Of a stretch of 64,000 nt of DNA, positions 1 through 64,000 are shown in pieces. This DNA comes from Pseudomonas extremaustralis. GTDB taxonomy: Bacteria; Pseudomonadota; Gammaproteobacteria; Pseudomonadales; Pseudomonadaceae. The notes under the pieces were generated by a model that worked only from the letters and a program-made list of their open reading frames with translations, was not told the DNA's origin and ran no database searches. Position 1 is the stretch's first letter. The number at the start of each line of letters is the position of its first letter. Made by a program: the position numbers and the translations under genes. Where the stretch lies: positions 4,959,001 to 5,023,000 of the forward strand of contig NZ_LT629689.1 of assembly GCF_900102035.1 (NCBI RefSeq), in the 5' to 3' direction.

Positions 1-358
1 GAAGATCGCGGACGGTTTGGACGCTGCCAGCCGTGCAGCTCGCGACCTGGAGTTGGCCCAAGAGAAAGTGGGTCTTCAACTGCGCGAAGCTAAAGCACAG
101 GCAGCTGAAATCATTGAGCAAGCCAAGAAGCGCGGTAACCAGATCGTCGAAGAGGCTGTTGAAAAAGCCCGCGTCGAAGCTGATCGTGTGAAGGCTTCGG
201 CTCATGCCGAGATCGAACAGGAACTGAACGGCGTCAAAGACGCGCTGCGTGCCCAACTGGGTGCTCTGGCGGTCGGCGGTGCTGAGAAGATCCTCGGTGC
301 CACAATCGATCAAAACGCGCACGCGGAGCTGGTTAATAAACTGGCTGCTGAAATTTAA
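1..358 (+). CDS. atpF: ATP synthase subunit b, C-terminal part (5' end outside window)
   Basis: This is the last 118 codons of the b subunit, the peripheral stator stalk that links the Fo membrane sector to F1. The reading frame is open from base 2, so the gene starts upstream of the window. What remains is almost entirely charged alpha helix rich in Ala, Glu, Lys and Gln, the dimeric coiled coil that binds subunit delta at the top of F1. The N-terminal membrane anchor is missing only because the window cuts it. atpH follows after 12 bases, the standard atp operon order (B E F H A G D C), so identity is secure from context as well as composition. Confidence 0.96.
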
Positions 359-370
359 GCGAGGGCGATC

Positions 371-907
371 ATGGCAGAACTGACCACGTTGGCCCGACCT
401 TACGCTAAGGCAGCCTTCGAGCACGCCCAGGCCCACCAGCAGCTGGCCTCTTGGTCAGCCATGCTCGGCCTGGCTGCAGCAGTGTCGCAAGACGACACCA
501 TGCAGCGCGTGCTCAAGGCCCCGCGCCTGACGAGCGCAGACAAGGCCGCCACTTTTATTGAAGTGTGCGGCGACAAGTTTGATGTGAAAGTGCAGAACTT
601 CATTCACGTCATTGCCGAAAACGACCGTCTCCCGCTTCTGCCGGAGATTGCCGCTCTGTTCGACCTGTACAAGGCCGAGCAAGAGAAATCGGTAGACGTT
701 GAAGTCACCAGTGCTTTTGCATTGAACCAAGAACAGCAAGACAAACTCGCCAAGGTTCTCAGTGCACGACTCGACCGGGAAGTGCGCCTGCAAGTTGCGG
801 AAGACAAATCCCTCATCGGGGGCATTGTCATTCGCGCCGGCGACCTGGTTATCGATGGCTCGGTTCGCGGCAAACTCGCGAGCCTGGCCGAAGCATTGAA
901 ATCTTGA
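371..907 (+). CDS. atpH: ATP synthase subunit delta
   Basis: The 178-residue delta subunit sits on top of the F1 alpha3beta3 head and joins it to the b-subunit stalk. The N-terminal helical bundle begins with the family-typical [14 protein letters not shown], and the C-terminal part carries the conserved [21 protein letters not shown] segment close to the end. The length is that of the family (about 177). The ATG is preceded by GAGGGCGATC, an acceptable Shine-Dalgarno. It lies between atpF (12-base gap) and atpA (21-base gap) in one transcript. Confidence 0.98.
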
Positions 908-928
908 GTTTGAAGGGGCAGCAGAGCA

Positions 929-2473
929 ATGCAGCAACTCAATCCTTCCGAAATAAGTGAAATTATCAAGGGCCGCATCGACAAGCTCGATGTGACCTCC
1001 CAAGCCCGTAACGAAGGCACTGTCGTCAGCGTATCTGACGGTATCGTGCGGATTCACGGTCTGGCCGACGTCATGTACGGCGAGATGATCGAGTTTCCGG
1101 GCGGCGTCTACGGTATGGCCCTCAACCTGGAGCAAGACTCCGTAGGTGCCGTTGTATTGGGCGCGTACACCAGTCTGGCTGAAGGCATGAGCGCCAAGTG
1201 CACAGGCCGCATCCTGGAAGTTCCAGTTGGTAAGGAACTGCTGGGTCGCGTAGTCGATGCACTGGGTAACCCAGTTGATGGCAAAGGTCCGCTGAACAAC
1301 ACCGAGACCGATGCGGTCGAGAAAGTTGCTCCAGGCGTGATCTGGCGTAAGTCGGTAGACCAGCCTGTACAGACTGGCTACAAGGCTGTCGATGCCATGA
1401 TCCCTGTCGGCCGTGGCCAGCGTGAGCTGATCATCGGTGACCGTCAGATCGGTAAAACCGCTCTGGCGATCGACGCGATCATCAACCAGAAGAACAGCGG
1501 CATTTACTGCGTCTATGTAGCGATCGGTCAGAAACAATCGACCATCGCCAACGTGGTTCGCAAGCTGGAAGAAAACGGCGCCCTGGCCAACACGATCATC
1601 GTGGCTGCCAGTGCTTCGGAATCTCCTGCGCTGCAATTCCTGGCACCGTACTCCGGTTGCACCATGGGTGAATTCTTCCGCGACCGCGGTGAAGACGCGC
1701 TGATCGTTTATGACGATCTGTCCAAGCAAGCAGTTGCTTATCGCCAGATTTCCCTGCTGCTGCGCCGTCCACCAGGCCGTGAAGCTTACCCAGGCGACGT
1801 GTTCTATCTCCACTCCCGTCTGCTGGAGCGCGCATCCCGCGTTTCGGAAGAATACGTAGAGAAGTTCACCAACGGCGCAGTGACCGGCAAAACCGGTTCC
1901 CTGACCGCACTGCCGATCATCGAAACCCAGGCTGGCGACGTTTCCGCGTTCGTTCCGACCAACGTGATTTCCATCACCGACGGTCAGATCTTCCTGGAAT
2001 CGGCCATGTTCAACTCGGGCATCCGCCCTGCAGTGAACGCCGGTGTTTCGGTATCCCGTGTGGGTGGTGCCGCTCAGACCAAGATCATCAAGAAGCTCTC
2101 CGGTGGTATCCGTACCGCTCTGGCTCAGTACCGTGAACTGGCGGCATTCGCCCAGTTCGCTTCTGACCTGGACGAAGCGACCCGTAAGCAACTTGAGCAT
2201 GGTCAGCGCGTTACCGAGCTGATGAAGCAGAAGCAATACGCCCCAATGTCGATCGCTGACATGGCGTTGTCGCTGTATGCCGCTGAGCGTGGGTTCCTGA
2301 CCGACGTTGAAATCGCCAAGGTCGGCAGCTTTGAACAAGCGCTGATTGCTTACTTCAACCGCGATCACGCCGAATTGATGGCGAAGATCAACGTGAAGGG
2401 TGACTTCAATGACGATATCGACGCTGGCATGAAAGCCGGTATCGAGAAGTTCAAGGCCACCCAAACCTGGTAA
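929..2473 (+). CDS. atpA: ATP synthase subunit alpha
   Basis: The 514-residue alpha subunit forms the F1 hexamer with beta and carries the non-catalytic nucleotide sites. The P-loop GDRQIGKT is at residues 170-177, and the family signature [14 protein letters not shown] lies in the C-terminal half. The start ATG is preceded by AAGGGGCAGCAGAGCA. A GC-rich inverted repeat (GCGGGAGCC/GGCTCCCGC, about 2479-2502) lies between atpA and atpG. It has no T-tract, so it is more likely a processing or stability element than a terminator. Confidence 0.99.
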
Positions 2474-2523
2474 GCCGCAGCGGGAGCCGCAAGGCTCCCG
2501 CTTGCTAACCTGATAGGTGTTAC

Positions 2524-3384
2524 ATGGCAGGCGCAAAAGAGATTCGCAGTAAGATTGCGAGCATCAAAAGCACGCAAAAAATTACCAGCGCCATGGAAAA
2601 AGTGGCGGTCAGCAAAATGCGCAAGGCACAAATGCGCATGGCTGCTAGCCGTCCTTATGCGGAGCGTATCCGCCAGGTAATTGGGCATCTGGCCAACGCC
2701 AACCCGGAATACCGCCACCCGTTCATGATCGACCGCGAAGTTAAGCGTGTGGGTTATGTGGTTGTGAGCAGTGACCGTGGTTTGTGCGGTGGTTTGAATA
2801 CCAACCTGTTCAAGGCCCTGGTCAAGGACATGGCGGTAAACCGCGAAAACGGCGTCGAGATCGATCTGTGTGTGGTAGGTAGCAAGGGTGCGGCCTTTTT
2901 CCGTAACTTCGGCGGTAACGTCGTCGCAGCTATCAGCCACCTGGGTGAAGAGCCGTCGATCAATGATTTGATCGGCAGTGTGAAGGTGATGCTGGATGCG
3001 TACCTGGAAGGCCGGATTGACCGCCTGTCCGTGGTATCCAACAAGTTCATCAACACCATGACCCAGCAGCCAACCGTGGAGCAATTGATTCCACTGGTGG
3101 CGACCCCGGATCAGGAACTCAAGCACCACTGGGACTACCTCTACGAACCAGACGCCAAAGAGCTGCTTGACGGCTTGATGGTGCGCTACGTGGAGTCGCA
3201 GGTGTACCAGGCGGTGGTCGAGAACAACGCAGCTGAACAAGCGGCGCGGATGATCGCGATGAAAAACGCTACCGATAACGCCGGTGATCTGATCAGCGAT
3301 TTGCAGCTGATCTACAACAAGGCGCGTCAGGCTGCGATCACCCAAGAGATCTCGGAAATCGTCGGCGGCGCTGCCGCGGTTTAA
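2524..3384 (+). CDS. atpG: ATP synthase subunit gamma
   Basis: The 286-residue gamma subunit is the central rotor shaft of F1. The N-terminal helix reads [20 protein letters not shown] and the C-terminus [22 protein letters not shown]; these two helices form the coiled-coil axle in the alpha3beta3 cavity. The central Rossmann-like part contains [11 protein letters not shown], a family hallmark. Length is normal. It is co-transcribed with atpA (50-base gap holding the inverted repeat noted there) and atpD (27-base gap). Confidence 0.98.
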
Positions 3385-4791
<1,407 letters not shown>

Positions 4792-4835
4792 TCCCGACGC
4801 CCGGCAACGGGCGCTCATCAGGTTGAGGCAATCAG

Positions 4836-5261
4836 ATGGCTATGACAGTCCATTGCGATATCGTCAGCGCGGAAGGGGAAATCTTCTCCGGTCTGGTAGA
4901 AATGGTGATTGCACACGGCGAACTCGGTGACTTGGGTATTGCCATGGGCCATGCTCCATTGATCACCAGCTTGAAGCCAGGTCCGATCACTCTGACCAAG
5001 CAAGGCGGGGAAAAGGAGGTGTTTTACATCTCCGGTGGTTTCCTCGAGGTTCAGCCGAACATGGTCAAGGTACTTGCCGACACCGTGCAACGTGCTGCTG
5101 ACCTGGATGAAGCCTCCGCTCAGGCCGCCGTCAAGGCTGCTGAGAAGGCCCTGAACGAAAAAGGCGCAGATTTCGACTACGGTTCTGCTGCTGCTCGTCT
5201 GGCCGAGGCCGCAGCTCAGCTGCGTACCGTCCAGCAGATCCGCAAGAAGTTTGGCGGCTAA
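4836..5261 (+). CDS. atpC: ATP synthase subunit epsilon
   Basis: The 141-residue epsilon subunit has an N-terminal beta-sandwich (conserved [17 protein letters not shown]) that contacts gamma and the c-ring. A C-terminal helical hairpin from about residue 88 acts as a brake on ATP hydrolysis. It is the last gene of the operon; a strong intrinsic terminator follows 27 bases after the stop codon. Confidence 0.98.
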
Positions 5262-5288
5262 GCCGTCACGCCTCATGCGTGATTGATT

Positions 5289-5324
5289 AAAAAGGGTAGC
5301 TTCGGCTACCCTTTTTCTTTTTTT
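5289..5324 (+). terminator. Intrinsic terminator of the atp operon
   Basis: A 12-base perfect stem (AAAAAGGGTAGC / GCTACCCTTTTT) with a UUCG tetraloop is followed by CTTTTTTT. It separates the atp operon from glmU. The A-tract on the 5' side could also give weak termination on the minus strand. Confidence 0.95.
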
Positions 5325-5376
5325 GCAAAACACTTCTCAGGTCTGAATCCGGACCGCCCAGGATTGGTAGCCATTC

Positions 5377-6744
5377 ATGTCTCTTGAAATCGTTATTCTT
5401 GCCGCAGGCCAGGGCACCCGCATGCGTTCGGCCCTGCCCAAGGTGCTGCATCCGGTTGCGGGCAATTCCATGCTCGGCCATGTTATCCACAGCGCTCGGC
5501 AATTGGATCCGCAACGTATCCATGTGGTGATTGGTCACGGCGCCGATGTGGTGCGTGAACGCTTGGCAGCGGATGACTTGAATTTCGTTTTACAAGACAA
5601 GCAACTGGGCACCGGTCATGCCACTGCCCAAGCCGTGCCATTCATCACGGCCGACACCGTGCTGATCCTCTACGGCGACGTACCCCTGATTGAAGTGGAA
5701 ACCCTGCAGCGCCTGCTCAAGCACGTTGTGCCTGGTCAGATGGGCCTGCTCACCGTGGAGCTGGACGACCCGACCGGTTACGGGCGCATCGTGCGCACCG
5801 CCGACGGCAAGGTCGCGGCCATCGTTGAGCATAAGGATGCCAGCGATGCCCAGCGCGCTATTACCGAGGGCAACACCGGTATTCTCGCCGGCCCGGCCAA
5901 TAAGCTTGCGGATTGGATGAGCCGTCTTTCCAACAACAACGCACAAGGCGAGTACTACCTCACCGATGTGATCGAGATGGCGGTCAACGATGGCCTGCTG
6001 GTCGCCACCGAGCAGCCCCACGACCCTATGGAAGTGCAGGGCGCCAATGACCGTAAACAACTGGCCGAACTGGAGCGTCACTACCAATTGCGCGAAGGTC
6101 GTCGCCTGATGGCCCAGGGCGTGACGTTGCGTGACCCGGCGCGTTTCGATGTGCGCGGTGAGGTGACGGTCGGTCGCGATGTTCTGATCGACATCAACGT
6201 GATCCTCGAAGGCCGCGTGATCATTGAAGACGATGTGGTCATTGGCCCGAACTGCGTGATCAAGGACAGTACCCTGCGCAAAGGCGCAGTGGTCAAGGCC
6301 AACAGCCATCTGGAAGGCGCGGTCATGGGCGAGGGCAGCGACGCCGGCCCATTTGCGCGCTTGCGTCCTGGCAGCGTGCTGGAGGCCAAGGCCCATGTGG
6401 GTAACTTTGTCGAATTGAAAAATGCTCATCTGGGTGAAGGCGCGAAGGCTGGCCATCTGGCATACCTGGGGGATGCGGTGATCGGCGCGCGCACGAACAT
6501 TGGCGCCGGTACCATCACTTGTAACTACGACGGCGCCAACAAGCACCAGACGGTATTGGGCGAGGACGTTTTCATCGGCTCCAACAACTCGTTGGTCGCG
6601 CCCGTGACGCTCGGTGACGGCGCTACCACGGCTGCCGGTTCTACCATCAACCAGGATGTGGATAACTTGCAGTTGGCCGTGGCCCGTGCCCGCCAGCGCA
6701 ACATCGACGGTTGGAAACGCCCGGTCAAAATCAAGAAGAGCTGA
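5377..6744 (+). CDS. glmU: Bifunctional GlcNAc-1-P uridyltransferase / GlcN-1-P acetyltransferase
   Basis: GlmU carries out the last two steps to UDP-GlcNAc, the precursor of peptidoglycan and LPS: acetylation of GlcN-1-P, then uridylyl transfer. The N-terminal pyrophosphorylase domain starts with [20 protein letters not shown] and has the YGDVPLI nucleotide-binding segment. From about residue 250 the protein is a left-handed beta helix of hexapeptide repeats, including [10 protein letters not shown] of the acetyl-CoA site. Length 455 is normal. Its gene order with glmR and glmS is typical of Pseudomonas. Confidence 0.98.
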
Positions 6745-6777
6745 GTTATCCACAGTCTCACTGACAGCAAACTCTAA

Positions 6778-6867
6778 TGTCGGAGGGGGCTTGCTCCCGT
6801 TGGCGGAATTTCAGTCGATGCTTAATTTGACTGATCTCTCCCCATCGGGAGCAAGCCCCCTGCCACA
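6778..6867. repeat. REP doublet (REPIN-like), GGGGGCTTGCTCCCG type
   Basis: Two inverted copies of a REP core (GGAGGGGGCTTGCTCCCG and CGGGAGCAAGCCCCCTG) flank about 50 bases of unrelated sequence between glmU and glmR. This is the organisation of Pseudomonas REPINs. It lies downstream of glmU, where it may also act in 3'-end processing. Confidence 0.85.
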
Positions 6868-6898
6868 TTCGGTGTGTGTTGTTTGAAAAAAGCTGCTT

Positions 6899-6951
6899 GA
6901 CGAACTTTCGTCTTTAGGTTTTTATTGCCTTCGTTATCTTTCGAAACGAAA
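6899..6951 (+). promoter_or_regulatory. Candidate DeoR-family operators upstream of glmR
   Basis: Two short palindromes built on CGAA/TTCG lie just before glmR: GACGAA-CT-TTCGTC at 6899-6912, and TTTCG-AAA-CGAAA at 6939-6951, the latter ending 12 bases before the ATG. DeoR-family repressors commonly bind such CGAA-containing repeats, so autoregulation or control of the glmR-glmS unit is plausible. This is a by-eye inference. Confidence 0.45.
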
Positions 6952-6963
6952 CTTTTAATCGCC

Positions 6964-7731
6964 ATGTCGAAACGGAATACCCCCCAACGCCGCCACAACA
7001 TCCTCGCCTTGCTCAATGAGCGGGGCGAAGTCAGCGTGGACGAATTGGCCAAGCGTTTCGAAACTTCGGAGGTCACGATCCGCAAGGACCTGGCCGCCCT
7101 CGAAAGCAATGGCCTGTTACTGCGCCGCTACGGTGGCGCTATCACCATGCCGCAGGAACTCGTCGGCGACGTCACCCAGCCTATTTCGGCCTACAAACGC
7201 GCTATTGCGTGTGCGGCCGTGAAGCGTCTGCGTGAGCACGCCCGCATCATCATCGACAGCGGCAGTACCACAGCCGCCATGATCCCCGAACTGGGCCATC
7301 AGCCAGGCCTGGTGGTGATGACCAATTCCCTGCACGTGGCCCGCGCCTTGAGCGAACTGGAGCACGAGCCGGTGCTGTTGATGACTGGCGGCACCTGGGA
7401 CCCGCATTCGGACTCGTTCCAGGGCCAGGTCGCCGAGCAAGTGCTGCGTTCCTACGACTTTGATCAACTGTTCATCGGTGCCGACGGCATCGATCTGCAG
7501 CGCGGTACCACCACCTTCAACGAATTGCTGGGCCTGAGCCGCGTCATGGCCGAGGTCGCCCGTGAAGTAGTGGTGATGGTCGAATCTGACAAGATCGGCC
7601 GCAAGATTCCCAACCTGGAACTGCCCTGGAGCAGCGTCCATACCCTCATCACCGATGATCGCCTGCCGCTCGAGGCCCGCGACCAGATCCAAGCCCGCGG
7701 CATTACGCTGATATGCGCGGCAATCATCTAG
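6964..7731 (+). CDS. glmR: DeoR-family transcriptional regulator GlmR
   Basis: A 255-residue regulator with an N-terminal winged helix-turn-helix ([24 protein letters not shown]) and a C-terminal sugar-phosphate-sensing domain ([13 protein letters not shown], then [15 protein letters not shown]). It matches the regulator that lies directly before glmS in Pseudomonas (PA5550, named GlmR) and is thought to tune amino-sugar supply. The ATG at 6964 is preferred over an upstream TTG at 6925 because conserved homology begins at SKRNTPQRR. The stop is 10 bases before glmS, which implies co-transcription. Confidence 0.9.
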
Positions 7732-7741
7732 GAGAAACACC

Positions 7742-9574
7742 ATGTGTGGCATTGTTGGCGCAGTCGCTGAACGCAACGTAACCCCGATCCTGATCGAAGG
7801 TCTCAAACGCCTGGAATACCGCGGGTATGACAGCGCCGGTGTGGCGGTCTTCACCAACGCCGGCAAGCTCGAGCGCGTGCGTCGTCCGGGCAAGGTCAGC
7901 GAGTTGGACCAGGCATTGGCCGGCGAGCCGCTGGTTGGCCGCCTGGGCATTGCCCACACCCGTTGGGCCACCCACGGTGCGCCCTGCGAACGCAATGCCC
8001 ACCCGCACTTCTCCGGCGACGTGGCCGTGGTGCACAACGGCATCATCGAAAACCACGAAGTGCTGCGCGAGCAACTCAAGAGCCTGGGTTACGTGTTCAC
8101 CTCGGATACCGACACCGAAGTCATCGCCCACCTGCTCAACCACAAACTCAAGGATTACAGCGACCTGACCACTGCCCTCAAGGCCACGGTCAAGGAACTG
8201 CACGGCGCCTACGGCCTGGCTGTGATCTGCGCGAGCCAACCCGACCGTATAGTTGCCGCCCGCAGTGGCAGCCCGCTGGTCATCGGCCTGGGCCTGGGGG
8301 AAAACTTCCTCGCTTCCGACCAACTGGCGCTGCGTCAGGTCACTGACCGCTTCATGTACCTGGAAGAAGGCGATATTGCTGATATCCGCCGTGAAAGCGT
8401 GTCGATCTGGGACGTAAACGGCAATTCCGTCGAGCGCGAAGCCGTGCAATACCGCGATGGTGCCGAAGCGGCCGACAAGGGTGCGTTCCGCCACTTCATG
8501 CTCAAGGAAATCCACGAGCAACCGGCCGTGGTGCAGCGCACCCTGGAAGGTCGTCTGGGCGACAAGCAAGTACTGGTCAACGCTTTCGGTCCGCAAGCCG
8601 CCGAGCTGTTCGCCAAAGTGCGCAATGTGCAGATCGTGGCCTGCGGCACCAGTTACCACGCCGGGATGGTTGCCCGTTACTGGCTGGAAGAACTGGCCGG
8701 CATCCCTTGCCAGGTCGAAGTCGCCAGCGAATTCCGCTACCGCAAGGTGGTGGTGCAGCCCGATAGCCTGTTCGTGACCATCTCCCAGTCCGGCGAAACT
8801 GCCGACACCCTGGCCGCCCTGCGCAACGCCAAGGAGCTGGGCTTCCTCGCCAGCCTGGCGATCTGCAACGTCAGCATCAGCTCCCTGGTGCGTGAGTCCG
8901 ACCTGACCCTGCTGACCCAGGCCGGTCGCGAAATCGGTGTGGCGTCCACTAAAGCCTTCACCACCCAACTGGTCGGCCTGCTGCTGCTGACCTTGGCCCT
9001 GGGCCAGGTTCGCGGCACCCTGGCGCCCGGCGTCGAAGCCACTCTGGTGGAAGAACTGCGCCGCCTGCCGACCCGCCTGGGTGAAGCCCTGGCCATGGAC
9101 AGCACCGTGGAAAAAGTCGCCGAGCTGTTCGCCGACAAAAACCACACCCTGTTCCTCGGCCGTGGCGCGCAATACCCGGTAGCGATGGAAGGCTCCCTGA
9201 AACTCAAGGAAATTTCGTACATCCACGCCGAAGCCTACCCGGCCGGCGAACTGAAACACGGCCCATTGGCCCTGGTGGATGACGACATGCCGGTGGTCAC
9301 CGTCGCGCCGAACAACGAACTGCTGGAGAAGCTCAAGTCCAACCTGCAGGAAGTGCGCGCCCGGGGCGGCCAACTGATCGTCTTCGCCGACGAGAAAGCC
9401 GGCATGGTCAACGGCGAAGGCACCCACGTCATCAACATGCCGCACATCCACGACACCCTGTCGCCGATCCTCTACACCATCCCGCTGCAGTTGCTGTCGT
9501 ACTACGTCGCCGTGCTCAAGGGCACTGACGTTGACCAGCCGCGGAATTTGGCGAAGTCGGTGACGGTGGAGTAA
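7742..9574 (+). CDS. glmS: Glutamine--fructose-6-phosphate aminotransferase (isomerizing)
   Basis: GlmS makes glucosamine-6-phosphate from fructose-6-phosphate and glutamine, the first committed step of amino-sugar synthesis. The catalytic Cys2 starts the N-terminal Ntn glutaminase domain ([11 protein letters not shown]). Two SIS isomerase domains follow, with [25 protein letters not shown] and [15 protein letters not shown]. The C-terminus [13 protein letters not shown] is the conserved family tail. Length 610 is standard. The preceding AGGAGAAACACC is a strong ribosome binding site. The region just after the stop is a typical Tn7 attachment locus, but no Tn7-like ends are seen here. Confidence 0.98.
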
Positions 9575-9634
9575 GCCACCCTGTGCCTGGAGACCGGTTG
9601 GTCCTCCAGGCCACTGCGAAAGGACGCGACCTCA

Positions 9635-9997
9635 ATGCAACCCCCCAAGCATATCCATGCGCGTTTGAACAATCGCCGCTTCACGGTCGCGAACAACACC
9701 CACGGGCTATCCGGCGCCGGCACGGTGTTTCATTACTTTGTCGAAGGGGATGCCATTTCCGGCACTTACCAAGGCGGTCGAATCCGCCTCGGCACGCAGG
9801 TCGGGCGTGTGACAGGCGTCGATACCATCGAGTTGCTGTATCAGTGTCTGACGCTTGAGGGCGAGCTACTGGCCGGTTGGTCGCGCGGCACGGTAGGCGT
9901 TGACCAGGCCGGGCGCACCACACTGAGTTTTGTGTGGGGTTGGTTGTCGGGTGCGACGGGCGGCGGGGAATCGAGCTACGTAGAGATTGTGACTTAG
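9635..9997 (+). CDS. Small conserved beta-rich protein of unknown function
   Basis: A 120-residue protein without signal peptide or membrane segment. From residue 11 it reads LNNRRFTVANNTHG and later VFHYFVEGDAISGTYQGG and TLEGELLAGWSRG. Repeated Gly and aromatic residues suggest an antiparallel beta sheet or small barrel. Similar short proteins (NNRRF...N...G; FHY...G; Y.GG.I; GEL..G; W.W.SG) occur across bacteria and are sometimes mislabelled N-acetylglutamate synthase; nothing here resembles an acetyltransferase. AAAGGA lies 10 bases before the ATG. Function unknown. Confidence 0.75.
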   Translation: MQPPKHIHARLNNRRFTVANNTHGLSGAGTVFHYFVEGDAISGTYQGGRIRLGTQVGRVTGVDTIELLYQCLTLEGELLAGWSRGTVGVDQAGRTTLSFVWGWLSGATGGGESSYVEIVT

Positions 9998-10018
9998 CAG
10001 TTAAGCGGATCCGCCCGA

Positions 10019-12316
10019 TCACGGCACAAACTCCACCCTCAACCCCCGGCTCGCATTCCGCCCCTGATCGTCACTGACCCGCAGCCGATACTCTCCCGAT
10101 TTGCCCGGTCGCCAGTTCAACGTCGCGTGCGGCGGGCCCTGGCCGATCAGGGTTTGGTCGGCGAACCAGTACAGTATCGTCGCGTCGCTGGCCGCATTGG
10201 CGTTCAGCGGGATGCTTTCCTGGGGTTGGGACAGGCGCAGTTGGTAGCTCACTTGGGTCAGCGGCGAGCGGATTTGCGGCGCTTCGCTCGGGTCGCTGGT
10301 GCGGTTGGGCTGGCAGTTTTTCATCACCGTCGGCGGTGTGCGTCGGGGCAGGCCGGCTGCGCGGTACAGGCGTTGTACGTCACTGGGCCAGAACTCGAAG
10401 ACTTCCTCGCGGGTGTATTGCGGATCGAATGGCGGGCACGCGGCCTTGCCGGTGCGGGTGTCGATCAGCACCGGGCGGTGCAGGTTGGACACGCGAATCG
10501 GGGACACGCCGGGGATGTACCAGGTCTTGCGGGTTTGCGGACACCAGTGGTTGGGCAGTTCGCCCGAGGCGGCGCAGACGTCGATGCGCACCAGCCCGGC
10601 GGGTGGCTTGTCGGCTTTGATCACCACGTTGGGCAAGGCCAGGGGCAGGGCGTCGGCGATGCGGAAGAACAGCGGCGCGGCGGTCTTGGCGCCGATGAAG
10701 GCCGGATTCGGGCGCCCGTCGAAGTTACCCACCCACACCACCAGCACGTATGGGCCGACCAGGCCGGCGCTCCACGCGTCGTGAAAGCCCCAGGAGGTGC
10801 CGGTTTTCCAGGCGGTGCGCCAGTGGCGTGGGGGTAAACCATCCGGACGCGGGTTGCGCCGCAGCATGTCGCGCAGCATAAACGCGGCTTGGGGGGTGAG
10901 CAGTTGCGGGCCGATGGATTGGGGTTGCTCCTGCAAGTAGCGCAATGGCCGCAGGTGTCCATCGCCGGCCAGCATTACATACAGACGCGCCAATTCTTCC
11001 GGGGTCATCTCGCCGCCGCCGAGGGCCAGGGCCAGGCCATAGTGGCTCTCGTCGCGCAGGCCTTTGATGCCGGCGCGTTGCAGCAAACCGTACAGTGACG
11101 GCGACTTGACCTGGCTGGCCAGCCACACCGCGGGGATATTGCGACTACGGATCAATGCATCCCGCGCTGTCAGCGGCCCGACAAAACTGCCGTCGAAATT
11201 CTCCGGTTGGAAGTAGCCGAAGTTACTGGGTAGATCCTTGAGGATACTCATGGGGTGGATCACGCCTTGATCCAGCGCGAGCCCGTACAGAAACGGCTTG
11301 AGTGTCGACCCCGGCGAGCGTCGCGCCAGCATGCCATTGACCTGGCCATGGATGCCTGTGGATAAGTAATCCGCTGAACCCACTAGGGCCTTGACGCTCT
11401 GGTCGCGGCTGTCGATCAGGATGGCCGTGGCGTTTTCCACACCGCTGCTGCGTCGTTCGGCGATAAAGCCGGTGATCAGGCGTTCGAGCAATTGCTGCAA
11501 CGGCAGGTTGAGGGTGCTGTTCAATTCGTTGCCGGTCTGGGACGCCAGCAGTTGTTCGCTCAGGTGTGGCGCCAGAAACGGGATCTGCTGGCGGTTGCGT
11601 GCTTCCAGGGGCAGGTCGAGCAGGCTGTCGTTGCGCGGGTCCTGTGGATAACTTGCGCGCCAGTCGTTCATCAAACGCAGCCGCGCGTTTTGCAGTGAGG
11701 GCCCGAAGCGCGCGCGTCGTCCTGGCTGTTGCGGGATCACCGCCAGCGCCAAGGCTTCAGACAACGACAACTGTGCCGCCGACTTGCCAAAGTAGATGCG
11801 GCTGGCGGCCTCGGCGCCTTCGATATTGCCACCCATGGGCGCCAGGTTCAGGTAGGCCTCAAGAATGTCGTGCTTGCTGTAGCGCGCTTCCAGCCACACT
11901 GCCAAGGCTATCTGCTGCAACTTGCCTGGGACTTGGCGCGTGTTCAGGTCCCACAGGCGTCGCGCCAGTTGCATGCTCAAGGTCGAACCGCCCTGGCGCT
12001 GGCCGCCGCTGTAGGTGGCCAGCGCCGCGCGCAGCAACGCCGGGGGATTGATCCCCGGGTGCCAGTAGAAATTGCGGTCTTCCTTGAGCAGCAGCGCCTC
12101 GACCAGAGACGGCGAAATGCGCTCCAGCGGTAGCCAGAGGCGATATTGCCCGTCATCGGCCAGGGTCATGCGCAGCAGCGAGCCGTCGTCGGCCAGCACC
12201 ACCCGTGATGAAGTCACGGCCTGTTCCAGCGGCGCATGGGGCCACAGCCGCAGCCCCGCCAGCACCAGCGCCGCCGCCAGCAGCGGCGTCAGGTATTTAC
12301 GGCTTGGTAATTTCAA
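10019..12316 (-). CDS. pbpC: Penicillin-binding protein 1C
   Basis: A 765-residue bifunctional peptidoglycan synthase with an N-terminal signal anchor (YLTPLLAAALVLAGLRLW). The GT51 transglycosylase domain contains LLLKEDRNFYWHPGINPPALLRA and GGSTLSMQLARRL. The transpeptidase domain shows the serine motif SPGSTLKPF, SRN and KTGTSWGFHDAW. A C-terminal BiPBP_C domain has paired cysteines (CAASGELPNHWCPQ) and an Ig-like end. It overlaps the end of the upstream alpha-2-macroglobulin gene by 20 bases, so the two are translated together, as in the yfhM-pbpC pair of enterobacteria. There the macroglobulin is thought to protect a cell whose wall is being breached while PbpC repairs it. Confidence 0.95.
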   Translation of the reverse strand: MKLPSRKYLTPLLAAALVLAGLRLWPHAPLEQAVTSSRVVLADDGSLLRMTLADDGQYRLWLPLERISPSLVEALLLKEDRNFYWHPGINPPALLRAALATYSGGQRQGGSTLSMQLARRLWDLNTRQVPGKLQQIALAVWLEARYSKHDILEAYLNLAPMGGNIEGAEAASRIYFGKSAAQLSLSEALALAVIPQQPGRRARFGPSLQNARLRLMNDWRASYPQDPRNDSLLDLPLEARNRQQIPFLAPHLSEQLLASQTGNELNSTLNLPLQQLLERLITGFIAERRSSGVENATAILIDSRDQSVKALVGSADYLSTGIHGQVNGMLARRSPGSTLKPFLYGLALDQGVIHPMSILKDLPSNFGYFQPENFDGSFVGPLTARDALIRSRNIPAVWLASQVKSPSLYGLLQRAGIKGLRDESHYGLALALGGGEMTPEELARLYVMLAGDGHLRPLRYLQEQPQSIGPQLLTPQAAFMLRDMLRRNPRPDGLPPRHWRTAWKTGTSWGFHDAWSAGLVGPYVLVVWVGNFDGRPNPAFIGAKTAAPLFFRIADALPLALPNVVIKADKPPAGLVRIDVCAASGELPNHWCPQTRKTWYIPGVSPIRVSNLHRPVLIDTRTGKAACPPFDPQYTREEVFEFWPSDVQRLYRAAGLPRRTPPTVMKNCQPNRTSDPSEAPQIRSPLTQVSYQLRLSQPQESIPLNANAASDATILYWFADQTLIGQGPPHATLNWRPGKSGEYRLRVSDDQGRNASRGLRVEFVP

Positions 12317-15300
12317 GCTGGCCTACGTTGCCGCGCCCTTGCAGGGTGGTTTCGTACATGCCTTCGGCATAGGCCGGTGGCGTATTGAAGGTACCGGCGT
12401 TGGTGGCGCGTACGCGATAGACGAAGGTGCCTACGTCACGCAGCGCGGTGCCGTACAACACTACTCGATCATCGCGCACGTCCACGTAGTCCGGTTGCCA
12501 GTTGCTCAGCTCGGTTTCGCCGATGGGCGCTTGCCAGGCGTCCGCTTCCTGGTTGTCTTCTTCCACGTACTCGGACTCGGAATCTTCGCTTTCCTCACTG
12601 CTAGCGGCTTCGGGCTCCGGCGGCAAGTTATACACAGGCTCGACGCCCCCCGGCAGCAGGTCGACCACCGCCACCTGCTGGACCTGGTCGCGGTCAGTCG
12701 CGCGCAGGCGCAGGCGCACCAGGAACTCATCGCCCACCGCGACTTTGCTCACCGGCTCGCCTTTGAGGTCGAGGTATTCGTGGATGATTTCCAGGCCCTT
12801 GTTGATCGGCTTGAGCTTGGCGCCCTTGTCGAAACCGGCTTCGCTGAGCATGAAGAACGCAGCCGGGCCGTCGGATTTTTCCATCACCAGCTTTTGCGTG
12901 GCGCCCGGTACGGCGGCGCGCGGTGGCTGGCCGGCCATCTTCAGCAGTTGTTGCTGCTTGTCGCCCAGCCACGCGGTGGCCTTGAGGGTCATGTCGCTTT
13001 GCGCACGTTGGCCGTAGTTATCCAGGGCGCGCAGCAACAGGGCCGCCGACAGCGAGTTGTAGCGCTGTTCGTTGAGACGCTTGCCGAGTTTATCCAGCAG
13101 GGCGGTGGGCACATCGTCGAGCAGCTCGGGGAAGTGGCGTGCCAGCAGGTGCAAGTGCTCGGCATCGTGCACCAGCGGGTCGTAATACAGGCCGTCGCTG
13201 TCCCACTTATCCACAAGGGCGCGCCATGGAACCTTGCGGAACAACGTATCGGCCTGGCGATCCTGCTTGAGCAGTTTGTAGCTGGCAGCCAGGTAGGCGG
13301 CGCCCAGGTCGTTCTGCCAACTGTCCTTGAAGTAGTTTTCGTAACGCTCGCGGATATCACTCAACGCGCCGCTGACGAGAATTCCCTGACGGCTCAGCAG
13401 GTAACTGGCGTAGGCGCGGTTGCGCAATTCCGACAAGCCTTCGCTCGGGCCGTTGGCCAGGTCTGTCAGATAGGTATTGGCGCGCACCAGCAGGTCTTCC
13501 GGCACCGGCAGCCCGCGCTCCTTGGCTTCGATCAGGAAGTCGGTGGCGTACAGGCTGGCGTAAGGTGCCACGTCCGGGTTGGCCGCCCACAAACCAAAGC
13601 CGCCGGCCTGGTTCTGGCGCTGGCGCAGCATGCGCACTGCACTGTTGAAGGCCTGTTCGGCCTCGGGTGCATTGCCGCCCCAAATCAACGCGGGCATGGC
13701 CTTGGACACCAACTGCTCGGTGCAGGCATAACCATAGTCGTCCAGGTAATGCTTGAGGCCGTTGGCCCATACCAGCGGCGAGGCGGCCACGCCCAATTGC
13801 ACGTCGCGCAGTTGGCTGAACAGTTCACGGGTGGGCTTGAGCTCTTTGCTGGCGCTGTCGAAACGGCCCAGGCTCAAGGCCACGCGATGCGCGCTCAAGG
13901 GCCGGATCGAGGTGGTTTCGGCGACCTGAATGCGTTTGCCATCCGGCAATACCGCGACAAAACGCAGGTCCGCCGAGCCGAGGGTCTCGCCGACCTTGAT
14001 CTTGAATTCGGCGGTGCCTTCCTTGCGCGGTTGTAGCGACAAGGTGCTGGCCTTATCGCCCTGCACCACCAGGCCGTCGCTGGTCTGCACTTCAAACTTC
14101 ACATCCGCTGCGGCGTCGAGGTTGCTGAACACCCCGGCGCTGACGTTGAACACATCGCCCGGCGCCACAAAGGCCGGCACGTTTGGCGTGATGACGATGG
14201 GTCCGCGCACGTCGGTGCTGGCTTCGCTGACACCGACGCTGTCGCTGTCCACAGCCACCGCAAACAAGCGCAGCTTGCCGTTGAAGCTGTCCGGCACTTG
14301 GTAGTGCAGCACGGTTTCACCGGCGGGCAGGTCCACCAGCCCGGACCACCAGGCCACCGGCGGCTGATGTTTGCGTTTGAACGGGTTCAGATGGTTGGCC
14401 AGGGCGCCTTCGGTATCGCCACCGGGCGCTGCCCCACTGAGCAGGCGGCTGAATTCCGGCAGGATCAGGTCAAGGATCTGACTGGTGCCGACTTCCAGTG
14501 CGCGCTTTTGGAAGAAGAAGCCCAACGGGTCAGGCGTCTGGTAGCGCGCCACCTGCAAGATGCCTTCGTCCACCGCATACACCACCGCGCGACCCGGGCG
14601 GTCGGCGTTGACCTTGATGTCCAGGGTCTGACCCGGCTCGATCTTCGCCGGGCCTTCGACCTTCAGCGCCATGCGCCGCGCATCCAGGTTGATGCTGAAC
14701 GGCACCACGCCGTAGGACAGCGGGCTCATATAGACCTCGGACGAACCGATGTCTCGCACGAACTGCACGTTGACGTAGGCATTGCCCTCAAGCCCCGCAG
14801 GCACGCGGATATGTTGCACGCTGTTGGTGCTGTCGGCCTTGAACCACTGCTGGGTGTAGACCTTGTCGCGTTCGATGGTGATCAGGCCGGCACCGGTGTA
14901 GGGCGCGCGAATGCTGATGGCGATCTCATCCCCCGTGGCGTAGCTGCGTTTATCCAGGCGCAGTTGCAGCTCGGCGTTGCGTTCCAGGGAGCGCGCAGTG
15001 TTGCCACGTCCGGCTACGCTGTAGTCGATCTGATTGAGCAGGTTGCCGTTGGCGTCCTTGAGTTGCAGGGTGAAATCCCCCGGCGTACTGGTGTTCAAGG
15101 TCTGCTTGGCGCCGTCCTTGGTCATCACCAATGGCGAGGCTGGCTGGCTGATGTTCTTGATGCGCGATTCGTACTTGTAGGTGCCGTTGGATTGTTTCAC
15201 CAGCACCGACACGTAACGGTGCTCGACTACTTCGCTGGTCAAGCCGTCCACCGCCAGCGGCGTGAGGTCTGGCGCGACGGCCAGCCATTGCACCTGGCGC

Positions 15301-18110
15301 GGCGCATCCTTGGCGACGTATGACAGCGAATCCTGACTTTTCACACCCACTAGATAGGGTGCGGACGACACCAGCAAGGCACTTTGCGCGGCCACATTGC
15401 GGCCACCTTCGGCTTCGAACACCTGGGCCATGACCTGCAGGCGATAGGTGCTGTTGGCGAAGCGTTGCAGGTTGAGGTCGAGCACGGCCTGGCCGTTGTC
15501 GTCGACGCTGGTTTCGGCCAGGTCTTCGCTGCTGGCGTCTTCCAGGGCGTCATTGAGGCGGAAGCGGTAATCCGGGTAACGGTCGAACGCCGCCAGCGTC
15601 GGGCTCAGGGACATTTTTGCGCTGACACGGCGACCTGCCGCTGGCGCGCCGAACAGGTGCATGGCAGTGACTTTGGCCACCACTTGGTCCGGTGCAATCC
15701 AGCCCAGCACCGGCGTGTCATGCAGGCTCAGGCTGACTTTCATACGGTCCGGCTCGAAGTCGCGGACCTTGAAGCTGACGCTGCCCAGGTCGGTGCGGGT
15801 CTGCTTCTGACCAATCAACTGCAGGGTTGCGGTGTAGTCCCCGGCGGGGGCCACTTCGCTGCTGGGGAAATCAAAGGTTTCAAAACCGCTGGCGGACAGC
15901 TTCAACGGCTGGCGAATCACCTCGAGGCCACGCGGATCGGTGATTTGCAGCTCCACCGGCAGGCCTTGCAGGGCGCCTTTCCAGTTGCCGCTGCGCACGA
16001 TCATGCCCAGGTGCGCGGTCTCGCCTGGACGGTACAGGCCGCGGTCGGTGAACAGGTAGGCGCTGAGGCGATCAATCGCACCGTCTTCTTCCAAACCGCC
16101 TACGTCGAAGCGCGATAAATCCAGTTGTTGGGACTGACGGGCAATGGGCAGGAACGATTGGTCATTGCCGCGACTGACCACATACATCAGCGGCGTTTTC
16201 TCACGGCGCAATTCATCCAGCTTGGCGAAATGCGCGTGGCCTTCGGCGTCGGTGTGGCCGCTGGCGACCGGTAAGCCATTGCGACCGATGATATCGACCT
16301 GGGCGTCGGACACCGGCGAACCGCTGCCGATGGACTGCACGTACACATCGTGGCTGCCGTCGCTGGAGCGCTTGGCGATGATGCCGAGGTCAGTGACCAC
16401 GATAAAACGCAGGTCGCTGGTACTGCTGCGCGAGTAGTCGAAAGTGCGTTCGGCCGGGTCATCCTGAGGGCTGAGCTTGAGCACGAAAATACCGCGACGA
16501 CCGCCGTTGGCGGTGAGGTAGTGGCTCAGGTCCACATTGTCGTAGACGGTTTTCGCCGGGTCCGAGGATGACAACGGAATATCCAGGGACTGACGCTCGA
16601 CCATGCGATCGAAATATTCGTTGCCGAAGTTGGGCCGGGAGAAACTGCCGCTGCTCTGGTCCACCAAATGCTGCAATTGGTTGGGCAGCAGGCGCGCGAT
16701 TTCCACGTGGGCGCCGGGCACGCCACGGGCCATGAAGCCCAGGCGTTTTTCTCCGGTAAGGCTGAGCAGGGCGCCGTCGGACAGGAACTGCAACGTGCGC
16801 GGATAGGCCGGCATGCTGATCAGGGACGCGGTGGGATTTTTCGCCAGGTAGCCGCCGATGGCTTCCAGGTTCGCGGGCACGCGCACATACAGTGCGCGAC
16901 CGGCCGGAGCCTTGAACTTAAAGGCATGCAGGGTATTCAGCGGTTCGACGCTGGGCACGTGGGTCAGGTTGACCTTGGTGCTGCGGGCGAGCAGGGCATC
17001 GTCGATGTCGTTGCTGTTGTAGGGGCGCGTGTCGTCCTCGGCTTTTTCCGGCAGCAGCCAGGCCTGAACCTTACCGGCGATGGTGTCATCGGCTACCGCG
17101 CTGGAGCTGCTGAACATCAGCACCGGTTCGGGTTCGCCACGTTCGTTGTCGACAAAACTCACTTGGGCTGCGGTAAACGTCAGGCGGTAGCGCCCAGGCA
17201 CGGTGACTTCGGCCACCAATGGCGCGTTGCTGGCATTGCCGCCGTCGCGGGCTTTGATGCCTTCGTCGAGCTTGGCGCTGACGGGCGTGCTTTCCAACGG
17301 AGTGGCCAGGGCGGCGGAGCGTACATAGGCATTGAGCCGGGTGTCGTCGAAGCTGATGTCCGGACGGTTGGGTAGCTGGGCGTCGCGGTAGGCGAGGCCT
17401 TTGCCGAGGGTGATCGAAACCCGCTTGCGCAGGCTTTCTTCGTCGACCGGGTGAGAAAAGCGGAACGTCGCCACCAGCTGTTTCAGCGTCGGATTGGACG
17501 GGTCCTGGTACAACTCGTTCTGCGCAAGGCTGGCGCGGAACGGTTGGGTGGAGAACTGGCTGCTGTACTGGTTGAGCAAGATGCCGTCGGCGAGCAGGGT
17601 TTTCTTCGACAGATCGAGGGTGTAATGGGCGTCGATGGGCCAGTCTTTCTCCGGCGTGAACACCAGCGTGCGGTCATCGGACCAGCGCCAGGCACCGGCC
17701 ACAGTGGGTTTGAGCATAATGCCGTCGGTGACCGGCTTGCCTATCGCCGCCAGGGGGGCGACGGACTCGGCAAAACGCACCTGCAAGTTATCCACAGCCG
17801 CGGGTTGCTGGGTGTAGTCGGTCAGGTTCGGTTTGTGCAGCGAATAGCCCACGGTGTGCGGCTGCGGCAGGTTGGCGTACCAGTGCCAGCCATAGAAACC
17901 GGCAGCGGCCAGCAGCACCAGGCCCACTGCGCCGGCGCCCGCCTGGCGTGGATAAGCACGGGCTTTGTTGCCCAGGTTCGCCAAGCCATGGCCGATGGCA
18001 CGCAGCCAGAACGGCGGATGCCATTGGCCGAACACGGCACCCGCCACAGTCATTAACGCACCGGATAAACGGCGAAAGATCGTTTTTAACGCGTCGAGCA
18101 TGGTAGGCAT
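12297..18110 (-). CDS. yfhM: Bacterial alpha-2-macroglobulin, membrane-anchored, with thioester motif
   Basis: A 1937-residue periplasmic protease trap, longer than E. coli ECAM/YfhM (about 1650). The N-terminus is cytoplasmic and basic and is followed by one membrane segment at about residues 57-75 (AGAVGLVLLAAAGFYGWHW). It is therefore anchored by a transmembrane helix, not as a lipoprotein. Strings of macroglobulin domains follow, including the MG2 region SAYLFTDRGLYRPGETAHLG. The thioester tetrad CTEQ lies at residues 1463-1466 in the complement-like helical domain. After about residue 1820 there is an acidic linker (EEDNQEADAW) and a receptor-type domain. A second ATG at 18101 has better spacing from AGGGA and may be the true start. 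Confidence 0.93.
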   Translation of the reverse strand: MPTMLDALKTIFRRLSGALMTVAGAVFGQWHPPFWLRAIGHGLANLGNKARAYPRQAGAGAVGLVLLAAAGFYGWHWYANLPQPHTVGYSLHKPNLTDYTQQPAAVDNLQVRFAESVAPLAAIGKPVTDGIMLKPTVAGAWRWSDDRTLVFTPEKDWPIDAHYTLDLSKKTLLADGILLNQYSSQFSTQPFRASLAQNELYQDPSNPTLKQLVATFRFSHPVDEESLRKRVSITLGKGLAYRDAQLPNRPDISFDDTRLNAYVRSAALATPLESTPVSAKLDEGIKARDGGNASNAPLVAEVTVPGRYRLTFTAAQVSFVDNERGEPEPVLMFSSSSAVADDTIAGKVQAWLLPEKAEDDTRPYNSNDIDDALLARSTKVNLTHVPSVEPLNTLHAFKFKAPAGRALYVRVPANLEAIGGYLAKNPTASLISMPAYPRTLQFLSDGALLSLTGEKRLGFMARGVPGAHVEIARLLPNQLQHLVDQSSGSFSRPNFGNEYFDRMVERQSLDIPLSSSDPAKTVYDNVDLSHYLTANGGRRGIFVLKLSPQDDPAERTFDYSRSSTSDLRFIVVTDLGIIAKRSSDGSHDVYVQSIGSGSPVSDAQVDIIGRNGLPVASGHTDAEGHAHFAKLDELRREKTPLMYVVSRGNDQSFLPIARQSQQLDLSRFDVGGLEEDGAIDRLSAYLFTDRGLYRPGETAHLGMIVRSGNWKGALQGLPVELQITDPRGLEVIRQPLKLSASGFETFDFPSSEVAPAGDYTATLQLIGQKQTRTDLGSVSFKVRDFEPDRMKVSLSLHDTPVLGWIAPDQVVAKVTAMHLFGAPAAGRRVSAKMSLSPTLAAFDRYPDYRFRLNDALEDASSEDLAETSVDDNGQAVLDLNLQRFANSTYRLQVMAQVFEAEGGRNVAAQSALLVSSAPYLVGVKSQDSLSYVAKDAPRQVQWLAVAPDLTPLAVDGLTSEVVEHRYVSVLVKQSNGTYKYESRIKNISQPASPLVMTKDGAKQTLNTSTPGDFTLQLKDANGNLLNQIDYSVAGRGNTARSLERNAELQLRLDKRSYATGDEIAISIRAPYTGAGLITIERDKVYTQQWFKADSTNSVQHIRVPAGLEGNAYVNVQFVRDIGSSEVYMSPLSYGVVPFSINLDARRMALKVEGPAKIEPGQTLDIKVNADRPGRAVVYAVDEGILQVARYQTPDPLGFFFQKRALEVGTSQILDLILPEFSRLLSGAAPGGDTEGALANHLNPFKRKHQPPVAWWSGLVDLPAGETVLHYQVPDSFNGKLRLFAVAVDSDSVGVSEASTDVRGPIVITPNVPAFVAPGDVFNVSAGVFSNLDAAADVKFEVQTSDGLVVQGDKASTLSLQPRKEGTAEFKIKVGETLGSADLRFVAVLPDGKRIQVAETTSIRPLSAHRVALSLGRFDSASKELKPTRELFSQLRDVQLGVAASPLVWANGLKHYLDDYGYACTEQLVSKAMPALIWGGNAPEAEQAFNSAVRMLRQRQNQAGGFGLWAANPDVAPYASLYATDFLIEAKERGLPVPEDLLVRANTYLTDLANGPSEGLSELRNRAYASYLLSRQGILVSGALSDIRERYENYFKDSWQNDLGAAYLAASYKLLKQDRQADTLFRKVPWRALVDKWDSDGLYYDPLVHDAEHLHLLARHFPELLDDVPTALLDKLGKRLNEQRYNSLSAALLLRALDNYGQRAQSDMTLKATAWLGDKQQQLLKMAGQPPRAAVPGATQKLVMEKSDGPAAFFMLSEAGFDKGAKLKPINKGLEIIHEYLDLKGEPVSKVAVGDEFLVRLRLRATDRDQVQQVAVVDLLPGGVEPVYNLPPEPEAASSEESEDSESEYVEEDNQEADAWQAPIGETELSNWQPDYVDVRDDRVVLYGTALRDVGTFVYRVRATNAGTFNTPPAYAEGMYETTLQGRGNVGQLEITKP

Positions 18111-18242
18111 CCCTGGCTAAGTGCGGCGTATCTTACACGCGTCTTTAAGACAAAAGAGGGGGGGGATACGCTGCACAGCGGGTACTCCTTTGCGGTCCCG
18201 GTAGACCAGAGCATTTCCTTGACGCGCCTTGGTTGATGAGGG

Positions 18243-18725
18243 TCAGTCGTGTCCTTTGTTGATTAGGCAAAATGCCAGACCACCGGCGCAGTGGTCACCT
18301 AAATACTGGATCACCACCTCAGCATTTGGGTGGAATGTGTGACCAAGGCGGAACGCATCCCAGCCTCCAGTGACGCCAATCGGTGGCGGCAGCTTCGCGG
18401 GGCCTTTTGACTGGTAGGGCTCCCCAAGCAATGTGCGAACACTGGCCTGGCTCATCTTGTGGGTAAAGGGATTGGGCAGTTCACCCGTATACACCGGGTC
18501 GCCATCAACGAGCGCTGAAAGAGTGATAACGATTCGTTCCAGCCTGTGTGTTTCAGCCCAGAACCACAATTCAATTCCCGGCGCCGGTTTCTGGATCAGA
18601 TCCTCATTTTCCCCCTCGGTAAACAGTGGGACAGGTGGCGCGCCACGGACCAAACCGTCTGCGAGAAGTGCCTCGTAAGTGCACCCCAATCCCTTGATCA
18701 GGCGATTGATTGTCACTGCTTCCAT
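18243..18725 (-). CDS. Putative immunity protein (DUF6392-like) for the adjacent PAAR/pyocin effector
   Basis: A 160-residue soluble protein beginning EAVTINRLIKGLGCTYEALL, with no signal peptide, which fits a cytoplasmic immunity protein for a nuclease toxin. The start ATG shares its first base with the last base of the upstream stop codon (TGATG at 18723-18727), and AGGGG lies about 9 bases before it, so it is translationally coupled to the toxin gene. An ATG three codons upstream is in frame but lacks that spacing. Its family resembles DUF6392 proteins found next to S-type pyocin-domain toxins in Pseudomonas. The immunity role is inferred from position and family. Confidence 0.75.
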   Translation of the reverse strand: MEAVTINRLIKGLGCTYEALLADGLVRGAPPVPLFTEGENEDLIQKPAPGIELWFWAETHRLERIVITLSALVDGDPVYTGELPNPFTHKMSQASVRTLLGEPYQSKGPAKLPPPIGVTGGWDAFRLGHTFHPNAEVVIQYLGDHCAGGLAFCLINKGHD

Positions 18726-20233
18726 CAGTACCACCCCTGTTCTTCGTTGATCTCGTGCATTCTGACTCGGGCCGTTTCCAGGTCTGTCTCAGTAAATCCC
18801 TCTTCCAGCATATAGGGCTTGATCGCATCAAAATTACTGTCTACGGCTGCTCGAAGATCATCGGCGTCCGAGAGCTGCTTGGTCCGGGTGTTTCTCCCGC
18901 CATAGGTTTCGCTGAACTTCTGATGAACCTTGGTCGGAATCGCAACGCTCGCCACTTTCTTCAAGAATTCATCCGCTTGTTTCTGGGTCAGGGTTCTGAA
19001 GTTTGCTTCCAGGTAGCGACGAATAGCTGCCTGTGACGGCATATGGTCTACCTGTTGACCGTCGCGCAACCTCCCGGTGAAAGCGGCATAGACATCTACT
19101 TCCAGCGGTCTGACGACCGGTTTGGCGAATACCAGGTACAGCGGCGGCACACCAGAGTCTGCGGGGAAAACCAGGATGCAGTCCTGCCAGGTCAGATCGT
19201 CTGAGGCTGGATAGACTTCAATCTGGCTGTCGATGTTTTCAGTGACTGGGTGAACCAGGATGTTCTCCAGCGCGTTGGTGACGCCTGGATAGGTGGTTGG
19301 AGTTTGCACTACGGGAGCGTTACCGGGTGTCCAGATAACGGTGATGCCGTTGAGCTCGGCTTCCATGGCGCTTCGATCTTTGTTCCAGTCGACATCGACC
19401 ACCGGCACGCTATCCATGCCAGAGGACGCACTGGTGTGAATGCCGTACACCCGCATGATGCCTTCAGCATCACGCCGGAACTGAAAGCGCACTCGGGTTG
19501 GGGCCATCGTCATCCCGCGCAGCTGTTCCTCGGTCAGAGTCGAATCGCCAATGCGGGTAGGCCAAAACGCTACTAGCAGGGTGCTTGCTACTGTGCCCGC
19601 CGCTGCAGCAGCACCCCGTAGACTCCAAGTGCCGAGCGTTTCAAGCGCAGCCTGTCCGGCTACCCTGCCAAGGGTTGCGCCTTCTGTGCTGGCAATAGCC
19701 GTCGACCCCATCACCACGGCCTGACCAAAGTTGGCCACAGGCTCAATCACGGTGCCTGCCTCGGTTGACGCCGGTGGTACGGTGCAGGTTTTGGCAAACA
19801 CGCAGAGTCTTGACGGCTTATAGCCGCTTAGATTGTTGGTGGGGATACCAATCGTGAATTCGCTTTTATACGACCCATCGCTGATTGCTTTAGCCCAGAT
19901 GTGAGTCGCCGCCTGGGCTTGAGCGGCAAAATCAGGAGCAATGGCAACGCTTGTATCTTCAGCGGCCATGGTGCTGGTTTGGGTGGAAATAAGCCGGTTG
20001 CTACCAAAAGGGCAGCCACATTGGACGACATGACCATGGGTCGCGATAGCGACGAACTCGTCGATAAAGGTGGGGTTACCTTCAGCGATAAATCCCATCG
20101 AACTGCATTTTGGGCACCACACCGGATCGCTGATACGTGCTGCTTTTTTGTATTCGATGGTGGTGTTTGTGGAACCCTTAACGACTTTCCCGCCAGTGGT
20201 CGTGGGGTCCCCTTCCCTGATAACAAAAACCAT
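18725..20233 (-). CDS. PAAR / S-type pyocin domain effector with putative C-terminal nuclease toxin
   Basis: A 502-residue modular toxin. Residues 1-90 form a PAAR domain (IREGDPTTTGGKVVKGS; CPKC; VAIATHGHVVQCGCPFGS), the spike tip of a type VI secretion system. Then come an Ala/Gly-rich linker and an S-type pyocin domain (about 240-390, ending DSGVPPLYLVFAKP). The 100-residue tail has a DHMPS motif (D396, H397) and a VHQKFSETYGGRN motif (H437) and ends INEEQGWY. The two His motifs suggest an HNH-like or related nuclease; the enzymatic class is not proven. The ATG at 20233 is chosen because the PAAR sequence starts there; a TTG 13 codons upstream is less likely. No other type VI genes are nearby, so this is an orphan effector island of lower GC. 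Confidence 0.82.
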   Translation of the reverse strand: MVFVIREGDPTTTGGKVVKGSTNTTIEYKKAARISDPVWCPKCSSMGFIAEGNPTFIDEFVAIATHGHVVQCGCPFGSNRLISTQTSTMAAEDTSVAIAPDFAAQAQAATHIWAKAISDGSYKSEFTIGIPTNNLSGYKPSRLCVFAKTCTVPPASTEAGTVIEPVANFGQAVVMGSTAIASTEGATLGRVAGQAALETLGTWSLRGAAAAAGTVASTLLVAFWPTRIGDSTLTEEQLRGMTMAPTRVRFQFRRDAEGIMRVYGIHTSASSGMDSVPVVDVDWNKDRSAMEAELNGITVIWTPGNAPVVQTPTTYPGVTNALENILVHPVTENIDSQIEVYPASDDLTWQDCILVFPADSGVPPLYLVFAKPVVRPLEVDVYAAFTGRLRDGQQVDHMPSQAAIRRYLEANFRTLTQKQADEFLKKVASVAIPTKVHQKFSETYGGRNTRTKQLSDADDLRAAVDSNFDAIKPYMLEEGFTETDLETARVRMHEINEEQGWY

Positions 20234-20498
20234 TGCTCTCGCTCGTCGGCAGTTGAGGTGGAGGCTTACCAACCACCAGACAGATGCTAAACCCGGTCAC
20301 TGAGTTGGCAGTGACGAACGCAGACTAGCCACCTAAAAAAGCAGGGCACAAGCGGCTGGGACTTTCTCGGAAATGTCCTGCGAAAGAAAGGGACGCACAG
20401 GGTAGGAGTCGTGGTTTCAGACGTTGCCGAATCCCGGAATCGGTAGGTCGGTGTTGCGGGCGATACGGTGTTCAACGAACAAAAATTTCACGGGACGT
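20234..20498. other. Non-coding gap between effector and SPFH operon
   Basis: About 265 bases between divergent genes. It must hold the effector promoter on the minus strand. A 62-codon open frame on the minus strand (20287-20475) has no family resemblance and no clear ribosome binding site. The only recognisable element is the Zur-like palindrome at the right edge. Confidence 0.6.
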
Positions 20499-20511
20499 GT
20501 TATATCGTAAC
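20499..20511. promoter_or_regulatory. Candidate Zur box (degenerate) upstream of the SPFH-hmtA operon
   Basis: GTTATATCGTAAC has one perfect Zur half-site (GTTATA) and one with a single mismatch (CGTAAC for TATAAC). It lies 28 bases upstream of the ATG at 20539. It is weaker than the two boxes at 35357 and 37101. The P. aeruginosa HmtA locus is reported as zinc/Zur-responsive, which supports the reading. Confidence 0.55.
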
Positions 20512-20538
20512 GAATTGTGTGCAAGTGGGCGTAAGTGG

Positions 20539-22464
20539 ATGCAACTGGATCTAGAAGCGGAGGGCGCCTCGGTAGAAGGTTTGCCGCGTTTTCAGCAAGG
20601 GCTGTTCCATGCTCGTCGATTACGCCAAGCCGGGATCAGCCTGAGTGTTCTGGCCGTCGGCGGTTGGGTGCTGGCGTTGTTTGTCGCGCTGTTTGCGCCG
20701 TTGTCGATCTGGCCGGTGGTGTTGATCAACTGCGCATCGGCATTGCTGGTGCTGGTGGCGGGTTTGCAGTCGGCGTGGTGGGTGGCCGATTGGCGTGCCC
20801 AGGCGCTGGAAGAACCGTCCGCCGAGCTGATCGAATTGCCTGGCGAACCGGCCGCCTGGCACCGAGGCCTGATCAATCGTTTCGGCGGCGGCCTGCTTGC
20901 CCACATCGGTGCGCCGGTGTTGTGGCTCGGCGGTTGGTCGCTGCTGGCGCTGCTCAGCGTCCTTGAGTTCTGGAACCTGGCCTTGCCTGCTGCGCCTGTC
21001 GGTCAGTCCGCCAGTGTCGGCGCGGCGCTGGCCTTGGCGCTGGCGTTTGGCTTGCTGGTGTTCGAACGCCGCTTGGCCCAGGAAACCCCCGCGCAATGGC
21101 CGGAAGCCACGCAACTGGCACAACTGAGCCGGGTGGCGATCAGTTGCCTGGTGGTCAGCGCGATCTGCCTGCTGTTTGCGGGTGCCGAGTCGGTCTGGCC
21201 GTTGCGCCTGGCGGTGGTGATCGGGCTGTTGCCGGCGCTGGTGGCACTGGAGTTTCTATTACGCGGCGTGCTGTCGCTGTTCAGCCCGCGCCAGCCACGC
21301 CTCGAACCGCGCCTGATGGCCCAGAGCTTTGTCGCCGGTTTGCTGCGCTGGCCGCCGCAACCCTTGCTGGCGTTGCAGCATGAATTGCACAACCGCTTCG
21401 GTATCGACCTGCGGCAGATCTGGGCCTTTACCTACATGCGCCGGGCATTTTTGCCGGTGCTGCTGGTGGTGCTGGCGGTAGGCTGGGCGCTTACCGGTGT
21501 GCATGAAGTGCCCCTGCAAGGCCGTGGGATTTATGAGCGCTTCGGCAAACCGGTCGACGTGTTCGGCCCTGGCCTGCACGCCGGGTTGCCCTGGCCACTG
21601 GGCCGCGTGATCAACGTGGAGAATGGCGTGGTGCATGAGCTGGCCACCAGCGTCGGCGACACCGCCACACCCGAGTTGGCCGCCGCTGAAGGGCCGGCGC
21701 CGCTGATCGCCAATCGCTTGTGGGACGCTAGCCACGTGAACGACAAATCCCAGGTGATCGCCAGCAGCAGCGGCGACAAGCAGAGCTTCCAGATCGTCAA
21801 CATGGATGTGCGTTTCGTCTACCGCATCGGCCTTACCGACCAGGCCGCGCTGGCCGCCACTTATCACAGTGCGGATGTGCCGACCCTGATCCGCAGCACC
21901 GCCAGCCGCATCCTCGTACACGACTTTGCCTCGCGCACCCTCGACGAACTGCTGGGCGAACAACGTATCGGCCTGGCCGACGAGATCGGCCGCGCCGTGC
22001 AGGCAGACCTGCAAAAGCTCGACAGCGGTGTGGAAATCCTCGCCACCGTGGTGGAAGCCATCCACCCACCGGCCGGCGCCGCGAATGCCTACCACGGCGT
22101 GCAGGCCGCGCAGATCGGCGCCCAGGCCCTGATCTCCCGCGAGCGCGGCGCCGCCAGCGAACACACCAACCAGGCCTTGCTGCAAGCCAGCACCGCCCGC
22201 GACCAGGCCGTGGCCAGCGCCCGTGAAGTGAATGCCGGCGCCCAGGCGGCGGACCTGCGCTTTGCCGCCGAACAAAAGGCCTACGCCAGTGCGGGCAAAG
22301 CCTTCGTGCTGGAGCAGTACCTCGGCCAGCTGACCCAGGGCCTGGCCCACGCCAAACTGCTGATTCTGGATCACCGCCTGGGCGCCGATGGCGCGCCGAC
22401 GATCGATCTGCGTTCTTTTACCTTGCCGGCCGATCCTTCGGTGCCGCGTAAAGCCGTTCAATAA
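20539..22464 (+). CDS. Polytopic SPFH-domain protein (HflK-like), first of three
   Basis: A 641-residue inner-membrane protein. The N-terminal 320 residues contain several hydrophobic helices (for example GISLSVLAVGGWVLALFVAL and LRLAVVIGLLPALVALEFLL). A further helix (AFLPVLLVVLAVGWAL) precedes an SPFH/band 7 domain that starts VPLQGRGIYERFGKPVDVFG. An Ala/Glu/Gln-rich helical tail follows, as in flotillins and HflK. ATG 20539 (MQLDLEAEGAS) is preferred over GTG 20497, which falls inside the Zur-like palindrome. It heads an operon with two more SPFH genes and a P-type ATPase. SPFH proteins build membrane cages or microdomains; a role in organising or protecting the metal pump is inferred. 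Confidence 0.85.
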   Translation: MQLDLEAEGASVEGLPRFQQGLFHARRLRQAGISLSVLAVGGWVLALFVALFAPLSIWPVVLINCASALLVLVAGLQSAWWVADWRAQALEEPSAELIELPGEPAAWHRGLINRFGGGLLAHIGAPVLWLGGWSLLALLSVLEFWNLALPAAPVGQSASVGAALALALAFGLLVFERRLAQETPAQWPEATQLAQLSRVAISCLVVSAICLLFAGAESVWPLRLAVVIGLLPALVALEFLLRGVLSLFSPRQPRLEPRLMAQSFVAGLLRWPPQPLLALQHELHNRFGIDLRQIWAFTYMRRAFLPVLLVVLAVGWALTGVHEVPLQGRGIYERFGKPVDVFGPGLHAGLPWPLGRVINVENGVVHELATSVGDTATPELAAAEGPAPLIANRLWDASHVNDKSQVIASSSGDKQSFQIVNMDVRFVYRIGLTDQAALAATYHSADVPTLIRSTASRILVHDFASRTLDELLGEQRIGLADEIGRAVQADLQKLDSGVEILATVVEAIHPPAGAANAYHGVQAAQIGAQALISRERGAASEHTNQALLQASTARDQAVASAREVNAGAQAADLRFAAEQKAYASAGKAFVLEQYLGQLTQGLAHAKLLILDHRLGADGAPTIDLRSFTLPADPSVPRKAVQ

Positions 22465-22476
22465 GGAGTCTGTCTG

Positions 22477-23463
22477 TTGAGCGCTCATTCTCACGATCAT
22501 CATCATGGCCATCATCACCACCACCATCATCACGGCGATGAACAGGCCGCCGGCCCCTTCCCTTGGCGCCGCATGGCCTGGGCGGTGTTGCTGGTGCTGT
22601 TCGCGGTAGCGGCGGCGAGCCTGGTGCAAGTGCGCTCCGGCGAAGCCACGGTGATTACCCGTTTCGGCAACCCGTCGCGGGTGCTGCTGGAGCCGGGCCT
22701 GGGCTGGCGCTGGCCGGCGCCGTTCGAGGCGGCGATCCCGGTGGACCTGCGCCTGCGCACCACCTCCAGCGGTTTGCAGGATGTGGGCACCCGCGATGGC
22801 CTGCGCATCATCGTGCAGGCCTATGTGGCGTGGCAGGTGCAGGGCGATGCCGACAATGTGCAGCGCTTCATGCGCGCTGTGCAGAACCAGCCGGATGAAG
22901 CGGCGCGGCAGATTCGCACCTTCGTTGGCTCGGCGCTGGAAACCACCGCGGCCAGCTTCGACCTGTCCAGCCTGATCAATACCGATGCCAGCCAAGTGCG
23001 CATCGCCGATTTCGAGGCGCAGTTGCGCCAGCAGATCGATCAACAATTGCTCACCACCTATGGCGTGCGCGTGGCGCAGGTGGGTATCGAGCGGCTGACC
23101 TTGCCGTCGGTGACGCTCACCGCCACCGTCGACCGCATGCGCGCCGAGCGCGAAACCATCGCCACCGAACGCACCGCCGTGGGCAAGCGTGAAGCCGCGC
23201 AGATCCGTTCCGCCGCCGAACGCGATGCGCGCATCGTGCAGGCCGATGCCACGGTGAAAGCCGCCGACATCGAAGCGCAATCGCGGGTCGAAGCGGCGCA
23301 GATCTATGGCCGCGCCTACGCGGGCAATCCCCAGCTGTATAACCTGCTGCGCTCCCTCGATACCCTGGGCACCGTGGTCACCCCCGGCACCAAGATCATC
23401 CTGCGCACCGACGCCGCGCCGTTCCGCGCGTTGGTGGACGGGCCGAAGGACATCCAGCCATGA
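22477..23463 (+). CDS. SPFH-domain protein (HflK-like) with histidine-rich N-terminus
   Basis: A 328-residue protein starting at a TTG codon supported by AAGGAG eight bases upstream. The first 19 residues hold 13 histidines (H4, 6, 8-10 and 12-19), a cytoplasmic metal-binding tail. One membrane segment follows (MAWAVLLVLFAVAAASLVQV). The SPFH domain (GEATVITRFGNPSRVLLEPG) and an Ala/Glu-rich coiled-coil tail come next. Gap to the previous gene is 12 bases; the stop overlaps the next start by four bases. A His-rich tail is not a feature of ordinary HflK and points to zinc or copper handling in line with the downstream ATPase. Confidence 0.87.
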   Translation: MSAHSHDHHHGHHHHHHHHGDEQAAGPFPWRRMAWAVLLVLFAVAAASLVQVRSGEATVITRFGNPSRVLLEPGLGWRWPAPFEAAIPVDLRLRTTSSGLQDVGTRDGLRIIVQAYVAWQVQGDADNVQRFMRAVQNQPDEAARQIRTFVGSALETTAASFDLSSLINTDASQVRIADFEAQLRQQIDQQLLTTYGVRVAQVGIERLTLPSVTLTATVDRMRAERETIATERTAVGKREAAQIRSAAERDARIVQADATVKAADIEAQSRVEAAQIYGRAYAGNPQLYNLLRSLDTLGTVVTPGTKIILRTDAAPFRALVDGPKDIQP

Positions 23464-24494
23464 CCGAGCGTGACAGCCCGGACAGCCCATGGATCCAGGC
23501 CGGGCGCCTGACCTTCATGGCGCTGTACGCGGTGACCGTATTGGCGGCGTTGGCCTGGGCGTTTTCCAATGTGCGCCAGATCGACCCGCAGAACCGCGCC
23601 GTGGTGCTGCACTTCGGTGCCCTGGACCGCGTCCAGAACGCCGGGCTGTTGCTGGCGTGGCCGCAGCCATTCGAGCAGGTGGTGCTGTTGCCAGCGGCCG
23701 ACCGTGTGATCGAGCGCCGGGTGGACAACCTGCTGCGTTCCGAGGCGGCGAACCAGGCTGACCGCGTGGCCAGTCTCGCCACGCCGTTGAGCGATGCCCT
23801 GGCCGGTTCCGGCTACCTGCTGACCGGCGATGCCGGCGTGGTGCAGCTGGATGTGCGGGTGTTCTACAAGGTCACCGAGCCCTATGCCTTTGTGTTGCAG
23901 GGCGAGCACGTGCTGCCGGCGCTGGATCGCCTGGTGACGCGCAGCGCGGTGGCGCTGACGGCGGCGCGGGATCTGGACACGATCCTGGTGGCGCGCCCCG
24001 AACTGATCGGCAGCGACAACGGCGCCGCCGAACGGCGTGAACGGCTGCGCGGCGATCTGGTGCACGGTATCAACAAGCGCCTGGCGCAGTTGACCACCAG
24101 CGGCTTGGGACTGGGCATCGAAGTCACCCGCGTCGATGTGCAATCGAGCCTGCCGGGCCCGGCGGTGAATGCGTTCAATGCAGTGCTCACCGCCAGCCAG
24201 CAAGCCGACAAAGCCGTGGCCAACGCCCGTACCGACGCGGAAAAACTCACCCAAACCGCGAATCAGGAAGCCGACCGCCTGGTGCAAGTCGCCCACGCCC
24301 AGGCCAGCGAACGCCTGGCCAATGCCCAGGCGCAAACCGCCACCGTCGCCAGCCTGGCCCAGGTCAAAGACCCCGGCTTGCTGCTGCGCCTGTACCGCGA
24401 GCGCTTGCCGAAGATTCTCGGCCAGGCCGGCTCCGTGACCACGGTCGATCCTAAAGACGACTCCCGCTTGATCATCCAGGGAGCCGAACAATGA
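23460..24494 (+). CDS. SPFH-domain protein (HflC/HflK-like), third of three
   Basis: A 344-residue membrane protein with one N-terminal membrane segment (LTFMALYAVTVLAALAWAF). The band 7 domain begins IDPQNRAVVLHFGALDRVQNAG, and a helical tail is rich in Ala, Gln and Asn. Its ATGA start overlaps the stop of the His-rich SPFH gene, and its own stop overlaps the ATPase start in the same way. All these products are therefore likely made in fixed proportion. No FtsH or other protease gene is nearby, unlike true hflKC loci. Confidence 0.85.
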   Translation: MTERDSPDSPWIQAGRLTFMALYAVTVLAALAWAFSNVRQIDPQNRAVVLHFGALDRVQNAGLLLAWPQPFEQVVLLPAADRVIERRVDNLLRSEAANQADRVASLATPLSDALAGSGYLLTGDAGVVQLDVRVFYKVTEPYAFVLQGEHVLPALDRLVTRSAVALTAARDLDTILVARPELIGSDNGAAERRERLRGDLVHGINKRLAQLTTSGLGLGIEVTRVDVQSSLPGPAVNAFNAVLTASQQADKAVANARTDAEKLTQTANQEADRLVQVAHAQASERLANAQAQTATVASLAQVKDPGLLLRLYRERLPKILGQAGSVTTVDPKDDSRLIIQGAEQ

Positions 24495-26377
24495 GCGCGC
24501 CCATGCTGACCTCCGCCGAGCAGCGCAGCGCCGCCCGGCAATTGACCCTGGCCATGCTCGCCCTCGGTTTGCTGATGCTGGGCCTGGTGTGGCGCTGGCT
24601 GGCACCGGACCAGACCGGCGTGAGCCAGTTGCTGCTGGGTGTCGCCTCGTTGCTGGTGGCAGTGCCGGTGATGCGTTCGGCCTGGTACAGCCTGCGCTTC
24701 CCCAGCCTGCACGGCATCACCGACCAACTGATCGCCCTGGCGATGCTCGGCGCTTGGGCCACCGGCGATCTGCTGACCGCCGCGTTGCTGCCGATCATCA
24801 TGATCTTCGGGCATGTGCTGGAAGAGCGCAGCGTGATCGGCTCCCAGGAAGCGATCCATGCCTTGGGCAAACTGACCCGCAGCCAGGCGCGCCGGGTGCA
24901 GGCTGACGGGAGCATTATCGAAGTCGACAACGGTACGCTGAACACCGGCGATATCGTCGAAGTGCGCGCCGGCGACCGGGTGCCCGCCGATGGCGTGGTG
25001 CTGTCGGGCCAGGCGAGCCTGGACACGGCGCCGATCACCGGCGAGTCGGTGCCGTTGGAAGCCAGTGTCGGCGTGCAGGTGTTTGGCGGGGCGATCAACC
25101 TCGATGGTGTGCTGCGCCTGCAAGTGACCCGCACCGGCGAGGAATCGACCCTGGGCAAAGTCATTGCGCTGATGCAGAACGCCGAGCGCTCCAAGCCGCC
25201 AATCACGCGGCTGCTGGAGCGCTATGCCGGCAGCTATATGGTGTTGGTGCTGTTGCTGGCGGCGGTGACCTGGTTTGTCACCAACGATGCCCAGGCGATG
25301 CTGGCCGTGCTGGTGGCGGCATGCCCGTGCGCCTTGGTGCTGTCGGCCCCGGCCACGGCGATTGCCGGGATTGCCGTGGCGGCGCGCCATGGGATTCTGA
25401 TCCGCAGCTCGGCGTTCCTCGAAGAGTTGGCGGACCTGACCTCGCTGGTGGTCGACAAGACCGGCACCCTGACCTTTGGCACCCTGCGTTTGCAGTCCAT
25501 CCAGACCGCGTCGACGGATCGCCAGGCGCTGCTCAATCTTGCCGCCAGCCTGGGGTCGGCCAGCAGCCATCCGGTCAGCCGCGCGTTGGCGGGGCTGGCG
25601 ACCCAGGAGCAATTGCTGGGTTTGACCGACATCCGCGAGCGCCAGGGGTTGGGCGTGCTGGCGCAGACCGAACAGGGCGAAGCGGCGCTGGGGCGACCGG
25701 AGTTGTTCGAGCAATTGGGCATTGTCACAACGAGCGTACCGAACCACGACGGCCCGATTGCCGGGTTGGCGCTGAACGGGCACTTCCTTGCCTGGCTGTT
25801 GCTGGCCGACAGCGTCAAACCGGAAGCCCGCCAGGCCCTGCAAGAACTGCGCGACCTGGGCCTGGGCCGGCAATTGTTGCTGACCGGCGACCGTCAAAGC
25901 GTGGCCGACAGCCTGGCGCTGGACGTGGGCATCAGCGACGTCGAAGCCCAGGCCCTGCCGGAAGACAAGCTCAACCGCGTGCTGGGTGAGATCGGCAGCG
26001 GCTTCCGGCCGATGGTGGTGGGTGACGGGATCAACGATTCCCTGGCGCTCAAGGCCGGCGTGGTCGGCGTGGCCATGGGCGCGGGCGGGGCGGACATCGC
26101 GCTGGCCTCGGCGGATGTGGTGCTGATCGGCAGTGACCTGCGCCGCCTGGGCACCTGCGTGCGCCTGAGTCGCCAGTGCCGGCACACCTTGCAGGTCAAT
26201 GTGATCATCGGCCTGGGCTGGACGCTGGCGATCGTGGTGTTTGCCGCGTTCGGTTGGCTGGGCGCCGCCGGGGCGATGATTGCCGCGGTGCTGCATAACC
26301 TCAGCACCTTGCTGGTGCTGGGTAACGCCGGGCGCTTGCTGCGGTTTCACGAGCCGCTGTCGAAGCTCGAGGAATGA
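24491..26377 (+). CDS. hmtA: Heavy-metal P1B-type ATPase, HmtA-like
   Basis: A 628-residue metal pump with no N-terminal heavy-metal-binding domain. It has TGES at 183-186 (actuator), the membrane metal site CPC at 278-280, the phosphorylated Asp322 in DKTGTLT, the SSHP motif of P1B ATPases, and GDGINDSLAL. The last membrane helices carry HNLSTLLVLGNAGRLL. Gene order (SPFH genes followed by the ATPase) matches the PA2439-PA2435 region of P. aeruginosa, whose HmtA mediates zinc/copper uptake rather than efflux. The start overlaps the third SPFH stop (ATGA). Metal and direction are taken from that homolog and not readable from sequence. Confidence 0.87.
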   Translation: MSAPMLTSAEQRSAARQLTLAMLALGLLMLGLVWRWLAPDQTGVSQLLLGVASLLVAVPVMRSAWYSLRFPSLHGITDQLIALAMLGAWATGDLLTAALLPIIMIFGHVLEERSVIGSQEAIHALGKLTRSQARRVQADGSIIEVDNGTLNTGDIVEVRAGDRVPADGVVLSGQASLDTAPITGESVPLEASVGVQVFGGAINLDGVLRLQVTRTGEESTLGKVIALMQNAERSKPPITRLLERYAGSYMVLVLLLAAVTWFVTNDAQAMLAVLVAACPCALVLSAPATAIAGIAVAARHGILIRSSAFLEELADLTSLVVDKTGTLTFGTLRLQSIQTASTDRQALLNLAASLGSASSHPVSRALAGLATQEQLLGLTDIRERQGLGVLAQTEQGEAALGRPELFEQLGIVTTSVPNHDGPIAGLALNGHFLAWLLLADSVKPEARQALQELRDLGLGRQLLLTGDRQSVADSLALDVGISDVEAQALPEDKLNRVLGEIGSGFRPMVVGDGINDSLALKAGVVGVAMGAGGADIALASADVVLIGSDLRRLGTCVRLSRQCRHTLQVNVIIGLGWTLAIVVFAAFGWLGAAGAMIAAVLHNLSTLLVLGNAGRLLRFHEPLSKLEE

Positions 26378-26386
26378 TTTGCGGAA

Positions 26387-26476
26387 TTTTTTTGCGGCGT
26401 CTGTAACGCCGATGGGGGACCTCACTCTAGTGGGGTGTCGAGACTGAACAATCCGTTCAGCCCGACACCCTACTGA
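26387..26476 (+). promoter_or_regulatory. bufA leader: CGTCT element and long imperfect hairpin
   Basis: A T7 run followed by GCGGCGTCTGTAACGCC (26387-26410) contains CGTCT, a possible ECF-sigma minus-10, and a short inverted repeat (CGGCGT/ACGCCG). Downstream, GGGTGTCG and CTGAAC (26433-26449) pair with GTTCAG and CGACACCC (26455-26470) around an AATCC loop, with weaker pairing continuing outward. There is no T-tract after the hairpin, so a terminator for hmtA is unlikely. It lies in the presumed 5' leader, 23 bases before the bufA start codon. Confidence 0.5.
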
Positions 26477-26493
26477 TCGATGAGGATTACACA

Positions 26494-26745
26494 ATGAACA
26501 TCAAAAATGTCGTTTCCGGTGCTGCCCTGGCTATCGCTGCCGCCTCCATGTTTGCCGGTGTCGCGACTCAGGTCCAGGCCGCTGACGCTCCCGTTCATTG
26601 CTACGGCGTGACTTCCTGCAAAGGCATGAACGACTGCAAGACCGCTGAAAACAGCTGCAAAGGCCAGGCGGTCTGCAAGGGCCATGGCTTCAAGTCCATG
26701 ACCAAGGCCGCTTGCGACGCAGCTGGCGGTAAAGTCGGCGAGTAA
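26494..26745 (+). CDS. bufA: Bufferin-type RiPP precursor (DUF2282)
   Basis: An 83-residue exported Cys-rich peptide. A Sec signal peptide ends at about Ala29 ([11 protein letters not shown]). The mature part has Cys at 36, 42, 48, 55, 61 and 74, in a pattern [22 protein letters not shown]. This is the DUF2282 signature of BufA/HvfA precursors. In characterised relatives a DUF692 enzyme converts cysteines to oxygenated heterocycles that bind copper in the periplasm. TGAGGATTACACA gives a fair ribosome binding site. The modifying enzyme and its partner follow directly. Confidence 0.92.
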
Positions 26746-26813
26746 CCGGCAACCTGCGTGAACCCGCAGCGGCTGCCTCCCACCGCTGCGGACACGCTGC
26801 CCAGGAGTGTCTT

Positions 26814-27659
26814 ATGTCCGTCTCCCTTCCAAACCTTGGCTACGGCCTGGGTTTACGCAGTGAGTACTACCAGCAGATCCTTGAACAATCGCCGCCTGTG
26901 GATTGGTTCGAGGTGATTTCCGAGAATTATCTGGTGCAGGGTGGCAAGGCCCTGTACTTCCTGGACGCCATCGCCGAGCGCTATCCGCTGGTGATGCACG
27001 GGGTGTCCCTGTCCATCGGCGGGCCCCATGCGCTCGACACCGATTACCTCAAGCAAATCAAATCCCTGGCCGAGCGTATCCAGCCGGCGTGGATTTCCGA
27101 TCACCTGTGCTGGAGCCGCGGCAACGCGCACCAGTTGCATGACCTGCTGCCCCTGCCTTACACCGAAGAAAGCCTCTACCACGTGGCCGCCCGCGTGCGT
27201 CAGGTGCAGGACGTGTTGCAGCGCCCGCTGGTGCTGGAAAACGTCTCCAGCTACGTGCGCGCCAAGGCCGATGAATTTACCGAGTGGGAATTCCTTAACG
27301 CCCTGACCCACCTGTCGGGCTGCCAATTGCTGCTGGACGTCAATAACGTCTATGTCAGCTCGCGCAACCATGGGTTCGACGCCTGGACCTTTATCCGCAA
27401 CCTGCCGCCCGAGAGCATTCGTCAGTTGCACCTGGCCGGGCATATGGACTACGGCGACTATGTGGTCGACACCCACGACCACCCGGTGTGCGATCCGGTG
27501 TGGGCGCTGTATCAACAGACCCTGGAGCACTTCGGGCCGATCTCCACGCTGCTGGAGCGCGATGACCATTTCCCGCCGTTCGAAGAACTGCTCGCCGAGT
27601 TGAGCAAGGCGCGGGAACTGGGGGCTACGGCCCTGGCGCGGAGATCGCTATGCGCTTGA
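26814..27659 (+). CDS. bufB: MNIO-family RiPP-modifying enzyme (DUF692)
   Basis: A 281-residue TIM-barrel multinuclear non-heme iron oxidase. Conserved metal-ligand motifs are all present: H62 in MHGVSLSIG, H97 in SDHLCW, E142 in LENVSSY, D175 in LLDVNN, H206 in QLHLAGH, D219 and H221 in DTHDHP, and E248 in LERDD. It is expected to modify cysteines of the adjacent precursor in the cytoplasm before export. The ATG has CAGGAG upstream. It overlaps the next gene by 10 bases, so BufB and BufC are probably co-translated. Confidence 0.93.
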   Translation: MSVSLPNLGYGLGLRSEYYQQILEQSPPVDWFEVISENYLVQGGKALYFLDAIAERYPLVMHGVSLSIGGPHALDTDYLKQIKSLAERIQPAWISDHLCWSRGNAHQLHDLLPLPYTEESLYHVAARVRQVQDVLQRPLVLENVSSYVRAKADEFTEWEFLNALTHLSGCQLLLDVNNVYVSSRNHGFDAWTFIRNLPPESIRQLHLAGHMDYGDYVVDTHDHPVCDPVWALYQQTLEHFGPISTLLERDDHFPPFEELLAELSKARELGATALARRSLCA

Positions 27660-28438
27660 TCGATTGGCAACTGGCGTTTGAACAACACCTGCTGTCTGAA
27701 ACATCGACGGCCAACAGTCACTTTGCTGGCACCTTGCTCGGCGGGCCGACGCTGGATGTGGACACGGGCCTGGCGATTTATCACAACGCCTATCTGTCGC
27801 GGCTGCAGGAGGTGTTGCGCCATGACTTCGGTGCCATCCGGTATTGGCTGGGTGACGATGAGTTCGCGGCGCTGACCGAGGCCTATGTGCGCCGTTATCC
27901 GTCCGCTCACTTCAGCTTGCGCTGGCTGGGCGAGCGCTTCCCGGCATTTATTCTTGAACACCTTGTGGCCGAGCAGAGCGCGCCGCTGGCCGAATTGGCA
28001 CGTCTGGAGTGGGCTTTTACCCTGGCGTTCGATGCGCCCCAGGGCCAACCGCTGACCCTGGACGACATGGCGCAGTTGTCACCCGACGAGTGGCCGGATT
28101 TGCAGGTGGACCTGGCGCCCTCGGTGCAGCAGATGCTGTGCCGCTTCAACACCGTGGCGCTTTGGCGCGCGAGCAAGGACGAGTCGGAGTTTCCCGCCAG
28201 CCAGGCCCTTGAATTGGCACAGATTTGCCTGGTCTGGCGTCATCAGAACCTGTGCCAGTATCGCAGCCTGGACCCTGCCCAAGCCTGTGCCTTGGCCGGA
28301 ATGGTGACCACCGGTTGGAATTTTTCAGAACTGTGTGCCGAGTTGGCAGTCACTTATGCAGAGGGTGCGCCACTGCAAGCCGCCACGTGGCTGAAACAGT
28401 GGGTCCAGGATGGGCTGCTCGAGCGTCGAGGCCCATAG
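27650..28438 (+). CDS. bufC: MNIO partner protein (DUF2063/HvfC-BufC family)
   Basis: A 262-residue protein with the N-terminal DUF2063 domain: GLAIYHNAYLSRLQEVLRHDF, then FAALTEAYVRRYPSAHFSLR. In other systems this domain binds the precursor and pairs with the DUF692 enzyme. The C-terminal half is less conserved. It is sometimes labelled a DNA-binding domain, but the operon context (precursor, enzyme, partner) argues for a substrate-presenting role. No DoxX-like membrane gene, often the fourth member of such clusters, is found after it. Confidence 0.9.
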   Translation: MRLIDWQLAFEQHLLSETSTANSHFAGTLLGGPTLDVDTGLAIYHNAYLSRLQEVLRHDFGAIRYWLGDDEFAALTEAYVRRYPSAHFSLRWLGERFPAFILEHLVAEQSAPLAELARLEWAFTLAFDAPQGQPLTLDDMAQLSPDEWPDLQVDLAPSVQQMLCRFNTVALWRASKDESEFPASQALELAQICLVWRHQNLCQYRSLDPAQACALAGMVTTGWNFSELCAELAVTYAEGAPLQAATWLKQWVQDGLLERRGP

Positions 28439-28536
28439 AAGCGCGCGATTAATTCGATAGCCTCCTACTTTGTCGTCGGATGGGCTACCCTCATTCCAGA
28501 CGTCTGAAACAGTCTGAAACAAAGGGGGGATTACTC

Positions 28537-29721
28537 ATGCTTGCGCAACTTCCACCGGCCTTACAGAAACTTCAGCTACCGCTGCGTCTTCGACTCTGGG
28601 ACGGCCATGAATTCAACTTGGGACCCGAGCCCAGTGTGACCATCGTGGTGAAGGACCCCACGGTCGTGTCCAAGCTTTCCCATCCCACGCTCGATTCATT
28701 GGGCGAAGCCTTCGTCGAGGGCAAACTGGAACTGGAAGGCTCCATCACCGAAGTGATCCGGGTGTGTGACGAATTGAGTCACGCCCTGGTCGATGACGAC
28801 GAGGGGAGTCGTCCGGTGCGCTCGATCCACGACAAGGCCACTGACGCAGCGGCGATTTCCTACCATTACGACCTGTCCAACGAGTTCTACCAGCTCTGGC
28901 TGGACCAGGACATGGCGTATTCCTGCGGTTATTTCGAAACCGGCAGCGAGTCCATCGACCAGGCTCAGCAAGACAAATTCCGCCATCTGTGCCGCAAGTT
29001 GCGCTTGCAGCCGGGGGAATACTTGCTCGACGTCGGCTGCGGTTGGGGCGGGCTGTCGCGTTATGCGGCGCGGGAGTTCGGGGTCAAGGTGTTCGGCATC
29101 ACCTTGAGCAAGGAGCAGTTGGCTCTGGCGCGCGAGCGGGTGAAAGCCGAAGGCCTGGAGGATCAGGTCGACCTGCAGCTCCTCGATTACCGCGACCTGC
29201 CGCAAGATGGCCGCTTCGATAAAGTCGTGAGCGTGGGCATGTTTGAACACGTCGGCCACGCGAACCTGGCGCAGTACTGCAAGACCCTGTTTGGCGCGGT
29301 ACGTGAAGGCGGGCTGGTGATGAACCATGGCATTACCGCCAAGCACACCGACGGTCGCCCTGTGGGCCGTGGCGCCGGGGACTTTATCGAGCGCTATGTC
29401 TTTCCCAACGGCGAACTGCCACACCTGGCTATGATGACCGCCGAGATCAGCGAAGCCGGGCTGGAAGTGGTTGATGTCGAAAGCCTGCGCCTGCACTACG
29501 CACGCACCCTGGACCACTGGAGCGAGCGCCTGGAAGACAACCTGGAGGCGGCGGCGAAGATGGTGCCGGAACAGGCGCTGCGCATCTGGCGGCTGTACCT
29601 GGCCGGTTGCGCCTATGCGTTTGCCCGGGGCTGGATCAACCTGCATCAGATTCTCGCGGTGAAACCCTACGCCGATGGCAGCCATGAACTGCCGTGGACG
29701 CGGGAAGATATCTACCGCTGA
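28537..29721 (+). CDS. cfa: Cyclopropane-fatty-acyl-phospholipid synthase
   Basis: A 394-residue SAM-dependent methyltransferase that adds a methylene bridge to unsaturated phospholipid acyl chains, a stationary-phase membrane adaptation. The SAM-binding loop LLDVGCGWGGLSRYA and the downstream VSVGMFEHVG and YVFPNGELPHL segments are characteristic. ATG 28537 with AAAGGGGGGA upstream is preferred; an in-frame start at 28480 would add 19 non-conserved residues. CTACCCT at 28485-28491 resembles an RpoS minus-10, which is only suggestive. A terminator built from a REP-like sequence follows. Confidence 0.95.
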   Translation: MLAQLPPALQKLQLPLRLRLWDGHEFNLGPEPSVTIVVKDPTVVSKLSHPTLDSLGEAFVEGKLELEGSITEVIRVCDELSHALVDDDEGSRPVRSIHDKATDAAAISYHYDLSNEFYQLWLDQDMAYSCGYFETGSESIDQAQQDKFRHLCRKLRLQPGEYLLDVGCGWGGLSRYAAREFGVKVFGITLSKEQLALARERVKAEGLEDQVDLQLLDYRDLPQDGRFDKVVSVGMFEHVGHANLAQYCKTLFGAVREGGLVMNHGITAKHTDGRPVGRGAGDFIERYVFPNGELPHLAMMTAEISEAGLEVVDVESLRLHYARTLDHWSERLEDNLEAAAKMVPEQALRIWRLYLAGCAYAFARGWINLHQILAVKPYADGSHELPWTREDIYR

Positions 29722-29736
29722 AATACGCAATGGCTG

Positions 29737-29773
29737 AATGTGGGAGGGGGTAAGCCCCTCCCACATTTTTTTT
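29737..29773 (+). terminator. Terminator of cfa built on a REP-like palindrome
   Basis: AATGTGGGAGGGG pairs with CCCCTCCCACATT around GTAAG and is followed by a run of T residues. It sits 15 bases after the cfa stop. The stem sequence is the GTGGGAGGGG type found in the REP doublet at 52145, so a REP unit appears to serve as the terminator. Confidence 0.9.
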
Positions 29774-29785
29774 CCGCGCCGTGTC

Positions 29786-31225
29786 TCAGAGAATCGGTGA
29801 GATAAGCCGTGCGACCCGCATGCCCAGTTGTTGCAGGCGCCGAGTGTCGCGGCTCTCTTCCTGGCTGACTTCATGGGCCAGGGCGAAGTCGTCCAGCAGC
29901 ATGTGTTCGACTTGCCGGGCGAAGGCCTCGTCGACAGTCAGCAACATCACTTCAAAATTCAGCCGGAACGAACGGTTGTCCATATTCGCACTGCCGATGG
30001 CGCTGATTTCGTTGTCCACCAGCACCACCTTCTGATGCAGAAAACCCGGCTTATAGCGGAACACCCGCACGCCGGCGCGTACTGCTTCGATCGCATACAG
30101 GCTGGAGGCGGCATACACGATGCGGTGGTCGGGCCGCGACGGCAGCAAGAGGCGCACGTCCACCCCGCGCAGCACCGCCAGGCGCAGCGCGGCAAACACG
30201 GCTTCGTCGGGGATGAAATACGGGCTGGTGATCCACACGCGTTCGGTCGCCGCGTGAATGGCCTCGACGAAAAACAGCGAGCAGGTTTCGTATGGATCGG
30301 CCGGGCCGCTGGCCAGCAACTGGCAGAGCACGCCGTCTTCGGGATAGGTGTCCGGCAGGATCAACGGCGGCAACTCGCGCGCGGCCCAGAACCAGTCCTC
30401 GGCAAACGATTCCTGCAGGCAGGCCACCACTGGACCTGTGACCTGCACATGGGTGTCGCGCCAGGGCGCCAGCGGCGGTTTTTTGCCCAAGTATTCATCC
30501 CCCACGTTATGCCCGCCGACAAACCCGGTGACGCCATCCACCACCACGATCTTGCGGTGGTTGCGAAAGTTCACCTGGAAGCGATTGAGCCAGCCGCTGC
30601 GGGTGGCGAATGCCTTGACCTGCACCCCGGCGTCACGCAGCGATTGCCCATAGCGCGAGGGCAGGGCATGGCTGCCGATACCGTCGTAGAGCACATAGAC
30701 GGCTACGCCTTGGGCGACTTTTTCCTTCAGCAAGGCCTGCAACTGCCGACCGAGTTCATCGTCATGAATGATGAAGAACTGCAACAGCACGGCGGTTTTG
30801 GCGTGGCGGATCGCGTCGAAGATCGCACTGAAGGTGGCATCGCCGTTGATCAGCAAACGTACTTGATTGTTTGCCAGGCACGGCATGCGGCCCAGCTTGG
30901 GCATTGCTCGCAGAGAGGCATAGGCGCTGGAGTTGCGCGCGGCCAGGGCTTCCTCGACCCACGGGCGCCAGTTCAGCTCGTTGATGGCGGTGTGCATTTC
31001 CTGGTTGGCCTGGCGCCGCGCCTGGATGTACGCGTCGAACGTGCTGCGGCCGAAGATCAGGTAGGGAATCAGTGTCAGGTAGGGGATGAACATCAACGAC
31101 AAGGCCCAGGCAATCGAGCCTTGGGCGGTCCTGACCGTCAACACCGCATGGATCGCGGCAAGCGTCCCGAGAAAATGCAGCGTGGCGATAAAGTAGGCGA
31201 GCAGGTGCGGGCCAAAAAAATCCAT
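29786..31225 (-). CDS. cls: Cardiolipin synthase (phospholipase D superfamily)
   Basis: A 479-residue membrane enzyme that condenses phospholipids to cardiolipin. Two N-terminal membrane segments ([20 protein letters not shown] and [20 protein letters not shown]) precede two HKD motifs: HRKIVVVDG with H223 and K225, and HQKVVLVDN with H397. Both active sites look intact (GGHNVGDEY and GSANMDNRS follow). ATG 31225 is chosen for its GGAGAGA at good spacing. It is convergent with cfa, and together they make a membrane-lipid pair. Confidence 0.94.
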
Positions 31226-31312
31226 GGATGATGTCTCTCCAGGCAATCCAGTGCCTAACAGACCATGTTCGGTCAGGAATGTCGCTATTTTATTTGCCGT
31301 GCAACACTGGCG

Positions 31313-31333
31313 CTTTTGCGGCGTCTAACGCCC
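31313..31333 (+). promoter_or_regulatory. Promoter-like element shared with the bufA leader
   Basis: CTTTTGCGGCGTCTAACGCCC lies 23 bases before the start of the DUF3617 gene. The core TTTTGCGGCGTCT plus AACGCC is also found at 26390-26410, upstream of bufA. CGTCT could be a minus-10 of an ECF sigma factor; no convincing common minus-35 was seen. Confidence 0.4.
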
Positions 31334-31355
31334 ACAATTGTTCAGGAGTTACCCG

Positions 31356-31877
31356 ATGAATGCTCGTCTGCTAGGTTTGGCCATGGTTGTTGGTTTGTCG
31401 CTGCCCGTGGCGGCGCAGGCGCAGATGCTGGCGCCGGGCTTGTGGGAATTGACCACCAGCAATATGAAAGTCGATAACCAGGACTTGCCCGATCTGTCGC
31501 TGATCCTCGGTCAGCTCAAGCAACAGATGACCCCCGAACAGCGCGCCATGCTGGAGAAACAAGGCGTCACCATGGCCGGCAAAGGCGTACAGGTGTGCCT
31601 GACGCCCGCCCAGGTCGCCTCTGACTCGATCCCCCTGACCGACCCGCAATCGGGCTGTAAGCAGGAAGTGACCGACAAGAGCGGCAACCAATGGAAATTC
31701 CGTTTCAGCTGCCCGAAAGCCCAGGGTATCGGGGTCGCCACCTTCAAGAGCCAAAAGGAATTCACCACCACCGTCAACGGCACCTTCAATGCTACCGGCA
31801 TTCAGCAGAAGGGCAGCCTGGACAGCCATGCGCAATGGCTGGGCGACAATTGCGGTACGGTCAAACCGCGCGCTTAA
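31356..31877 (+). CDS. Exported DUF3617 family protein
   Basis: A 173-residue periplasmic protein with a Sec signal (LLGLAMVVGLSLPVAAQAQ). It begins LAPGLWELTTSNMK, the DUF3617 opening, and has four Cys (VCLTP, SGCKQEV, FSCPKAQ, DNCGTVKP) likely to form disulfides. The family has no established function. ATG 31356 has CAGGAG at good spacing. The promoter-like element it shares with bufA hints at common regulation under envelope or metal stress. Confidence 0.8.
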   Translation: MNARLLGLAMVVGLSLPVAAQAQMLAPGLWELTTSNMKVDNQDLPDLSLILGQLKQQMTPEQRAMLEKQGVTMAGKGVQVCLTPAQVASDSIPLTDPQSGCKQEVTDKSGNQWKFRFSCPKAQGIGVATFKSQKEFTTTVNGTFNATGIQQKGSLDSHAQWLGDNCGTVKPRA

Positions 31878-31884
31878 CGCTGGA

Positions 31885-32003
31885 CGCGTAACGGCCAATC
31901 CCTCATGGAAACCGATGAACACGCGATCACCCACGGCGCAGGATGATCGCGGTTTTGTCGACGCAGGCCGATTCGGCGATCACTTTCAGATCGCCGAATC
32001 AGC
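31885..32003 (-). pseudogene. Remnant of a gamma-carbonic anhydrase gene
   Basis: On the minus strand directly after znuA, one frame reads GDLKVIAESACVDKTAII and then hits a stop. The next frame continues VGDRVFIGF. Both resemble segments of zinc-regulon gamma-carbonic anhydrases (GDLPxIAESAYVDKTAII near the N-terminus, VGxxVFIGF about 80 residues later). There is no start codon, the middle is missing and the frame is broken, so this is what an internal deletion would leave. In P. aeruginosa a gamma-carbonic anhydrase gene (PA5540) follows folE2 in the Zur-regulated cluster, so the position fits. Confidence 0.6.
31970..32000. repeat. 12-bp perfect inverted repeat after znuA
   Basis: GATTCGGCGATC and GATCGCCGAATC are separated by seven bases. 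It falls inside the carbonic anhydrase remnant, 12 bases past the znuA stop. There is no T-tract on either side, so it is not a classical terminator, though it could protect the 3' end of the znuA message. Confidence 0.7.
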
Positions 32004-32012
32004 TCTTGCGGA

Positions 32013-32891
32013 TCATGGCTTGCCCAACGCCGCGCACAAGGTGTTGAGGTTGTATTCGAACAGCCCGGTGAAGGTGCTGGCCGGGCCTTCTGCGGCGAGG
32101 GCGTCGGAGTACAGCGTGCCGCCGATCTGCGCGCCGCTTTCGTCAGCGATCTGCTTGAGCAGGCGCGAGTCCTTGATGTTTTCCATGAACACGGCCTTGA
32201 CCTTGTCCTTGCGGATCTGGGTGATCAGCGCGGCGACTTCGGCGGCGGACGGTTCACGTTCGGTGGACAAGCCTTGTGGCGCAAGGAACTCGATGCCATA
32301 TGCCTGGCCCAGATAACCGAAGGCGTCGTGGGAGGTGACAATGCGACGGTTGCCCGGCGGCAGCGCGCCGAACTTGGCTTTGGCTTCGGCCAGCAGGCGG
32401 TAGATCTCTTTCAGGTACGCCTGGCTGTTGCGCAGGTAATCGGTCTTGTTGGCCGGGTCGGCGGCCACCAGCGCCTTGGTGATGTTGTTCACGTAGATTT
32501 CGGCGTTGGCCAGGTTATGCCAGGCGTGCGGGTCGGGGATGGTTTCGCCGTCCTCTTCCATGGTGTGGGAAATCACGCCTTTGCTGGCGGTGACCACGGT
32601 GGCCTTGGTTTCGGTGCTGGTCACCAGGCGGTCCAGCCACGGCTCGAAGCCCAGGCCGTTCTTGATGATCAGCTTGGCCTTGAGCAGCGCCTTGGCGTCG
32701 TCCGGGGTGGGCTCATAGGTATGGGCGTCGGCGTCGGGGCCGACCATGTTGCTGATCTGGATGTGATCGCCACCGATCTGGTGGGTGATGTCATCGAGAA
32801 TGCTGAAGCTGGTGACCACTTGGAGTTTGTCGGCCGCCTGGGCCGTCGATAACGCCATGACGAAACTGAACAGCACGAGTAGAGCGCGCAT
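32013..32891 (-). CDS. znuA: Zinc/metal ABC transporter substrate-binding protein
   Basis: A 292-residue periplasmic cluster A-I metal-binding protein with a Sec signal (RALLVLFSFVMALSTAQA). Metal-ligand positions are visible: His in DADAHTYEP, His in PDPHAWHN, His in VTSHDAFGYL, and the acidic residue in GTLYSDAL. It lacks the long His-rich loop of classical ZnuA, so it is a paralogous type. ATG 32891 is used because GAGGTG precedes it; an ATG five codons upstream contains that ribosome binding site. It is the last gene of the folE2-znuC-znuB-znuA operon. Confidence 0.92.
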   Translation of the reverse strand: MRALLVLFSFVMALSTAQAADKLQVVTSFSILDDITHQIGGDHIQISNMVGPDADAHTYEPTPDDAKALLKAKLIIKNGLGFEPWLDRLVTSTETKATVVTASKGVISHTMEEDGETIPDPHAWHNLANAEIYVNNITKALVAADPANKTDYLRNSQAYLKEIYRLLAEAKAKFGALPPGNRRIVTSHDAFGYLGQAYGIEFLAPQGLSTEREPSAAEVAALITQIRKDKVKAVFMENIKDSRLLKQIADESGAQIGGTLYSDALAAEGPASTFTGLFEYNLNTLCAALGKP

Positions 32892-32902
32892 CGGGAAACA
32901 CC

Positions 32903-33769
32903 TCATTGGGATGACAGCGAAGGCGGGCGGCGCAGCAAGCCGTGCACCGGACCGAAGACCACGGACAGCAGGTACCCGCCGCCCGCCACCAGCACGATCG
33001 CCGGGCCGCTGGGCAGCGAGTAATAGAACGACAGCAACAAACCGAACCACACCGACAGGCATCCCAGCACCGCCGATATTGCGATCAACACCGGCAGGCG
33101 CCGGCTCCAGAAACGTGACGCGATGGCTGGCAGCATCATCAAGCCCACCACCATCAACGCGCCAATGGCTTGAAAACCGATCACTAGGTTCAGCACCACC
33201 AGGGTCAGGAACAGGCCGTGGGCCAGTGGGCCGAGGCGGCTGACGGTTTGCAGGAAGAGCGGGTCGAGGGTGTCCAGCAGCAAGGGTTTGTAGATCAACC
33301 CCATGGCGATCAGGCTGAAGCCGGAGACCCAGAGCATGCCGGTGAGGGTGGTTTCGTCGACGGCCAGGGCCGAGCCGAACAGCAGGTGCAGCAAATCCAG
33401 GCGCTTGCCGGCCAAGCCCAGGATCAGCACGCCGGCGGCGAGGGAGATGGGGTAGATGGCGGCGAGGCTGGCGTCTTCGCGCAGGCCGGTGCGGCGCGTG
33501 ATCCATGCCGACAGCCCGGCCATGCTCAAGCCTGCGCCGAGGCCGCCGATGGTCAGCGCGGGCAGGCTCAGCCCGGCGAACCAGAAGCCCAGGGCCGCGC
33601 CGGGCAGGATGCCGTGGGCGACGGCGTCGCCGATCAGGCTCATGCGCCGCAGTATCAGAAATACCCCCAGCGGCGCGGTGCTGCAGGCGAGTACCAGGCC
33701 GCCGATCAGTGCGCGGCGCATGAACACGAAATCGAGAAACGGCATCCACAGGTGGGCAGTAAAGTGCAT
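32903..33769 (-). CDS. znuB: Zinc/metal ABC transporter permease
   Basis: A 288-residue ABC-3 family permease (start HFTAHLWMPFLDFVFMRRAL) with about eight membrane helices, including LIGGLVLACSTAPLGVFLIL and the family-typical MSLIGDAVAHGILPGAALGF loop that contacts the ATPase. Its ATG shares a base with the stop of znuC (TGATG), indicating translational coupling, and it ends 11 bases before the znuA start codon. Confidence 0.93.
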   Translation of the reverse strand: MHFTAHLWMPFLDFVFMRRALIGGLVLACSTAPLGVFLILRRMSLIGDAVAHGILPGAALGFWFAGLSLPALTIGGLGAGLSMAGLSAWITRRTGLREDASLAAIYPISLAAGVLILGLAGKRLDLLHLLFGSALAVDETTLTGMLWVSGFSLIAMGLIYKPLLLDTLDPLFLQTVSRLGPLAHGLFLTLVVLNLVIGFQAIGALMVVGLMMLPAIASRFWSRRLPVLIAISAVLGCLSVWFGLLLSFYYSLPSGPAIVLVAGGGYLLSVVFGPVHGLLRRPPSLSSQ

Positions 33770-34437
33770 CAGGCCACCTGCATGTGCGGTTGCGGGCGGA
33801 TCAGTTCTTTGCTCGGCCCGAACACGCAACCGGTGCTTTTGATCTGCACCACTTGCTGGGTGTGCTGGCGCACCGAGGCCAGGTCATGACAGACCACGAC
33901 CACCGTGCGGCCCTCGTCATGCCAGGCGTGGATATGTTTCCAACACAGGGCCTGGCCGTCTTCGTCGAGGGCCGCGTGGGGTTCGTCGAGCAGCAGCACC
34001 GGCGCTTCGGCCAGGCTCATGCGGGCGAGCAGGGCGCGTTGCAATTCGCCGCCGGACAAGGCCATCAACGGGCGCTGCTCCAGGCCGTTGAGGCACCAGT
34101 CCTCCAAGACGGCGTGCAGGCGTTCGTTGCGTTGTTGTGGCGTGAGTCGTGTGCCCCAGAACCCGGCGGCGACCAGTTCTTGCAAGCTGATGGGGAACTG
34201 CCGGTCGAGGTGCTGTTGCTGGGGCAGGAACGACACGCCGCCACGGCGCGGAACGTCCATTGTCACCTTGCCCGATAACGGTTTTTGCAGGCCGGCGATG
34301 ACTTTGAGCAGGCTGCTTTTGCCGCTGCCGTTGGCGCCGATGACGCCGGTGAGGCTGGCTTTTATCAGGGTCAAATCCAGCGCCGGGGTCAGCGGTTGGC
34401 CGGGGGCGCCCCAGCGCAACGCGGTGCAGGTAATCAT
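33769..34437 (-). CDS. znuC: Zinc/metal ABC transporter ATP-binding protein
   Basis: A 222-residue ABC ATPase with Walker A GANGSGKSS, a Q-loop region FLPQQQHLD, signature LSGGELQRALLARM, Walker B APVLLLDEP and the switch His in VVVVCHDL. It overlaps the end of folE2 by four bases (ATGA) and znuB by one, so the whole folE2-znuCBA unit is one coupled operon under the Zur box at 35357. Confidence 0.94.
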   Translation of the reverse strand: MITCTALRWGAPGQPLTPALDLTLIKASLTGVIGANGSGKSSLLKVIAGLQKPLSGKVTMDVPRRGGVSFLPQQQHLDRQFPISLQELVAAGFWGTRLTPQQRNERLHAVLEDWCLNGLEQRPLMALSGGELQRALLARMSLAEAPVLLLDEPHAALDEDGQALCWKHIHAWHDEGRTVVVVCHDLASVRQHTQQVVQIKSTGCVFGPSKELIRPQPHMQVA

Positions 34438-35324
34438 ACGGAGTGTCTCGTCCAGCGGCTTTCAGCCACGGCATCGTGCGCGTGCAGGCTTTCGGCGTGG
34501 ATCACTTTGAGGTGGAAGGCTTTGACGGCATCCGAGCGTTTCAAGGCGAGGTTCAGGCGGCGGGCGGCGTCTTCGCAGAACATCAGGTTTTGCCCGTTGG
34601 CCAGGGCGAAGGCTTGTTCGTCCGCACGTTTCACCGCGGTTTGCACGGCGGTGCCGAGGGCGGCCTCGGCGTCGTTGATCAGCTCGACCAGGGCCAGGTG
34701 GTCGCCTTGCAGATGCACATGCAGTTGCGCGCTGCTGCGCTGGCTGTGGGGCGTGGCGACAATGCCATTGGCGCTGCCGAGCCAGGTCAATACGTCTTCA
34801 TGGCGCAAGGGCGTGTTGCCGAAGTCCTGGAGAAATTGCTGCTGAATCAACTGCCTGGCGAGGGCCGCTGAGCACGGGCAGGTTGAGGAGTACGCCACGT
34901 CAATTTTTAGTTCCACGTGGAACATCTGGTTTTCCACACGCGCTTCGATGCTCACCGGATAGGCTTTCCAGCCAGTCAATGGGCTGACCAGCGCGGGTCG
35001 TTTCAGCAGCAAGTCGGTGTGAATACGTAGGTAGGCGTTCTTAGATAAATCTTCATGACTGTCGAGAAAACGCTGCAGTACATTGCGCAGAAGTGCAGGT
35101 GTAAGCGGCTGCTGTTCAAGCATCTCCAGCGCCAGGTACAGGCGTGACATGTGAATGCCACGGGCGCTGCCGTCGTCCAGGCTGACGCCGGCATCGGCAG
35201 TGGCGGTCAGGCGCTGGTCGTCGATGAGGATCGGCAGGGCGATACCGCACATACCTACCCAGTCGAGTGGCAAGGCTTGGCGTGAAGCCTGCGCGGCGAT
35301 ATCCGGCAGAGTCAGCGCATTCAT
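34434..35324 (-). CDS. folE2: GTP cyclohydrolase FolE2 (zinc-independent type IB)
   Basis: A 296-residue type IB GTP cyclohydrolase that makes dihydroneopterin triphosphate for folate. Unlike zinc-dependent FolE it can use other divalent metals, so bacteria express it when zinc is scarce. The catalytic Cys149 is in STCPCSAAL, and the N-terminus ALTLPDIAAQ is typical. An ATG four codons upstream (35336) is possible but lacks a better ribosome binding site. A Zur box lies 33 bases upstream, and it heads the znuCBA operon. Confidence 0.95.
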   Translation of the reverse strand: MNALTLPDIAAQASRQALPLDWVGMCGIALPILIDDQRLTATADAGVSLDDGSARGIHMSRLYLALEMLEQQPLTPALLRNVLQRFLDSHEDLSKNAYLRIHTDLLLKRPALVSPLTGWKAYPVSIEARVENQMFHVELKIDVAYSSTCPCSAALARQLIQQQFLQDFGNTPLRHEDVLTWLGSANGIVATPHSQRSSAQLHVHLQGDHLALVELINDAEAALGTAVQTAVKRADEQAFALANGQNLMFCEDAARRLNLALKRSDAVKAFHLKVIHAESLHAHDAVAESRWTRHSV

Positions 35325-35356
35325 GGGCAGGTCCATCGTTGGAAATAAAAAGACAT

Positions 35357-35369
35357 GTTATATTATAAC
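35357..35369. promoter_or_regulatory. Zur box between folE2 and amiA
   Basis: GTTATATTATAAC is a palindrome (GTTATA, one base, TATAAC) matching the gamma-proteobacterial Zur consensus. It lies between the divergent folE2-znuCBA operon and amiA, so one site can repress both when zinc is sufficient. Confidence 0.9.
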
Positions 35370-35452
35370 TATTGAGTCGACGATACTTTTTCTGTCTCAG
35401 TCTTTTTTCAGTCATGTCGAGTAGGGACGCTCCTCTATCTGCGGTATTTGTC

Positions 35453-36655
35453 ATGCACAGACGTCAGCTCCTTAACCTGCTTCTGGTCAGCCCCCTGTTC
35501 ACCTTGCCCTTTGCCGCGTCGGCCACGCAGATTCGTAATGCGCGCCTGTGGCGCTCGGATGACAAGTTGCGGCTGGTGTTCGACCTCAGCGGCCCGGTGC
35601 AATACAAGACCTTTTCCCTCAGCGCACCCGAACGCCTGATCATCGACCTCAGTGGCGCCGGGCTCAGTGGTGATTTTTCGCAATTGATGTTGAAGGGCAG
35701 CGGAATCACCTCGATCCGCTCCGGGCATTTCGGCAAGGGCGATACGCGCATCGTGCTGGACCTGGCCGCGCCGATGCAGCTCAACAGCTTCCTGTTGCCG
35801 CCCCAGGATGGGCAAGGGCACCGCCTGGTGCTCGATCTCACCAGCGCCACTCAGGCGCCGCGCTCGATAGCGGCGCAACCCAAGCCATCGGTGGACAGGG
35901 CGCACCCCAAGCGCGACATCATCGTGGTGGTCGACCCCGGCCACGGCGGCAAGGACCCAGGTGCTATCGGTTCCAAGGGCCAGCGCGAAAAAGACGTGGT
36001 GCTGTCCATCGCCCAATTGCTGGCCAAACGCTTGAAGCGCGAGAAAGGTTTCGATGTGAAGCTGGTGCGCAACGATGACTTCTTCGTGCCGCTGCGCAAG
36101 CGCGTGGAGATCGCCCACAAGCACAACGCCGACATGTTTATCTCGGTGCATGCGGATGCGGCGCCACGGATCACTGCGTCGGGGGCTTCGGTGTATGCCT
36201 TGTCCGAAGGTGGCGCCACTTCCGCCACGGCACGGTTCATGGCGCAACGGGAAAACGGCGCCGACCTGCTGGGTGCCACCAGCCTGCTGAACCTCAAGGA
36301 CAAGGACCCGATGCTGGCCGGGGTGATTCTCGACATGTCGATGAACGCCACCATCGCCTCCAGCCTGCAATTGGGCAGCTCGATCCTGGGCAGCCTGGAA
36401 GGCATCACCTCGCTGCATCAGAAGCGCGTCGAACAGGCCGGGTTCGCGGTGCTCAAGTCACCGGATGTGCCGTCGATCCTGGTGGAAACCGGGTTTATCT
36501 CCAATGCGCGGGACAGTGCGCGGTTGGTCACCGCACGGCATCAGCAGGCGGTGGCGGATGGCTTGTTCGACGGCCTGCAGCGCTATTTCCAGAAGAACCC
36601 GCCGGTGAACAGCTACATGGCCTGGGTCCAAGAGCAGAAAAACGGCCAGGCCTAA
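35453..36655 (+). CDS. amiA: N-acetylmuramoyl-L-alanine amidase (zinc-regulon paralog)
   Basis: A 400-residue periplasmic amidase that cuts septal peptidoglycan. A signal peptide (LLNLLLVSPLFTLPFAASA) is followed by an AMIN domain (IRNARLWRSDDKLRLVFDLS) and an Amidase_3 domain from about residue 155. The zinc and catalytic residues are present: H164 in DPGHGGKDPG, H233 in SVHADAAP and E345 in ETGFISN. ATG 35453 starts the signal peptide; earlier in-frame starts overlap the promoter region. Placement beside the Zur box suggests a spare amidase for zinc starvation, as for PA5538. Its stop overlaps the convergent gene by four bases. Confidence 0.93.
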   Translation: MHRRQLLNLLLVSPLFTLPFAASATQIRNARLWRSDDKLRLVFDLSGPVQYKTFSLSAPERLIIDLSGAGLSGDFSQLMLKGSGITSIRSGHFGKGDTRIVLDLAAPMQLNSFLLPPQDGQGHRLVLDLTSATQAPRSIAAQPKPSVDRAHPKRDIIVVVDPGHGGKDPGAIGSKGQREKDVVLSIAQLLAKRLKREKGFDVKLVRNDDFFVPLRKRVEIAHKHNADMFISVHADAAPRITASGASVYALSEGGATSATARFMAQRENGADLLGATSLLNLKDKDPMLAGVILDMSMNATIASSLQLGSSILGSLEGITSLHQKRVEQAGFAVLKSPDVPSILVETGFISNARDSARLVTARHQQAVADGLFDGLQRYFQKNPPVNSYMAWVQEQKNGQA

Positions 36656-37020
36656 CAGCCGGTCACGCGGCTGCAAGTGAATTTGGCACTGGCGCCACCG
36701 GAGCTGGAGAACCGATTGATCGTGGTCCACCCCACGCGCTGTGTGTAGCCGACCCACGCCTCACCGTCCGACGCCAGCCCGGTGAAGAACGTCAGTTGCC
36801 CATAGCGGCTGTTGGTCTGCGCCCAATAGCGTCTGCCGATCGCCTCGAAACCACGCAAATACGTCGTGCTGCCAACTGTCGCCACGCTGTAGGCATTGCC
36901 CTGCGGGTCTACACAGGCCAGCAGGTTGGCGCTGCGCGTGCAGTTGGCCAGCATGCTCGGGGCCTGGGCGCAGGCCGGTCCTGCGGCCACCAATAACAAG
37001 GCGCACACCAGGTATTTCAT
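36652..37020 (-). CDS. Small exported disulfide-rich protein, probable Zur-regulon member
   Basis: A 122-residue protein with a Sec signal ending ACA/QAPS. The mature part has four Cys in two pairs (C27/C36 and C116/C122), suggesting two disulfides. It has a Gly/Tyr/Thr-rich middle (YLRGFEAIGRRYW, FFTGLASDGEAWVGY). I do not recognise the family. It is transcribed away from zigA, with the Zur box at 37101 about 80 bases upstream, so zinc starvation should induce it. ATG 37020 starts the signal peptide. Confidence 0.75.
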   Translation of the reverse strand: MKYLVCALLLVAAGPACAQAPSMLANCTRSANLLACVDPQGNAYSVATVGSTTYLRGFEAIGRRYWAQTNSRYGQLTFFTGLASDGEAWVGYTQRVGWTTINRFSSSGGASAKFTCSRVTGC

Positions 37021-37100
37021 AGGGTTTCTCGAGGTTGGGAGGAGGTTAAGCATTGCGCCCTTCATCGTGACGAGCAAGGAGGGATTGGCTTATTTGTGTT

Positions 37101-37113
37101 GTTATACTATAAC
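37101..37113. promoter_or_regulatory. Zur box between the small exported protein and zigA
   Basis: GTTATACTATAAC, extended to TGTTATACTATAACA, is a near-perfect Zur palindrome. It lies 48 bases before zigA and 81 bases before the divergent gene, placed to control both. Confidence 0.9.
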
Positions 37114-37160
37114 ATAAAACAAAGCCTGGCTTGACCGGGCAGCCTGATGAGAATGACCTG

Positions 37161-38369
37161 ATGCCCAATCGCCTTCCCGTTACCGTGTTGTCCGGCTTTC
37201 TCGGCGCCGGTAAAAGCACGCTGCTCAACTATGTACTGCGCAACCGCGACAACCTGCGCGTCGCGGTCATCGTCAACGACATGAGCGAAATCAACATCGA
37301 CGGCAGCGAGGTCCAGCGCGACGTCACCCTCAATCGCGCCGAAGAAAAACTGGTGGAGATGAGCAACGGCTGCATCTGCTGCACCTTGCGTGAAGACTTG
37401 CTCGAAGAAGTCGGAAAACTCGCCAAGGAAGGTCGGTTCGATTACCTGTTGATCGAATCCACCGGGATCTCCGAACCATTGCCCGTGGCCGAGACCTTCA
37501 CCTTCCGCGACGAAAACGAGCAAAGCCTGGCCGATATCGCCCGCCTGGACACCATGGTCACCGTGGTCGACGGCGTGAACTTCCTGCTCGACTATCAGGC
37601 CGCAGAAAGCCTGGCTTCACGCGGCGAAACCCTCGGCGAAGAGGATGAGCGCTCCATCACGGACTTGCTGATCGAGCAGATCGAATTCGCCGATGTGATC
37701 CTGATCAGCAAGATTGACCTGATCAGCAGCCACGAACGTGAAGAACTGATGGCGATCCTTGAACGCCTGAATGCCCAGGCGCAAATCATCCCAATGGTCA
37801 TGGGCGAAGTGCCGCTGGACAAGATCCTCAACACCGGGCGTTTCGACTTCGAACGCGCCGCCCAGGCCCCAGGCTGGTTGCAGGAACTGCGTGGCGAGCA
37901 TGTACCGGAAACCGAAGAGTACGGCATCGCTTCCACCGCCTATCGGGCCCGCCGTCCGTTTCATCCGCAGCGCTTCTTCGACTTTATCGACCGCCCGTGG
38001 ATCAACGGCAAACTGCTGCGCTCCAAGGGCTTTTTCTGGCTGGCCAGCAAGCACCGGGATGCGGGCAGTTGGTCCCAGGCCGGTGGGTTGATGCGCCATG
38101 GGTTTGCCGGGCGCTGGTGGCGCTTTGTGCCGAAAAACCAATGGCCCCAGGACGAAGAAAGCGTCGCCGCGATCATGGGCAACTGGCAACTGAGCACCGG
38201 CGACTGCCGCCAGGAACTGGTGTTTATCGGGCAAAACATCGACTTCGCGCAGATGCGTGCCGAGCTGGACGCCTGCCTGCTCACCGACGAAGAAATGGCC
38301 CTGGGCGTCGAAGGTTGGCGTTTACTGGCCGACCCGTTTGGCCCTTGGTATGAAGAGGCGGCCGCCTGA
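37161..38369 (+). CDS. zigA: COG0523 GTPase ZigA, zinc-starvation metallochaperone
   Basis: A 402-residue G3E GTPase. It has the P-loop GFLGAGKST (residues 12-20), the metal-binding CxCC at C71, C73 and C74 (GCICC), ESTGISEP, and SKIDL as the base-specificity motif, followed by a CobW C-terminal domain. Family members under Zur control are thought to deliver zinc to essential enzymes during starvation. ATG 37161 is chosen over 37131 because conserved sequence begins at [11 protein letters not shown]. It overlaps the next start by one base. Confidence 0.93.
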
Positions 38370-39013
38370 TGCTGGCCCCAGCCACTCCCCTGCGCGCCGT
38401 GGTCCGCCAGACCCGCGGTGACACCCCGCTGGCGCTGTCCGACATCCTTGAAGACGGCGTCAACCTGGCGCTATGGCAGCGCCAATTGCCGTTGCACATC
38501 GCCGAATTCGGCGCCTTGCTGGTGGCGCTCGATGAGCCGTTGGCCGAATCCCTGGTGATCGAGCTGAACAGCGAAGACGCCGCGCCGAACTTGCAGGGAT
38601 TGGCGCCCGGTTGTCGCGATCTTGAAGGCTATGAAGGCTTTATCGCCGATGTGTCGTGGCTGGTCAGCGCCTTTGCCTGCCTGCTCGGCGCCAAACGCAT
38701 CGGCGTGCGCCTGCGGCTGTTGGACAAGGCCATGTGCCCGCGTTTTCACGTGGATCATGTGCCGGTGCGGCTGATCACCACCTATGCCGGCATCGGCAGC
38801 CAATGGTTGCGTGAAGGCGTGATGGACCGTCGCAGATTGAGCCAGCCGCAGGCCGAACCGACCGCGTGCATCGAACAGATTCACTCTGGCGAAGTCGCCC
38901 TGCTCAAAGGTACCAAATGGCACGGCAATGAAGACTACGGCCTGATCCACCGTTCGCCGGCCCTGAAGGCCGACGAACGACGCTTGATCCTGACGCTGGA
39001 TTGGTTGGCATAA
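38369..39013 (+). CDS. DUF1826 family protein in the Zur cluster
   Basis: A 214-residue soluble protein. Recognisable segments are CPRFHVDHVPVRLITTYAG and LLKGTKWHGNEDYGLIHRSP. The His/Asp-rich FHVDH motif could be a metal site, but no enzymatic activity is known to me. DUF1826 genes recur beside COG0523 genes in Zur regulons, so a zinc-starvation role is inferred. The ATG overlaps the zigA stop (TGATG). Confidence 0.8.
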   Translation: MLAPATPLRAVVRQTRGDTPLALSDILEDGVNLALWQRQLPLHIAEFGALLVALDEPLAESLVIELNSEDAAPNLQGLAPGCRDLEGYEGFIADVSWLVSAFACLLGAKRIGVRLRLLDKAMCPRFHVDHVPVRLITTYAGIGSQWLREGVMDRRRLSQPQAEPTACIEQIHSGEVALLKGTKWHGNEDYGLIHRSPALKADERRLILTLDWLA

Positions 39014-39045
39014 CCGGGTAGGATCAAGCTCTCTACACGGTCCGA

Positions 39046-40020
39046 ATGATGCCTCTCATGCTGCAGAATATTCCCACCCACGTGATTGCCGGGCCCTTGG
39101 GCGCTGGCAAGACCAGTCTGATCAAGCACCTGCTCGCCCAACGCCCGGCCAACGAGCGTTGGGCCGTATTGATCAATGAGTTCGGGCAGATAGGCCTGGA
39201 TGCCGCACTGTTGACCCTGGATGACGACGGTATTGCCCTGGGTGAAGTCGCCGGAGGCTGTTTGTGCTGTGTGAATGGGGCGCCGTTCCAGGTAGGACTC
39301 GGGCGCTTGCTGCGTAAGGCCAAGCCTGATCGTCTGTTTATCGAGCCCTCCGGCCTGGGCCATCCGGCGCAACTGCTCAAGCAACTGCGGGAGGCGCCGT
39401 GGCAGAACGTGCTGGCGGTTCAGCCCTGCGTGCTGGTGTTGGATGCCCAGGCCCTGGCGGCGGGCAAAGCCTTGCCGCCTGCGCAGCAGGAGGCGCTGAG
39501 CGCCGCCGGGTTGCTGGTCTTGAACAAAGATGAGGCGCTGGACGAGCAGCAGCGCCAGGCAATCGAACGACAGTTACCCGATTGCCCGTTGTACTGGACG
39601 CATCAGGCGCACTTGCCTCTGCAACGGTTGCCCGGCTTGGACGCGCAAGCCGGAGCGGCTGTGGATAACTTCGAAGCGCCCAGAAGCCTGGCGCAAATGC
39701 CGGCGATCTGGAGCGATCCCATACAGCCGATCTGCTTGAGCCAGGCCCAGGAGGGAGGCTGGAGTATTGGCTGGCGCTGGCACCCAAGTCAGCAATTCGA
39801 TCCCCGGCGCCTGTCTCAATGGCTGCAAAGCCTTGAGTGGCGACGCGCCAAGCTGGTTATCCACAGCGCCGGAGGCTGGGTCTCGTGCAACTCGGTGGAT
39901 AACAGCGCGATCACCTGGCAACCCAGCGAATGGCGGCGCGATTCACGCATGGAATTGATCTTCAGCACGCCTCAGGACGTGGCCGCGTTGCAGCGTGCGC
40001 TGGCTGCCTGCCGTCAGTGA
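39046..40020 (+). CDS. Second COG0523/CobW-like GTPase
   Basis: A 324-residue G3E GTPase distinct from ZigA: P-loop GPLGAGKTS, metal motif CLCC (C72, C74, C75), EPSGLGHP, and NKDE for base recognition. The C-terminal CobW domain is shorter and lacks a His-rich stretch. It is 32 bases after the DUF1826 gene and probably in the zigA operon. Several ATGs (39046, 39049, 39058) are possible and none has a clear ribosome binding site; the conserved part starts at IPTHVIAGPLG. Its client is unknown. Confidence 0.85.
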   Translation: MMPLMLQNIPTHVIAGPLGAGKTSLIKHLLAQRPANERWAVLINEFGQIGLDAALLTLDDDGIALGEVAGGCLCCVNGAPFQVGLGRLLRKAKPDRLFIEPSGLGHPAQLLKQLREAPWQNVLAVQPCVLVLDAQALAAGKALPPAQQEALSAAGLLVLNKDEALDEQQRQAIERQLPDCPLYWTHQAHLPLQRLPGLDAQAGAAVDNFEAPRSLAQMPAIWSDPIQPICLSQAQEGGWSIGWRWHPSQQFDPRRLSQWLQSLEWRRAKLVIHSAGGWVSCNSVDNSAITWQPSEWRRDSRMELIFSTPQDVAALQRALAACRQ

Positions 40021-40409
40021 CGGTTCTTGGTGGCGTGGTCCTGGCGCCATTGGCTGAGTTCGATCACTTCGGCGCTCGGTAGCGGCGTCTTGATTTCGAA
40101 GGGGTAGGGCGCCAGTTCGATCTGCGCGCTATGGGCGCCGAATTGAGTGATGGTCCCCGGATGGCGGGCCTCGCCGGTGACGGTGAATTCGAAATTGTAC
40201 ACACGCGCCAGGCGCCGCCGACCGCTGGCATCCTTCACAAAGCCGATGCGCTTGAGCGCTACCGCGCCGTCGAGCAGTTCGATATCGAGCTTGGCGCAAT
40301 GTTGCTTGACCCGTTCCAGCGCACGCTCGCGCAGGCCGTGGTTGTGCCACACCCAGGCAGCGCCAGTCGCCAGCAGCATCAACACGAAGATATTTCCCAG
40401 GGTCAGCAT
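40014..40409 (-). CDS. DUF3301 family membrane-anchored protein
   Basis: A 131-residue protein with one N-terminal membrane segment (LGNIFVLMLLATGAAWVW) and a periplasm-facing or cytoplasmic soluble domain (RVKQHCAKLDIELLDGAVAL, VYNFEFTVTGEARHPGTI). This is the typical DUF3301 layout; function unknown. GGAG lies 10 bases before ATG 40409. Its 3' end overlaps the convergent GTPase gene by seven bases. Confidence 0.8.
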   Translation of the reverse strand: MLTLGNIFVLMLLATGAAWVWHNHGLRERALERVKQHCAKLDIELLDGAVALKRIGFVKDASGRRRLARVYNFEFTVTGEARHPGTITQFGAHSAQIELAPYPFEIKTPLPSAEVIELSQWRQDHATKNRH

Positions 40410-40527
40410 GCGAAAAGACTCCAACAAAGTGAGAGCAGCTTAACTGTGTCGCCGGTCTGTCGTACAGGCTGTGTTTGGTCGCATACTGCGCGACCAGAAT
40501 TTCAATGGTTTTACGGAAATTTCCTGC

Positions 40528-41400
40528 ATGAAACGCACACCTCATCTGCTTGCGATCCAGTCTCATGTGGTCTTTGGCCACGCCGGAAACAGCGCCGCCG
40601 TGTTCCCCATGCAGCGGGTCGGGGTGAACGTCTGGCCGTTGAACACGGTGCAATTTTCCAACCATACCCAGTATGGCCACTGGGCGGGCGAAGTATTGGC
40701 GCCGCAGCAGATTCCGGCCTTGATCGAAGGCATTGCCGCGATCGGTGAATTGGGCAACTGCGACGCCATCCTGTCCGGCTACCTCGGCAGTGCGGACCAG
40801 GGGCGGGCGATCCTTACCGGCGTGGCGCGCATCAAAGCCATCAACCCCAAGGCCCTGTACCTGTGCGACCCGGTCATGGGCCACCCGGAAAAAGGCTGCA
40901 TCGTGCCCCAGGAGGTCAGCGATTTCCTGCTGGATGAAGCCGCGGCCATGGCCGATTTCCTGTGTCCCAACCAACTGGAACTGGACAGCTTCGCCGGGCG
41001 CAAGCCGCAATCACTGTTCGATTGCCTGGCAATGGCCAAGGCGTTGCTGGTGCGCGGGCCGAAAGCGGTATTGGTCAAGCACTTGGATTATCCAGGCAAG
41101 CTGCCGGATGGTTTCGAGATGCTGCTGGTGACGAATGAAGGCAGCTGGCACCTGCGTCGCCCACTGTTGGCGTTCCCGCGTCAGCCGGTGGGCGTGGGCG
41201 ACCTGACCTCGGGGCTGTTCCTGGCGCGGGTATTGTTGGGCGACAGCCTGCTGGCGGCCTTTGAATTCACCGCCGCAGCGGTCCACGAGGTGCTGCTGGA
41301 AACCCAGGCCTGCGCCAGTTACGAACTGGAACTGGTGCGTGCCCAGGATCGCATTGCCCATCCTCGCGTGCGGTTCGAAGCCACGCCGATCGGCCTGTAA
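40528..41400 (+). CDS. pdxY: Pyridoxal kinase
   Basis: A 290-residue ribokinase-fold kinase of the vitamin B6 salvage pathway. It begins [20 protein letters not shown] and contains [20 protein letters not shown] and the anion-hole motif [12 protein letters not shown] with its catalytic Asp. Length fits PdxY (about 288). ATG 40528 is chosen because homology starts there. Confidence 0.94.
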
Positions 41401-41439
41401 CCACACAAGGCCCAATGGAGCGGGTTTACAAATCCAGAC

Positions 41440-41925
41440 TTATGGCGCGTCGTCCTTGATTTCCTGGTAGCGCTTCTCCAGCTCCTGGCGAATCTGCCGA
41501 CGTTGCTTGGCCTGTACGAACCGGCGCTTGTCTTCACTGTTGTGTGGTTGCAACGGTGGGACAGCCGCCGGTTTGCGCTGATCGTCCACGGCCACCATGG
41601 TGAAGAAGCAGCTGTTGGTATGGCGCACCGAACGCTCGCGAATGTTTTCGGTGACCACCTTGATGCCCACTTCCATCGACGTGTGGCCGGTGTAGTTGAC
41701 CGACGCGAGGAAGGTCACCAGCTCACCGACATGGATCGGCTCGCGAAAAATCACCTGGTCCACCGACAACGTCACCACATAGCGACCGGCATAACGGCTC
41801 GCACAGGCGTAAGCCACTTCGTCGAGGTACTTGAGCAGGGTGCCGCCATGGACATTGCCAGAGAAGTTGGCCATGTCGGGGGTCATCAATACGGTCATCG
41901 ACAGCTGGGCATTTCCGGGTTCCAT
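41440..41925 (-). CDS. Acyl-CoA thioesterase (hotdog fold, YciA/BFIT type)
   Basis: A 161-residue single hotdog-domain thioesterase. The active-site region is NFSGNVHGGTLLKYLDEVAY, followed by TLSVDQVIFREPIHVGELV. The C-terminus is a charged helix (KRRFVQAKQRRQIRQELEKR). It hydrolyses acyl-CoAs; substrate range cannot be told. It is convergent with pdxY. Confidence 0.9.
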   Translation of the reverse strand: MEPGNAQLSMTVLMTPDMANFSGNVHGGTLLKYLDEVAYACASRYAGRYVVTLSVDQVIFREPIHVGELVTFLASVNYTGHTSMEVGIKVVTENIRERSVRHTNSCFFTMVAVDDQRKPAAVPPLQPHNSEDKRRFVQAKQRRQIRQELEKRYQEIKDDAP

Positions 41926-42217
41926 AACACACTCACGGTCTGTAGGCATTGGTTGGGGTGCACCTCTGCGGATGCTGGAATCTTTGCAGTGTCATCCCTA
42001 ACGGGACGCCAGCGGGTGGCTTGCCGTCACGCGTGCAGCGATCTGTTTCCATATATTGCACCGGCTTTTCGTCAGAAGTCGCGGTGTTAACCTTCAAAAG
42101 CCCATCTCGAGGCATTTTCTTACGATCAAGGCAGACTTTTCCTTCCGCGCTTTGCGACCGTACAAAGGCGCGTGCAGAAGTGGGAAAAGCCCCAGTACCC
42201 TCAAGGAGCCCCTCGCC
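41926..42217. other. Non-coding gap between thioesterase and KefB-like antiporter
   Basis: About 290 bases between divergent genes, so two promoters are expected. No terminator, repeat, operator or small gene was recognised. An in-frame extension of the antiporter to 42056 is open but not conserved-looking. Confidence 0.5.
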
Positions 42218-43981
42218 ATGCACGCCATCAGCTTTATCCAGGATCTGGCCGTGATCATGCTGGTGGCCGGGGTTGTCACCATTCTGTTTCACCGCCTCAA
42301 GCAACCCGTGGTGCTGGGGTATATCGTCGCCGGCTTCATTATCGGCCCCCACACCCCGCCATTCGGCCTGATCCACGACGAAGGCACGATCAAGACCCTC
42401 GCCGAGCTGGGGGTGATCTTCCTGATGTTCTGCCTGGGCCTGGAATTCAGCCTGCGCAAACTGTTCAAGGTCGGCGCCACCGCGTTTATCGCGGCCTTCC
42501 TGGAAATCGTCCTGATGATCTGGATCGGCTACGAGATCGGCCGCTGGTTCGGCTGGAACACCATGGACTCGCTGTTCCTCGGCGCGATCCTGGCGATTTC
42601 CTCCACCACCATCATCGTCAAGGCCCTCAATGACTTGAAGATGAAAAACCAGCGCTTCGCCCAGCTGATTTTCGGCGTGCTGATCGTGGAAGACATCCTT
42701 GGTATCGGCATCATCGCCTTGCTGTCGAGCATCGCCGTCAGCGGTACGGTCAGCTCCGGCGAGGTGTTCTCCACGGTCGGCAAGCTCTCGCTGTTCATGA
42801 TCGTCGCGCTGGTCATCGGCATTCTGCTGGTGCCGCGCCTGCTCGCCTACGTGGCCAGGTTCGAAAGCAACGAGATGTTGCTGATCACCGTGCTGGGCCT
42901 GTGTTTCGGCTTCTGCCTGCTGGTGGTAAAGCTGGAGTACAGCATGGTGCTGGGTGCGTTCCTGATCGGCGCGATCATGGCCGAATCCCGCCAGTTGATT
43001 AAGATCGAACGCCTGATCGAGCCGGTTCGCGACATGTTCAGCGCCATCTTCTTTGTCGCCATTGGTTTGATGATCGACCCGCAGATCCTGCTGCAATACG
43101 CCTGGCCGATTGCGGTGATTACCGTGGCGGTGGTGCTGGGCAAGATGCTGTCCTGCGGCATCGGTGCGTTTATCGCCGGCAATGATGGCCGGACCTCATT
43201 GCGGGTGGGCATGGGGCTGTCACAGATTGGCGAATTTTCCTTCATCATTGCCGCGCTGGGCATGACCTTGCAGGTGACCAGCGACTTTCTCTACCCGGTA
43301 GCGGTGGCCGTATCGGCGATTACCACGCTGCTCACGCCATACCTGATTCGCGGTGCCGATCCGCTGTCATTGAAGATTGCCGCCGTGATACCCAAGCGCA
43401 TGAGCCGGGTATTCGGGATGTATGGCGAATGGCTACGCAGCATTCAACCTCAGGGCGAGGGGGCGATGCTGGCGTCGATGATCCGCAGGATCATCCTGCA
43501 AGTGGGGGTGAACCTGGCGCTGGTGGTGGCGATCTTCTTCGCCGGCGGCTATTTTGCGGCGCGTATCGGCGGGTATCTGGAGGGTTGGATTGGTGACCCG
43601 AGCTGGCAGAAGGCATTGATCTGGGGTGGGGCGTTGCTGTTGTCGCTGCCGTTTCTGATTGCGGCGTACCGCAAGCTCAAGGCGCTGTCGATGCTACTGG
43701 CAGAGATGAGCGTGAAGCCGGAAATGGCCGGGCGGCATACCCAGCGCGTGCGACGGGTGATCGCCGAGGTGATTCCGATCCTGTCGCTGCTGGTGATTTT
43801 CCTGCTATTGGCCGCGTTGTCGGCCAGTATTCTGCCGACCAACAAGTTGCTGATGCTGATCGCCGTGGTCGCTGCGGCGGTGGCGGCCGTGCTCTGGCGC
43901 TGGTTCATCCGCGTGCATACGCGGATGCAGGTCGCTTTGCTGGAGACACTGGATAACCACAAGGATACGCCGGAGCATTGA
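42218..43981 (+). CDS. KefB-like monovalent cation:proton antiporter
   Basis: A 587-residue CPA2 transporter with a 12-helix sodium/hydrogen exchanger domain (VVLGYIVAGFIIGPHTPPFG, FCLGLEFSLRKLF, GMGLSQIGEFSFIIAALGM). Further membrane helices and a cytoplasmic linker follow (IILQVGVNLALVVAIFFAGG, IPILSLLVIFLLLAALSASI). There is no RCK/TrkA-N nucleotide-binding domain, so it is not a classical glutathione-gated Kef. AAGGAGCC precedes ATG 42218. Confidence 0.88.
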   Translation: MHAISFIQDLAVIMLVAGVVTILFHRLKQPVVLGYIVAGFIIGPHTPPFGLIHDEGTIKTLAELGVIFLMFCLGLEFSLRKLFKVGATAFIAAFLEIVLMIWIGYEIGRWFGWNTMDSLFLGAILAISSTTIIVKALNDLKMKNQRFAQLIFGVLIVEDILGIGIIALLSSIAVSGTVSSGEVFSTVGKLSLFMIVALVIGILLVPRLLAYVARFESNEMLLITVLGLCFGFCLLVVKLEYSMVLGAFLIGAIMAESRQLIKIERLIEPVRDMFSAIFFVAIGLMIDPQILLQYAWPIAVITVAVVLGKMLSCGIGAFIAGNDGRTSLRVGMGLSQIGEFSFIIAALGMTLQVTSDFLYPVAVAVSAITTLLTPYLIRGADPLSLKIAAVIPKRMSRVFGMYGEWLRSIQPQGEGAMLASMIRRIILQVGVNLALVVAIFFAGGYFAARIGGYLEGWIGDPSWQKALIWGGALLLSLPFLIAAYRKLKALSMLLAEMSVKPEMAGRHTQRVRRVIAEVIPILSLLVIFLLLAALSASILPTNKLLMLIAVVAAAVAAVLWRWFIRVHTRMQVALLETLDNHKDTPEH

Positions 43982-44028
43982 TGGCATGCTGGCCTGGCGT
44001 ATTCACTGGTGGGGCTGCTTCCCGGTCT

Positions 44029-44053
44029 AGCGGGAGCAAGCTTCCTCGCCACA
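44029..44053. repeat. Single REP unit
   Basis: AGCGGGAGCAAGCTTCCTCG and its continuation CCACA is one arm of the REP family seen as a doublet at 60327-60421. No inverted partner is close by, so this is a solitary or decayed unit between two convergent genes. Confidence 0.7.
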
Positions 44054-44063
44054 TAAACGGGGC

Positions 44064-44471
44064 TCAGCTTTCCAGCCAGACGTCCCGTGCCCAGTGCCAC
44101 ACCGATTCCCAGGTTTCTTCGGTGACGATTTCTTCTTCGCCGGACCACAACACCACGGTGCCGTCTTCTTCCACGCAGTAGTAGTCGTCGCCGTCCTGGC
44201 AGATCGGGATCATGCTGCGATCGACGCCGGCATCCCAAGCGTTGGCCGCTACGTCGGGCAGGTAGGTGTGAGACTGCGGGTCGGTGACGGTCACCGGCTC
44301 GAGGCTGCCGTACACCACATCGCTGACGTGCAGGAGAAATTCGCGGAAGACAAACGGGATGTCGATGAACAGTTGTTCTTCGATCTCCACCAGTTGGTCT
44401 TCGTCAGGCAGTTCCAGAGGAACCGGGACCGGTTCGTTGGCTTCACGCAATTGTTCGATGACTTCTTCCAC
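44064..44471 (-). CDS. SMI1/KNR4 family protein
   Basis: A 135-residue acidic protein: LPDEDQLVEIEEQLFIDIPF, FREFLLHVSDVVYG, then DYYCVEEDGTVVLWSGEEE and WESVWHWARDVWLES. This is the SMI1/KNR4 pattern. The family includes many toxin-immunity proteins, but no toxin gene is adjacent, so an immunity role is not supported here. Confidence 0.85.
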   Translation of the reverse strand: MEEVIEQLREANEPVPVPLELPDEDQLVEIEEQLFIDIPFVFREFLLHVSDVVYGSLEPVTVTDPQSHTYLPDVAANAWDAGVDRSMIPICQDGDDYYCVEEDGTVVLWSGEEEIVTEETWESVWHWARDVWLES

Positions 44472-44553
44472 GGCCTGGATCCTCTTGCTAGATGGCGCGG
44501 TTTATAGGGGCGTTTTATACAGTAGCTCGCTATAAGTGCAACCGTGAAATAGA

Positions 44554-44580
44554 AAACCCCGGACATGTCCGGGGTTTTTG
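44554..44580 (-). terminator. Terminator between the Tim44-like and SMI1/KNR4 genes
   Basis: AAAACCCCGGACA and TGTCCGGGGTTTT form a 13-bp perfect palindrome, 26 bases past the Tim44-like stop on the minus strand. With T runs on both strands it could work in either direction. Confidence 0.9.
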
Positions 44581-44606
44581 TTACGGCTTGCTCATACGTG
44601 CAGGGA

Positions 44607-45476
44607 TCAGCCGTTCTGGCGGATACCGGCGACCAGCCATGGCTGGTTGTCGCCCTGGGCACGTTCCATGTTCCAGCTTTCGCTGAACACTTCGCCCTGG
44701 TCGAAACGCGAGGTCTTCGACACACCGCTGAAGGTCAGGGTGGCGATGGTCTTGTCGGCGCGATCATCCACACCTTCCAGCTGAACACGCAGGTCGTCGA
44801 TGTAGGTCGACTGGAAGCCGTCGCCCAGATCGGCGCGTTCGCGCTTGAGGAACTCCAGCAATTGCGGGGTCACGAATTCGGCGATCTTGTCCATTTCGTT
44901 GGCGTCCCAGTGTTGCTGCAGGGACTGGAAGTGGCTGCGGGCCGCTTCGACGAAACGCTCTTCGTTGAACCAGGCTGGTGCGTTGATCACCGGACGAGCG
45001 GCAGCCGGTGCGGCCGAACCACCGAAGATCGAACCCATGGCAGGCTTCTGCTCGAACACTTCACGCTGCATTGGCGCGCCGGCTGGAGCCATGTGCTCCT
45101 GCTGCTTGCGACGACGGGCGGCGATAAAGCGGAAGATCAGGAAGGCGATGACCGCCATGATCAGGATGTCGAAGATCTGCATGCCCTGGAAGCCGCCGCC
45201 CATGAACATGGAAGCGAGCAGGCCACCGGCTGCGATGCCGGCCAGAGGGCCCAGCCAGCGCGAAGCACCGCCGGCCTTGGCAGCAGCGCCAGCGGCACCG
45301 GCTGCGCCTGCAGTGGCGGCAGCACCGCCGACACCGGCGGATGGAGCCATTTGGCTGGTCTGGTGAGTCGGTGCCGAGCCCATGCTTTTGCCGCCACCGA
45401 AGCGCTTGGCGTTGGCGTCGAGGCTCATCGTCAGGCCGATGCACAACGCCATGGCGATGCTAAGAAAACGTTTCAT
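44607..45476 (-). CDS. Tim44-like domain membrane protein
   Basis: A 289-residue protein. A signal-like N-terminus (KRFLSIAMALCIGLTMSLDANA) leads to a low-complexity Gly/Ala-rich stretch and two hydrophobic segments (LAGIAAGGLLASMFMGGGF, IFDILIMAVIAFLIFRFIAA). The C-terminal Tim44-like domain follows (FVEAARSHFQSLQQHWDANE, VFSESWNMERAQ). Bacterial members are membrane-associated and of unclear role. ATG 45476 starts the signal sequence. Confidence 0.85.
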   Translation of the reverse strand: MKRFLSIAMALCIGLTMSLDANAKRFGGGKSMGSAPTHQTSQMAPSAGVGGAAATAGAAGAAGAAAKAGGASRWLGPLAGIAAGGLLASMFMGGGFQGMQIFDILIMAVIAFLIFRFIAARRRKQQEHMAPAGAPMQREVFEQKPAMGSIFGGSAAPAAARPVINAPAWFNEERFVEAARSHFQSLQQHWDANEMDKIAEFVTPQLLEFLKRERADLGDGFQSTYIDDLRVQLEGVDDRADKTIATLTFSGVSKTSRFDQGEVFSESWNMERAQGDNQPWLVAGIRQNG

Positions 45477-45778
45477 AAAGGGAATTCCCATTTGTGGATT
45501 GCACGCGCGCCATGTTGCACAGGTGGAGTGACAGTGGCTAGCGGCATAATGTTTCGGGCTTTTGCGTAAGACAGAATCCGAAGGGTCTGTAGGACTAGTT
45601 ACAGATATTGGCCCGCACGCGCCAAAAACAAGAGCAGACACGAAACCTTCATGCTCAACCGCCCTTGTAGGAGCGAGCTTGCTCGCGAAAAAAATCCAGA
45701 CAACGCATTCATCCAGGATGCCTGCGTTATCGTTGGCGATCTTCGCGAGCAAGCTCGCTCCAGAGGTGTAGAGGCGTG
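45477..45778. other. Gap between Tim44-like gene and uvrD, with REP doublet
   Basis: About 300 bases. It holds the presumed promoter of the Tim44-like gene and the REP doublet at 45666-45761. Nothing else was recognised. Confidence 0.6.
45666..45761. repeat. REP doublet (REPIN-like), GAGCGAGCTTGCTCGCG type
   Basis: TGTAGGAGCGAGCTTGCTCG at the left and CGAGCAAGCTCGCTCC at the right form inverted arms around about 50 bases. The core differs from the doublets at 6778 and 60327, showing a second REP family in this genome. It lies just past the uvrD stop. Confidence 0.88.
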
Positions 45779-47962
45779 TCAGACCGCTTCGAGCTTCGCG
45801 TAGCCCATCATCAGCCACTTGCTGCCTTCGGCGAAGTTCACCTGTACCCGCGCCTGGGCGCCCGAGCCTTCGAAGTTGAGGATCACGCCTTCGCCGAAGA
45901 CCGCGTGCCTGACCTGCTGGCCAAGGCTGAATGGGGTTTCCGGAATCTCGGAGCCGGCAAACAGGCTGCTGGAGTTCTGCTGCTGGCCTCCGCCGAACGG
46001 ACGGCTGACGCTGTTGGACAGGCGCACTTCCTGGATCAGCCCCTTCGGAACCTCACGTACGAAGCGCGACACCTTGTTGTAGGTCTCGCTGCCGTACAGG
46101 CGTCGGGTCTCGGCGTAGGTCATCACCAGGTTCTGCATCGCCCGGGTGATGCCCACGTAGGCCAGGCGGCGTTCTTCTTCAAGGCGACCGGGTTCTTCCA
46201 GGCTCATCTTGTGGGGGAACAGGCCTTCTTCCATGCCCACCAGGAACACATACGGAAACTCCAGGCCCTTGGCGCTGTGCAAGGTCATCAACTGGATGCT
46301 GTCTTCATGCTCGTCAGCCTGGGTATCGCCGGCTTCCAGCGAGGCGTGGCCGAGGAACGCCGCCAGCGGCGTCAGCTCTTCGTCTTCCTCGGTGTTCTCG
46401 AACGCACGGGCGGCGCTGACCAGTTCCTCAAGGTTTTCCACCCGAGCCTGGCCTTTCTCGCCTTTTTCCGCTTCGTGATAGGCAATCAGCCCGGACTGCT
46501 CGATCACGGTCTGGGTCATCAAATGCAGGGGCATGTCCGCGCACTTGGCCGCCAGGTTCTCGATCAGCTCGACAAACACACCCAACGCCCCGGCAGCACG
46601 GCCGGTCAGGCCTTTATTGGCGATCAGCAAGCGCATGGCTTCCCACATCGACACATCGGCATGGCGTGCATGATCGCGGATCGCTTCAACGGTTTTTTCG
46701 CCGATGCCGCGTGCCGGGATATTGATTACCCGTTCCAGCGCCGCATCGTTGCCACGGCCTTCCAGCAGGCGCAGGTAGGCCATGGCGTTCTTGATTTCGG
46801 CGCGCTCGAAGAAGCGCTGGCCGCCGTAAATGCGGTACGGGATGCGTTCGCGCAGCAGCGCTTCTTCCAGCACCCGCGATTGGGCGTTGGAACGGTACAG
46901 GATCGCGATATCGCTGCGCGCCAAGCCGGTTTTCAGCGCGCTTTCGATGGTTTCCACCACGTAGCGCGCTTCGTCGTGCTCGTTGAACGCCGCGTACAGG
47001 TTGATCGCTTCGCCTTCGCCGCCGTCGGTCCACAGCTCTTTGCCCAGGCGCCCGGTGTTATTGGCGATCAAGGCGTTGGCGGCCTTGAGGATACCGGCGG
47101 TGGAGCGGTAGTTCTGCTCCAGGCGGATGGTGACCGCGTCGGGGAAGTCTTCGGAATACTGGTAGATGTTCTCGATTTTCGCGCCGCGCCAGCCATAGAT
47201 CGACTGGTCGTCGTCGCCCACCACCATCAGGCTGTCGCCGCCTTTGGCCAGCAGGCGCAACCAGGCGTATTGCACGGCGTTGGTGTCCTGGAACTCGTCC
47301 ACCAGAATGTGCCGGAAGCGTTTCTGGTAATGGGCCAGCAAACCGGGGTTGTCGCGCCACAGGTCGAGGGCGCGCAGCAGCAGTTCGGAGAAGTCGATGA
47401 CGCCGGCCCGGACACAGGCGGCCTCGTAGGCTTCATAAATGCTGCGCATGGTGGCCAGGAACAGGTCGCCGCTGGCCTGGATATGTTGCGGGCGCAGGCC
47501 TTCGTCTTTCTGGCCGTTGATGAACCATTGCGCCTGGCGCGCCGGCCAGCGCTGTTCGTCCAGGCCCAGCTCGCGGATCACGCGCTTGACCAAGCGTTGC
47601 TGGTCGTCGCTGTCGAGGATCTGGAAGGTCTGGGCAAGGCCCGCTTCCTGCCAGTGTGCCCGCAGCAGGCGGTGCGCCAGGCCGTGGAAGGTGCCTACCC
47701 ACATGCCGGCCGGGCTGATGCCCATCAACTGCTCGATGCGGTGACGCATCTCGGCAGCGGCCTTGTTGGTGAAGGTCACCGACAGGATGGAATGCGGGGA
47801 CGCGTTTTCGACCTGGATCAACCAGGCGATACGGTGCACCAGCACTCGGGTTTTACCGGAGCCAGCACCGGCCAGGACCAACTGACGGCCAACGGGGGCG
47901 GCTACGGCCTGGCGTTGGGCATCGTTGAGGGAGTTCAGCAGAAGGGAGAGGTCATCGCGCAT
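45779..47962 (-). CDS. uvrD: DNA helicase II
   Basis: A 727-residue SF1A helicase of nucleotide excision and mismatch repair. Motif I GAGSGKT is at residues 32-38. Motif Ia TFTNKAAAEM, motif II VDEFQDTN, motif III GDDDQSIYGWRGA, motif IV LEQNYRST, motif V LMTLHSAKGLEF and motif VI YVGITRAM are all intact. The C-terminal UvrD-type tail (HAVFGEGVILNFEG) binds RNA polymerase in relatives. No LexA box was found upstream by eye. Confidence 0.96.
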   Translation of the reverse strand: MRDDLSLLLNSLNDAQRQAVAAPVGRQLVLAGAGSGKTRVLVHRIAWLIQVENASPHSILSVTFTNKAAAEMRHRIEQLMGISPAGMWVGTFHGLAHRLLRAHWQEAGLAQTFQILDSDDQQRLVKRVIRELGLDEQRWPARQAQWFINGQKDEGLRPQHIQASGDLFLATMRSIYEAYEAACVRAGVIDFSELLLRALDLWRDNPGLLAHYQKRFRHILVDEFQDTNAVQYAWLRLLAKGGDSLMVVGDDDQSIYGWRGAKIENIYQYSEDFPDAVTIRLEQNYRSTAGILKAANALIANNTGRLGKELWTDGGEGEAINLYAAFNEHDEARYVVETIESALKTGLARSDIAILYRSNAQSRVLEEALLRERIPYRIYGGQRFFERAEIKNAMAYLRLLEGRGNDAALERVINIPARGIGEKTVEAIRDHARHADVSMWEAMRLLIANKGLTGRAAGALGVFVELIENLAAKCADMPLHLMTQTVIEQSGLIAYHEAEKGEKGQARVENLEELVSAARAFENTEEDEELTPLAAFLGHASLEAGDTQADEHEDSIQLMTLHSAKGLEFPYVFLVGMEEGLFPHKMSLEEPGRLEEERRLAYVGITRAMQNLVMTYAETRRLYGSETYNKVSRFVREVPKGLIQEVRLSNSVSRPFGGGQQQNSSSLFAGSEIPETPFSLGQQVRHAVFGEGVILNFEGSGAQARVQVNFAEGSKWLMMGYAKLEAV

Positions 47963-48240
47963 CGGCGCATTCTATGGCCCCCGGGGGAGTGGGGCAAATC
48001 TCAATGCCGGGTGGTCGACGGAAAATCACCGGCGCGATCCGCAGCGTGCGATTTTTCTCTCAGGACTGATGACTGGTTGGTCATGGGCCACAGGCCGCGC
48101 AGCGTCTTGCTCAAGCTGTCTGGCCCCGAGGTTGGCGCGCTGCGACTCGGTTTTTTTATGACGTGGAGCAGTTTGGCGCGAGCGCTTGCTTGTGTATGCT
48201 CCGTCGACGTTTCGGGCTCACCATTATAAGAACACTGCCT
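47963..48240. other. Divergent promoter region of uvrD and the GGDEF-EAL gene
   Basis: About 280 bases between divergent genes. No operator or repeat was recognised. An open frame extending the downstream gene to 48163 is unlikely to be coding. Confidence 0.45.
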
Positions 48241-51111
48241 ATGACCCTCAGCACCGACCTGTTCAGCCCCACGGCGGCGCCCGCGCAGGTTATCCGCAAT
48301 AAATACGCTACCGAGATAGCGGTCGAACGCACGCGTCTGCTCTACCAGGGTTCTCTGCTGCCGACCTTATTGATGCTGGTAAATGGCCTGGTCTGCGCGT
48401 GGTTGATCTGGAACCCCAAACATTACCTGCTCGACAGCATCTGGCTGGTCTGGCTGCTGGCCCTGGTCGCGTTGCGCGTGATCCAGGTGGCAGCCTTTGA
48501 TTCGGCCATGCCCGGCCGCCAGGCCCAACCGATCTGGCGGCGCATGTTCATGCTCGGCTCGGCGGCCAGTGGCCTGACCCTGGCCACCGCCGCCATTGCC
48601 CTGGTGCCGGTGGACAGCTTTACACAACAGGCCTGGGTGTTCGGCCTGATCGGTGCGGCGACGTTGTCCGCCAGCGTCGCCTACGCGGTGAGCCTGCCGG
48701 CGTTCCTGTCATTTGCGCTGCCGTGCCTGGTGCCGGCCATTGTCTATCTGTTCTGGAACGGCGCTGCGCAGCAACAGGGGTGGGGCGTGCTCGGCCTGAT
48801 CCTGCTGGCGTCCTTGAGTGTGGTGGCGTGGCAGGTCAACCGCCTGATCCAGCGCGAGTTGTTGCGCCGCTTCCAGAACCAGGCGTTGATCGAACATCTA
48901 CAGCAGGCACAACAGCGCAGCGAGCAGTTGAACCTGGAACTGGTGCGTGAAGTCGAGCAACGCTGCCAGGTCGAGCAGGAACTGCGTGAAGCGCAAATCG
49001 GCCTGCAGGACCGCGTGGCGCAGCGCAGCCAAGAACTGGATGCCGCCAGCCTGGCCTTGAATAAGAGCGAAGCGCGCCTGGCCATGGCCTTGCAAGCCAG
49101 CGAGCTTGGCCTGTGGGACTGGAACCTGCAGACCGACGAAGTCCATCACACCCAGATCAAGGAGCTGTTCGGCCTGGAGCCCGATTACGTCACCGCAATG
49201 CTCGGCCACCTCAAGCCACGCCTGCACCCCGACGACCTGCCGTTGCTCAAGCGTGCCCTGGTGGAGCACCTCAAGGGCCGCAGCGACGACTATCAAGTGG
49301 AATACCGCGTGCGCCATGGCGATGGTCACTGGGTGTGGATCGAAGACCGCGGTCGCGCCGTGGAACGTACGCCCAGCGGTCGTGTGACGCGCATGCTCGG
49401 TACGCGCCGCGACATCAGCGCGAGCAAAGTGTTGGAAGAACAGCAGCGCCTGGCCTCGACCGTATTCGAAGCGGCCAGCGAAGGCATTGTGATCCTGGAC
49501 CCGGACTATGCGCTGATCGCCGTCAACCAGGCCTTCAGTCGGGTCACCGGCTTCGATATCGACGACATGCTCGGGCGCAATGTGGTGGAGCTGCCGTGCA
49601 GCCGCGATGCCCGGCGCCACTTCCCGGTGATCCGCCAGGCGCTGCTCAGCCATGGCACCTGGCAGGGCGAACTGGTGGAAACCCGCAAGAACGGCGAGCT
49701 GTACCCACAGTGGCTGCAACTGAACGTGGTGCGTGATGTGCGCGGAAATATCAGCCATATCGTCGGGTTCTTTGCCGATTTATCGGCGCGGCGTGAGTCC
49801 GAGGAGCGCATGCGCTACCTCACTCACTACGATGAGTTGACCGGCCTGGCCAATCGCTCGCTGTTCCGCGAACGGCTGCGCGAGGCCCATCAGCGTGTGC
49901 GCCAGGGCGGGCGCAGCCTGGCGTTGCTGCACATCGACCTTGACCGTTTTAAATTGCTCAATGACAGCCTGGGTCATGAAGTCGCCGACCAGTTGCTGCA
50001 AAAGATCGCCCGCCGGCTGATCAATGCCTTGCCGGAGGCCGACACGATTGCGCGGCTGTCCGGGGATGAATTTGCGGTGCTGTTCGACGCCTACGGCAAC
50101 CTGTCGAGCCTGGCGCGGGTGGCCACGCGGTTGCTGGCCAAGCTGCGGGTACCGGTGACGGTGGACGGGCATGAACTGGTGGTCAGCGCCTCGATAGGCG
50201 TGAGCCTGTTGCCGGATAATGCGCGGGAAATTTCCGCATTGGTCAGCCAGTCGAACATGGCCATGCAACACGCCAAGCACCTGGGCGGCAATAACTTCCA
50301 GTTCTATACCGACAGCCTGCAAGCCAGCACCCTGGAGCGCTTGCAACTGGAAAACCATCTGCGCAAGGCCATCGATGAGCGCCAGCTCACGGTGTTCTAC
50401 CAACCCAAACTGTGCCTGGCCACCGGCAAGCTGAACGCGGCCGAGGCGCTGATCCGCTGGGAGCATCCGCAGTGGGGGTCGGTGCCGCCGGCCGACTTCA
50501 TCGGCCTGGCCGAAGAAACCGGCCTGATCGTACCGTTGGGCGAATTCGTGTTGCGCCAGGCCTGCTGGCAGGCGTGCGAGTGGCAGCGCCAGGGGCTGGC
50601 GCCGATTCGGGTGTCGGTGAACCTGTCGGTGCATCAGTTGCGCCAGGGCAAGCTGGTCAGCCTGGTGCGCCAGGTGCTGGAAGAAACCGGCCTGGACCCG
50701 CAATACCTGGAGCTGGAACTGACCGAGAGCCAACTGCTCGACAGCGTCGAACACATCATCGCCACCTTCCAGCAACTGCGCGACCTGGGGGTGAAGCTGG
50801 CCATTGACGACTTTGGCACGGGTTATTCGTCGCTCAGTTACCTCAAGCGCATTCCCGTGGACTACGTGAAGATCGACCAGAGCTTTATCCGCGGCCTCGG
50901 CGAGGGGCGCGAAGATGCGGCGATTACCCGCGCGATCATTGCCATGGCGCATGGACTGGCGCTCAAAGTGGTGGCCGAGGGCGTGGAAGATCAGCAGCAG
51001 CTGGATTTCCTCGAAGGGGAGGGCTGCGATGAGGTGCAGGGCTACTTGATCAGCCGACCGATGGAGGCCGAGGGGTTGGCAGATTTGTTACGGGAAAATG
51101 CAGATTTTCCT
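48241..51111 (+). CDS. Membrane PAS-GGDEF-EAL cyclic-di-GMP enzyme
   Basis: A 957-residue hybrid c-di-GMP enzyme. Five to six N-terminal membrane helices (for example LLPTLLMLVNGLVCAWLIW) are followed by a coiled coil (QQAQQRSEQLNLELVREVEQ). Two PAS domains come next: ASELGLWDWNLQTDEVHHTQ with its PAC end, and EAASEGIVILDPDYALIAVN. The GGDEF domain has SGDEF at residues 607-611, a variant seen in active cyclases. The EAL domain has EAL at 735-737 and DDFGTGYSSLSYLK. Both activities may be intact; which dominates is unknown. ATG 48241 begins the conserved part. The stop codon ends at 51114. Confidence 0.92.
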
Positions 51112-51214
51112 TAGCGACGCGCCTTAAGCCCGTGTGGCTACAACATCGCCACCCTTAGATTCAAAGGCGGGCAGGGCGATTTAGTGATGCATCGGACGGG
51201 CAAAACGGCAATTC

Positions 51215-51231
51215 TTGTAGTATAACTACAA
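51215..51231. promoter_or_regulatory. RccR/HexR-type operator upstream of rccR
   Basis: TTGTAGTATAACTACAA is a near-perfect palindrome 45 bases before the rccR start. It fits the TGTAG-n5-CTACA pattern bound by HexR-family regulators, so autoregulation is likely. Confidence 0.75.
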
Positions 51232-51276
51232 GCTTGCTACATCCCTGGCACTTGCCAATCACAAGAGTCCTGCCCT

Positions 51277-52143
51277 TTGAACCTGTTGCAACATATCGCC
51301 CAGTCGCGTCACCTGTTACGCAAATCGGAACTCAAGGTTGCCGATCACGTGCTGCTTGATCCTGCGGCTGTAATGCACAGCTCCATGGCTGATCTGGCCC
51401 ACAGCGTGGGTATCAGTGAGCCGACCATCGTGCGCTTCTGCCGTGCCATTGGTTGCTCCGGGTTTCAGGACTTGAAACTCCGGCTGGCGCAAAGCCTGGC
51501 CGCCGGTGCGAGTTTCGGGCAGTTCGCGATTCACGAAGACGATTCCGTCGCCGACTACAGCCTGAAGATTTTCGACACCACCCTGCACACCTTGATGGAA
51601 GTGCGCGAGAAGCTCGACCCGGTGGCGCTGCAAAAAGCCGTGACCGCCATGTCCCAGGCCCAGCGCGTCGAGTTCTACGGCTTCGGTGCCTCCGGTGCGG
51701 TGGCGGCGGATGCCCAGCACAAATTCTTCCGCCTGCTGCTCACCGCCGCCGCCTACAGCGACCCGCACATGCAGGCGATGTCGGCGGTGACCTTGAAACC
51801 GAGCGACGTGGCCATCTGCATCTCCCAGTCGGGCCGCTCCAAGGACCTGCTGATCACCGCCAACCTGGTGCGTGAAAGCGGCGCCACGCTGATCACTTTG
51901 TGCCCGAGCCAGACGCCGTTGGCGGAACTGTCCACGGTCAACCTGGCGATCGATGTGCACGAAGACACCGAAATCTATACCCCGCTGACCTCACGCATCG
52001 CCCACCTGGTGGTGATCGACGTGCTGGCGATGGGCGTGGCCATGGCGCGCGGCCCGAGCCTGGTCAACCACCTCAAGAGCGTCAAGCGCAGCTTGCGCAG
52101 CCTTCGTCTCTCGCCCAAATCAGTCAAAGCCCTCGACGACTAA
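51277..52143 (+). CDS. rccR: RpiR-family carbon regulator RccR (HexR paralog)
   Basis: A 288-residue regulator with an N-terminal HTH_6 domain (HVLLDPAAVMHSSMADLAHS, GISEPTIVRFCRAIGCSGFQ) and a SIS sugar-phosphate domain (VEFYGFGASGAVAADAQHKF, SQSGRSKDLL). HexR and RccR respond to KDPG, the Entner-Doudoroff intermediate. RccR controls pyruvate metabolism, the glyoxylate shunt and gluconeogenesis in P. fluorescens. Location next to pycR-pycAB (the PA5438 position), not next to zwf, identifies RccR rather than HexR. The start is TTG: NLLQHIAQSRHLLRKSE is the conserved N-terminus, and no ATG fits. Confidence 0.9.
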   Translation: MNLLQHIAQSRHLLRKSELKVADHVLLDPAAVMHSSMADLAHSVGISEPTIVRFCRAIGCSGFQDLKLRLAQSLAAGASFGQFAIHEDDSVADYSLKIFDTTLHTLMEVREKLDPVALQKAVTAMSQAQRVEFYGFGASGAVAADAQHKFFRLLLTAAAYSDPHMQAMSAVTLKPSDVAICISQSGRSKDLLITANLVRESGATLITLCPSQTPLAELSTVNLAIDVHEDTEIYTPLTSRIAHLVVIDVLAMGVAMARGPSLVNHLKSVKRSLRSLRLSPKSVKALDD

Positions 52144-52144
52144 A

Positions 52145-52233
52145 GGTGGGAGGGGCTGGCTCCCGATGACCGTGTGTCAGTCACTGAGTGCGTCGACTGA
52201 ACCACCGCTATCGGGAGTCAGCCCCTTCCCACA
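52145..52233. repeat. REP doublet (REPIN-like), GTGGGAGGGGCTGGCTCCCGA type
   Basis: GTGGGAGGGGCTGGCTCCCG and CGGGAGTCAGCCCCTTCCCA form inverted arms around about 45 bases, directly after rccR. The stem is the same family as the cfa terminator at 29737. Confidence 0.87.
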
Positions 52234-52344
52234 TTTGCATGCCTCACCTATCCAGAAGATTCATCGTCCTGTAACCCCCACGCCGCCAAACCGTCATCCC
52301 TCGCGCTCACTCTGAACTCCCGTACTCGCATTGGGAGACTCCAA

Positions 52345-52542
52345 ATGGCCCGGCCCTACGAAGACAGCAACAGCTCCGTCAAAACCCGTCGTCAGCAGGA
52401 AGACCAGCGCCGCATGGCGTTCCGTCGCGCAATCGAAGATCGCTGCGATCAGCGCCAGTTGCTCCAGAGCATCACGGACTACCCCGAACTGCACTGGCAG
52501 GCACCCGCGGCTGCCCAGCGAAGCGCTCAGCCAACGCGCTGA
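52345..52542 (+). CDS. Small PA3496-like putative envelope integrity protein
   Basis: A 65-residue charged protein: ARPYEDSNSSVKTRRQQEDQ, RRMAFRRAIEDRCDQRQLLQ, then DYPELHWQ. The KTRRQQEDQRRMAFRRAIE core matches the small PA3496-type family. GGGAGACTCCAA gives a good ribosome binding site. Its last 71 bases overlap the 3' end of pycR on the other strand, so either its tail or the pycR tail has been extended. Confidence 0.75.
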   Translation: MARPYEDSNSSVKTRRQQEDQRRMAFRRAIEDRCDQRQLLQSITDYPELHWQAPAAAQRSAQPTR

Positions 52543-53446
52543 TCTGAACCCGCTCGCTGCGGATAAAGCCCAGGAACGCATGGGCCACCGGTGACAGGCG
52601 CTTGGCCTTGGCTTGCACCAGGCACCAGCTGCGGTACAGCGGCAGTTCTTCCACCGGCAGCTCCTTGAGCCCGCCGGTGGCCAGTTCCAGGTTGACGGCG
52701 TGGCGCGTCAGCAAGGCCACGCCCAACCCGGCGCACACACATTCGCGCTGCGCCTCGGCGGACGCCACTTCCACCGTTTGGGTGAAGTGCACGCGCTTTT
52801 CCTTGAAGTACTCCTCGCACGCCATCCGCGTCCCGGAGCCCGGTTCGCGCAGCAGCAGGGTGTAAGGCTCCAGATCCTTGAGGTGCAGCGGCCCTTGATG
52901 ACTCAGCGGATGATCGGCCGGCGCCACCGCCACAATCGGGTTGTTCAGGAATGGCAGGAATTCCAGGCCCATGTCCTGGGGCACCATGGACATGATCACC
53001 AGGTCGTCGCGGTTGTCCGAAAGCCTGCGAATCACCTGGGCGCGGTTGACCACGGTCAAGTGCAGCTGCACTTCCGGATGCTGGCGCTTGAAGGCGGCGA
53101 ACAGGTGGGGTACGAAGTATTTGGCGCTGGATTCCACCGCCAGCTTCAACTGGCCCTGCAGTGAACCCTGCATGTCCGACAGTTGCATGTCGAGGTTTTC
53201 CAGGCGCCCGAAGATGTCGCGGCTGGCCCGCTGCAAGGCTTCGGCGGCTTCGGTCATATAGAGTTTTTTGCCGACGTAATCGAATAACGGCTGGCCGATC
53301 AGCTCTTCCAGCTGCCGAATTTGCAGGCTGACGGCCGGTTGTGTGAGAGACATTTCCTCGGCCGCACGGCTATAGGAACGCAAATCGCACACTTCATTGA
53401 AGATCTGCAATTGACGCAATGTCATACGCATCAATGACTTACGCAT
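52472..53446 (-). CDS. pycR: LysR-family regulator of pyruvate carboxylase
   Basis: A 324-residue LysR regulator. The N-terminal HTH (MTLRQLQIFNEVCDLRSYSR, AAEEMSLTQPAVSLQIRQLE) is followed by an effector-binding domain. It sits divergent to pycA, as PycR (PA5437) does. A strong GGGAGG nine bases before ATG 53446 supports this start. The C-terminal 25 residues (RFAGQPRVPASAV) extend past the usual end and overlap the convergent small gene. Confidence 0.92.
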   Translation of the reverse strand: MRKSLMRMTLRQLQIFNEVCDLRSYSRAAEEMSLTQPAVSLQIRQLEELIGQPLFDYVGKKLYMTEAAEALQRASRDIFGRLENLDMQLSDMQGSLQGQLKLAVESSAKYFVPHLFAAFKRQHPEVQLHLTVVNRAQVIRRLSDNRDDLVIMSMVPQDMGLEFLPFLNNPIVAVAPADHPLSHQGPLHLKDLEPYTLLLREPGSGTRMACEEYFKEKRVHFTQTVEVASAEAQRECVCAGLGVALLTRHAVNLELATGGLKELPVEELPLYRSWCLVQAKAKRLSPVAHAFLGFIRSERVQISALAERFAGQPRVPASAVRGSP

Positions 53447-53483
53447 TATTTAAAGCCTCCCGCCCCAGGTCGTCCGGCCAACT

Positions 53484-53499
53484 ATAAGTCTTTACTTAT
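53484..53499. promoter_or_regulatory. Candidate PycR operator
   Basis: ATAAGT-CTTT-ACTTAT is a perfect 6-4-6 inverted repeat between pycR (38 bases from its start) and pycA. LysR regulators bind such interrupted dyads near their own promoter, so control of both genes is likely. A second AT-rich palindrome AATAATTATT follows at about 53509. Confidence 0.6.
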
Positions 53500-53642
53500 G
53501 CACGACCCAATAATTATTGATTTTTGTTAATCCCTTCACGGGCTTAGTGTGTGCCTCGCGACTGGCTTGAAACATTTAGTCACGCGCCGACCCGGGTCTA
53601 GCGGGTCGAAGAACGCAGCAATCGGCTCAAGGGAATTCCCAA

Positions 53643-55058
53643 GTGATAAAAAAGATCCTGATCGCCAACCGTGGTGAGATTGCCGTACGAATCGTGCGTG
53701 CTTGCGCCGAGATGGGCATCCGCTCGGTCGCGGTCTATTCCGACGCCGACCGCCATGCGTTGCATGTCAAACGTGCGGACGAAGCCCACAGCATCGGTGC
53801 CGAGCCCCTGGCTGGCTACCTGAACCCACGCAAGCTGGTGAACCTGGCGGTGGAAACCGGTTGCGATGCGTTGCACCCCGGCTACGGTTTTCTGTCGGAA
53901 AACGCAGAACTGGCGGACATCTGCGCCGAACGTGGAATCAAGTTCATCGGCCCGGCGGCTGAAGTGATCCGCCGCATGGGCGACAAGACCGAAGCGCGCC
54001 GCAGCATGATCAAGGCCGGCGTACCGGTCACCCCCGGCACCGAAGGCAACGTCGCCGACATCGCCGAAGCGCTCACCGAAGGCGACCGCATCGGTTACCC
54101 GGTGATGCTCAAGGCCACCTCCGGTGGTGGCGGTCGCGGCATTCGTCGTTGCAACAGCCGTGAAGAATTGGAACAAGCCTTCCCTCGGGTGATTTCCGAA
54201 GCCACCAAGGCCTTCGGTTCGGCGGAAGTGTTCCTGGAAAAGTGCATCGTCAATCCCAAGCACATCGAGGCGCAGATCCTCGGTGACAGCTTTGGCAATG
54301 TGGTGCATTTGTTCGAGCGCGATTGCTCGATCCAGCGTCGTAACCAGAAGCTCATCGAAATCGCCCCAAGCCCGCAACTGACCCCTGAACAGCGCGCCTA
54401 CATCGGCGACCTGTCGGTGCGCGCGGCCAAGGCTGTGGGTTACGAAAACGCCGGTACCGTGGAGTTCCTGCTCGCCGAGGGCGAGGTGTACTTCATGGAA
54501 ATGAACACCCGGGTGCAGGTGGAGCACACCATCACCGAAGAAATCACCGGGATCGACATCGTCCGCGAGCAGATCCGTATCGCTTCGGGCCTGCCGTTGT
54601 CGGTCAAGCAGGAAGACATCCAACACCGTGGTTTCGCGTTGCAGTTCCGCATCAACGCCGAAGACCCGAAGAACAACTTCCTGCCCAGCTTCGGCAAGAT
54701 CACCCGTTACTACGCGCCCGGCGGCCCCGGCGTGCGCACCGACACGGCGATCTACACCGGCTACACCATCCCGCCGTTCTACGACTCCATGTGCCTGAAA
54801 CTGGTGGTGTGGGCGTTGACCTGGGAAGAAGCCATGGACCGCGGCCTGCGTGCCCTGGATGACATGCGCCTGCAAGGCGTGAAGACCACCGCCGCCTACT
54901 ACCAGGAAATCCTGCGTAACCCGGAATTCCGCAGCGGCCAGTTCAACACCAGTTTCGTGGAAAGCCACCCTGAGCTGACCAACTACTCGATCAAGCGCAA
55001 ACCCGAAGAGCTGGCCCTGGCCATCGCCGCCGCCATCGCCGCCCACGCAGGCCTGTGA
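53643..55058 (+). CDS. pycA: Pyruvate carboxylase subunit A (biotin carboxylase)
   Basis: A 471-residue biotin carboxylase that makes carboxybiotin from ATP and bicarbonate, the first half-reaction of anaplerotic pyruvate to oxaloacetate. The N-terminus IKKILIANRGEIAVRIVRAC, the ATP-grasp loop KATSGGGGRGIRRC and the active-site segments EMNTRVQVEHTITEE and ALQFRINAEDP are intact. The start is GTG (53643). pycB follows 11 bases after the stop. It is distinct from the fatty-acid AccC by context. Confidence 0.95.
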   Translation: MIKKILIANRGEIAVRIVRACAEMGIRSVAVYSDADRHALHVKRADEAHSIGAEPLAGYLNPRKLVNLAVETGCDALHPGYGFLSENAELADICAERGIKFIGPAAEVIRRMGDKTEARRSMIKAGVPVTPGTEGNVADIAEALTEGDRIGYPVMLKATSGGGGRGIRRCNSREELEQAFPRVISEATKAFGSAEVFLEKCIVNPKHIEAQILGDSFGNVVHLFERDCSIQRRNQKLIEIAPSPQLTPEQRAYIGDLSVRAAKAVGYENAGTVEFLLAEGEVYFMEMNTRVQVEHTITEEITGIDIVREQIRIASGLPLSVKQEDIQHRGFALQFRINAEDPKNNFLPSFGKITRYYAPGGPGVRTDTAIYTGYTIPPFYDSMCLKLVVWALTWEEAMDRGLRALDDMRLQGVKTTAAYYQEILRNPEFRSGQFNTSFVESHPELTNYSIKRKPEELALAIAAAIAAHAGL

Positions 55059-55069
55059 GGAATATAACA

Positions 55070-56878
55070 ATGAGCAAGAAGATCTTTGTCACCGACACCA
55101 TCCTGCGCGACGCTCACCAATCGTTGCTGGCCACCCGCATGCGCACCGATGACATGCTGCCGATCTGCGACAAGCTCGACAAAGTCGGCTACTGGTCCCT
55201 GGAAGTCTGGGGCGGCGCGACCTTCGACGCCTGCGTACGCTTCCTGAAAGAAGACCCGTGGGAGCGCCTGCGCAAACTGCGCGCCGCATTGCCTAACACG
55301 CGCCTGCAAATGCTGCTGCGCGGCCAGAACCTGCTGGGCTATCGCCACTACAGCGACGACGTGGTCAAAGCCTTCGTCGCCAAGGCTGCCGTCAACGGTA
55401 TCGACGTGTTCCGCATCTTCGACGCCATGAACGACGTGCGTAACCTGCGCGTGGCCATCGAAGCGGTGAAAGCCGCCGGCAAGCACGCCCAGGGCACCAT
55501 CGCCTACACCACCAGCCCGGTGCACACCATCGACGCGTTTGTGGCCCAGGCCAAGCAAATGGAGTCCATGGGCTGCGACTCGGTGGCGATCAAGGACATG
55601 GCCGGCCTGCTGACCCCATACGCCACCGGCGAACTGGTCAAGGCGTTGAAGGCCGAGCAAAGCCTGCCGGTGTTCATCCATTCGCATGACACCGCAGGTC
55701 TGGCTGCGATGTGCCAACTCAAGGCCATCGAAAACGGTGCCGACCACATCGACACCGCGATCTCCAGCTTCGCCTGGGGCACCAGCCATCCAGGCACCGA
55801 GTCGATGGTCGCCGCCCTTAAAGGCAGCGAATTCGACACCGGCCTCGACTTGGAACTGCTGCAGGAAATCGGCCTGTACTTCTATGCCGTGCGTAAGAAA
55901 TATCACCAGTTCGAAAGCGAATTCACCGCCGTCGACACCCGCGTACAAGTCAATCAGGTACCGGGCGGGATGATTTCCAACCTGGCCAACCAGCTGAAAG
56001 AGCAGGGTGCGCTCAACCGCATGAACGAAGTGCTGGCCGAAATCCCACGGGTGCGCGAAGACCTCGGCTTCCCTCCGCTGGTGACGCCGACCTCGCAGAT
56101 CGTCGGCACCCAGGCGTTCTTCAACGTGCTGGCCGGCGCGCGTTACAAGACCATCACCAACGAAGTGAAGCTGTACCTGCAAGGCGGCTACGGCAAGGCG
56201 CCGGGCACGGTGGACGAGAAACTGCGTCGCCAGGCCATTGGCAGCGAAGAGGTGATCGACGTACGTCCGGCCGATCTGCTCAAGCCGGAAATGAGCAAGC
56301 TGCGCGGTGAAATCGGCGCGCTGGCCAAATCCGAAGAAGACGTGCTGACCTACGCCATGTTCCCGGACATTGGCCGCAAGTTCCTTGAAGAACGCGAAGC
56401 CGGCACCCTGACCCCGGAAGTGCTGCTGCCGATCCCGGAAGCCGGCGGCGTGGCCCGTATGGGTGGCGAAGGCGTGCCGACCGAGTTCGTCATCGACGTA
56501 CACGGCGAGAGCTATCGCGTCGATATCACTGGTGTTGGCGTGAAGGCTGAAGGCAAGCGTCACTTCTACCTGTCCATCGACGGCATGCCCGAAGAAGTGG
56601 TGTTCGAACCGCTCAACGAGTTCGTCAGCGGTGGCGGCAGCAAGCGCAAACAAGCCACCGAGCCGGGCCATGTGAGCACCGCGATGCCGGGCAATATCGT
56701 CGACGTACTGGTCAAGCTGGGCGACGTGGTCAAGGCCGGCCAGGCGGTGTTGATTACCGAAGCGATGAAGATGGAAACCGAAGTGCAGTCCGCGATTGCC
56801 GGCAAGGTGACTGCCGTTCACGTGGCCAAGGGCGACCGGGTCAATCCTGGCGAAATCCTGATTGAGATCGAAGGCTGA
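55070..56878 (+). CDS. pycB: Pyruvate carboxylase subunit B (carboxyltransferase and biotin carrier)
   Basis: A 602-residue subunit. The HMGL-like carboxyltransferase TIM barrel starts FVTDTILRDAHQSLLATRMR and has the metal-site HSHDTAGLAAM. A PYC_OADA domain and a flexible linker (GGGSKRKQATEPG) lead to the biotinyl domain with biotin-accepting Lys567 in EAMKMETE. It is homologous to oxaloacetate decarboxylase alpha, but pairing with pycA and no membrane beta subunit indicates carboxylase. GAGGAATATAACA precedes ATG 55070. Confidence 0.95.
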   Translation: MSKKIFVTDTILRDAHQSLLATRMRTDDMLPICDKLDKVGYWSLEVWGGATFDACVRFLKEDPWERLRKLRAALPNTRLQMLLRGQNLLGYRHYSDDVVKAFVAKAAVNGIDVFRIFDAMNDVRNLRVAIEAVKAAGKHAQGTIAYTTSPVHTIDAFVAQAKQMESMGCDSVAIKDMAGLLTPYATGELVKALKAEQSLPVFIHSHDTAGLAAMCQLKAIENGADHIDTAISSFAWGTSHPGTESMVAALKGSEFDTGLDLELLQEIGLYFYAVRKKYHQFESEFTAVDTRVQVNQVPGGMISNLANQLKEQGALNRMNEVLAEIPRVREDLGFPPLVTPTSQIVGTQAFFNVLAGARYKTITNEVKLYLQGGYGKAPGTVDEKLRRQAIGSEEVIDVRPADLLKPEMSKLRGEIGALAKSEEDVLTYAMFPDIGRKFLEEREAGTLTPEVLLPIPEAGGVARMGGEGVPTEFVIDVHGESYRVDITGVGVKAEGKRHFYLSIDGMPEEVVFEPLNEFVSGGGSKRKQATEPGHVSTAMPGNIVDVLVKLGDVVKAGQAVLITEAMKMETEVQSAIAGKVTAVHVAKGDRVNPGEILIEIEG

Positions 56879-56909
56879 TACAGCCGTCGACACAACCGTT
56901 TAATCCTCG

Positions 56910-56935
56910 GGGGAGCAGGTGCTCCCCTTTTTTTT
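56910..56935 (+). terminator. Terminator of pycAB
   Basis: GGGGAGC-AGGT-GCTCCCC followed by eight T residues, 31 bases after the pycB stop. Confidence 0.95.
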
Positions 56936-56956
56936 GCCTGGGATTTACCCCAACCA

Positions 56957-59161
56957 CTAGATCAGCGAGTCCAGGTCCAGTGGTCGAGGCTTGTCGGCCA
57001 GGCTGGCAAACAGTTCTTCGATCGGGTCCGGCTCGGGAATCATTGCAATCTGCACCTGCAGGGTGTTCTCGCGCTGGTCCTTCCAGCGCGCCAGCGCGAT
57101 TTCAAGGGCGGGCGATTGCGCGGCGCTGCCGTACACGTCGGCAAGGCTCAGGTGGCTTATGCGCAGCCTTTCCAGGCGCTGCAGCGAGTGCGCAAGCTTG
57201 TCCGACTCGCGGGTCAGCTCAATGTCGGCCTGCAGGTAGTCGGCGTCGGTGAGATCGCGCTGGTTGTAGCGCATGTGCCGGGACTTTTCCTCAACCTTGA
57301 AGCGCATGGTCTTCAATGCCTGGTCCACCAGGGCGTATTCACGCTCAGTGACCAGCGTCCCGCGGGTTTCCTGGGTTTGCTGCCAACGCCGCAAGGTCGC
57401 CCAGGACAACGGGATATAAGCGCGCGGGATGCTGTGGTCGCCCAGGCTCATGAGTTGGGTGATCCAGCCGTCGCGGTAAGGCAGGTCGCCATCTTTGGCC
57501 AGCGCGCGGGTGCAGGCGGCCTGCTCGATGGAGTCGCAGCCCGGCCGCCACAGAATCGACGACATTTCCTTCTGGTTGAACGGCACGAGCATGAAGTGAT
57601 GCAACGTGCCGTGGTGCTGATAAGGCGCGCCGCCCACCCGCACAAGGCCGGCGACAAAGATCAAGGCGCCCAGCACCGGGTTGGTAATGAACATGGCCTT
57701 GAACCCGGGAATCCAGATGCTTCGTCGTGCGTTCATCCACGGCGCGGGGACGCTGGGGATCATGTCGTTGTTATTCACCGCGCGGTGGTGCGCCAGCGGC
57801 TCGGCGGCGGCGACGAAGGTGGCATCGCCCGTGCGGGGAGCACCGTAGGTGTAGAGGAGGACGTCGTAATTGTTGTCCGTGGCGTTGCGAAGGGCTTCCG
57901 CCAGCAACAATGCGATTGCGCCGCCGAGGCTGTGGCCGCTGATGATGATTTTTTGTCCGGCGTGAAACTGGTCCAAATAGTCCTGAACAAATTTTTTCAA
58001 CGCCTTATAGGCCTCATAAAAGCCACGATGGACTTTACCTTGTCCCTCTTCAAAAGGCACTTGCGCCGCATCCACATCCCGCCACCAATCGGCCAACTCC
58101 AGGGTTCCACGGATTGAAATCAGAATGACCTCATCGTGGTGGGTGATGAATGCCTGTGTGCTCTTGGCACTAAACCAATGGGCGCTGGTGTCATCGAAAA
58201 AGTGCAGCTTGGCGGGATGTTCCTGGTTTTCGCCCGGTTTGTTTTGCTCATACAGGGTGGGGTCGAACGGCAGGATTTCGAAGCGTTTCGAGTAAGGCAC
58301 TTCTTCGTAGAGGGGGTAGTAGCGGTGATTCGGCGACTGGGCATTGTCCACTTTCCAGCTTTCCCGGTAGTTCGAAAGGGCTTCGCCAAAGAAGTGACCG
58401 ACGCTGGGGTCCAATGGAAAGCTGACCCTGTCCACCGGGTCTTTGGCGGGGTGCTGGCCGAAATCGCAGTAACTCAAATTCGCCATGATCGCCAGTTGGT
58501 ACAGGTTCAAGGCACAGAACTGATTGTCGGTCGAGAGCATGGGGCGGAACGCCCGCAGTGGACGCACCTGGAGCAGGGTGTGCCGGTTCGATAACAGCCC
58601 GACACCAAACGTCGCTACGGGGGCTGGACTGAACCTCAGTTCGTTGAGCGCTCTTATCAGGATGTCTTCTGGCGGGTATTTACGGTCAATAATCGGCGGC
58701 GGTAGATGTGCGCTGTGTTTGACCAGGTCCCGGACTTCGACCTGGATGAACTCATCTCCCGGTTTTAGTGCGGGGTTGTGCTCGCGAGGGGAACCGTCTT
58801 TGTGGAAGAAGCGGGTTTGTTCGGCGCGGACTTGGAGTTCGGTGATGGGGAGTGGATAGGATTTTCTATCCATCAATTGCCCATAAAGTTGGACAGTGCG
58901 TTCATGGGGCGAATCCATCATTAATACAACAGGCCCTTGATAGCAGTTTTCGATTTTGGCAAACCCATCGGCATCCAACCTGCCCATATAGCGTTGCTCT
59001 GCACTGTCTTGAAGGGTATAGGCAAGGCCCGCATAGGGTTTACCATCACCGAGCTCATCGACCAACTGAAAACTAATAAAGTGTCCCCCTAATGGGCAAG
59101 CCAGCATCTTGCTGCTAAAAAACGGCTTATCCTCATCTTTCATAGGCTCATACAAACTCAT
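56957..59161 (-). CDS. Class 3 lipase-domain protein, candidate secreted/T6SS lipase effector
   Basis: A 734-residue protein without a signal peptide. The middle holds an alpha/beta-hydrolase lipase: ISIRGTLELADWWRDVDAAQ, the nucleophile elbow GHSLGGAIALLLAEAL with Ser411, and candidate catalytic Asp and His further on (DMIPSVPAPWM, YQHHGTLHHFM). The N-terminal 230 residues contain a PAAR-unrelated opening (CPLGGHFISFQLVDELGDGK). The C-terminus is helical (RYNQRDLTDADYLQADIELT). It lies 12 bases after a lipoprotein gene, the order seen for type VI lipase effectors and periplasmic immunity lipoproteins. The effector role is inferred; no T6SS structural gene is in the window. Confidence 0.75.
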   Translation of the reverse strand: MSLYEPMKDEDKPFFSSKMLACPLGGHFISFQLVDELGDGKPYAGLAYTLQDSAEQRYMGRLDADGFAKIENCYQGPVVLMMDSPHERTVQLYGQLMDRKSYPLPITELQVRAEQTRFFHKDGSPREHNPALKPGDEFIQVEVRDLVKHSAHLPPPIIDRKYPPEDILIRALNELRFSPAPVATFGVGLLSNRHTLLQVRPLRAFRPMLSTDNQFCALNLYQLAIMANLSYCDFGQHPAKDPVDRVSFPLDPSVGHFFGEALSNYRESWKVDNAQSPNHRYYPLYEEVPYSKRFEILPFDPTLYEQNKPGENQEHPAKLHFFDDTSAHWFSAKSTQAFITHHDEVILISIRGTLELADWWRDVDAAQVPFEEGQGKVHRGFYEAYKALKKFVQDYLDQFHAGQKIIISGHSLGGAIALLLAEALRNATDNNYDVLLYTYGAPRTGDATFVAAAEPLAHHRAVNNNDMIPSVPAPWMNARRSIWIPGFKAMFITNPVLGALIFVAGLVRVGGAPYQHHGTLHHFMLVPFNQKEMSSILWRPGCDSIEQAACTRALAKDGDLPYRDGWITQLMSLGDHSIPRAYIPLSWATLRRWQQTQETRGTLVTEREYALVDQALKTMRFKVEEKSRHMRYNQRDLTDADYLQADIELTRESDKLAHSLQRLERLRISHLSLADVYGSAAQSPALEIALARWKDQRENTLQVQIAMIPEPDPIEELFASLADKPRPLDLDSLI

Positions 59162-59173
59162 GATTAATGTCCT

Positions 59174-59986
59174 TTATTCAGTGCAGTTGGGATAGACGGT
59201 GCAGTCACGTCCGTCAGGCATTTTGAAAGAGTCAAGGAACTTGTATGGCTCGGTGCAGTACTCTTCGTTATTCGTTCCCCACAAACCCGTGCAGGGTCTC
59301 CAGCCCTTGGGCGTTTCGAGCCACCAGCCTCTGTAATAAGGCTGCTCCTTCTGCGCAACACTAAGCACCAACTTCACGGTCCTGCCCGCTAACCCATCGC
59401 GCAGCATTGATCCACCCGCCAGGCTTTTCTGGACGACGCCATTAGCGTCGAGCGCCCGGCACTGGAGGATTTTCCTGATAAACCGTCTCGATCCCACGGT
59501 GCGAAACAACCACTGGCACTGGCCCTGAAAGACCAGTGGTCCCGACGCGGGGAAAGGGCGAGTTGTTTCAGTGGGCTCATCACGAATGTATAAAGCGGCC
59601 TTTTGCAAACTCATGTCCAGTTCACGTTTGCCCCATTGCCCTTCGATATTCAGCACAACGCTTTTCAATACCCTGGAACACCCCTTTACCTTTTCTGTAA
59701 GTGGCAACTTGAGTTCAATCAGTTGTGTGCCCTTGGGTTGATCGCTTTTGACCACTTTATGCCCCGGACACGACTCGCCAGAGGCCGCGTCGTAATAGGT
59801 GGTGGCGCTTATCGTGAAGTTTTCCGGCAACTCGGCCTGGAAGTTGAAACTCTCGGTTTGCAGGAGTGAGCAGCCTGAAACTGCCCAGGCCATTGCGCTT
59901 ATACATAAGAGCCGCAATCCCTTTAATCCGTTGTGAACAGAAGGACTCTGTCGCGTGAAGTGCACAGGACGGTCAGGCGCAAACAT
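59174..59986 (-). CDS. Lipoprotein (DUF3304-like), candidate lipase immunity
   Basis: A 270-residue protein whose N-terminal hydrophobic segment ends in a lipobox (AWAVSGC, lipidated Cys39). The rest is a soluble domain with several Cys (GESCPGHKV, KGCSRVLKS, GQCQWLF, DGRDCTVYPNC). It resembles DUF3304 proteins encoded beside lipase effectors. A periplasmic lipoprotein is where an inhibitor of a phospholipase toxin would be needed. AAGGAT precedes ATG 59986. It is transcribed before, and with, the lipase gene. Confidence 0.72.
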   Translation of the reverse strand: MFAPDRPVHFTRQSPSVHNGLKGLRLLCISAMAWAVSGCSLLQTESFNFQAELPENFTISATTYYDAASGESCPGHKVVKSDQPKGTQLIELKLPLTEKVKGCSRVLKSVVLNIEGQWGKRELDMSLQKAALYIRDEPTETTRPFPASGPLVFQGQCQWLFRTVGSRRFIRKILQCRALDANGVVQKSLAGGSMLRDGLAGRTVKLVLSVAQKEQPYYRGWWLETPKGWRPCTGLWGTNNEEYCTEPYKFLDSFKMPDGRDCTVYPNCTE

Positions 59987-60446
59987 GGGCTTATCCTTAA
60001 GGCGAAAGGCTAAACAAAACGCGAGGCCCGAGCAGTGTCGGGCCTAAACGTGTTTAAACATGCGAGCACGCTAGCAAAGGGGAAAATCAGATTGATGCAG
60101 GAAAGACCTCGAAAATGCGTATGAAACTTCCGCAATCCAAAATGTTTCTTGGGCTGACTTCTGTGAGGGGATGACCAATAGGTGTCTTTGCGAGTTTTTT
60201 GCACAAGCGACGACGGTCGGTCAGAAGAGAATGATGGTTAATGCAGGGGTTGGTGGTTTGCCCCTGAAAAAAGCCGTTTATGCAGTAATGCTGTTCATTT
60301 AAGAGATAGAGCGAGCAATCAATAACCTGTGGCGAGGGAGCTTGCTCGCGCTGGACTGCGCCGCAGTCCCTCTTTGGGGGCCGCCTCGCGCCCCAGCGGG
60401 AGCAAGCTCCCTCGCCACAGGTACAGTGTTCGGGCCTTCCGATGCC
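59987..60446. other. AT-richer non-coding gap with hairpin and REP doublet
   Basis: About 460 bases with no convincing gene. It contains AGGCCCGA-n6-TCGGGCCT (60024-60045) which, read on the minus strand, is followed by CGCGTTTTGTTT and could attenuate the lipoprotein-lipase transcript. A palindrome TGTTTAAACA (about 60051-60060) and the REP doublet at 60327-60420 are also present. Confidence 0.6.
60327..60421. repeat. REP doublet (REPIN-like), GGCGAGGGAGCTTGCTC type
   Basis: CTGTGGCGAGGGAGCTTGCT and AGCAAGCTCCCTCGCCACAG form long inverted arms. The spacer itself holds a smaller GC-rich palindrome. It lies immediately downstream of the autotransporter gene on the minus strand. Confidence 0.9.
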
Positions 60447-61757
60447 TCAGAACGCCATCGCCCATTGCCCCATCAGGCCCTGGTTGCGGCTATGGCTGCC
60501 GAACTCGGCGGAGTAGCTCAGGCCGAGGCTGTGTTCGGCTGACAGCGCCATGTCCAGGCCGGTACGCAGCGCCAGGGTGTTACGGTCCAGGGATGTGCCG
60601 TTGATGGTGAACTCACTGTTGAAGTCCTCGCGTTTTTCCCAGGCGAAGGACTGGCGCACGCGGCTGTCGACGTTTCCATACAGATGTTTCCAGTGGGTAC
60701 CCAGGTGCGGTTTGAGGGTCATTTGGTTGTCCAGCGTGAAGTCGTGGCTCAAACGAAGACCCAAGGTGCTGCTGAGATTCTGTTGGGTCTGTGCACCGAC
60801 GTTCAGTGCGCTGTAGCCGCCTTTTTCCTGAAAACGGTCGCGCTGATAACGCTCGAAGCCCAGCCCGACAAAGGGCTCGGCGCGCAAGCCGGCGGTGTTC
60901 AGTCGATAGCCCAGTTCGGCGAAGGCGTTTTGGCTGCGGGCTTTGTATTGGCCCGTGAGGTGTTCGCGATGATCGAGGAAGTCGAAATCCACCGTGCGTT
61001 TGTTTTGCCCGCTATGGCCGCTGTAAAGCGCACCCAGGCGAAGCGCCAGTGGGCCGTCCAGGCGTGCCGCATAAGCGCCCACGTGCCAGCTGTCCAATTC
61101 GCCCTTGAAGCGCCTGGCGCTCAGGTCGCTGCCCGACTTGCCGCCCACCACGCCGATTCGCCAGGCGTGGTCGAGGGCCCAGTCGGCACCCAGCAACAGG
61201 CCTTGGTGGCGTTGCTTCAAGCCACTGCTGCCGTGTTGCGCATCCAGGGTGCCGGCGCCTCCCAAGGCTTGCGCCCACACGCGGGCGGCCTCGTCGCTGG
61301 CGTTATCCAACTGGCGGACGGCCGACAGTAGGCCGGTGGTCAGGGGCTTCAGGCTGTTTTGCGTGGCGCTGCCCAGGTTGGCGTTGTGGCTGCCCGCCAA
61401 CTGTTCAAGCAGCGCACCCAGGCGGCCCGGCTCCAGGCTGGCCAGGTACTGGCCGTAATCCTCAAGCTCGTCTTTCACCCAATCGTTCAGTTCGTCCGAC
61501 GCCAATAGATCATCCACCGCGGCGTCGAGCACGCGGGCGACGCTCAGGCCATTGCGACTCGTCGCGCGATCGGCGAAGTAGAAGTCCGCGGGCGCGGGAA
61601 CGGCCGGCTCGAAATACTTTTTTTCGCTGGGCGCTGCAATCTGTTCGAACCATTCGCTGTCAGGCTCCATATCGCCTCGGGCCTGGGCGTATTGAGCGCC
61701 GGCGGCGCCGAGTGACAGGGTGATAGCGAGTGCGAGTGGTTTGTGTATGAGCGGCAT
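60447..61757 (-). CDS. Minimal autotransporter (beta-barrel domain with short passenger)
   Basis: A 436-residue outer-membrane protein. A signal peptide (LALAITLSLGAAGAQYAQA) is followed by only about 120 residues before the autotransporter barrel, which starts near ARVWAQALGGAGTLDAQHGS and ends with the aromatic signature GLMGQWAMAF. Repeated Gly/aromatic strands (ALRLGALYSGHSGQNKRTVD, AELGYRL, PFVGLGFERYQRD) fit a 12-strand barrel. The short helical, acidic passenger has no beta-helix or protease motif. It could be a passenger-less barrel or the remnant of a longer adhesin. Confidence 0.85.
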   Translation of the reverse strand: MPLIHKPLALAITLSLGAAGAQYAQARGDMEPDSEWFEQIAAPSEKKYFEPAVPAPADFYFADRATSRNGLSVARVLDAAVDDLLASDELNDWVKDELEDYGQYLASLEPGRLGALLEQLAGSHNANLGSATQNSLKPLTTGLLSAVRQLDNASDEAARVWAQALGGAGTLDAQHGSSGLKQRHQGLLLGADWALDHAWRIGVVGGKSGSDLSARRFKGELDSWHVGAYAARLDGPLALRLGALYSGHSGQNKRTVDFDFLDHREHLTGQYKARSQNAFAELGYRLNTAGLRAEPFVGLGFERYQRDRFQEKGGYSALNVGAQTQQNLSSTLGLRLSHDFTLDNQMTLKPHLGTHWKHLYGNVDSRVRQSFAWEKREDFNSEFTINGTSLDRNTLALRTGLDMALSAEHSLGLSYSAEFGSHSRNQGLMGQWAMAF

Positions 61758-61925
61758 GTAAACCCACCTCTAGATGTATGAGGTGGGGGAATTTAGCGAG
61801 GCGGCGCGCAGATAAATGTCAGGGCAAGCATTCCTTGCTTGCGGGAGAAGTCTCTAGTCCGCTGCGATAAAAACTCAGCGGTATGTACAGGATAACGGGG
61901 CGGTTGGCTGCCATTTTCCTGGCCC

Positions 61926-62732
61926 TCACCCGCGTTTTACATAGCCCTTGCCGTAATGGCGCTCCATCCGCGCCTGGATCAGTTCCAGGCCCAGGGACAG
62001 CACCCAGTAGATGATCGCGGCCGTGGTGAGCATCTCGATGTAGCGATAACTCGAGCGGCCGTAGGACTGCGCCAGGAACATCACTTCCCACACGCCCATC
62101 ACCGAAATCAGGGACGAGTCCTTGAGCATGGAGATGAACTGGTTGGTGGCGGGCGGGATGATGGTGCGCATGGCCTGGGGCAGGGTGACGTGCCAGAAGA
62201 TCGCACTGTCGCGCATGCCCAGGGCCAGGGCGGCTTCGCGTTGTCCGTGGGGGACGCCCAGGATGCCGGCGCGGAAAATCTCGCTCAGGTAAGCGCCATA
62301 GTTCAGCGACAGCGCGATGATCCCGGCGACGATCGCCCCCGGCACCAGGCCCAGTTGCGGCAAACCCAGGTAGATCAGCAGGATCTGGATCAGCAGCGGC
62401 GTGCCGCGGAAAAACGACGCGTAAAAGCTGGCGATGCCAAAGGCCACGGCGCTTTTCGACAAGCGCCCCAGGGCGGTGATAAAGCCCAGCACCGACGAGG
62501 CGGCCATCGAACACAGGCACAAAAACAGCGTGAGCGCCGCGCCTTGCAGGAAACCGTTGGGCGCCAGGTGCACGCCGACCAGGTTGGGCAGCTTGTCGAG
62601 GATGATCGAGAACTTCAGGTCAAAGCTCAGGAAAAAGCTGGCGAACAGGGCGAACAACGCCGCCCAGGTCAGGTAGAGCCGCGTGCGAAAGCCCAGCAGT
62701 CGCTGTAGCACGGGTGGTTTGGACGGTGTCAT
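61926..62732 (-). CDS. Amino-acid ABC transporter permease
   Basis: A 268-residue polar amino-acid permease (HisM/GlnP family). About five membrane helices are visible (LYLTWAALFALFASFFLSF, ALTLFLCLCSMAASSVLGFI), with the EAA-loop region REAALALGMRDSAIFWHVTL, QAMRTIIPP. The ATG 62732 overlaps the stop of the binding-protein gene by four bases. The matching ATPase is not in the window on this side, since the next gene downstream is the autotransporter; it may be encoded elsewhere. Confidence 0.9.
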   Translation of the reverse strand: MTPSKPPVLQRLLGFRTRLYLTWAALFALFASFFLSFDLKFSIILDKLPNLVGVHLAPNGFLQGAALTLFLCLCSMAASSVLGFITALGRLSKSAVAFGIASFYASFFRGTPLLIQILLIYLGLPQLGLVPGAIVAGIIALSLNYGAYLSEIFRAGILGVPHGQREAALALGMRDSAIFWHVTLPQAMRTIIPPATNQFISMLKDSSLISVMGVWEVMFLAQSYGRSSYRYIEMLTTAAIIYWVLSLGLELIQARMERHYGKGYVKRG

Positions 62733-63559
62733 TGGCTGATGTCGGCGCCGATCCATTTCTGCGACAGCGCGCTCAATGTGCCGTCCTTTTTCAGCTGGGC
62801 AAACACTTCACGCACTTTGCCGTCCCATTCGGCGTCGCCTTTTTCGATGGCCACCGAGTTGGGCTCGGCGTAGAGCGGCTCGCCGGCGAGCTTGAAGCGC
62901 TGGTCCTGGTTCAGACGCGGCTGGGCGGTGACCAGGTTGGTGAGGATGGCGTCCAGGCGCACGCCGGCGCCCAGGCCGAGGTCCTGGAAGGCGACGTTAT
63001 CGGTGTCGTACGGGGCGATCTGCACGTTCTCGAACGGGTACTGCAGCTGCGTGTCTTCGGCGCCTTCGATCACCAGGTTCTTGTTCAGGTAGCTCTCATA
63101 GCTGGAGGCGCTGGTCAGGCCGACCTTTTTGCCGCTCAGGTCTTTTGCGCCGTGGATGCGATCATCCTTGGCGTTGACCACGATCACGGCAGGAGACGCG
63201 TAGTACTCCACCGGGAAGTCGAACACTTCGGCGCGGGCCTTGCTCGGGGTCATGGAGCAGATGCAAATGTCGTAGCGGCCACTCCAGTGACCGGCGGCGA
63301 TCACATCCCAGGACGGGGTTTCCAGGCGCAGCTTCACGCCCAACTTTTGCGCCACGGCCTTGGCGACATCGACGTCGAAGCCGTCGAGCTGGTTTTGCTC
63401 GTTGAGAAACGAGAACGGCGGGTAGCTTTCCATCAGTACGCCCACCAGTTCTTTTTTCTTCTCAACCCGGTCCAGGGTCGCGCCACCGAAGGCTTGGGTG
63501 GAGGCAGCCAGAATCGTCAGGCCCAGGGCCAGTAGCGGTTTAAGTTTCAAAGTGGACAC
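62729..63559 (-). CDS. Amino-acid ABC transporter substrate-binding protein
   Basis: A 276-residue family 3 periplasmic binding protein. A signal peptide (LKPLLALGLTILAASTQAFG) precedes VGVLMESYPPFSFLNEQNQL, DGFDVDVAKAVAQKLGVKL and SGRYDICICSMTPSKARAEV. The start is not ATG: GTG 63559 or TTG 63550 are both possible (GGGTG lies before the TTG). A longer in-frame extension to 63865 overlaps the divergent gene and is rejected. The substrate is unknown; the neighbouring methyltransferase hints at methionine or a methylated relative. Confidence 0.88.
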   Translation of the reverse strand: MSTLKLKPLLALGLTILAASTQAFGGATLDRVEKKKELVGVLMESYPPFSFLNEQNQLDGFDVDVAKAVAQKLGVKLRLETPSWDVIAAGHWSGRYDICICSMTPSKARAEVFDFPVEYYASPAVIVVNAKDDRIHGAKDLSGKKVGLTSASSYESYLNKNLVIEGAEDTQLQYPFENVQIAPYDTDNVAFQDLGLGAGVRLDAILTNLVTAQPRLNQDQRFKLAGEPLYAEPNSVAIEKGDAEWDGKVREVFAQLKKDGTLSALSQKWIGADISQ

Positions 63560-63639
63560 CCGAATAAAAAAATAAGTTGTTACGAACCGAATGGACCGTA
63601 TTAAATAGTTATAAGAACGACTCTCATAGTGAGTTATTT

Positions 63640-63653
63640 TCATAAGCTTATGA
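63640..63653. promoter_or_regulatory. 14-bp perfect palindrome at the methyltransferase start
   Basis: TCATAAGCTTATGA includes the ATG at 63650. It sits in the 90-base intergenic region between the divergent transporter and methyltransferase genes and may be an operator controlling both. Confidence 0.5.
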
Positions 63654-64000
63654 GTAAAAAGTATATGGGCGCAAAAAGCATAGTCATCCTGGACGGCGGC
63701 ATGGGCCGTGAACTGCAACGCCGCGGTGCGCCCTTCCGGCAGCCGGAGTGGTCGGCGCTGGCCTTGAGCGAAGCGCCGCAAGCGGTGGAGGCGGTGCATG
63801 CGGCCTATATCGACAGCGGTGCCGACGTGATCACCAGCAACAGTTACGCGGTGGTGCCGTTCCATATCGGTGAGGCGCGCTTCGCTGCCGAAGGCCAGGC
63901 GCTGGCGGCGTTGGCGGGTGAATTGGCGCGCCGTGCGGTGGATGCCAGCGGCAAAGCCGTGCGGGTGGCCGGTTCGCTGCCGCCGTTATTCGGTTCGTAT
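63650..64000 (+). CDS. Homocysteine S-methyltransferase family protein (3' end outside window)
   Basis: The first 117 codons of a zinc-dependent methyltransferase that uses S-methylmethionine or similar donors to methylate homocysteine. Visible are IVILDGGMGRELQRRG, AAYIDSGADVITSNSYAVVP and RVAGSLPPLFGSY, all family hallmarks; the C-terminal zinc cysteines lie beyond the window. It may start at ATG 63650 or at ATG 63665; neither has a clear ribosome binding site. It is divergent from an amino-acid transporter, an arrangement like mmuP/mmuM. Confidence 0.9.
   Translation, partial: MSKKYMGAKSIVILDGGMGRELQRRGAPFRQPEWSALALSEAPQAVEAVHAAYIDSGADVITSNSYAVVPFHIGEARFAAEGQALAALAGELARRAVDASGKAVRVAGSLPPLFGSY

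Follow-up and report, generated by a model that had tools for sequence, protein, structure and literature searches.

The gene cluster closest to the locus described here, PA2439-PA2434 of Pseudomonas aeruginosa, carries HflK-family, HflC and HflC-family genes in front of hmtA (PMC4542158, PMC8531726). The cluster and its response to zinc have already been published: the five genes tabulated are 5.6 to 14.4-fold upregulated in a znuA mutant and a weak Zur site has been reported (PMC4542158), Zur together with zinc shifts the PA2439 promoter, and hmtA mRNA has been found low throughout, with no repression by added zinc (PMC8531726). Equally, PA2435, PA2437, PA2438 and PA2439 are higher in the proteome of zinc-depleted P. 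aeruginosa, with p 0.011 for PA2438 by DDA and p > 0.05 for the other proteins and for the second method (PMC11761036). In the accessible parts of the literature on this cluster, the four genes are not treated as one machine.

Scaffolding of a metal pump and enclosure of a transporter by an SPFH dome have each a precedent elsewhere. In mycobacteria, PacL1 scaffolds the zinc ATPase CtpC, and the likeness to the locus described here extends to the encoding of scaffold and P1B-ATPase in one operon, a metal-binding motif and coiled Ala/Glu repeats (PMC9374683). PacL1 is, however, a small DUF1490 protein and not an SPFH protein, its foci are independent of flotillin and its function is in efflux, according to the accessible parts of the same report (PMC9374683). 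On the other hand, stomatin encapsulates aquaporin-1 and UT-B, which gives examples of a transporter enclosed in an SPFH dome (PMC12407830); these complexes of the human red cell differ in that, as far as the accessible text goes, a single SPFH protein encloses passive channels and no operon is involved. The HflK/HflC-FtsH system combines SPFH proteins with a protease, and in Escherichia coli joint mutation of HflK Arg141 and two other residues weakens the binding of FtsH (PMC13220708).

The present locus was analysed in a window, that is the whole stretch of DNA under analysis, of 64 kb from a single-contig genome of 6.67 Mb. Open reading frames of the window and domain profiles give the order SPFH-A, SPFH-B, SPFH-C and P1B-ATPase, all on the plus strand. 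The named homologues closest to the genes of the locus are from Pseudomonas. The features referred to are the following:

20499..20511, no strand: Zur-box-like palindrome GTTATATCGTAAC, a perfect GTTAN5TAAC, upstream of the ATG at 20539
20539..22464, plus strand: SPFH-A, 641 aa, with about 7 or 8 predicted membrane helices (residues 1-320) followed by an HflK-type SPFH domain, according to AlphaFold2 models
21634..22095, plus strand: codons of SPFH-A His366 (21634), His399 (21733), His509 (22063) and His519 (22093), which may be metal ligands in the periplasm
22477..23463, plus strand: SPFH-B, 328 aa, TTG start, HflC-type
22477..22536, plus strand: N-terminal SPFH-B tail rich in His (13 of residues 1-20 are His)
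23460..24494, plus strand: SPFH-C, 344 aa, HflK-type
24491..26377, plus strand: HmtA-type P1B-ATPase, 628 aa

A 12-base gap separates the stop of SPFH-A at 22464 from the TTG of SPFH-B at 22477, which is preceded by AAGGAG, and SPFH-B and SPFH-C as well as SPFH-C and the ATPase overlap by 4 bases each. Coordinates and profiles thereby confirm the arrangement of three SPFH genes and an HmtA-type ATPase with one gap and two overlaps, as it had been read from the DNA. Equally borne out is the earlier statement that no protease is encoded in the operon, and FtsH encoded elsewhere may still act. The start of SPFH-A had, however, been set at GTG 20497-20499 and is corrected to ATG 20539: since the resulting 641 aa equal the length of many homologues and since the GTG overlaps the Zur-box-like palindrome, the GTG is very probably wrong and the ATG very probably the start common to homologues. 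By its gene order and by genomes of the same family, the ATPases of which are 77-82% identical, the locus matches the Zur-regulated PA2439-PA2434 cluster, which differs by the presence of PA2436 between PA2437 and hmtA.

The conservation of this gene order was followed in relatives. A contig scan with the ATPase alignment gave at least 291 relatives, the best 80 of which (by title 70 Pseudomonas, 7 Enterobacteriaceae, 2 Rahnella and 1 gammaproteobacterium) were kept and combined with 10 plasmid loci. Throughout these 90 loci, which were chosen for high similarity and comprise many close Pseudomonas kin, the order A-B-C-ATPase is kept (90/90), with start-stop overlaps between C and the ATPase in 87, between B and C in 83 and between A and B in 58. 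Ten genome loci from the survey of 398 genomes described below, which partly repeat the 90, show the overlap of C and ATPase in eight cases, with L111 and L112 as the exceptions; in another, L115, SPFH-B is broken by an in-frame stop (1/10 loci). Gene order and the overlap of C and ATPase are in this way conserved beyond chance. In L111, about 600 bases lie between SPFH-C and the ATPase and hold an ORF of 150 aa, comparable to PA2436 of PAO1. The fixed stoichiometry that had been derived from the overlaps does not follow from them, and the overlaps were rejected as proof of stoichiometry.

The original prediction had named a genome survey among its checks, with strong co-occurrence counting in favour and frequent ATPases without SPFH proteins counting against it, and this survey came out positive in genomes as well as on plasmids. 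In a sample of 398 genomes of the phylum, SPFH-A (E 1e-30 or better) is present in 11/398 and an HmtA-clade ATPase (at least 869.9 bits and at least 68% identity) likewise in 11/398; both sets consist of the same 11 genomes from three families, and the next-best ATPase of the 398 genomes has 296 bits and 37% identity. Besides the window's own locus, the 10 loci of this set contain A, B, C and the ATPase, all in order. Among genomes of the same genus, 6/11 possess both SPFH-A and the ATPase and 5/11 possess neither; the unit is therefore accessory, with its genes gained and lost jointly. Plasmids give a concordant picture: SPFH-A (E 1e-5) occurs in 10 of 72,556 records and the HmtA-clade ATPase on the same 10 records with 55.7 to 73.9% identity, the next plasmid ATPases among the matches listed being about 35% identical. 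The carriers, seven Rhizobium and one each of Burkholderia, Paraburkholderia and Klebsiella aerogenes, span alpha-, beta- and gammaproteobacteria. An intermediate class of ATPase without SPFH proteins was seen neither in the 398 genomes nor among the plasmid matches listed. This joint presence and absence suggests that the SPFH trio houses this pump specifically and binds metal.

Control by zinc adds to this picture. The palindrome at 20499-20511 is, in the light of the literature, a putative Zur box. GTTAN5TAAC has three matches in the window, where 100 shuffles gave 0.11 on average; two of these matches are located ahead of SPFH-A and of zigA, respectively, and the third separates folE2 from an amidase gene. 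In the entire genome of 6.67 Mb the pattern occurs at 15 places, three of them inside the window, with no genome-wide excess (15 places versus 70 for the control, the pattern in reverse). In 70/90 related loci the pattern is found close to where SPFH-A starts; in its exact form it is missing in 10/80 genome loci and found in 0/10 plasmid loci. A looser scan for the box in 20 loci identified a site in L020 that exceeds all 200 shuffles, and several of these loci were not above the shuffles. The box upstream of SPFH-A fits zinc control of the unit. As further genes of Zur type, for instance folE2 and zigA, are also part of the window, common regulation alone can gather such genes; the SPFH proteins could then be raft proteins similar to HflK/HflC, providing a general membrane service in zinc shortage and sharing an operon with the ATPase but no contact. 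This explanation is judged very unlikely, with the pairing being kept in 10/10 plasmid loci, where no box was found near SPFH-A, and tracking the ATPase through gain and loss. The scaffolded zinc-import machine of the original prediction is partly supported, by co-occurrence (11/398 genomes, 10 plasmids) and by zinc control (the Zur-like box and the regulation in P. aeruginosa), with contact, caging, loading and import as its putative parts, and the fixed stoichiometry has been given up.

The ATPase scores 523.3 bits with TIGR01525, above the cut-off of 346.25, and carries CPC at 278 and DKTGT at 322, which places it with the heavy-metal P1B-ATPases; HN..T is found at 602. Pfam matches are restricted to PF00122 and PF00702, and an N-terminal metal-binding domain was not found with Pfam. 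At the positions which we take to be Lys693 and Asp714 of SsZntA, the ATPase has Thr and His602, the latter conserved in 101/101 rows, and the residues of ZntA-type (P1B-2) exporters are not found. Instead of importing, the ATPase might move metal outward or both ways, so that a periplasmic SPFH dome would be loaded with zinc or copper for insertion into exported proteins; its relatives of solved structure bear the names of exporters or translocating ATPases, a cytosolic tail rich in His might equally hand metal to an exporter, and a review wants the import direction of HmtA to be confirmed (PMC10393844). As told in the same review, overexpression, however, was accompanied by hypersensitivity and by higher levels of zinc and copper inside the cells (PMC10393844). 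In addition, Zur control fits uptake. With Thr and His602 at the two positions moreover being unlike the SsZntA exporter, outward or two-way transport is considered quite unlikely.

The three SPFH proteins belong to the SPFH superfamily, as indicated by Band_7 matches of 74.2 bits (E 1.8e-20) for A, 110.1 bits (E 1.7e-31) for B and 61.1 bits (E 1.9e-16) for C versus a Pfam cut-off of 23.6. Plain membership in HflK/HflC was considered and rejected, as all three remain below the NCBIfam cut-offs (50.7 bits for A and 92.0 for C with the hflK profile TIGR01933, cut-off 159.4; 94.6 bits for B with the hflC profile TIGR01932, cut-off 134.4), which are exceeded by two other HflK/HflC pairs of the genome (376.2/283.4 and 265/199.2 bits). 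In a tree of 36 rows, in which long branches were flagged, A, B and C form one clade each (100/100, 100/99 and 100/100), with B grouping with HflC, A and C residing on the HflK side (100/99) and C being a clade of its own. Compared with solved structures, the profile of B finds HflC (1.1e-26) and that of A finds HflK (4.9e-15). By these sequence relationships, SPFH-B is HflC-type and SPFH-A and SPFH-C are HflK-type. The N-terminal domain of HflK, PF12221, was not found in A or C; of the genome's two HflK proteins, the canonical one has this domain and the second does not. A, B and C have equally no match to DUF1490, the PacL domain. The trio shares SPFH fold and tree placement with HflK/HflC-FtsH and differs in comprising three proteins instead of two, in remaining below the family cut-offs, in the polytopic N-terminal domain of A, in its His tails and in an operon with an ATPase instead of a protease.

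The main rival explanation arises from this kinship. The SPFH trio could be a zinc-starvation version of HflK/HflC that gates the access of FtsH to the ATPase, such that the pump is kept during shortage and removed later. Its basis is the HflC-type and HflK-type assignment of the three proteins, together with the binding of FtsH via HflK and the listing of mgtA, the gene of a P-type ATPase, among known FtsH substrates in the accessible parts of the report (PMC13220708). At the FtsH-contact sites Arg141, Glu142 and Arg185 of HflK, SPFH-A has His-Glu followed by Arg/Glu/Gln, SPFH-C has Ile/Leu, Glu/Gln and Asp/Glu, and the genome's own HflK has Arg-Ala-Gln in the same alignment. SPFH-A thus retains the Glu of the Arg141-Glu142 pair in many rows, whereas its residue at the place of Arg141 is invariably His; Pseudomonas HflK is itself without the exact E. 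coli triplet. The scores below the HflK/HflC cut-offs, which the canonical and the second pair of the genome surpass, argue against control of turnover, and the His-rich tails are left unexplained by it. We regard this explanation as unlikely.

The His-rich tail of SPFH-B is located ahead of a single membrane helix, with Arg-Arg before the helix, and would by this Arg-Arg and by analogy to HflK/HflC be cytosolic. With tails and thresholds defined post hoc (at least 4 His for SPFH-B and at least 3 His for the ATPase), a His-rich tail is present on SPFH-B in 82 and on the ATPase in 23 of the 90 loci, and at least one of the two in 90/90. The eight loci without the tail on SPFH-B all possess it on the ATPase; because all eight belong to Enterobacteriaceae, this swap may have been one event. 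In SPFH-A, His366, His399, His509 and His519 are identical in 101/101 aligned rows and are non-His in three HflK proteins, with His366 aligning to Arg141 of E. coli HflK. Among the invariant residues of SPFH-A, His shows a weak enrichment (5/11 His versus 64/322 residues, Fisher p 0.046, post hoc). The SPFH part of SPFH-B contains zero His and an invariant His was not found in SPFH-C. The predicted fold of the membrane domain of SPFH-A tentatively resembles CDF zinc transporters. As PF01545 (CDF) gave no match up to E 10 in the four proteins searched, hhalign of the N-terminal domain against the four CDFs of the genome gave a probability of 0.2% and E 0.33, and the Foldseek likeness to CDF is not significant, this likeness is not firm, and CDF resemblance as a firm identity was rejected.

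With about even confidence, we consider the SPFH trio to be a three-component dome dedicated to housing, stabilising and probably feeding or buffering a zinc/copper P-type ATPase. SPFH-B, SPFH-A and SPFH-C would assemble into a heteromeric membrane dome as in HflK/HflC, the dedicated client of which would be, in place of FtsH or ahead of it, the HmtA-clade P1B-ATPase. Located on the periplasmic side, this dome would contact the ATPase and thereby cluster and stabilise it. The conserved and presumably periplasmic His of SPFH-A may gather zinc, or copper, on one face, and the cytosolic His-rich tail of SPFH-B or of the ATPase may take up the metal on the other face. Through Zur, the unit would be made during zinc shortage, if control and import direction as described in the P. 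aeruginosa literature apply. A bolder version, to which we assign a rather low probability, is a zinc antechamber, in which a periplasmic SPFH dome would carry the four-His site of SPFH-A (366, 399, 509, 519) above a membrane domain that would descend from the CDF fold or have converged on it and would lack the metal site of this fold, and metal would pass via the enclosed P1B-ATPase to the cytosolic tails, rich in His, of SPFH-B or of the ATPase. The first His of this site, His366, is found where HflK contacts FtsH. If true, an SPFH assembly would itself handle the transported substrate.

In the accessible parts of the open-licence literature, a proposal of a physical SPFH-ATPase unit was not found, and new in comparison to this literature are the obligate four-gene unit, the His-rich tail on either SPFH-B or the ATPase, the invariant His of SPFH-A and its CDF-like domain. 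These observations bear on the question of what SPFH domes enclose besides proteases and on whether HmtA truly imports. If the SPFH trio is indeed an obligate partner of ATPases of this clade, studies of HmtA have left out most of its machine, and the unit would provide a compact test case in bacteria, defined by its genes, for an SPFH dome that serves a single transporter.

The stretch from 32013 to 40020 of the window is a predicted zinc-starvation island, in which Zur-like boxes, matches to the palindrome pattern GTTAN5TAAC, lie at 35357 and 37101 and the genes are arranged as follows.

32013-33749, minus strand, ZnuA-type binding-protein fusion
33769-34437, minus strand, AztA-like ABC ATPase (score below cut-off)
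34434-35336, minus strand, folE2
35372-36655, plus strand, amidase of the AmiA/AmiC type (scores below cut-offs)
37131-38369, plus strand, zigA
38369-39013, plus strand, DUF1826 gene
39046-40020, plus strand, second CobW-type GTPase (scores below cut-offs)

The immediate downstream neighbours of the HmtA-type ATPase gene (26494-28438) are the following.

26494-26745, BufA2 bufferin precursor (95.1 bits against a cut-off of 60)
26814-27659, BufB, MNIO maturase
27650-28438, DUF2063/HvfC-like partner (score below the HvfC cut-off)

Divergent from the SPFH-ATPase operon lies a gene pair looking like an effector and its immunity protein.

18725-20272, minus strand, PAAR-Pyocin_S protein
18243-18734, minus strand, DUF6392 gene, downstream of the former

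In another genome, at L115 (G199:C11:2800-18500), an in-frame stop splits SPFH-B, where the other three genes are open; this could be true decay or a sequencing error. At L111 (G062:C1:1564000-1580000), an ORF of 150 aa (7142-7594), whose start resembles a signal peptide, is located between SPFH-C and the ATPase gene, the same position as PA2436 of P. aeruginosa. The complete SPFH-A-B-C-ATPase unit is carried by the predicted conjugative Klebsiella aerogenes plasmid pYD-K10_1 (L009). A few kb from the unit lie a Tn3 transposase and a gene annotated as an aminoglycoside phosphotransferase.

In the window's own genome, a second HflK/HflC-type pair (L005, G000:C1:4267436-4270954) adjoins a gene for a TerC-family membrane protein, a further case of an SPFH pair next to a putative metal transporter.
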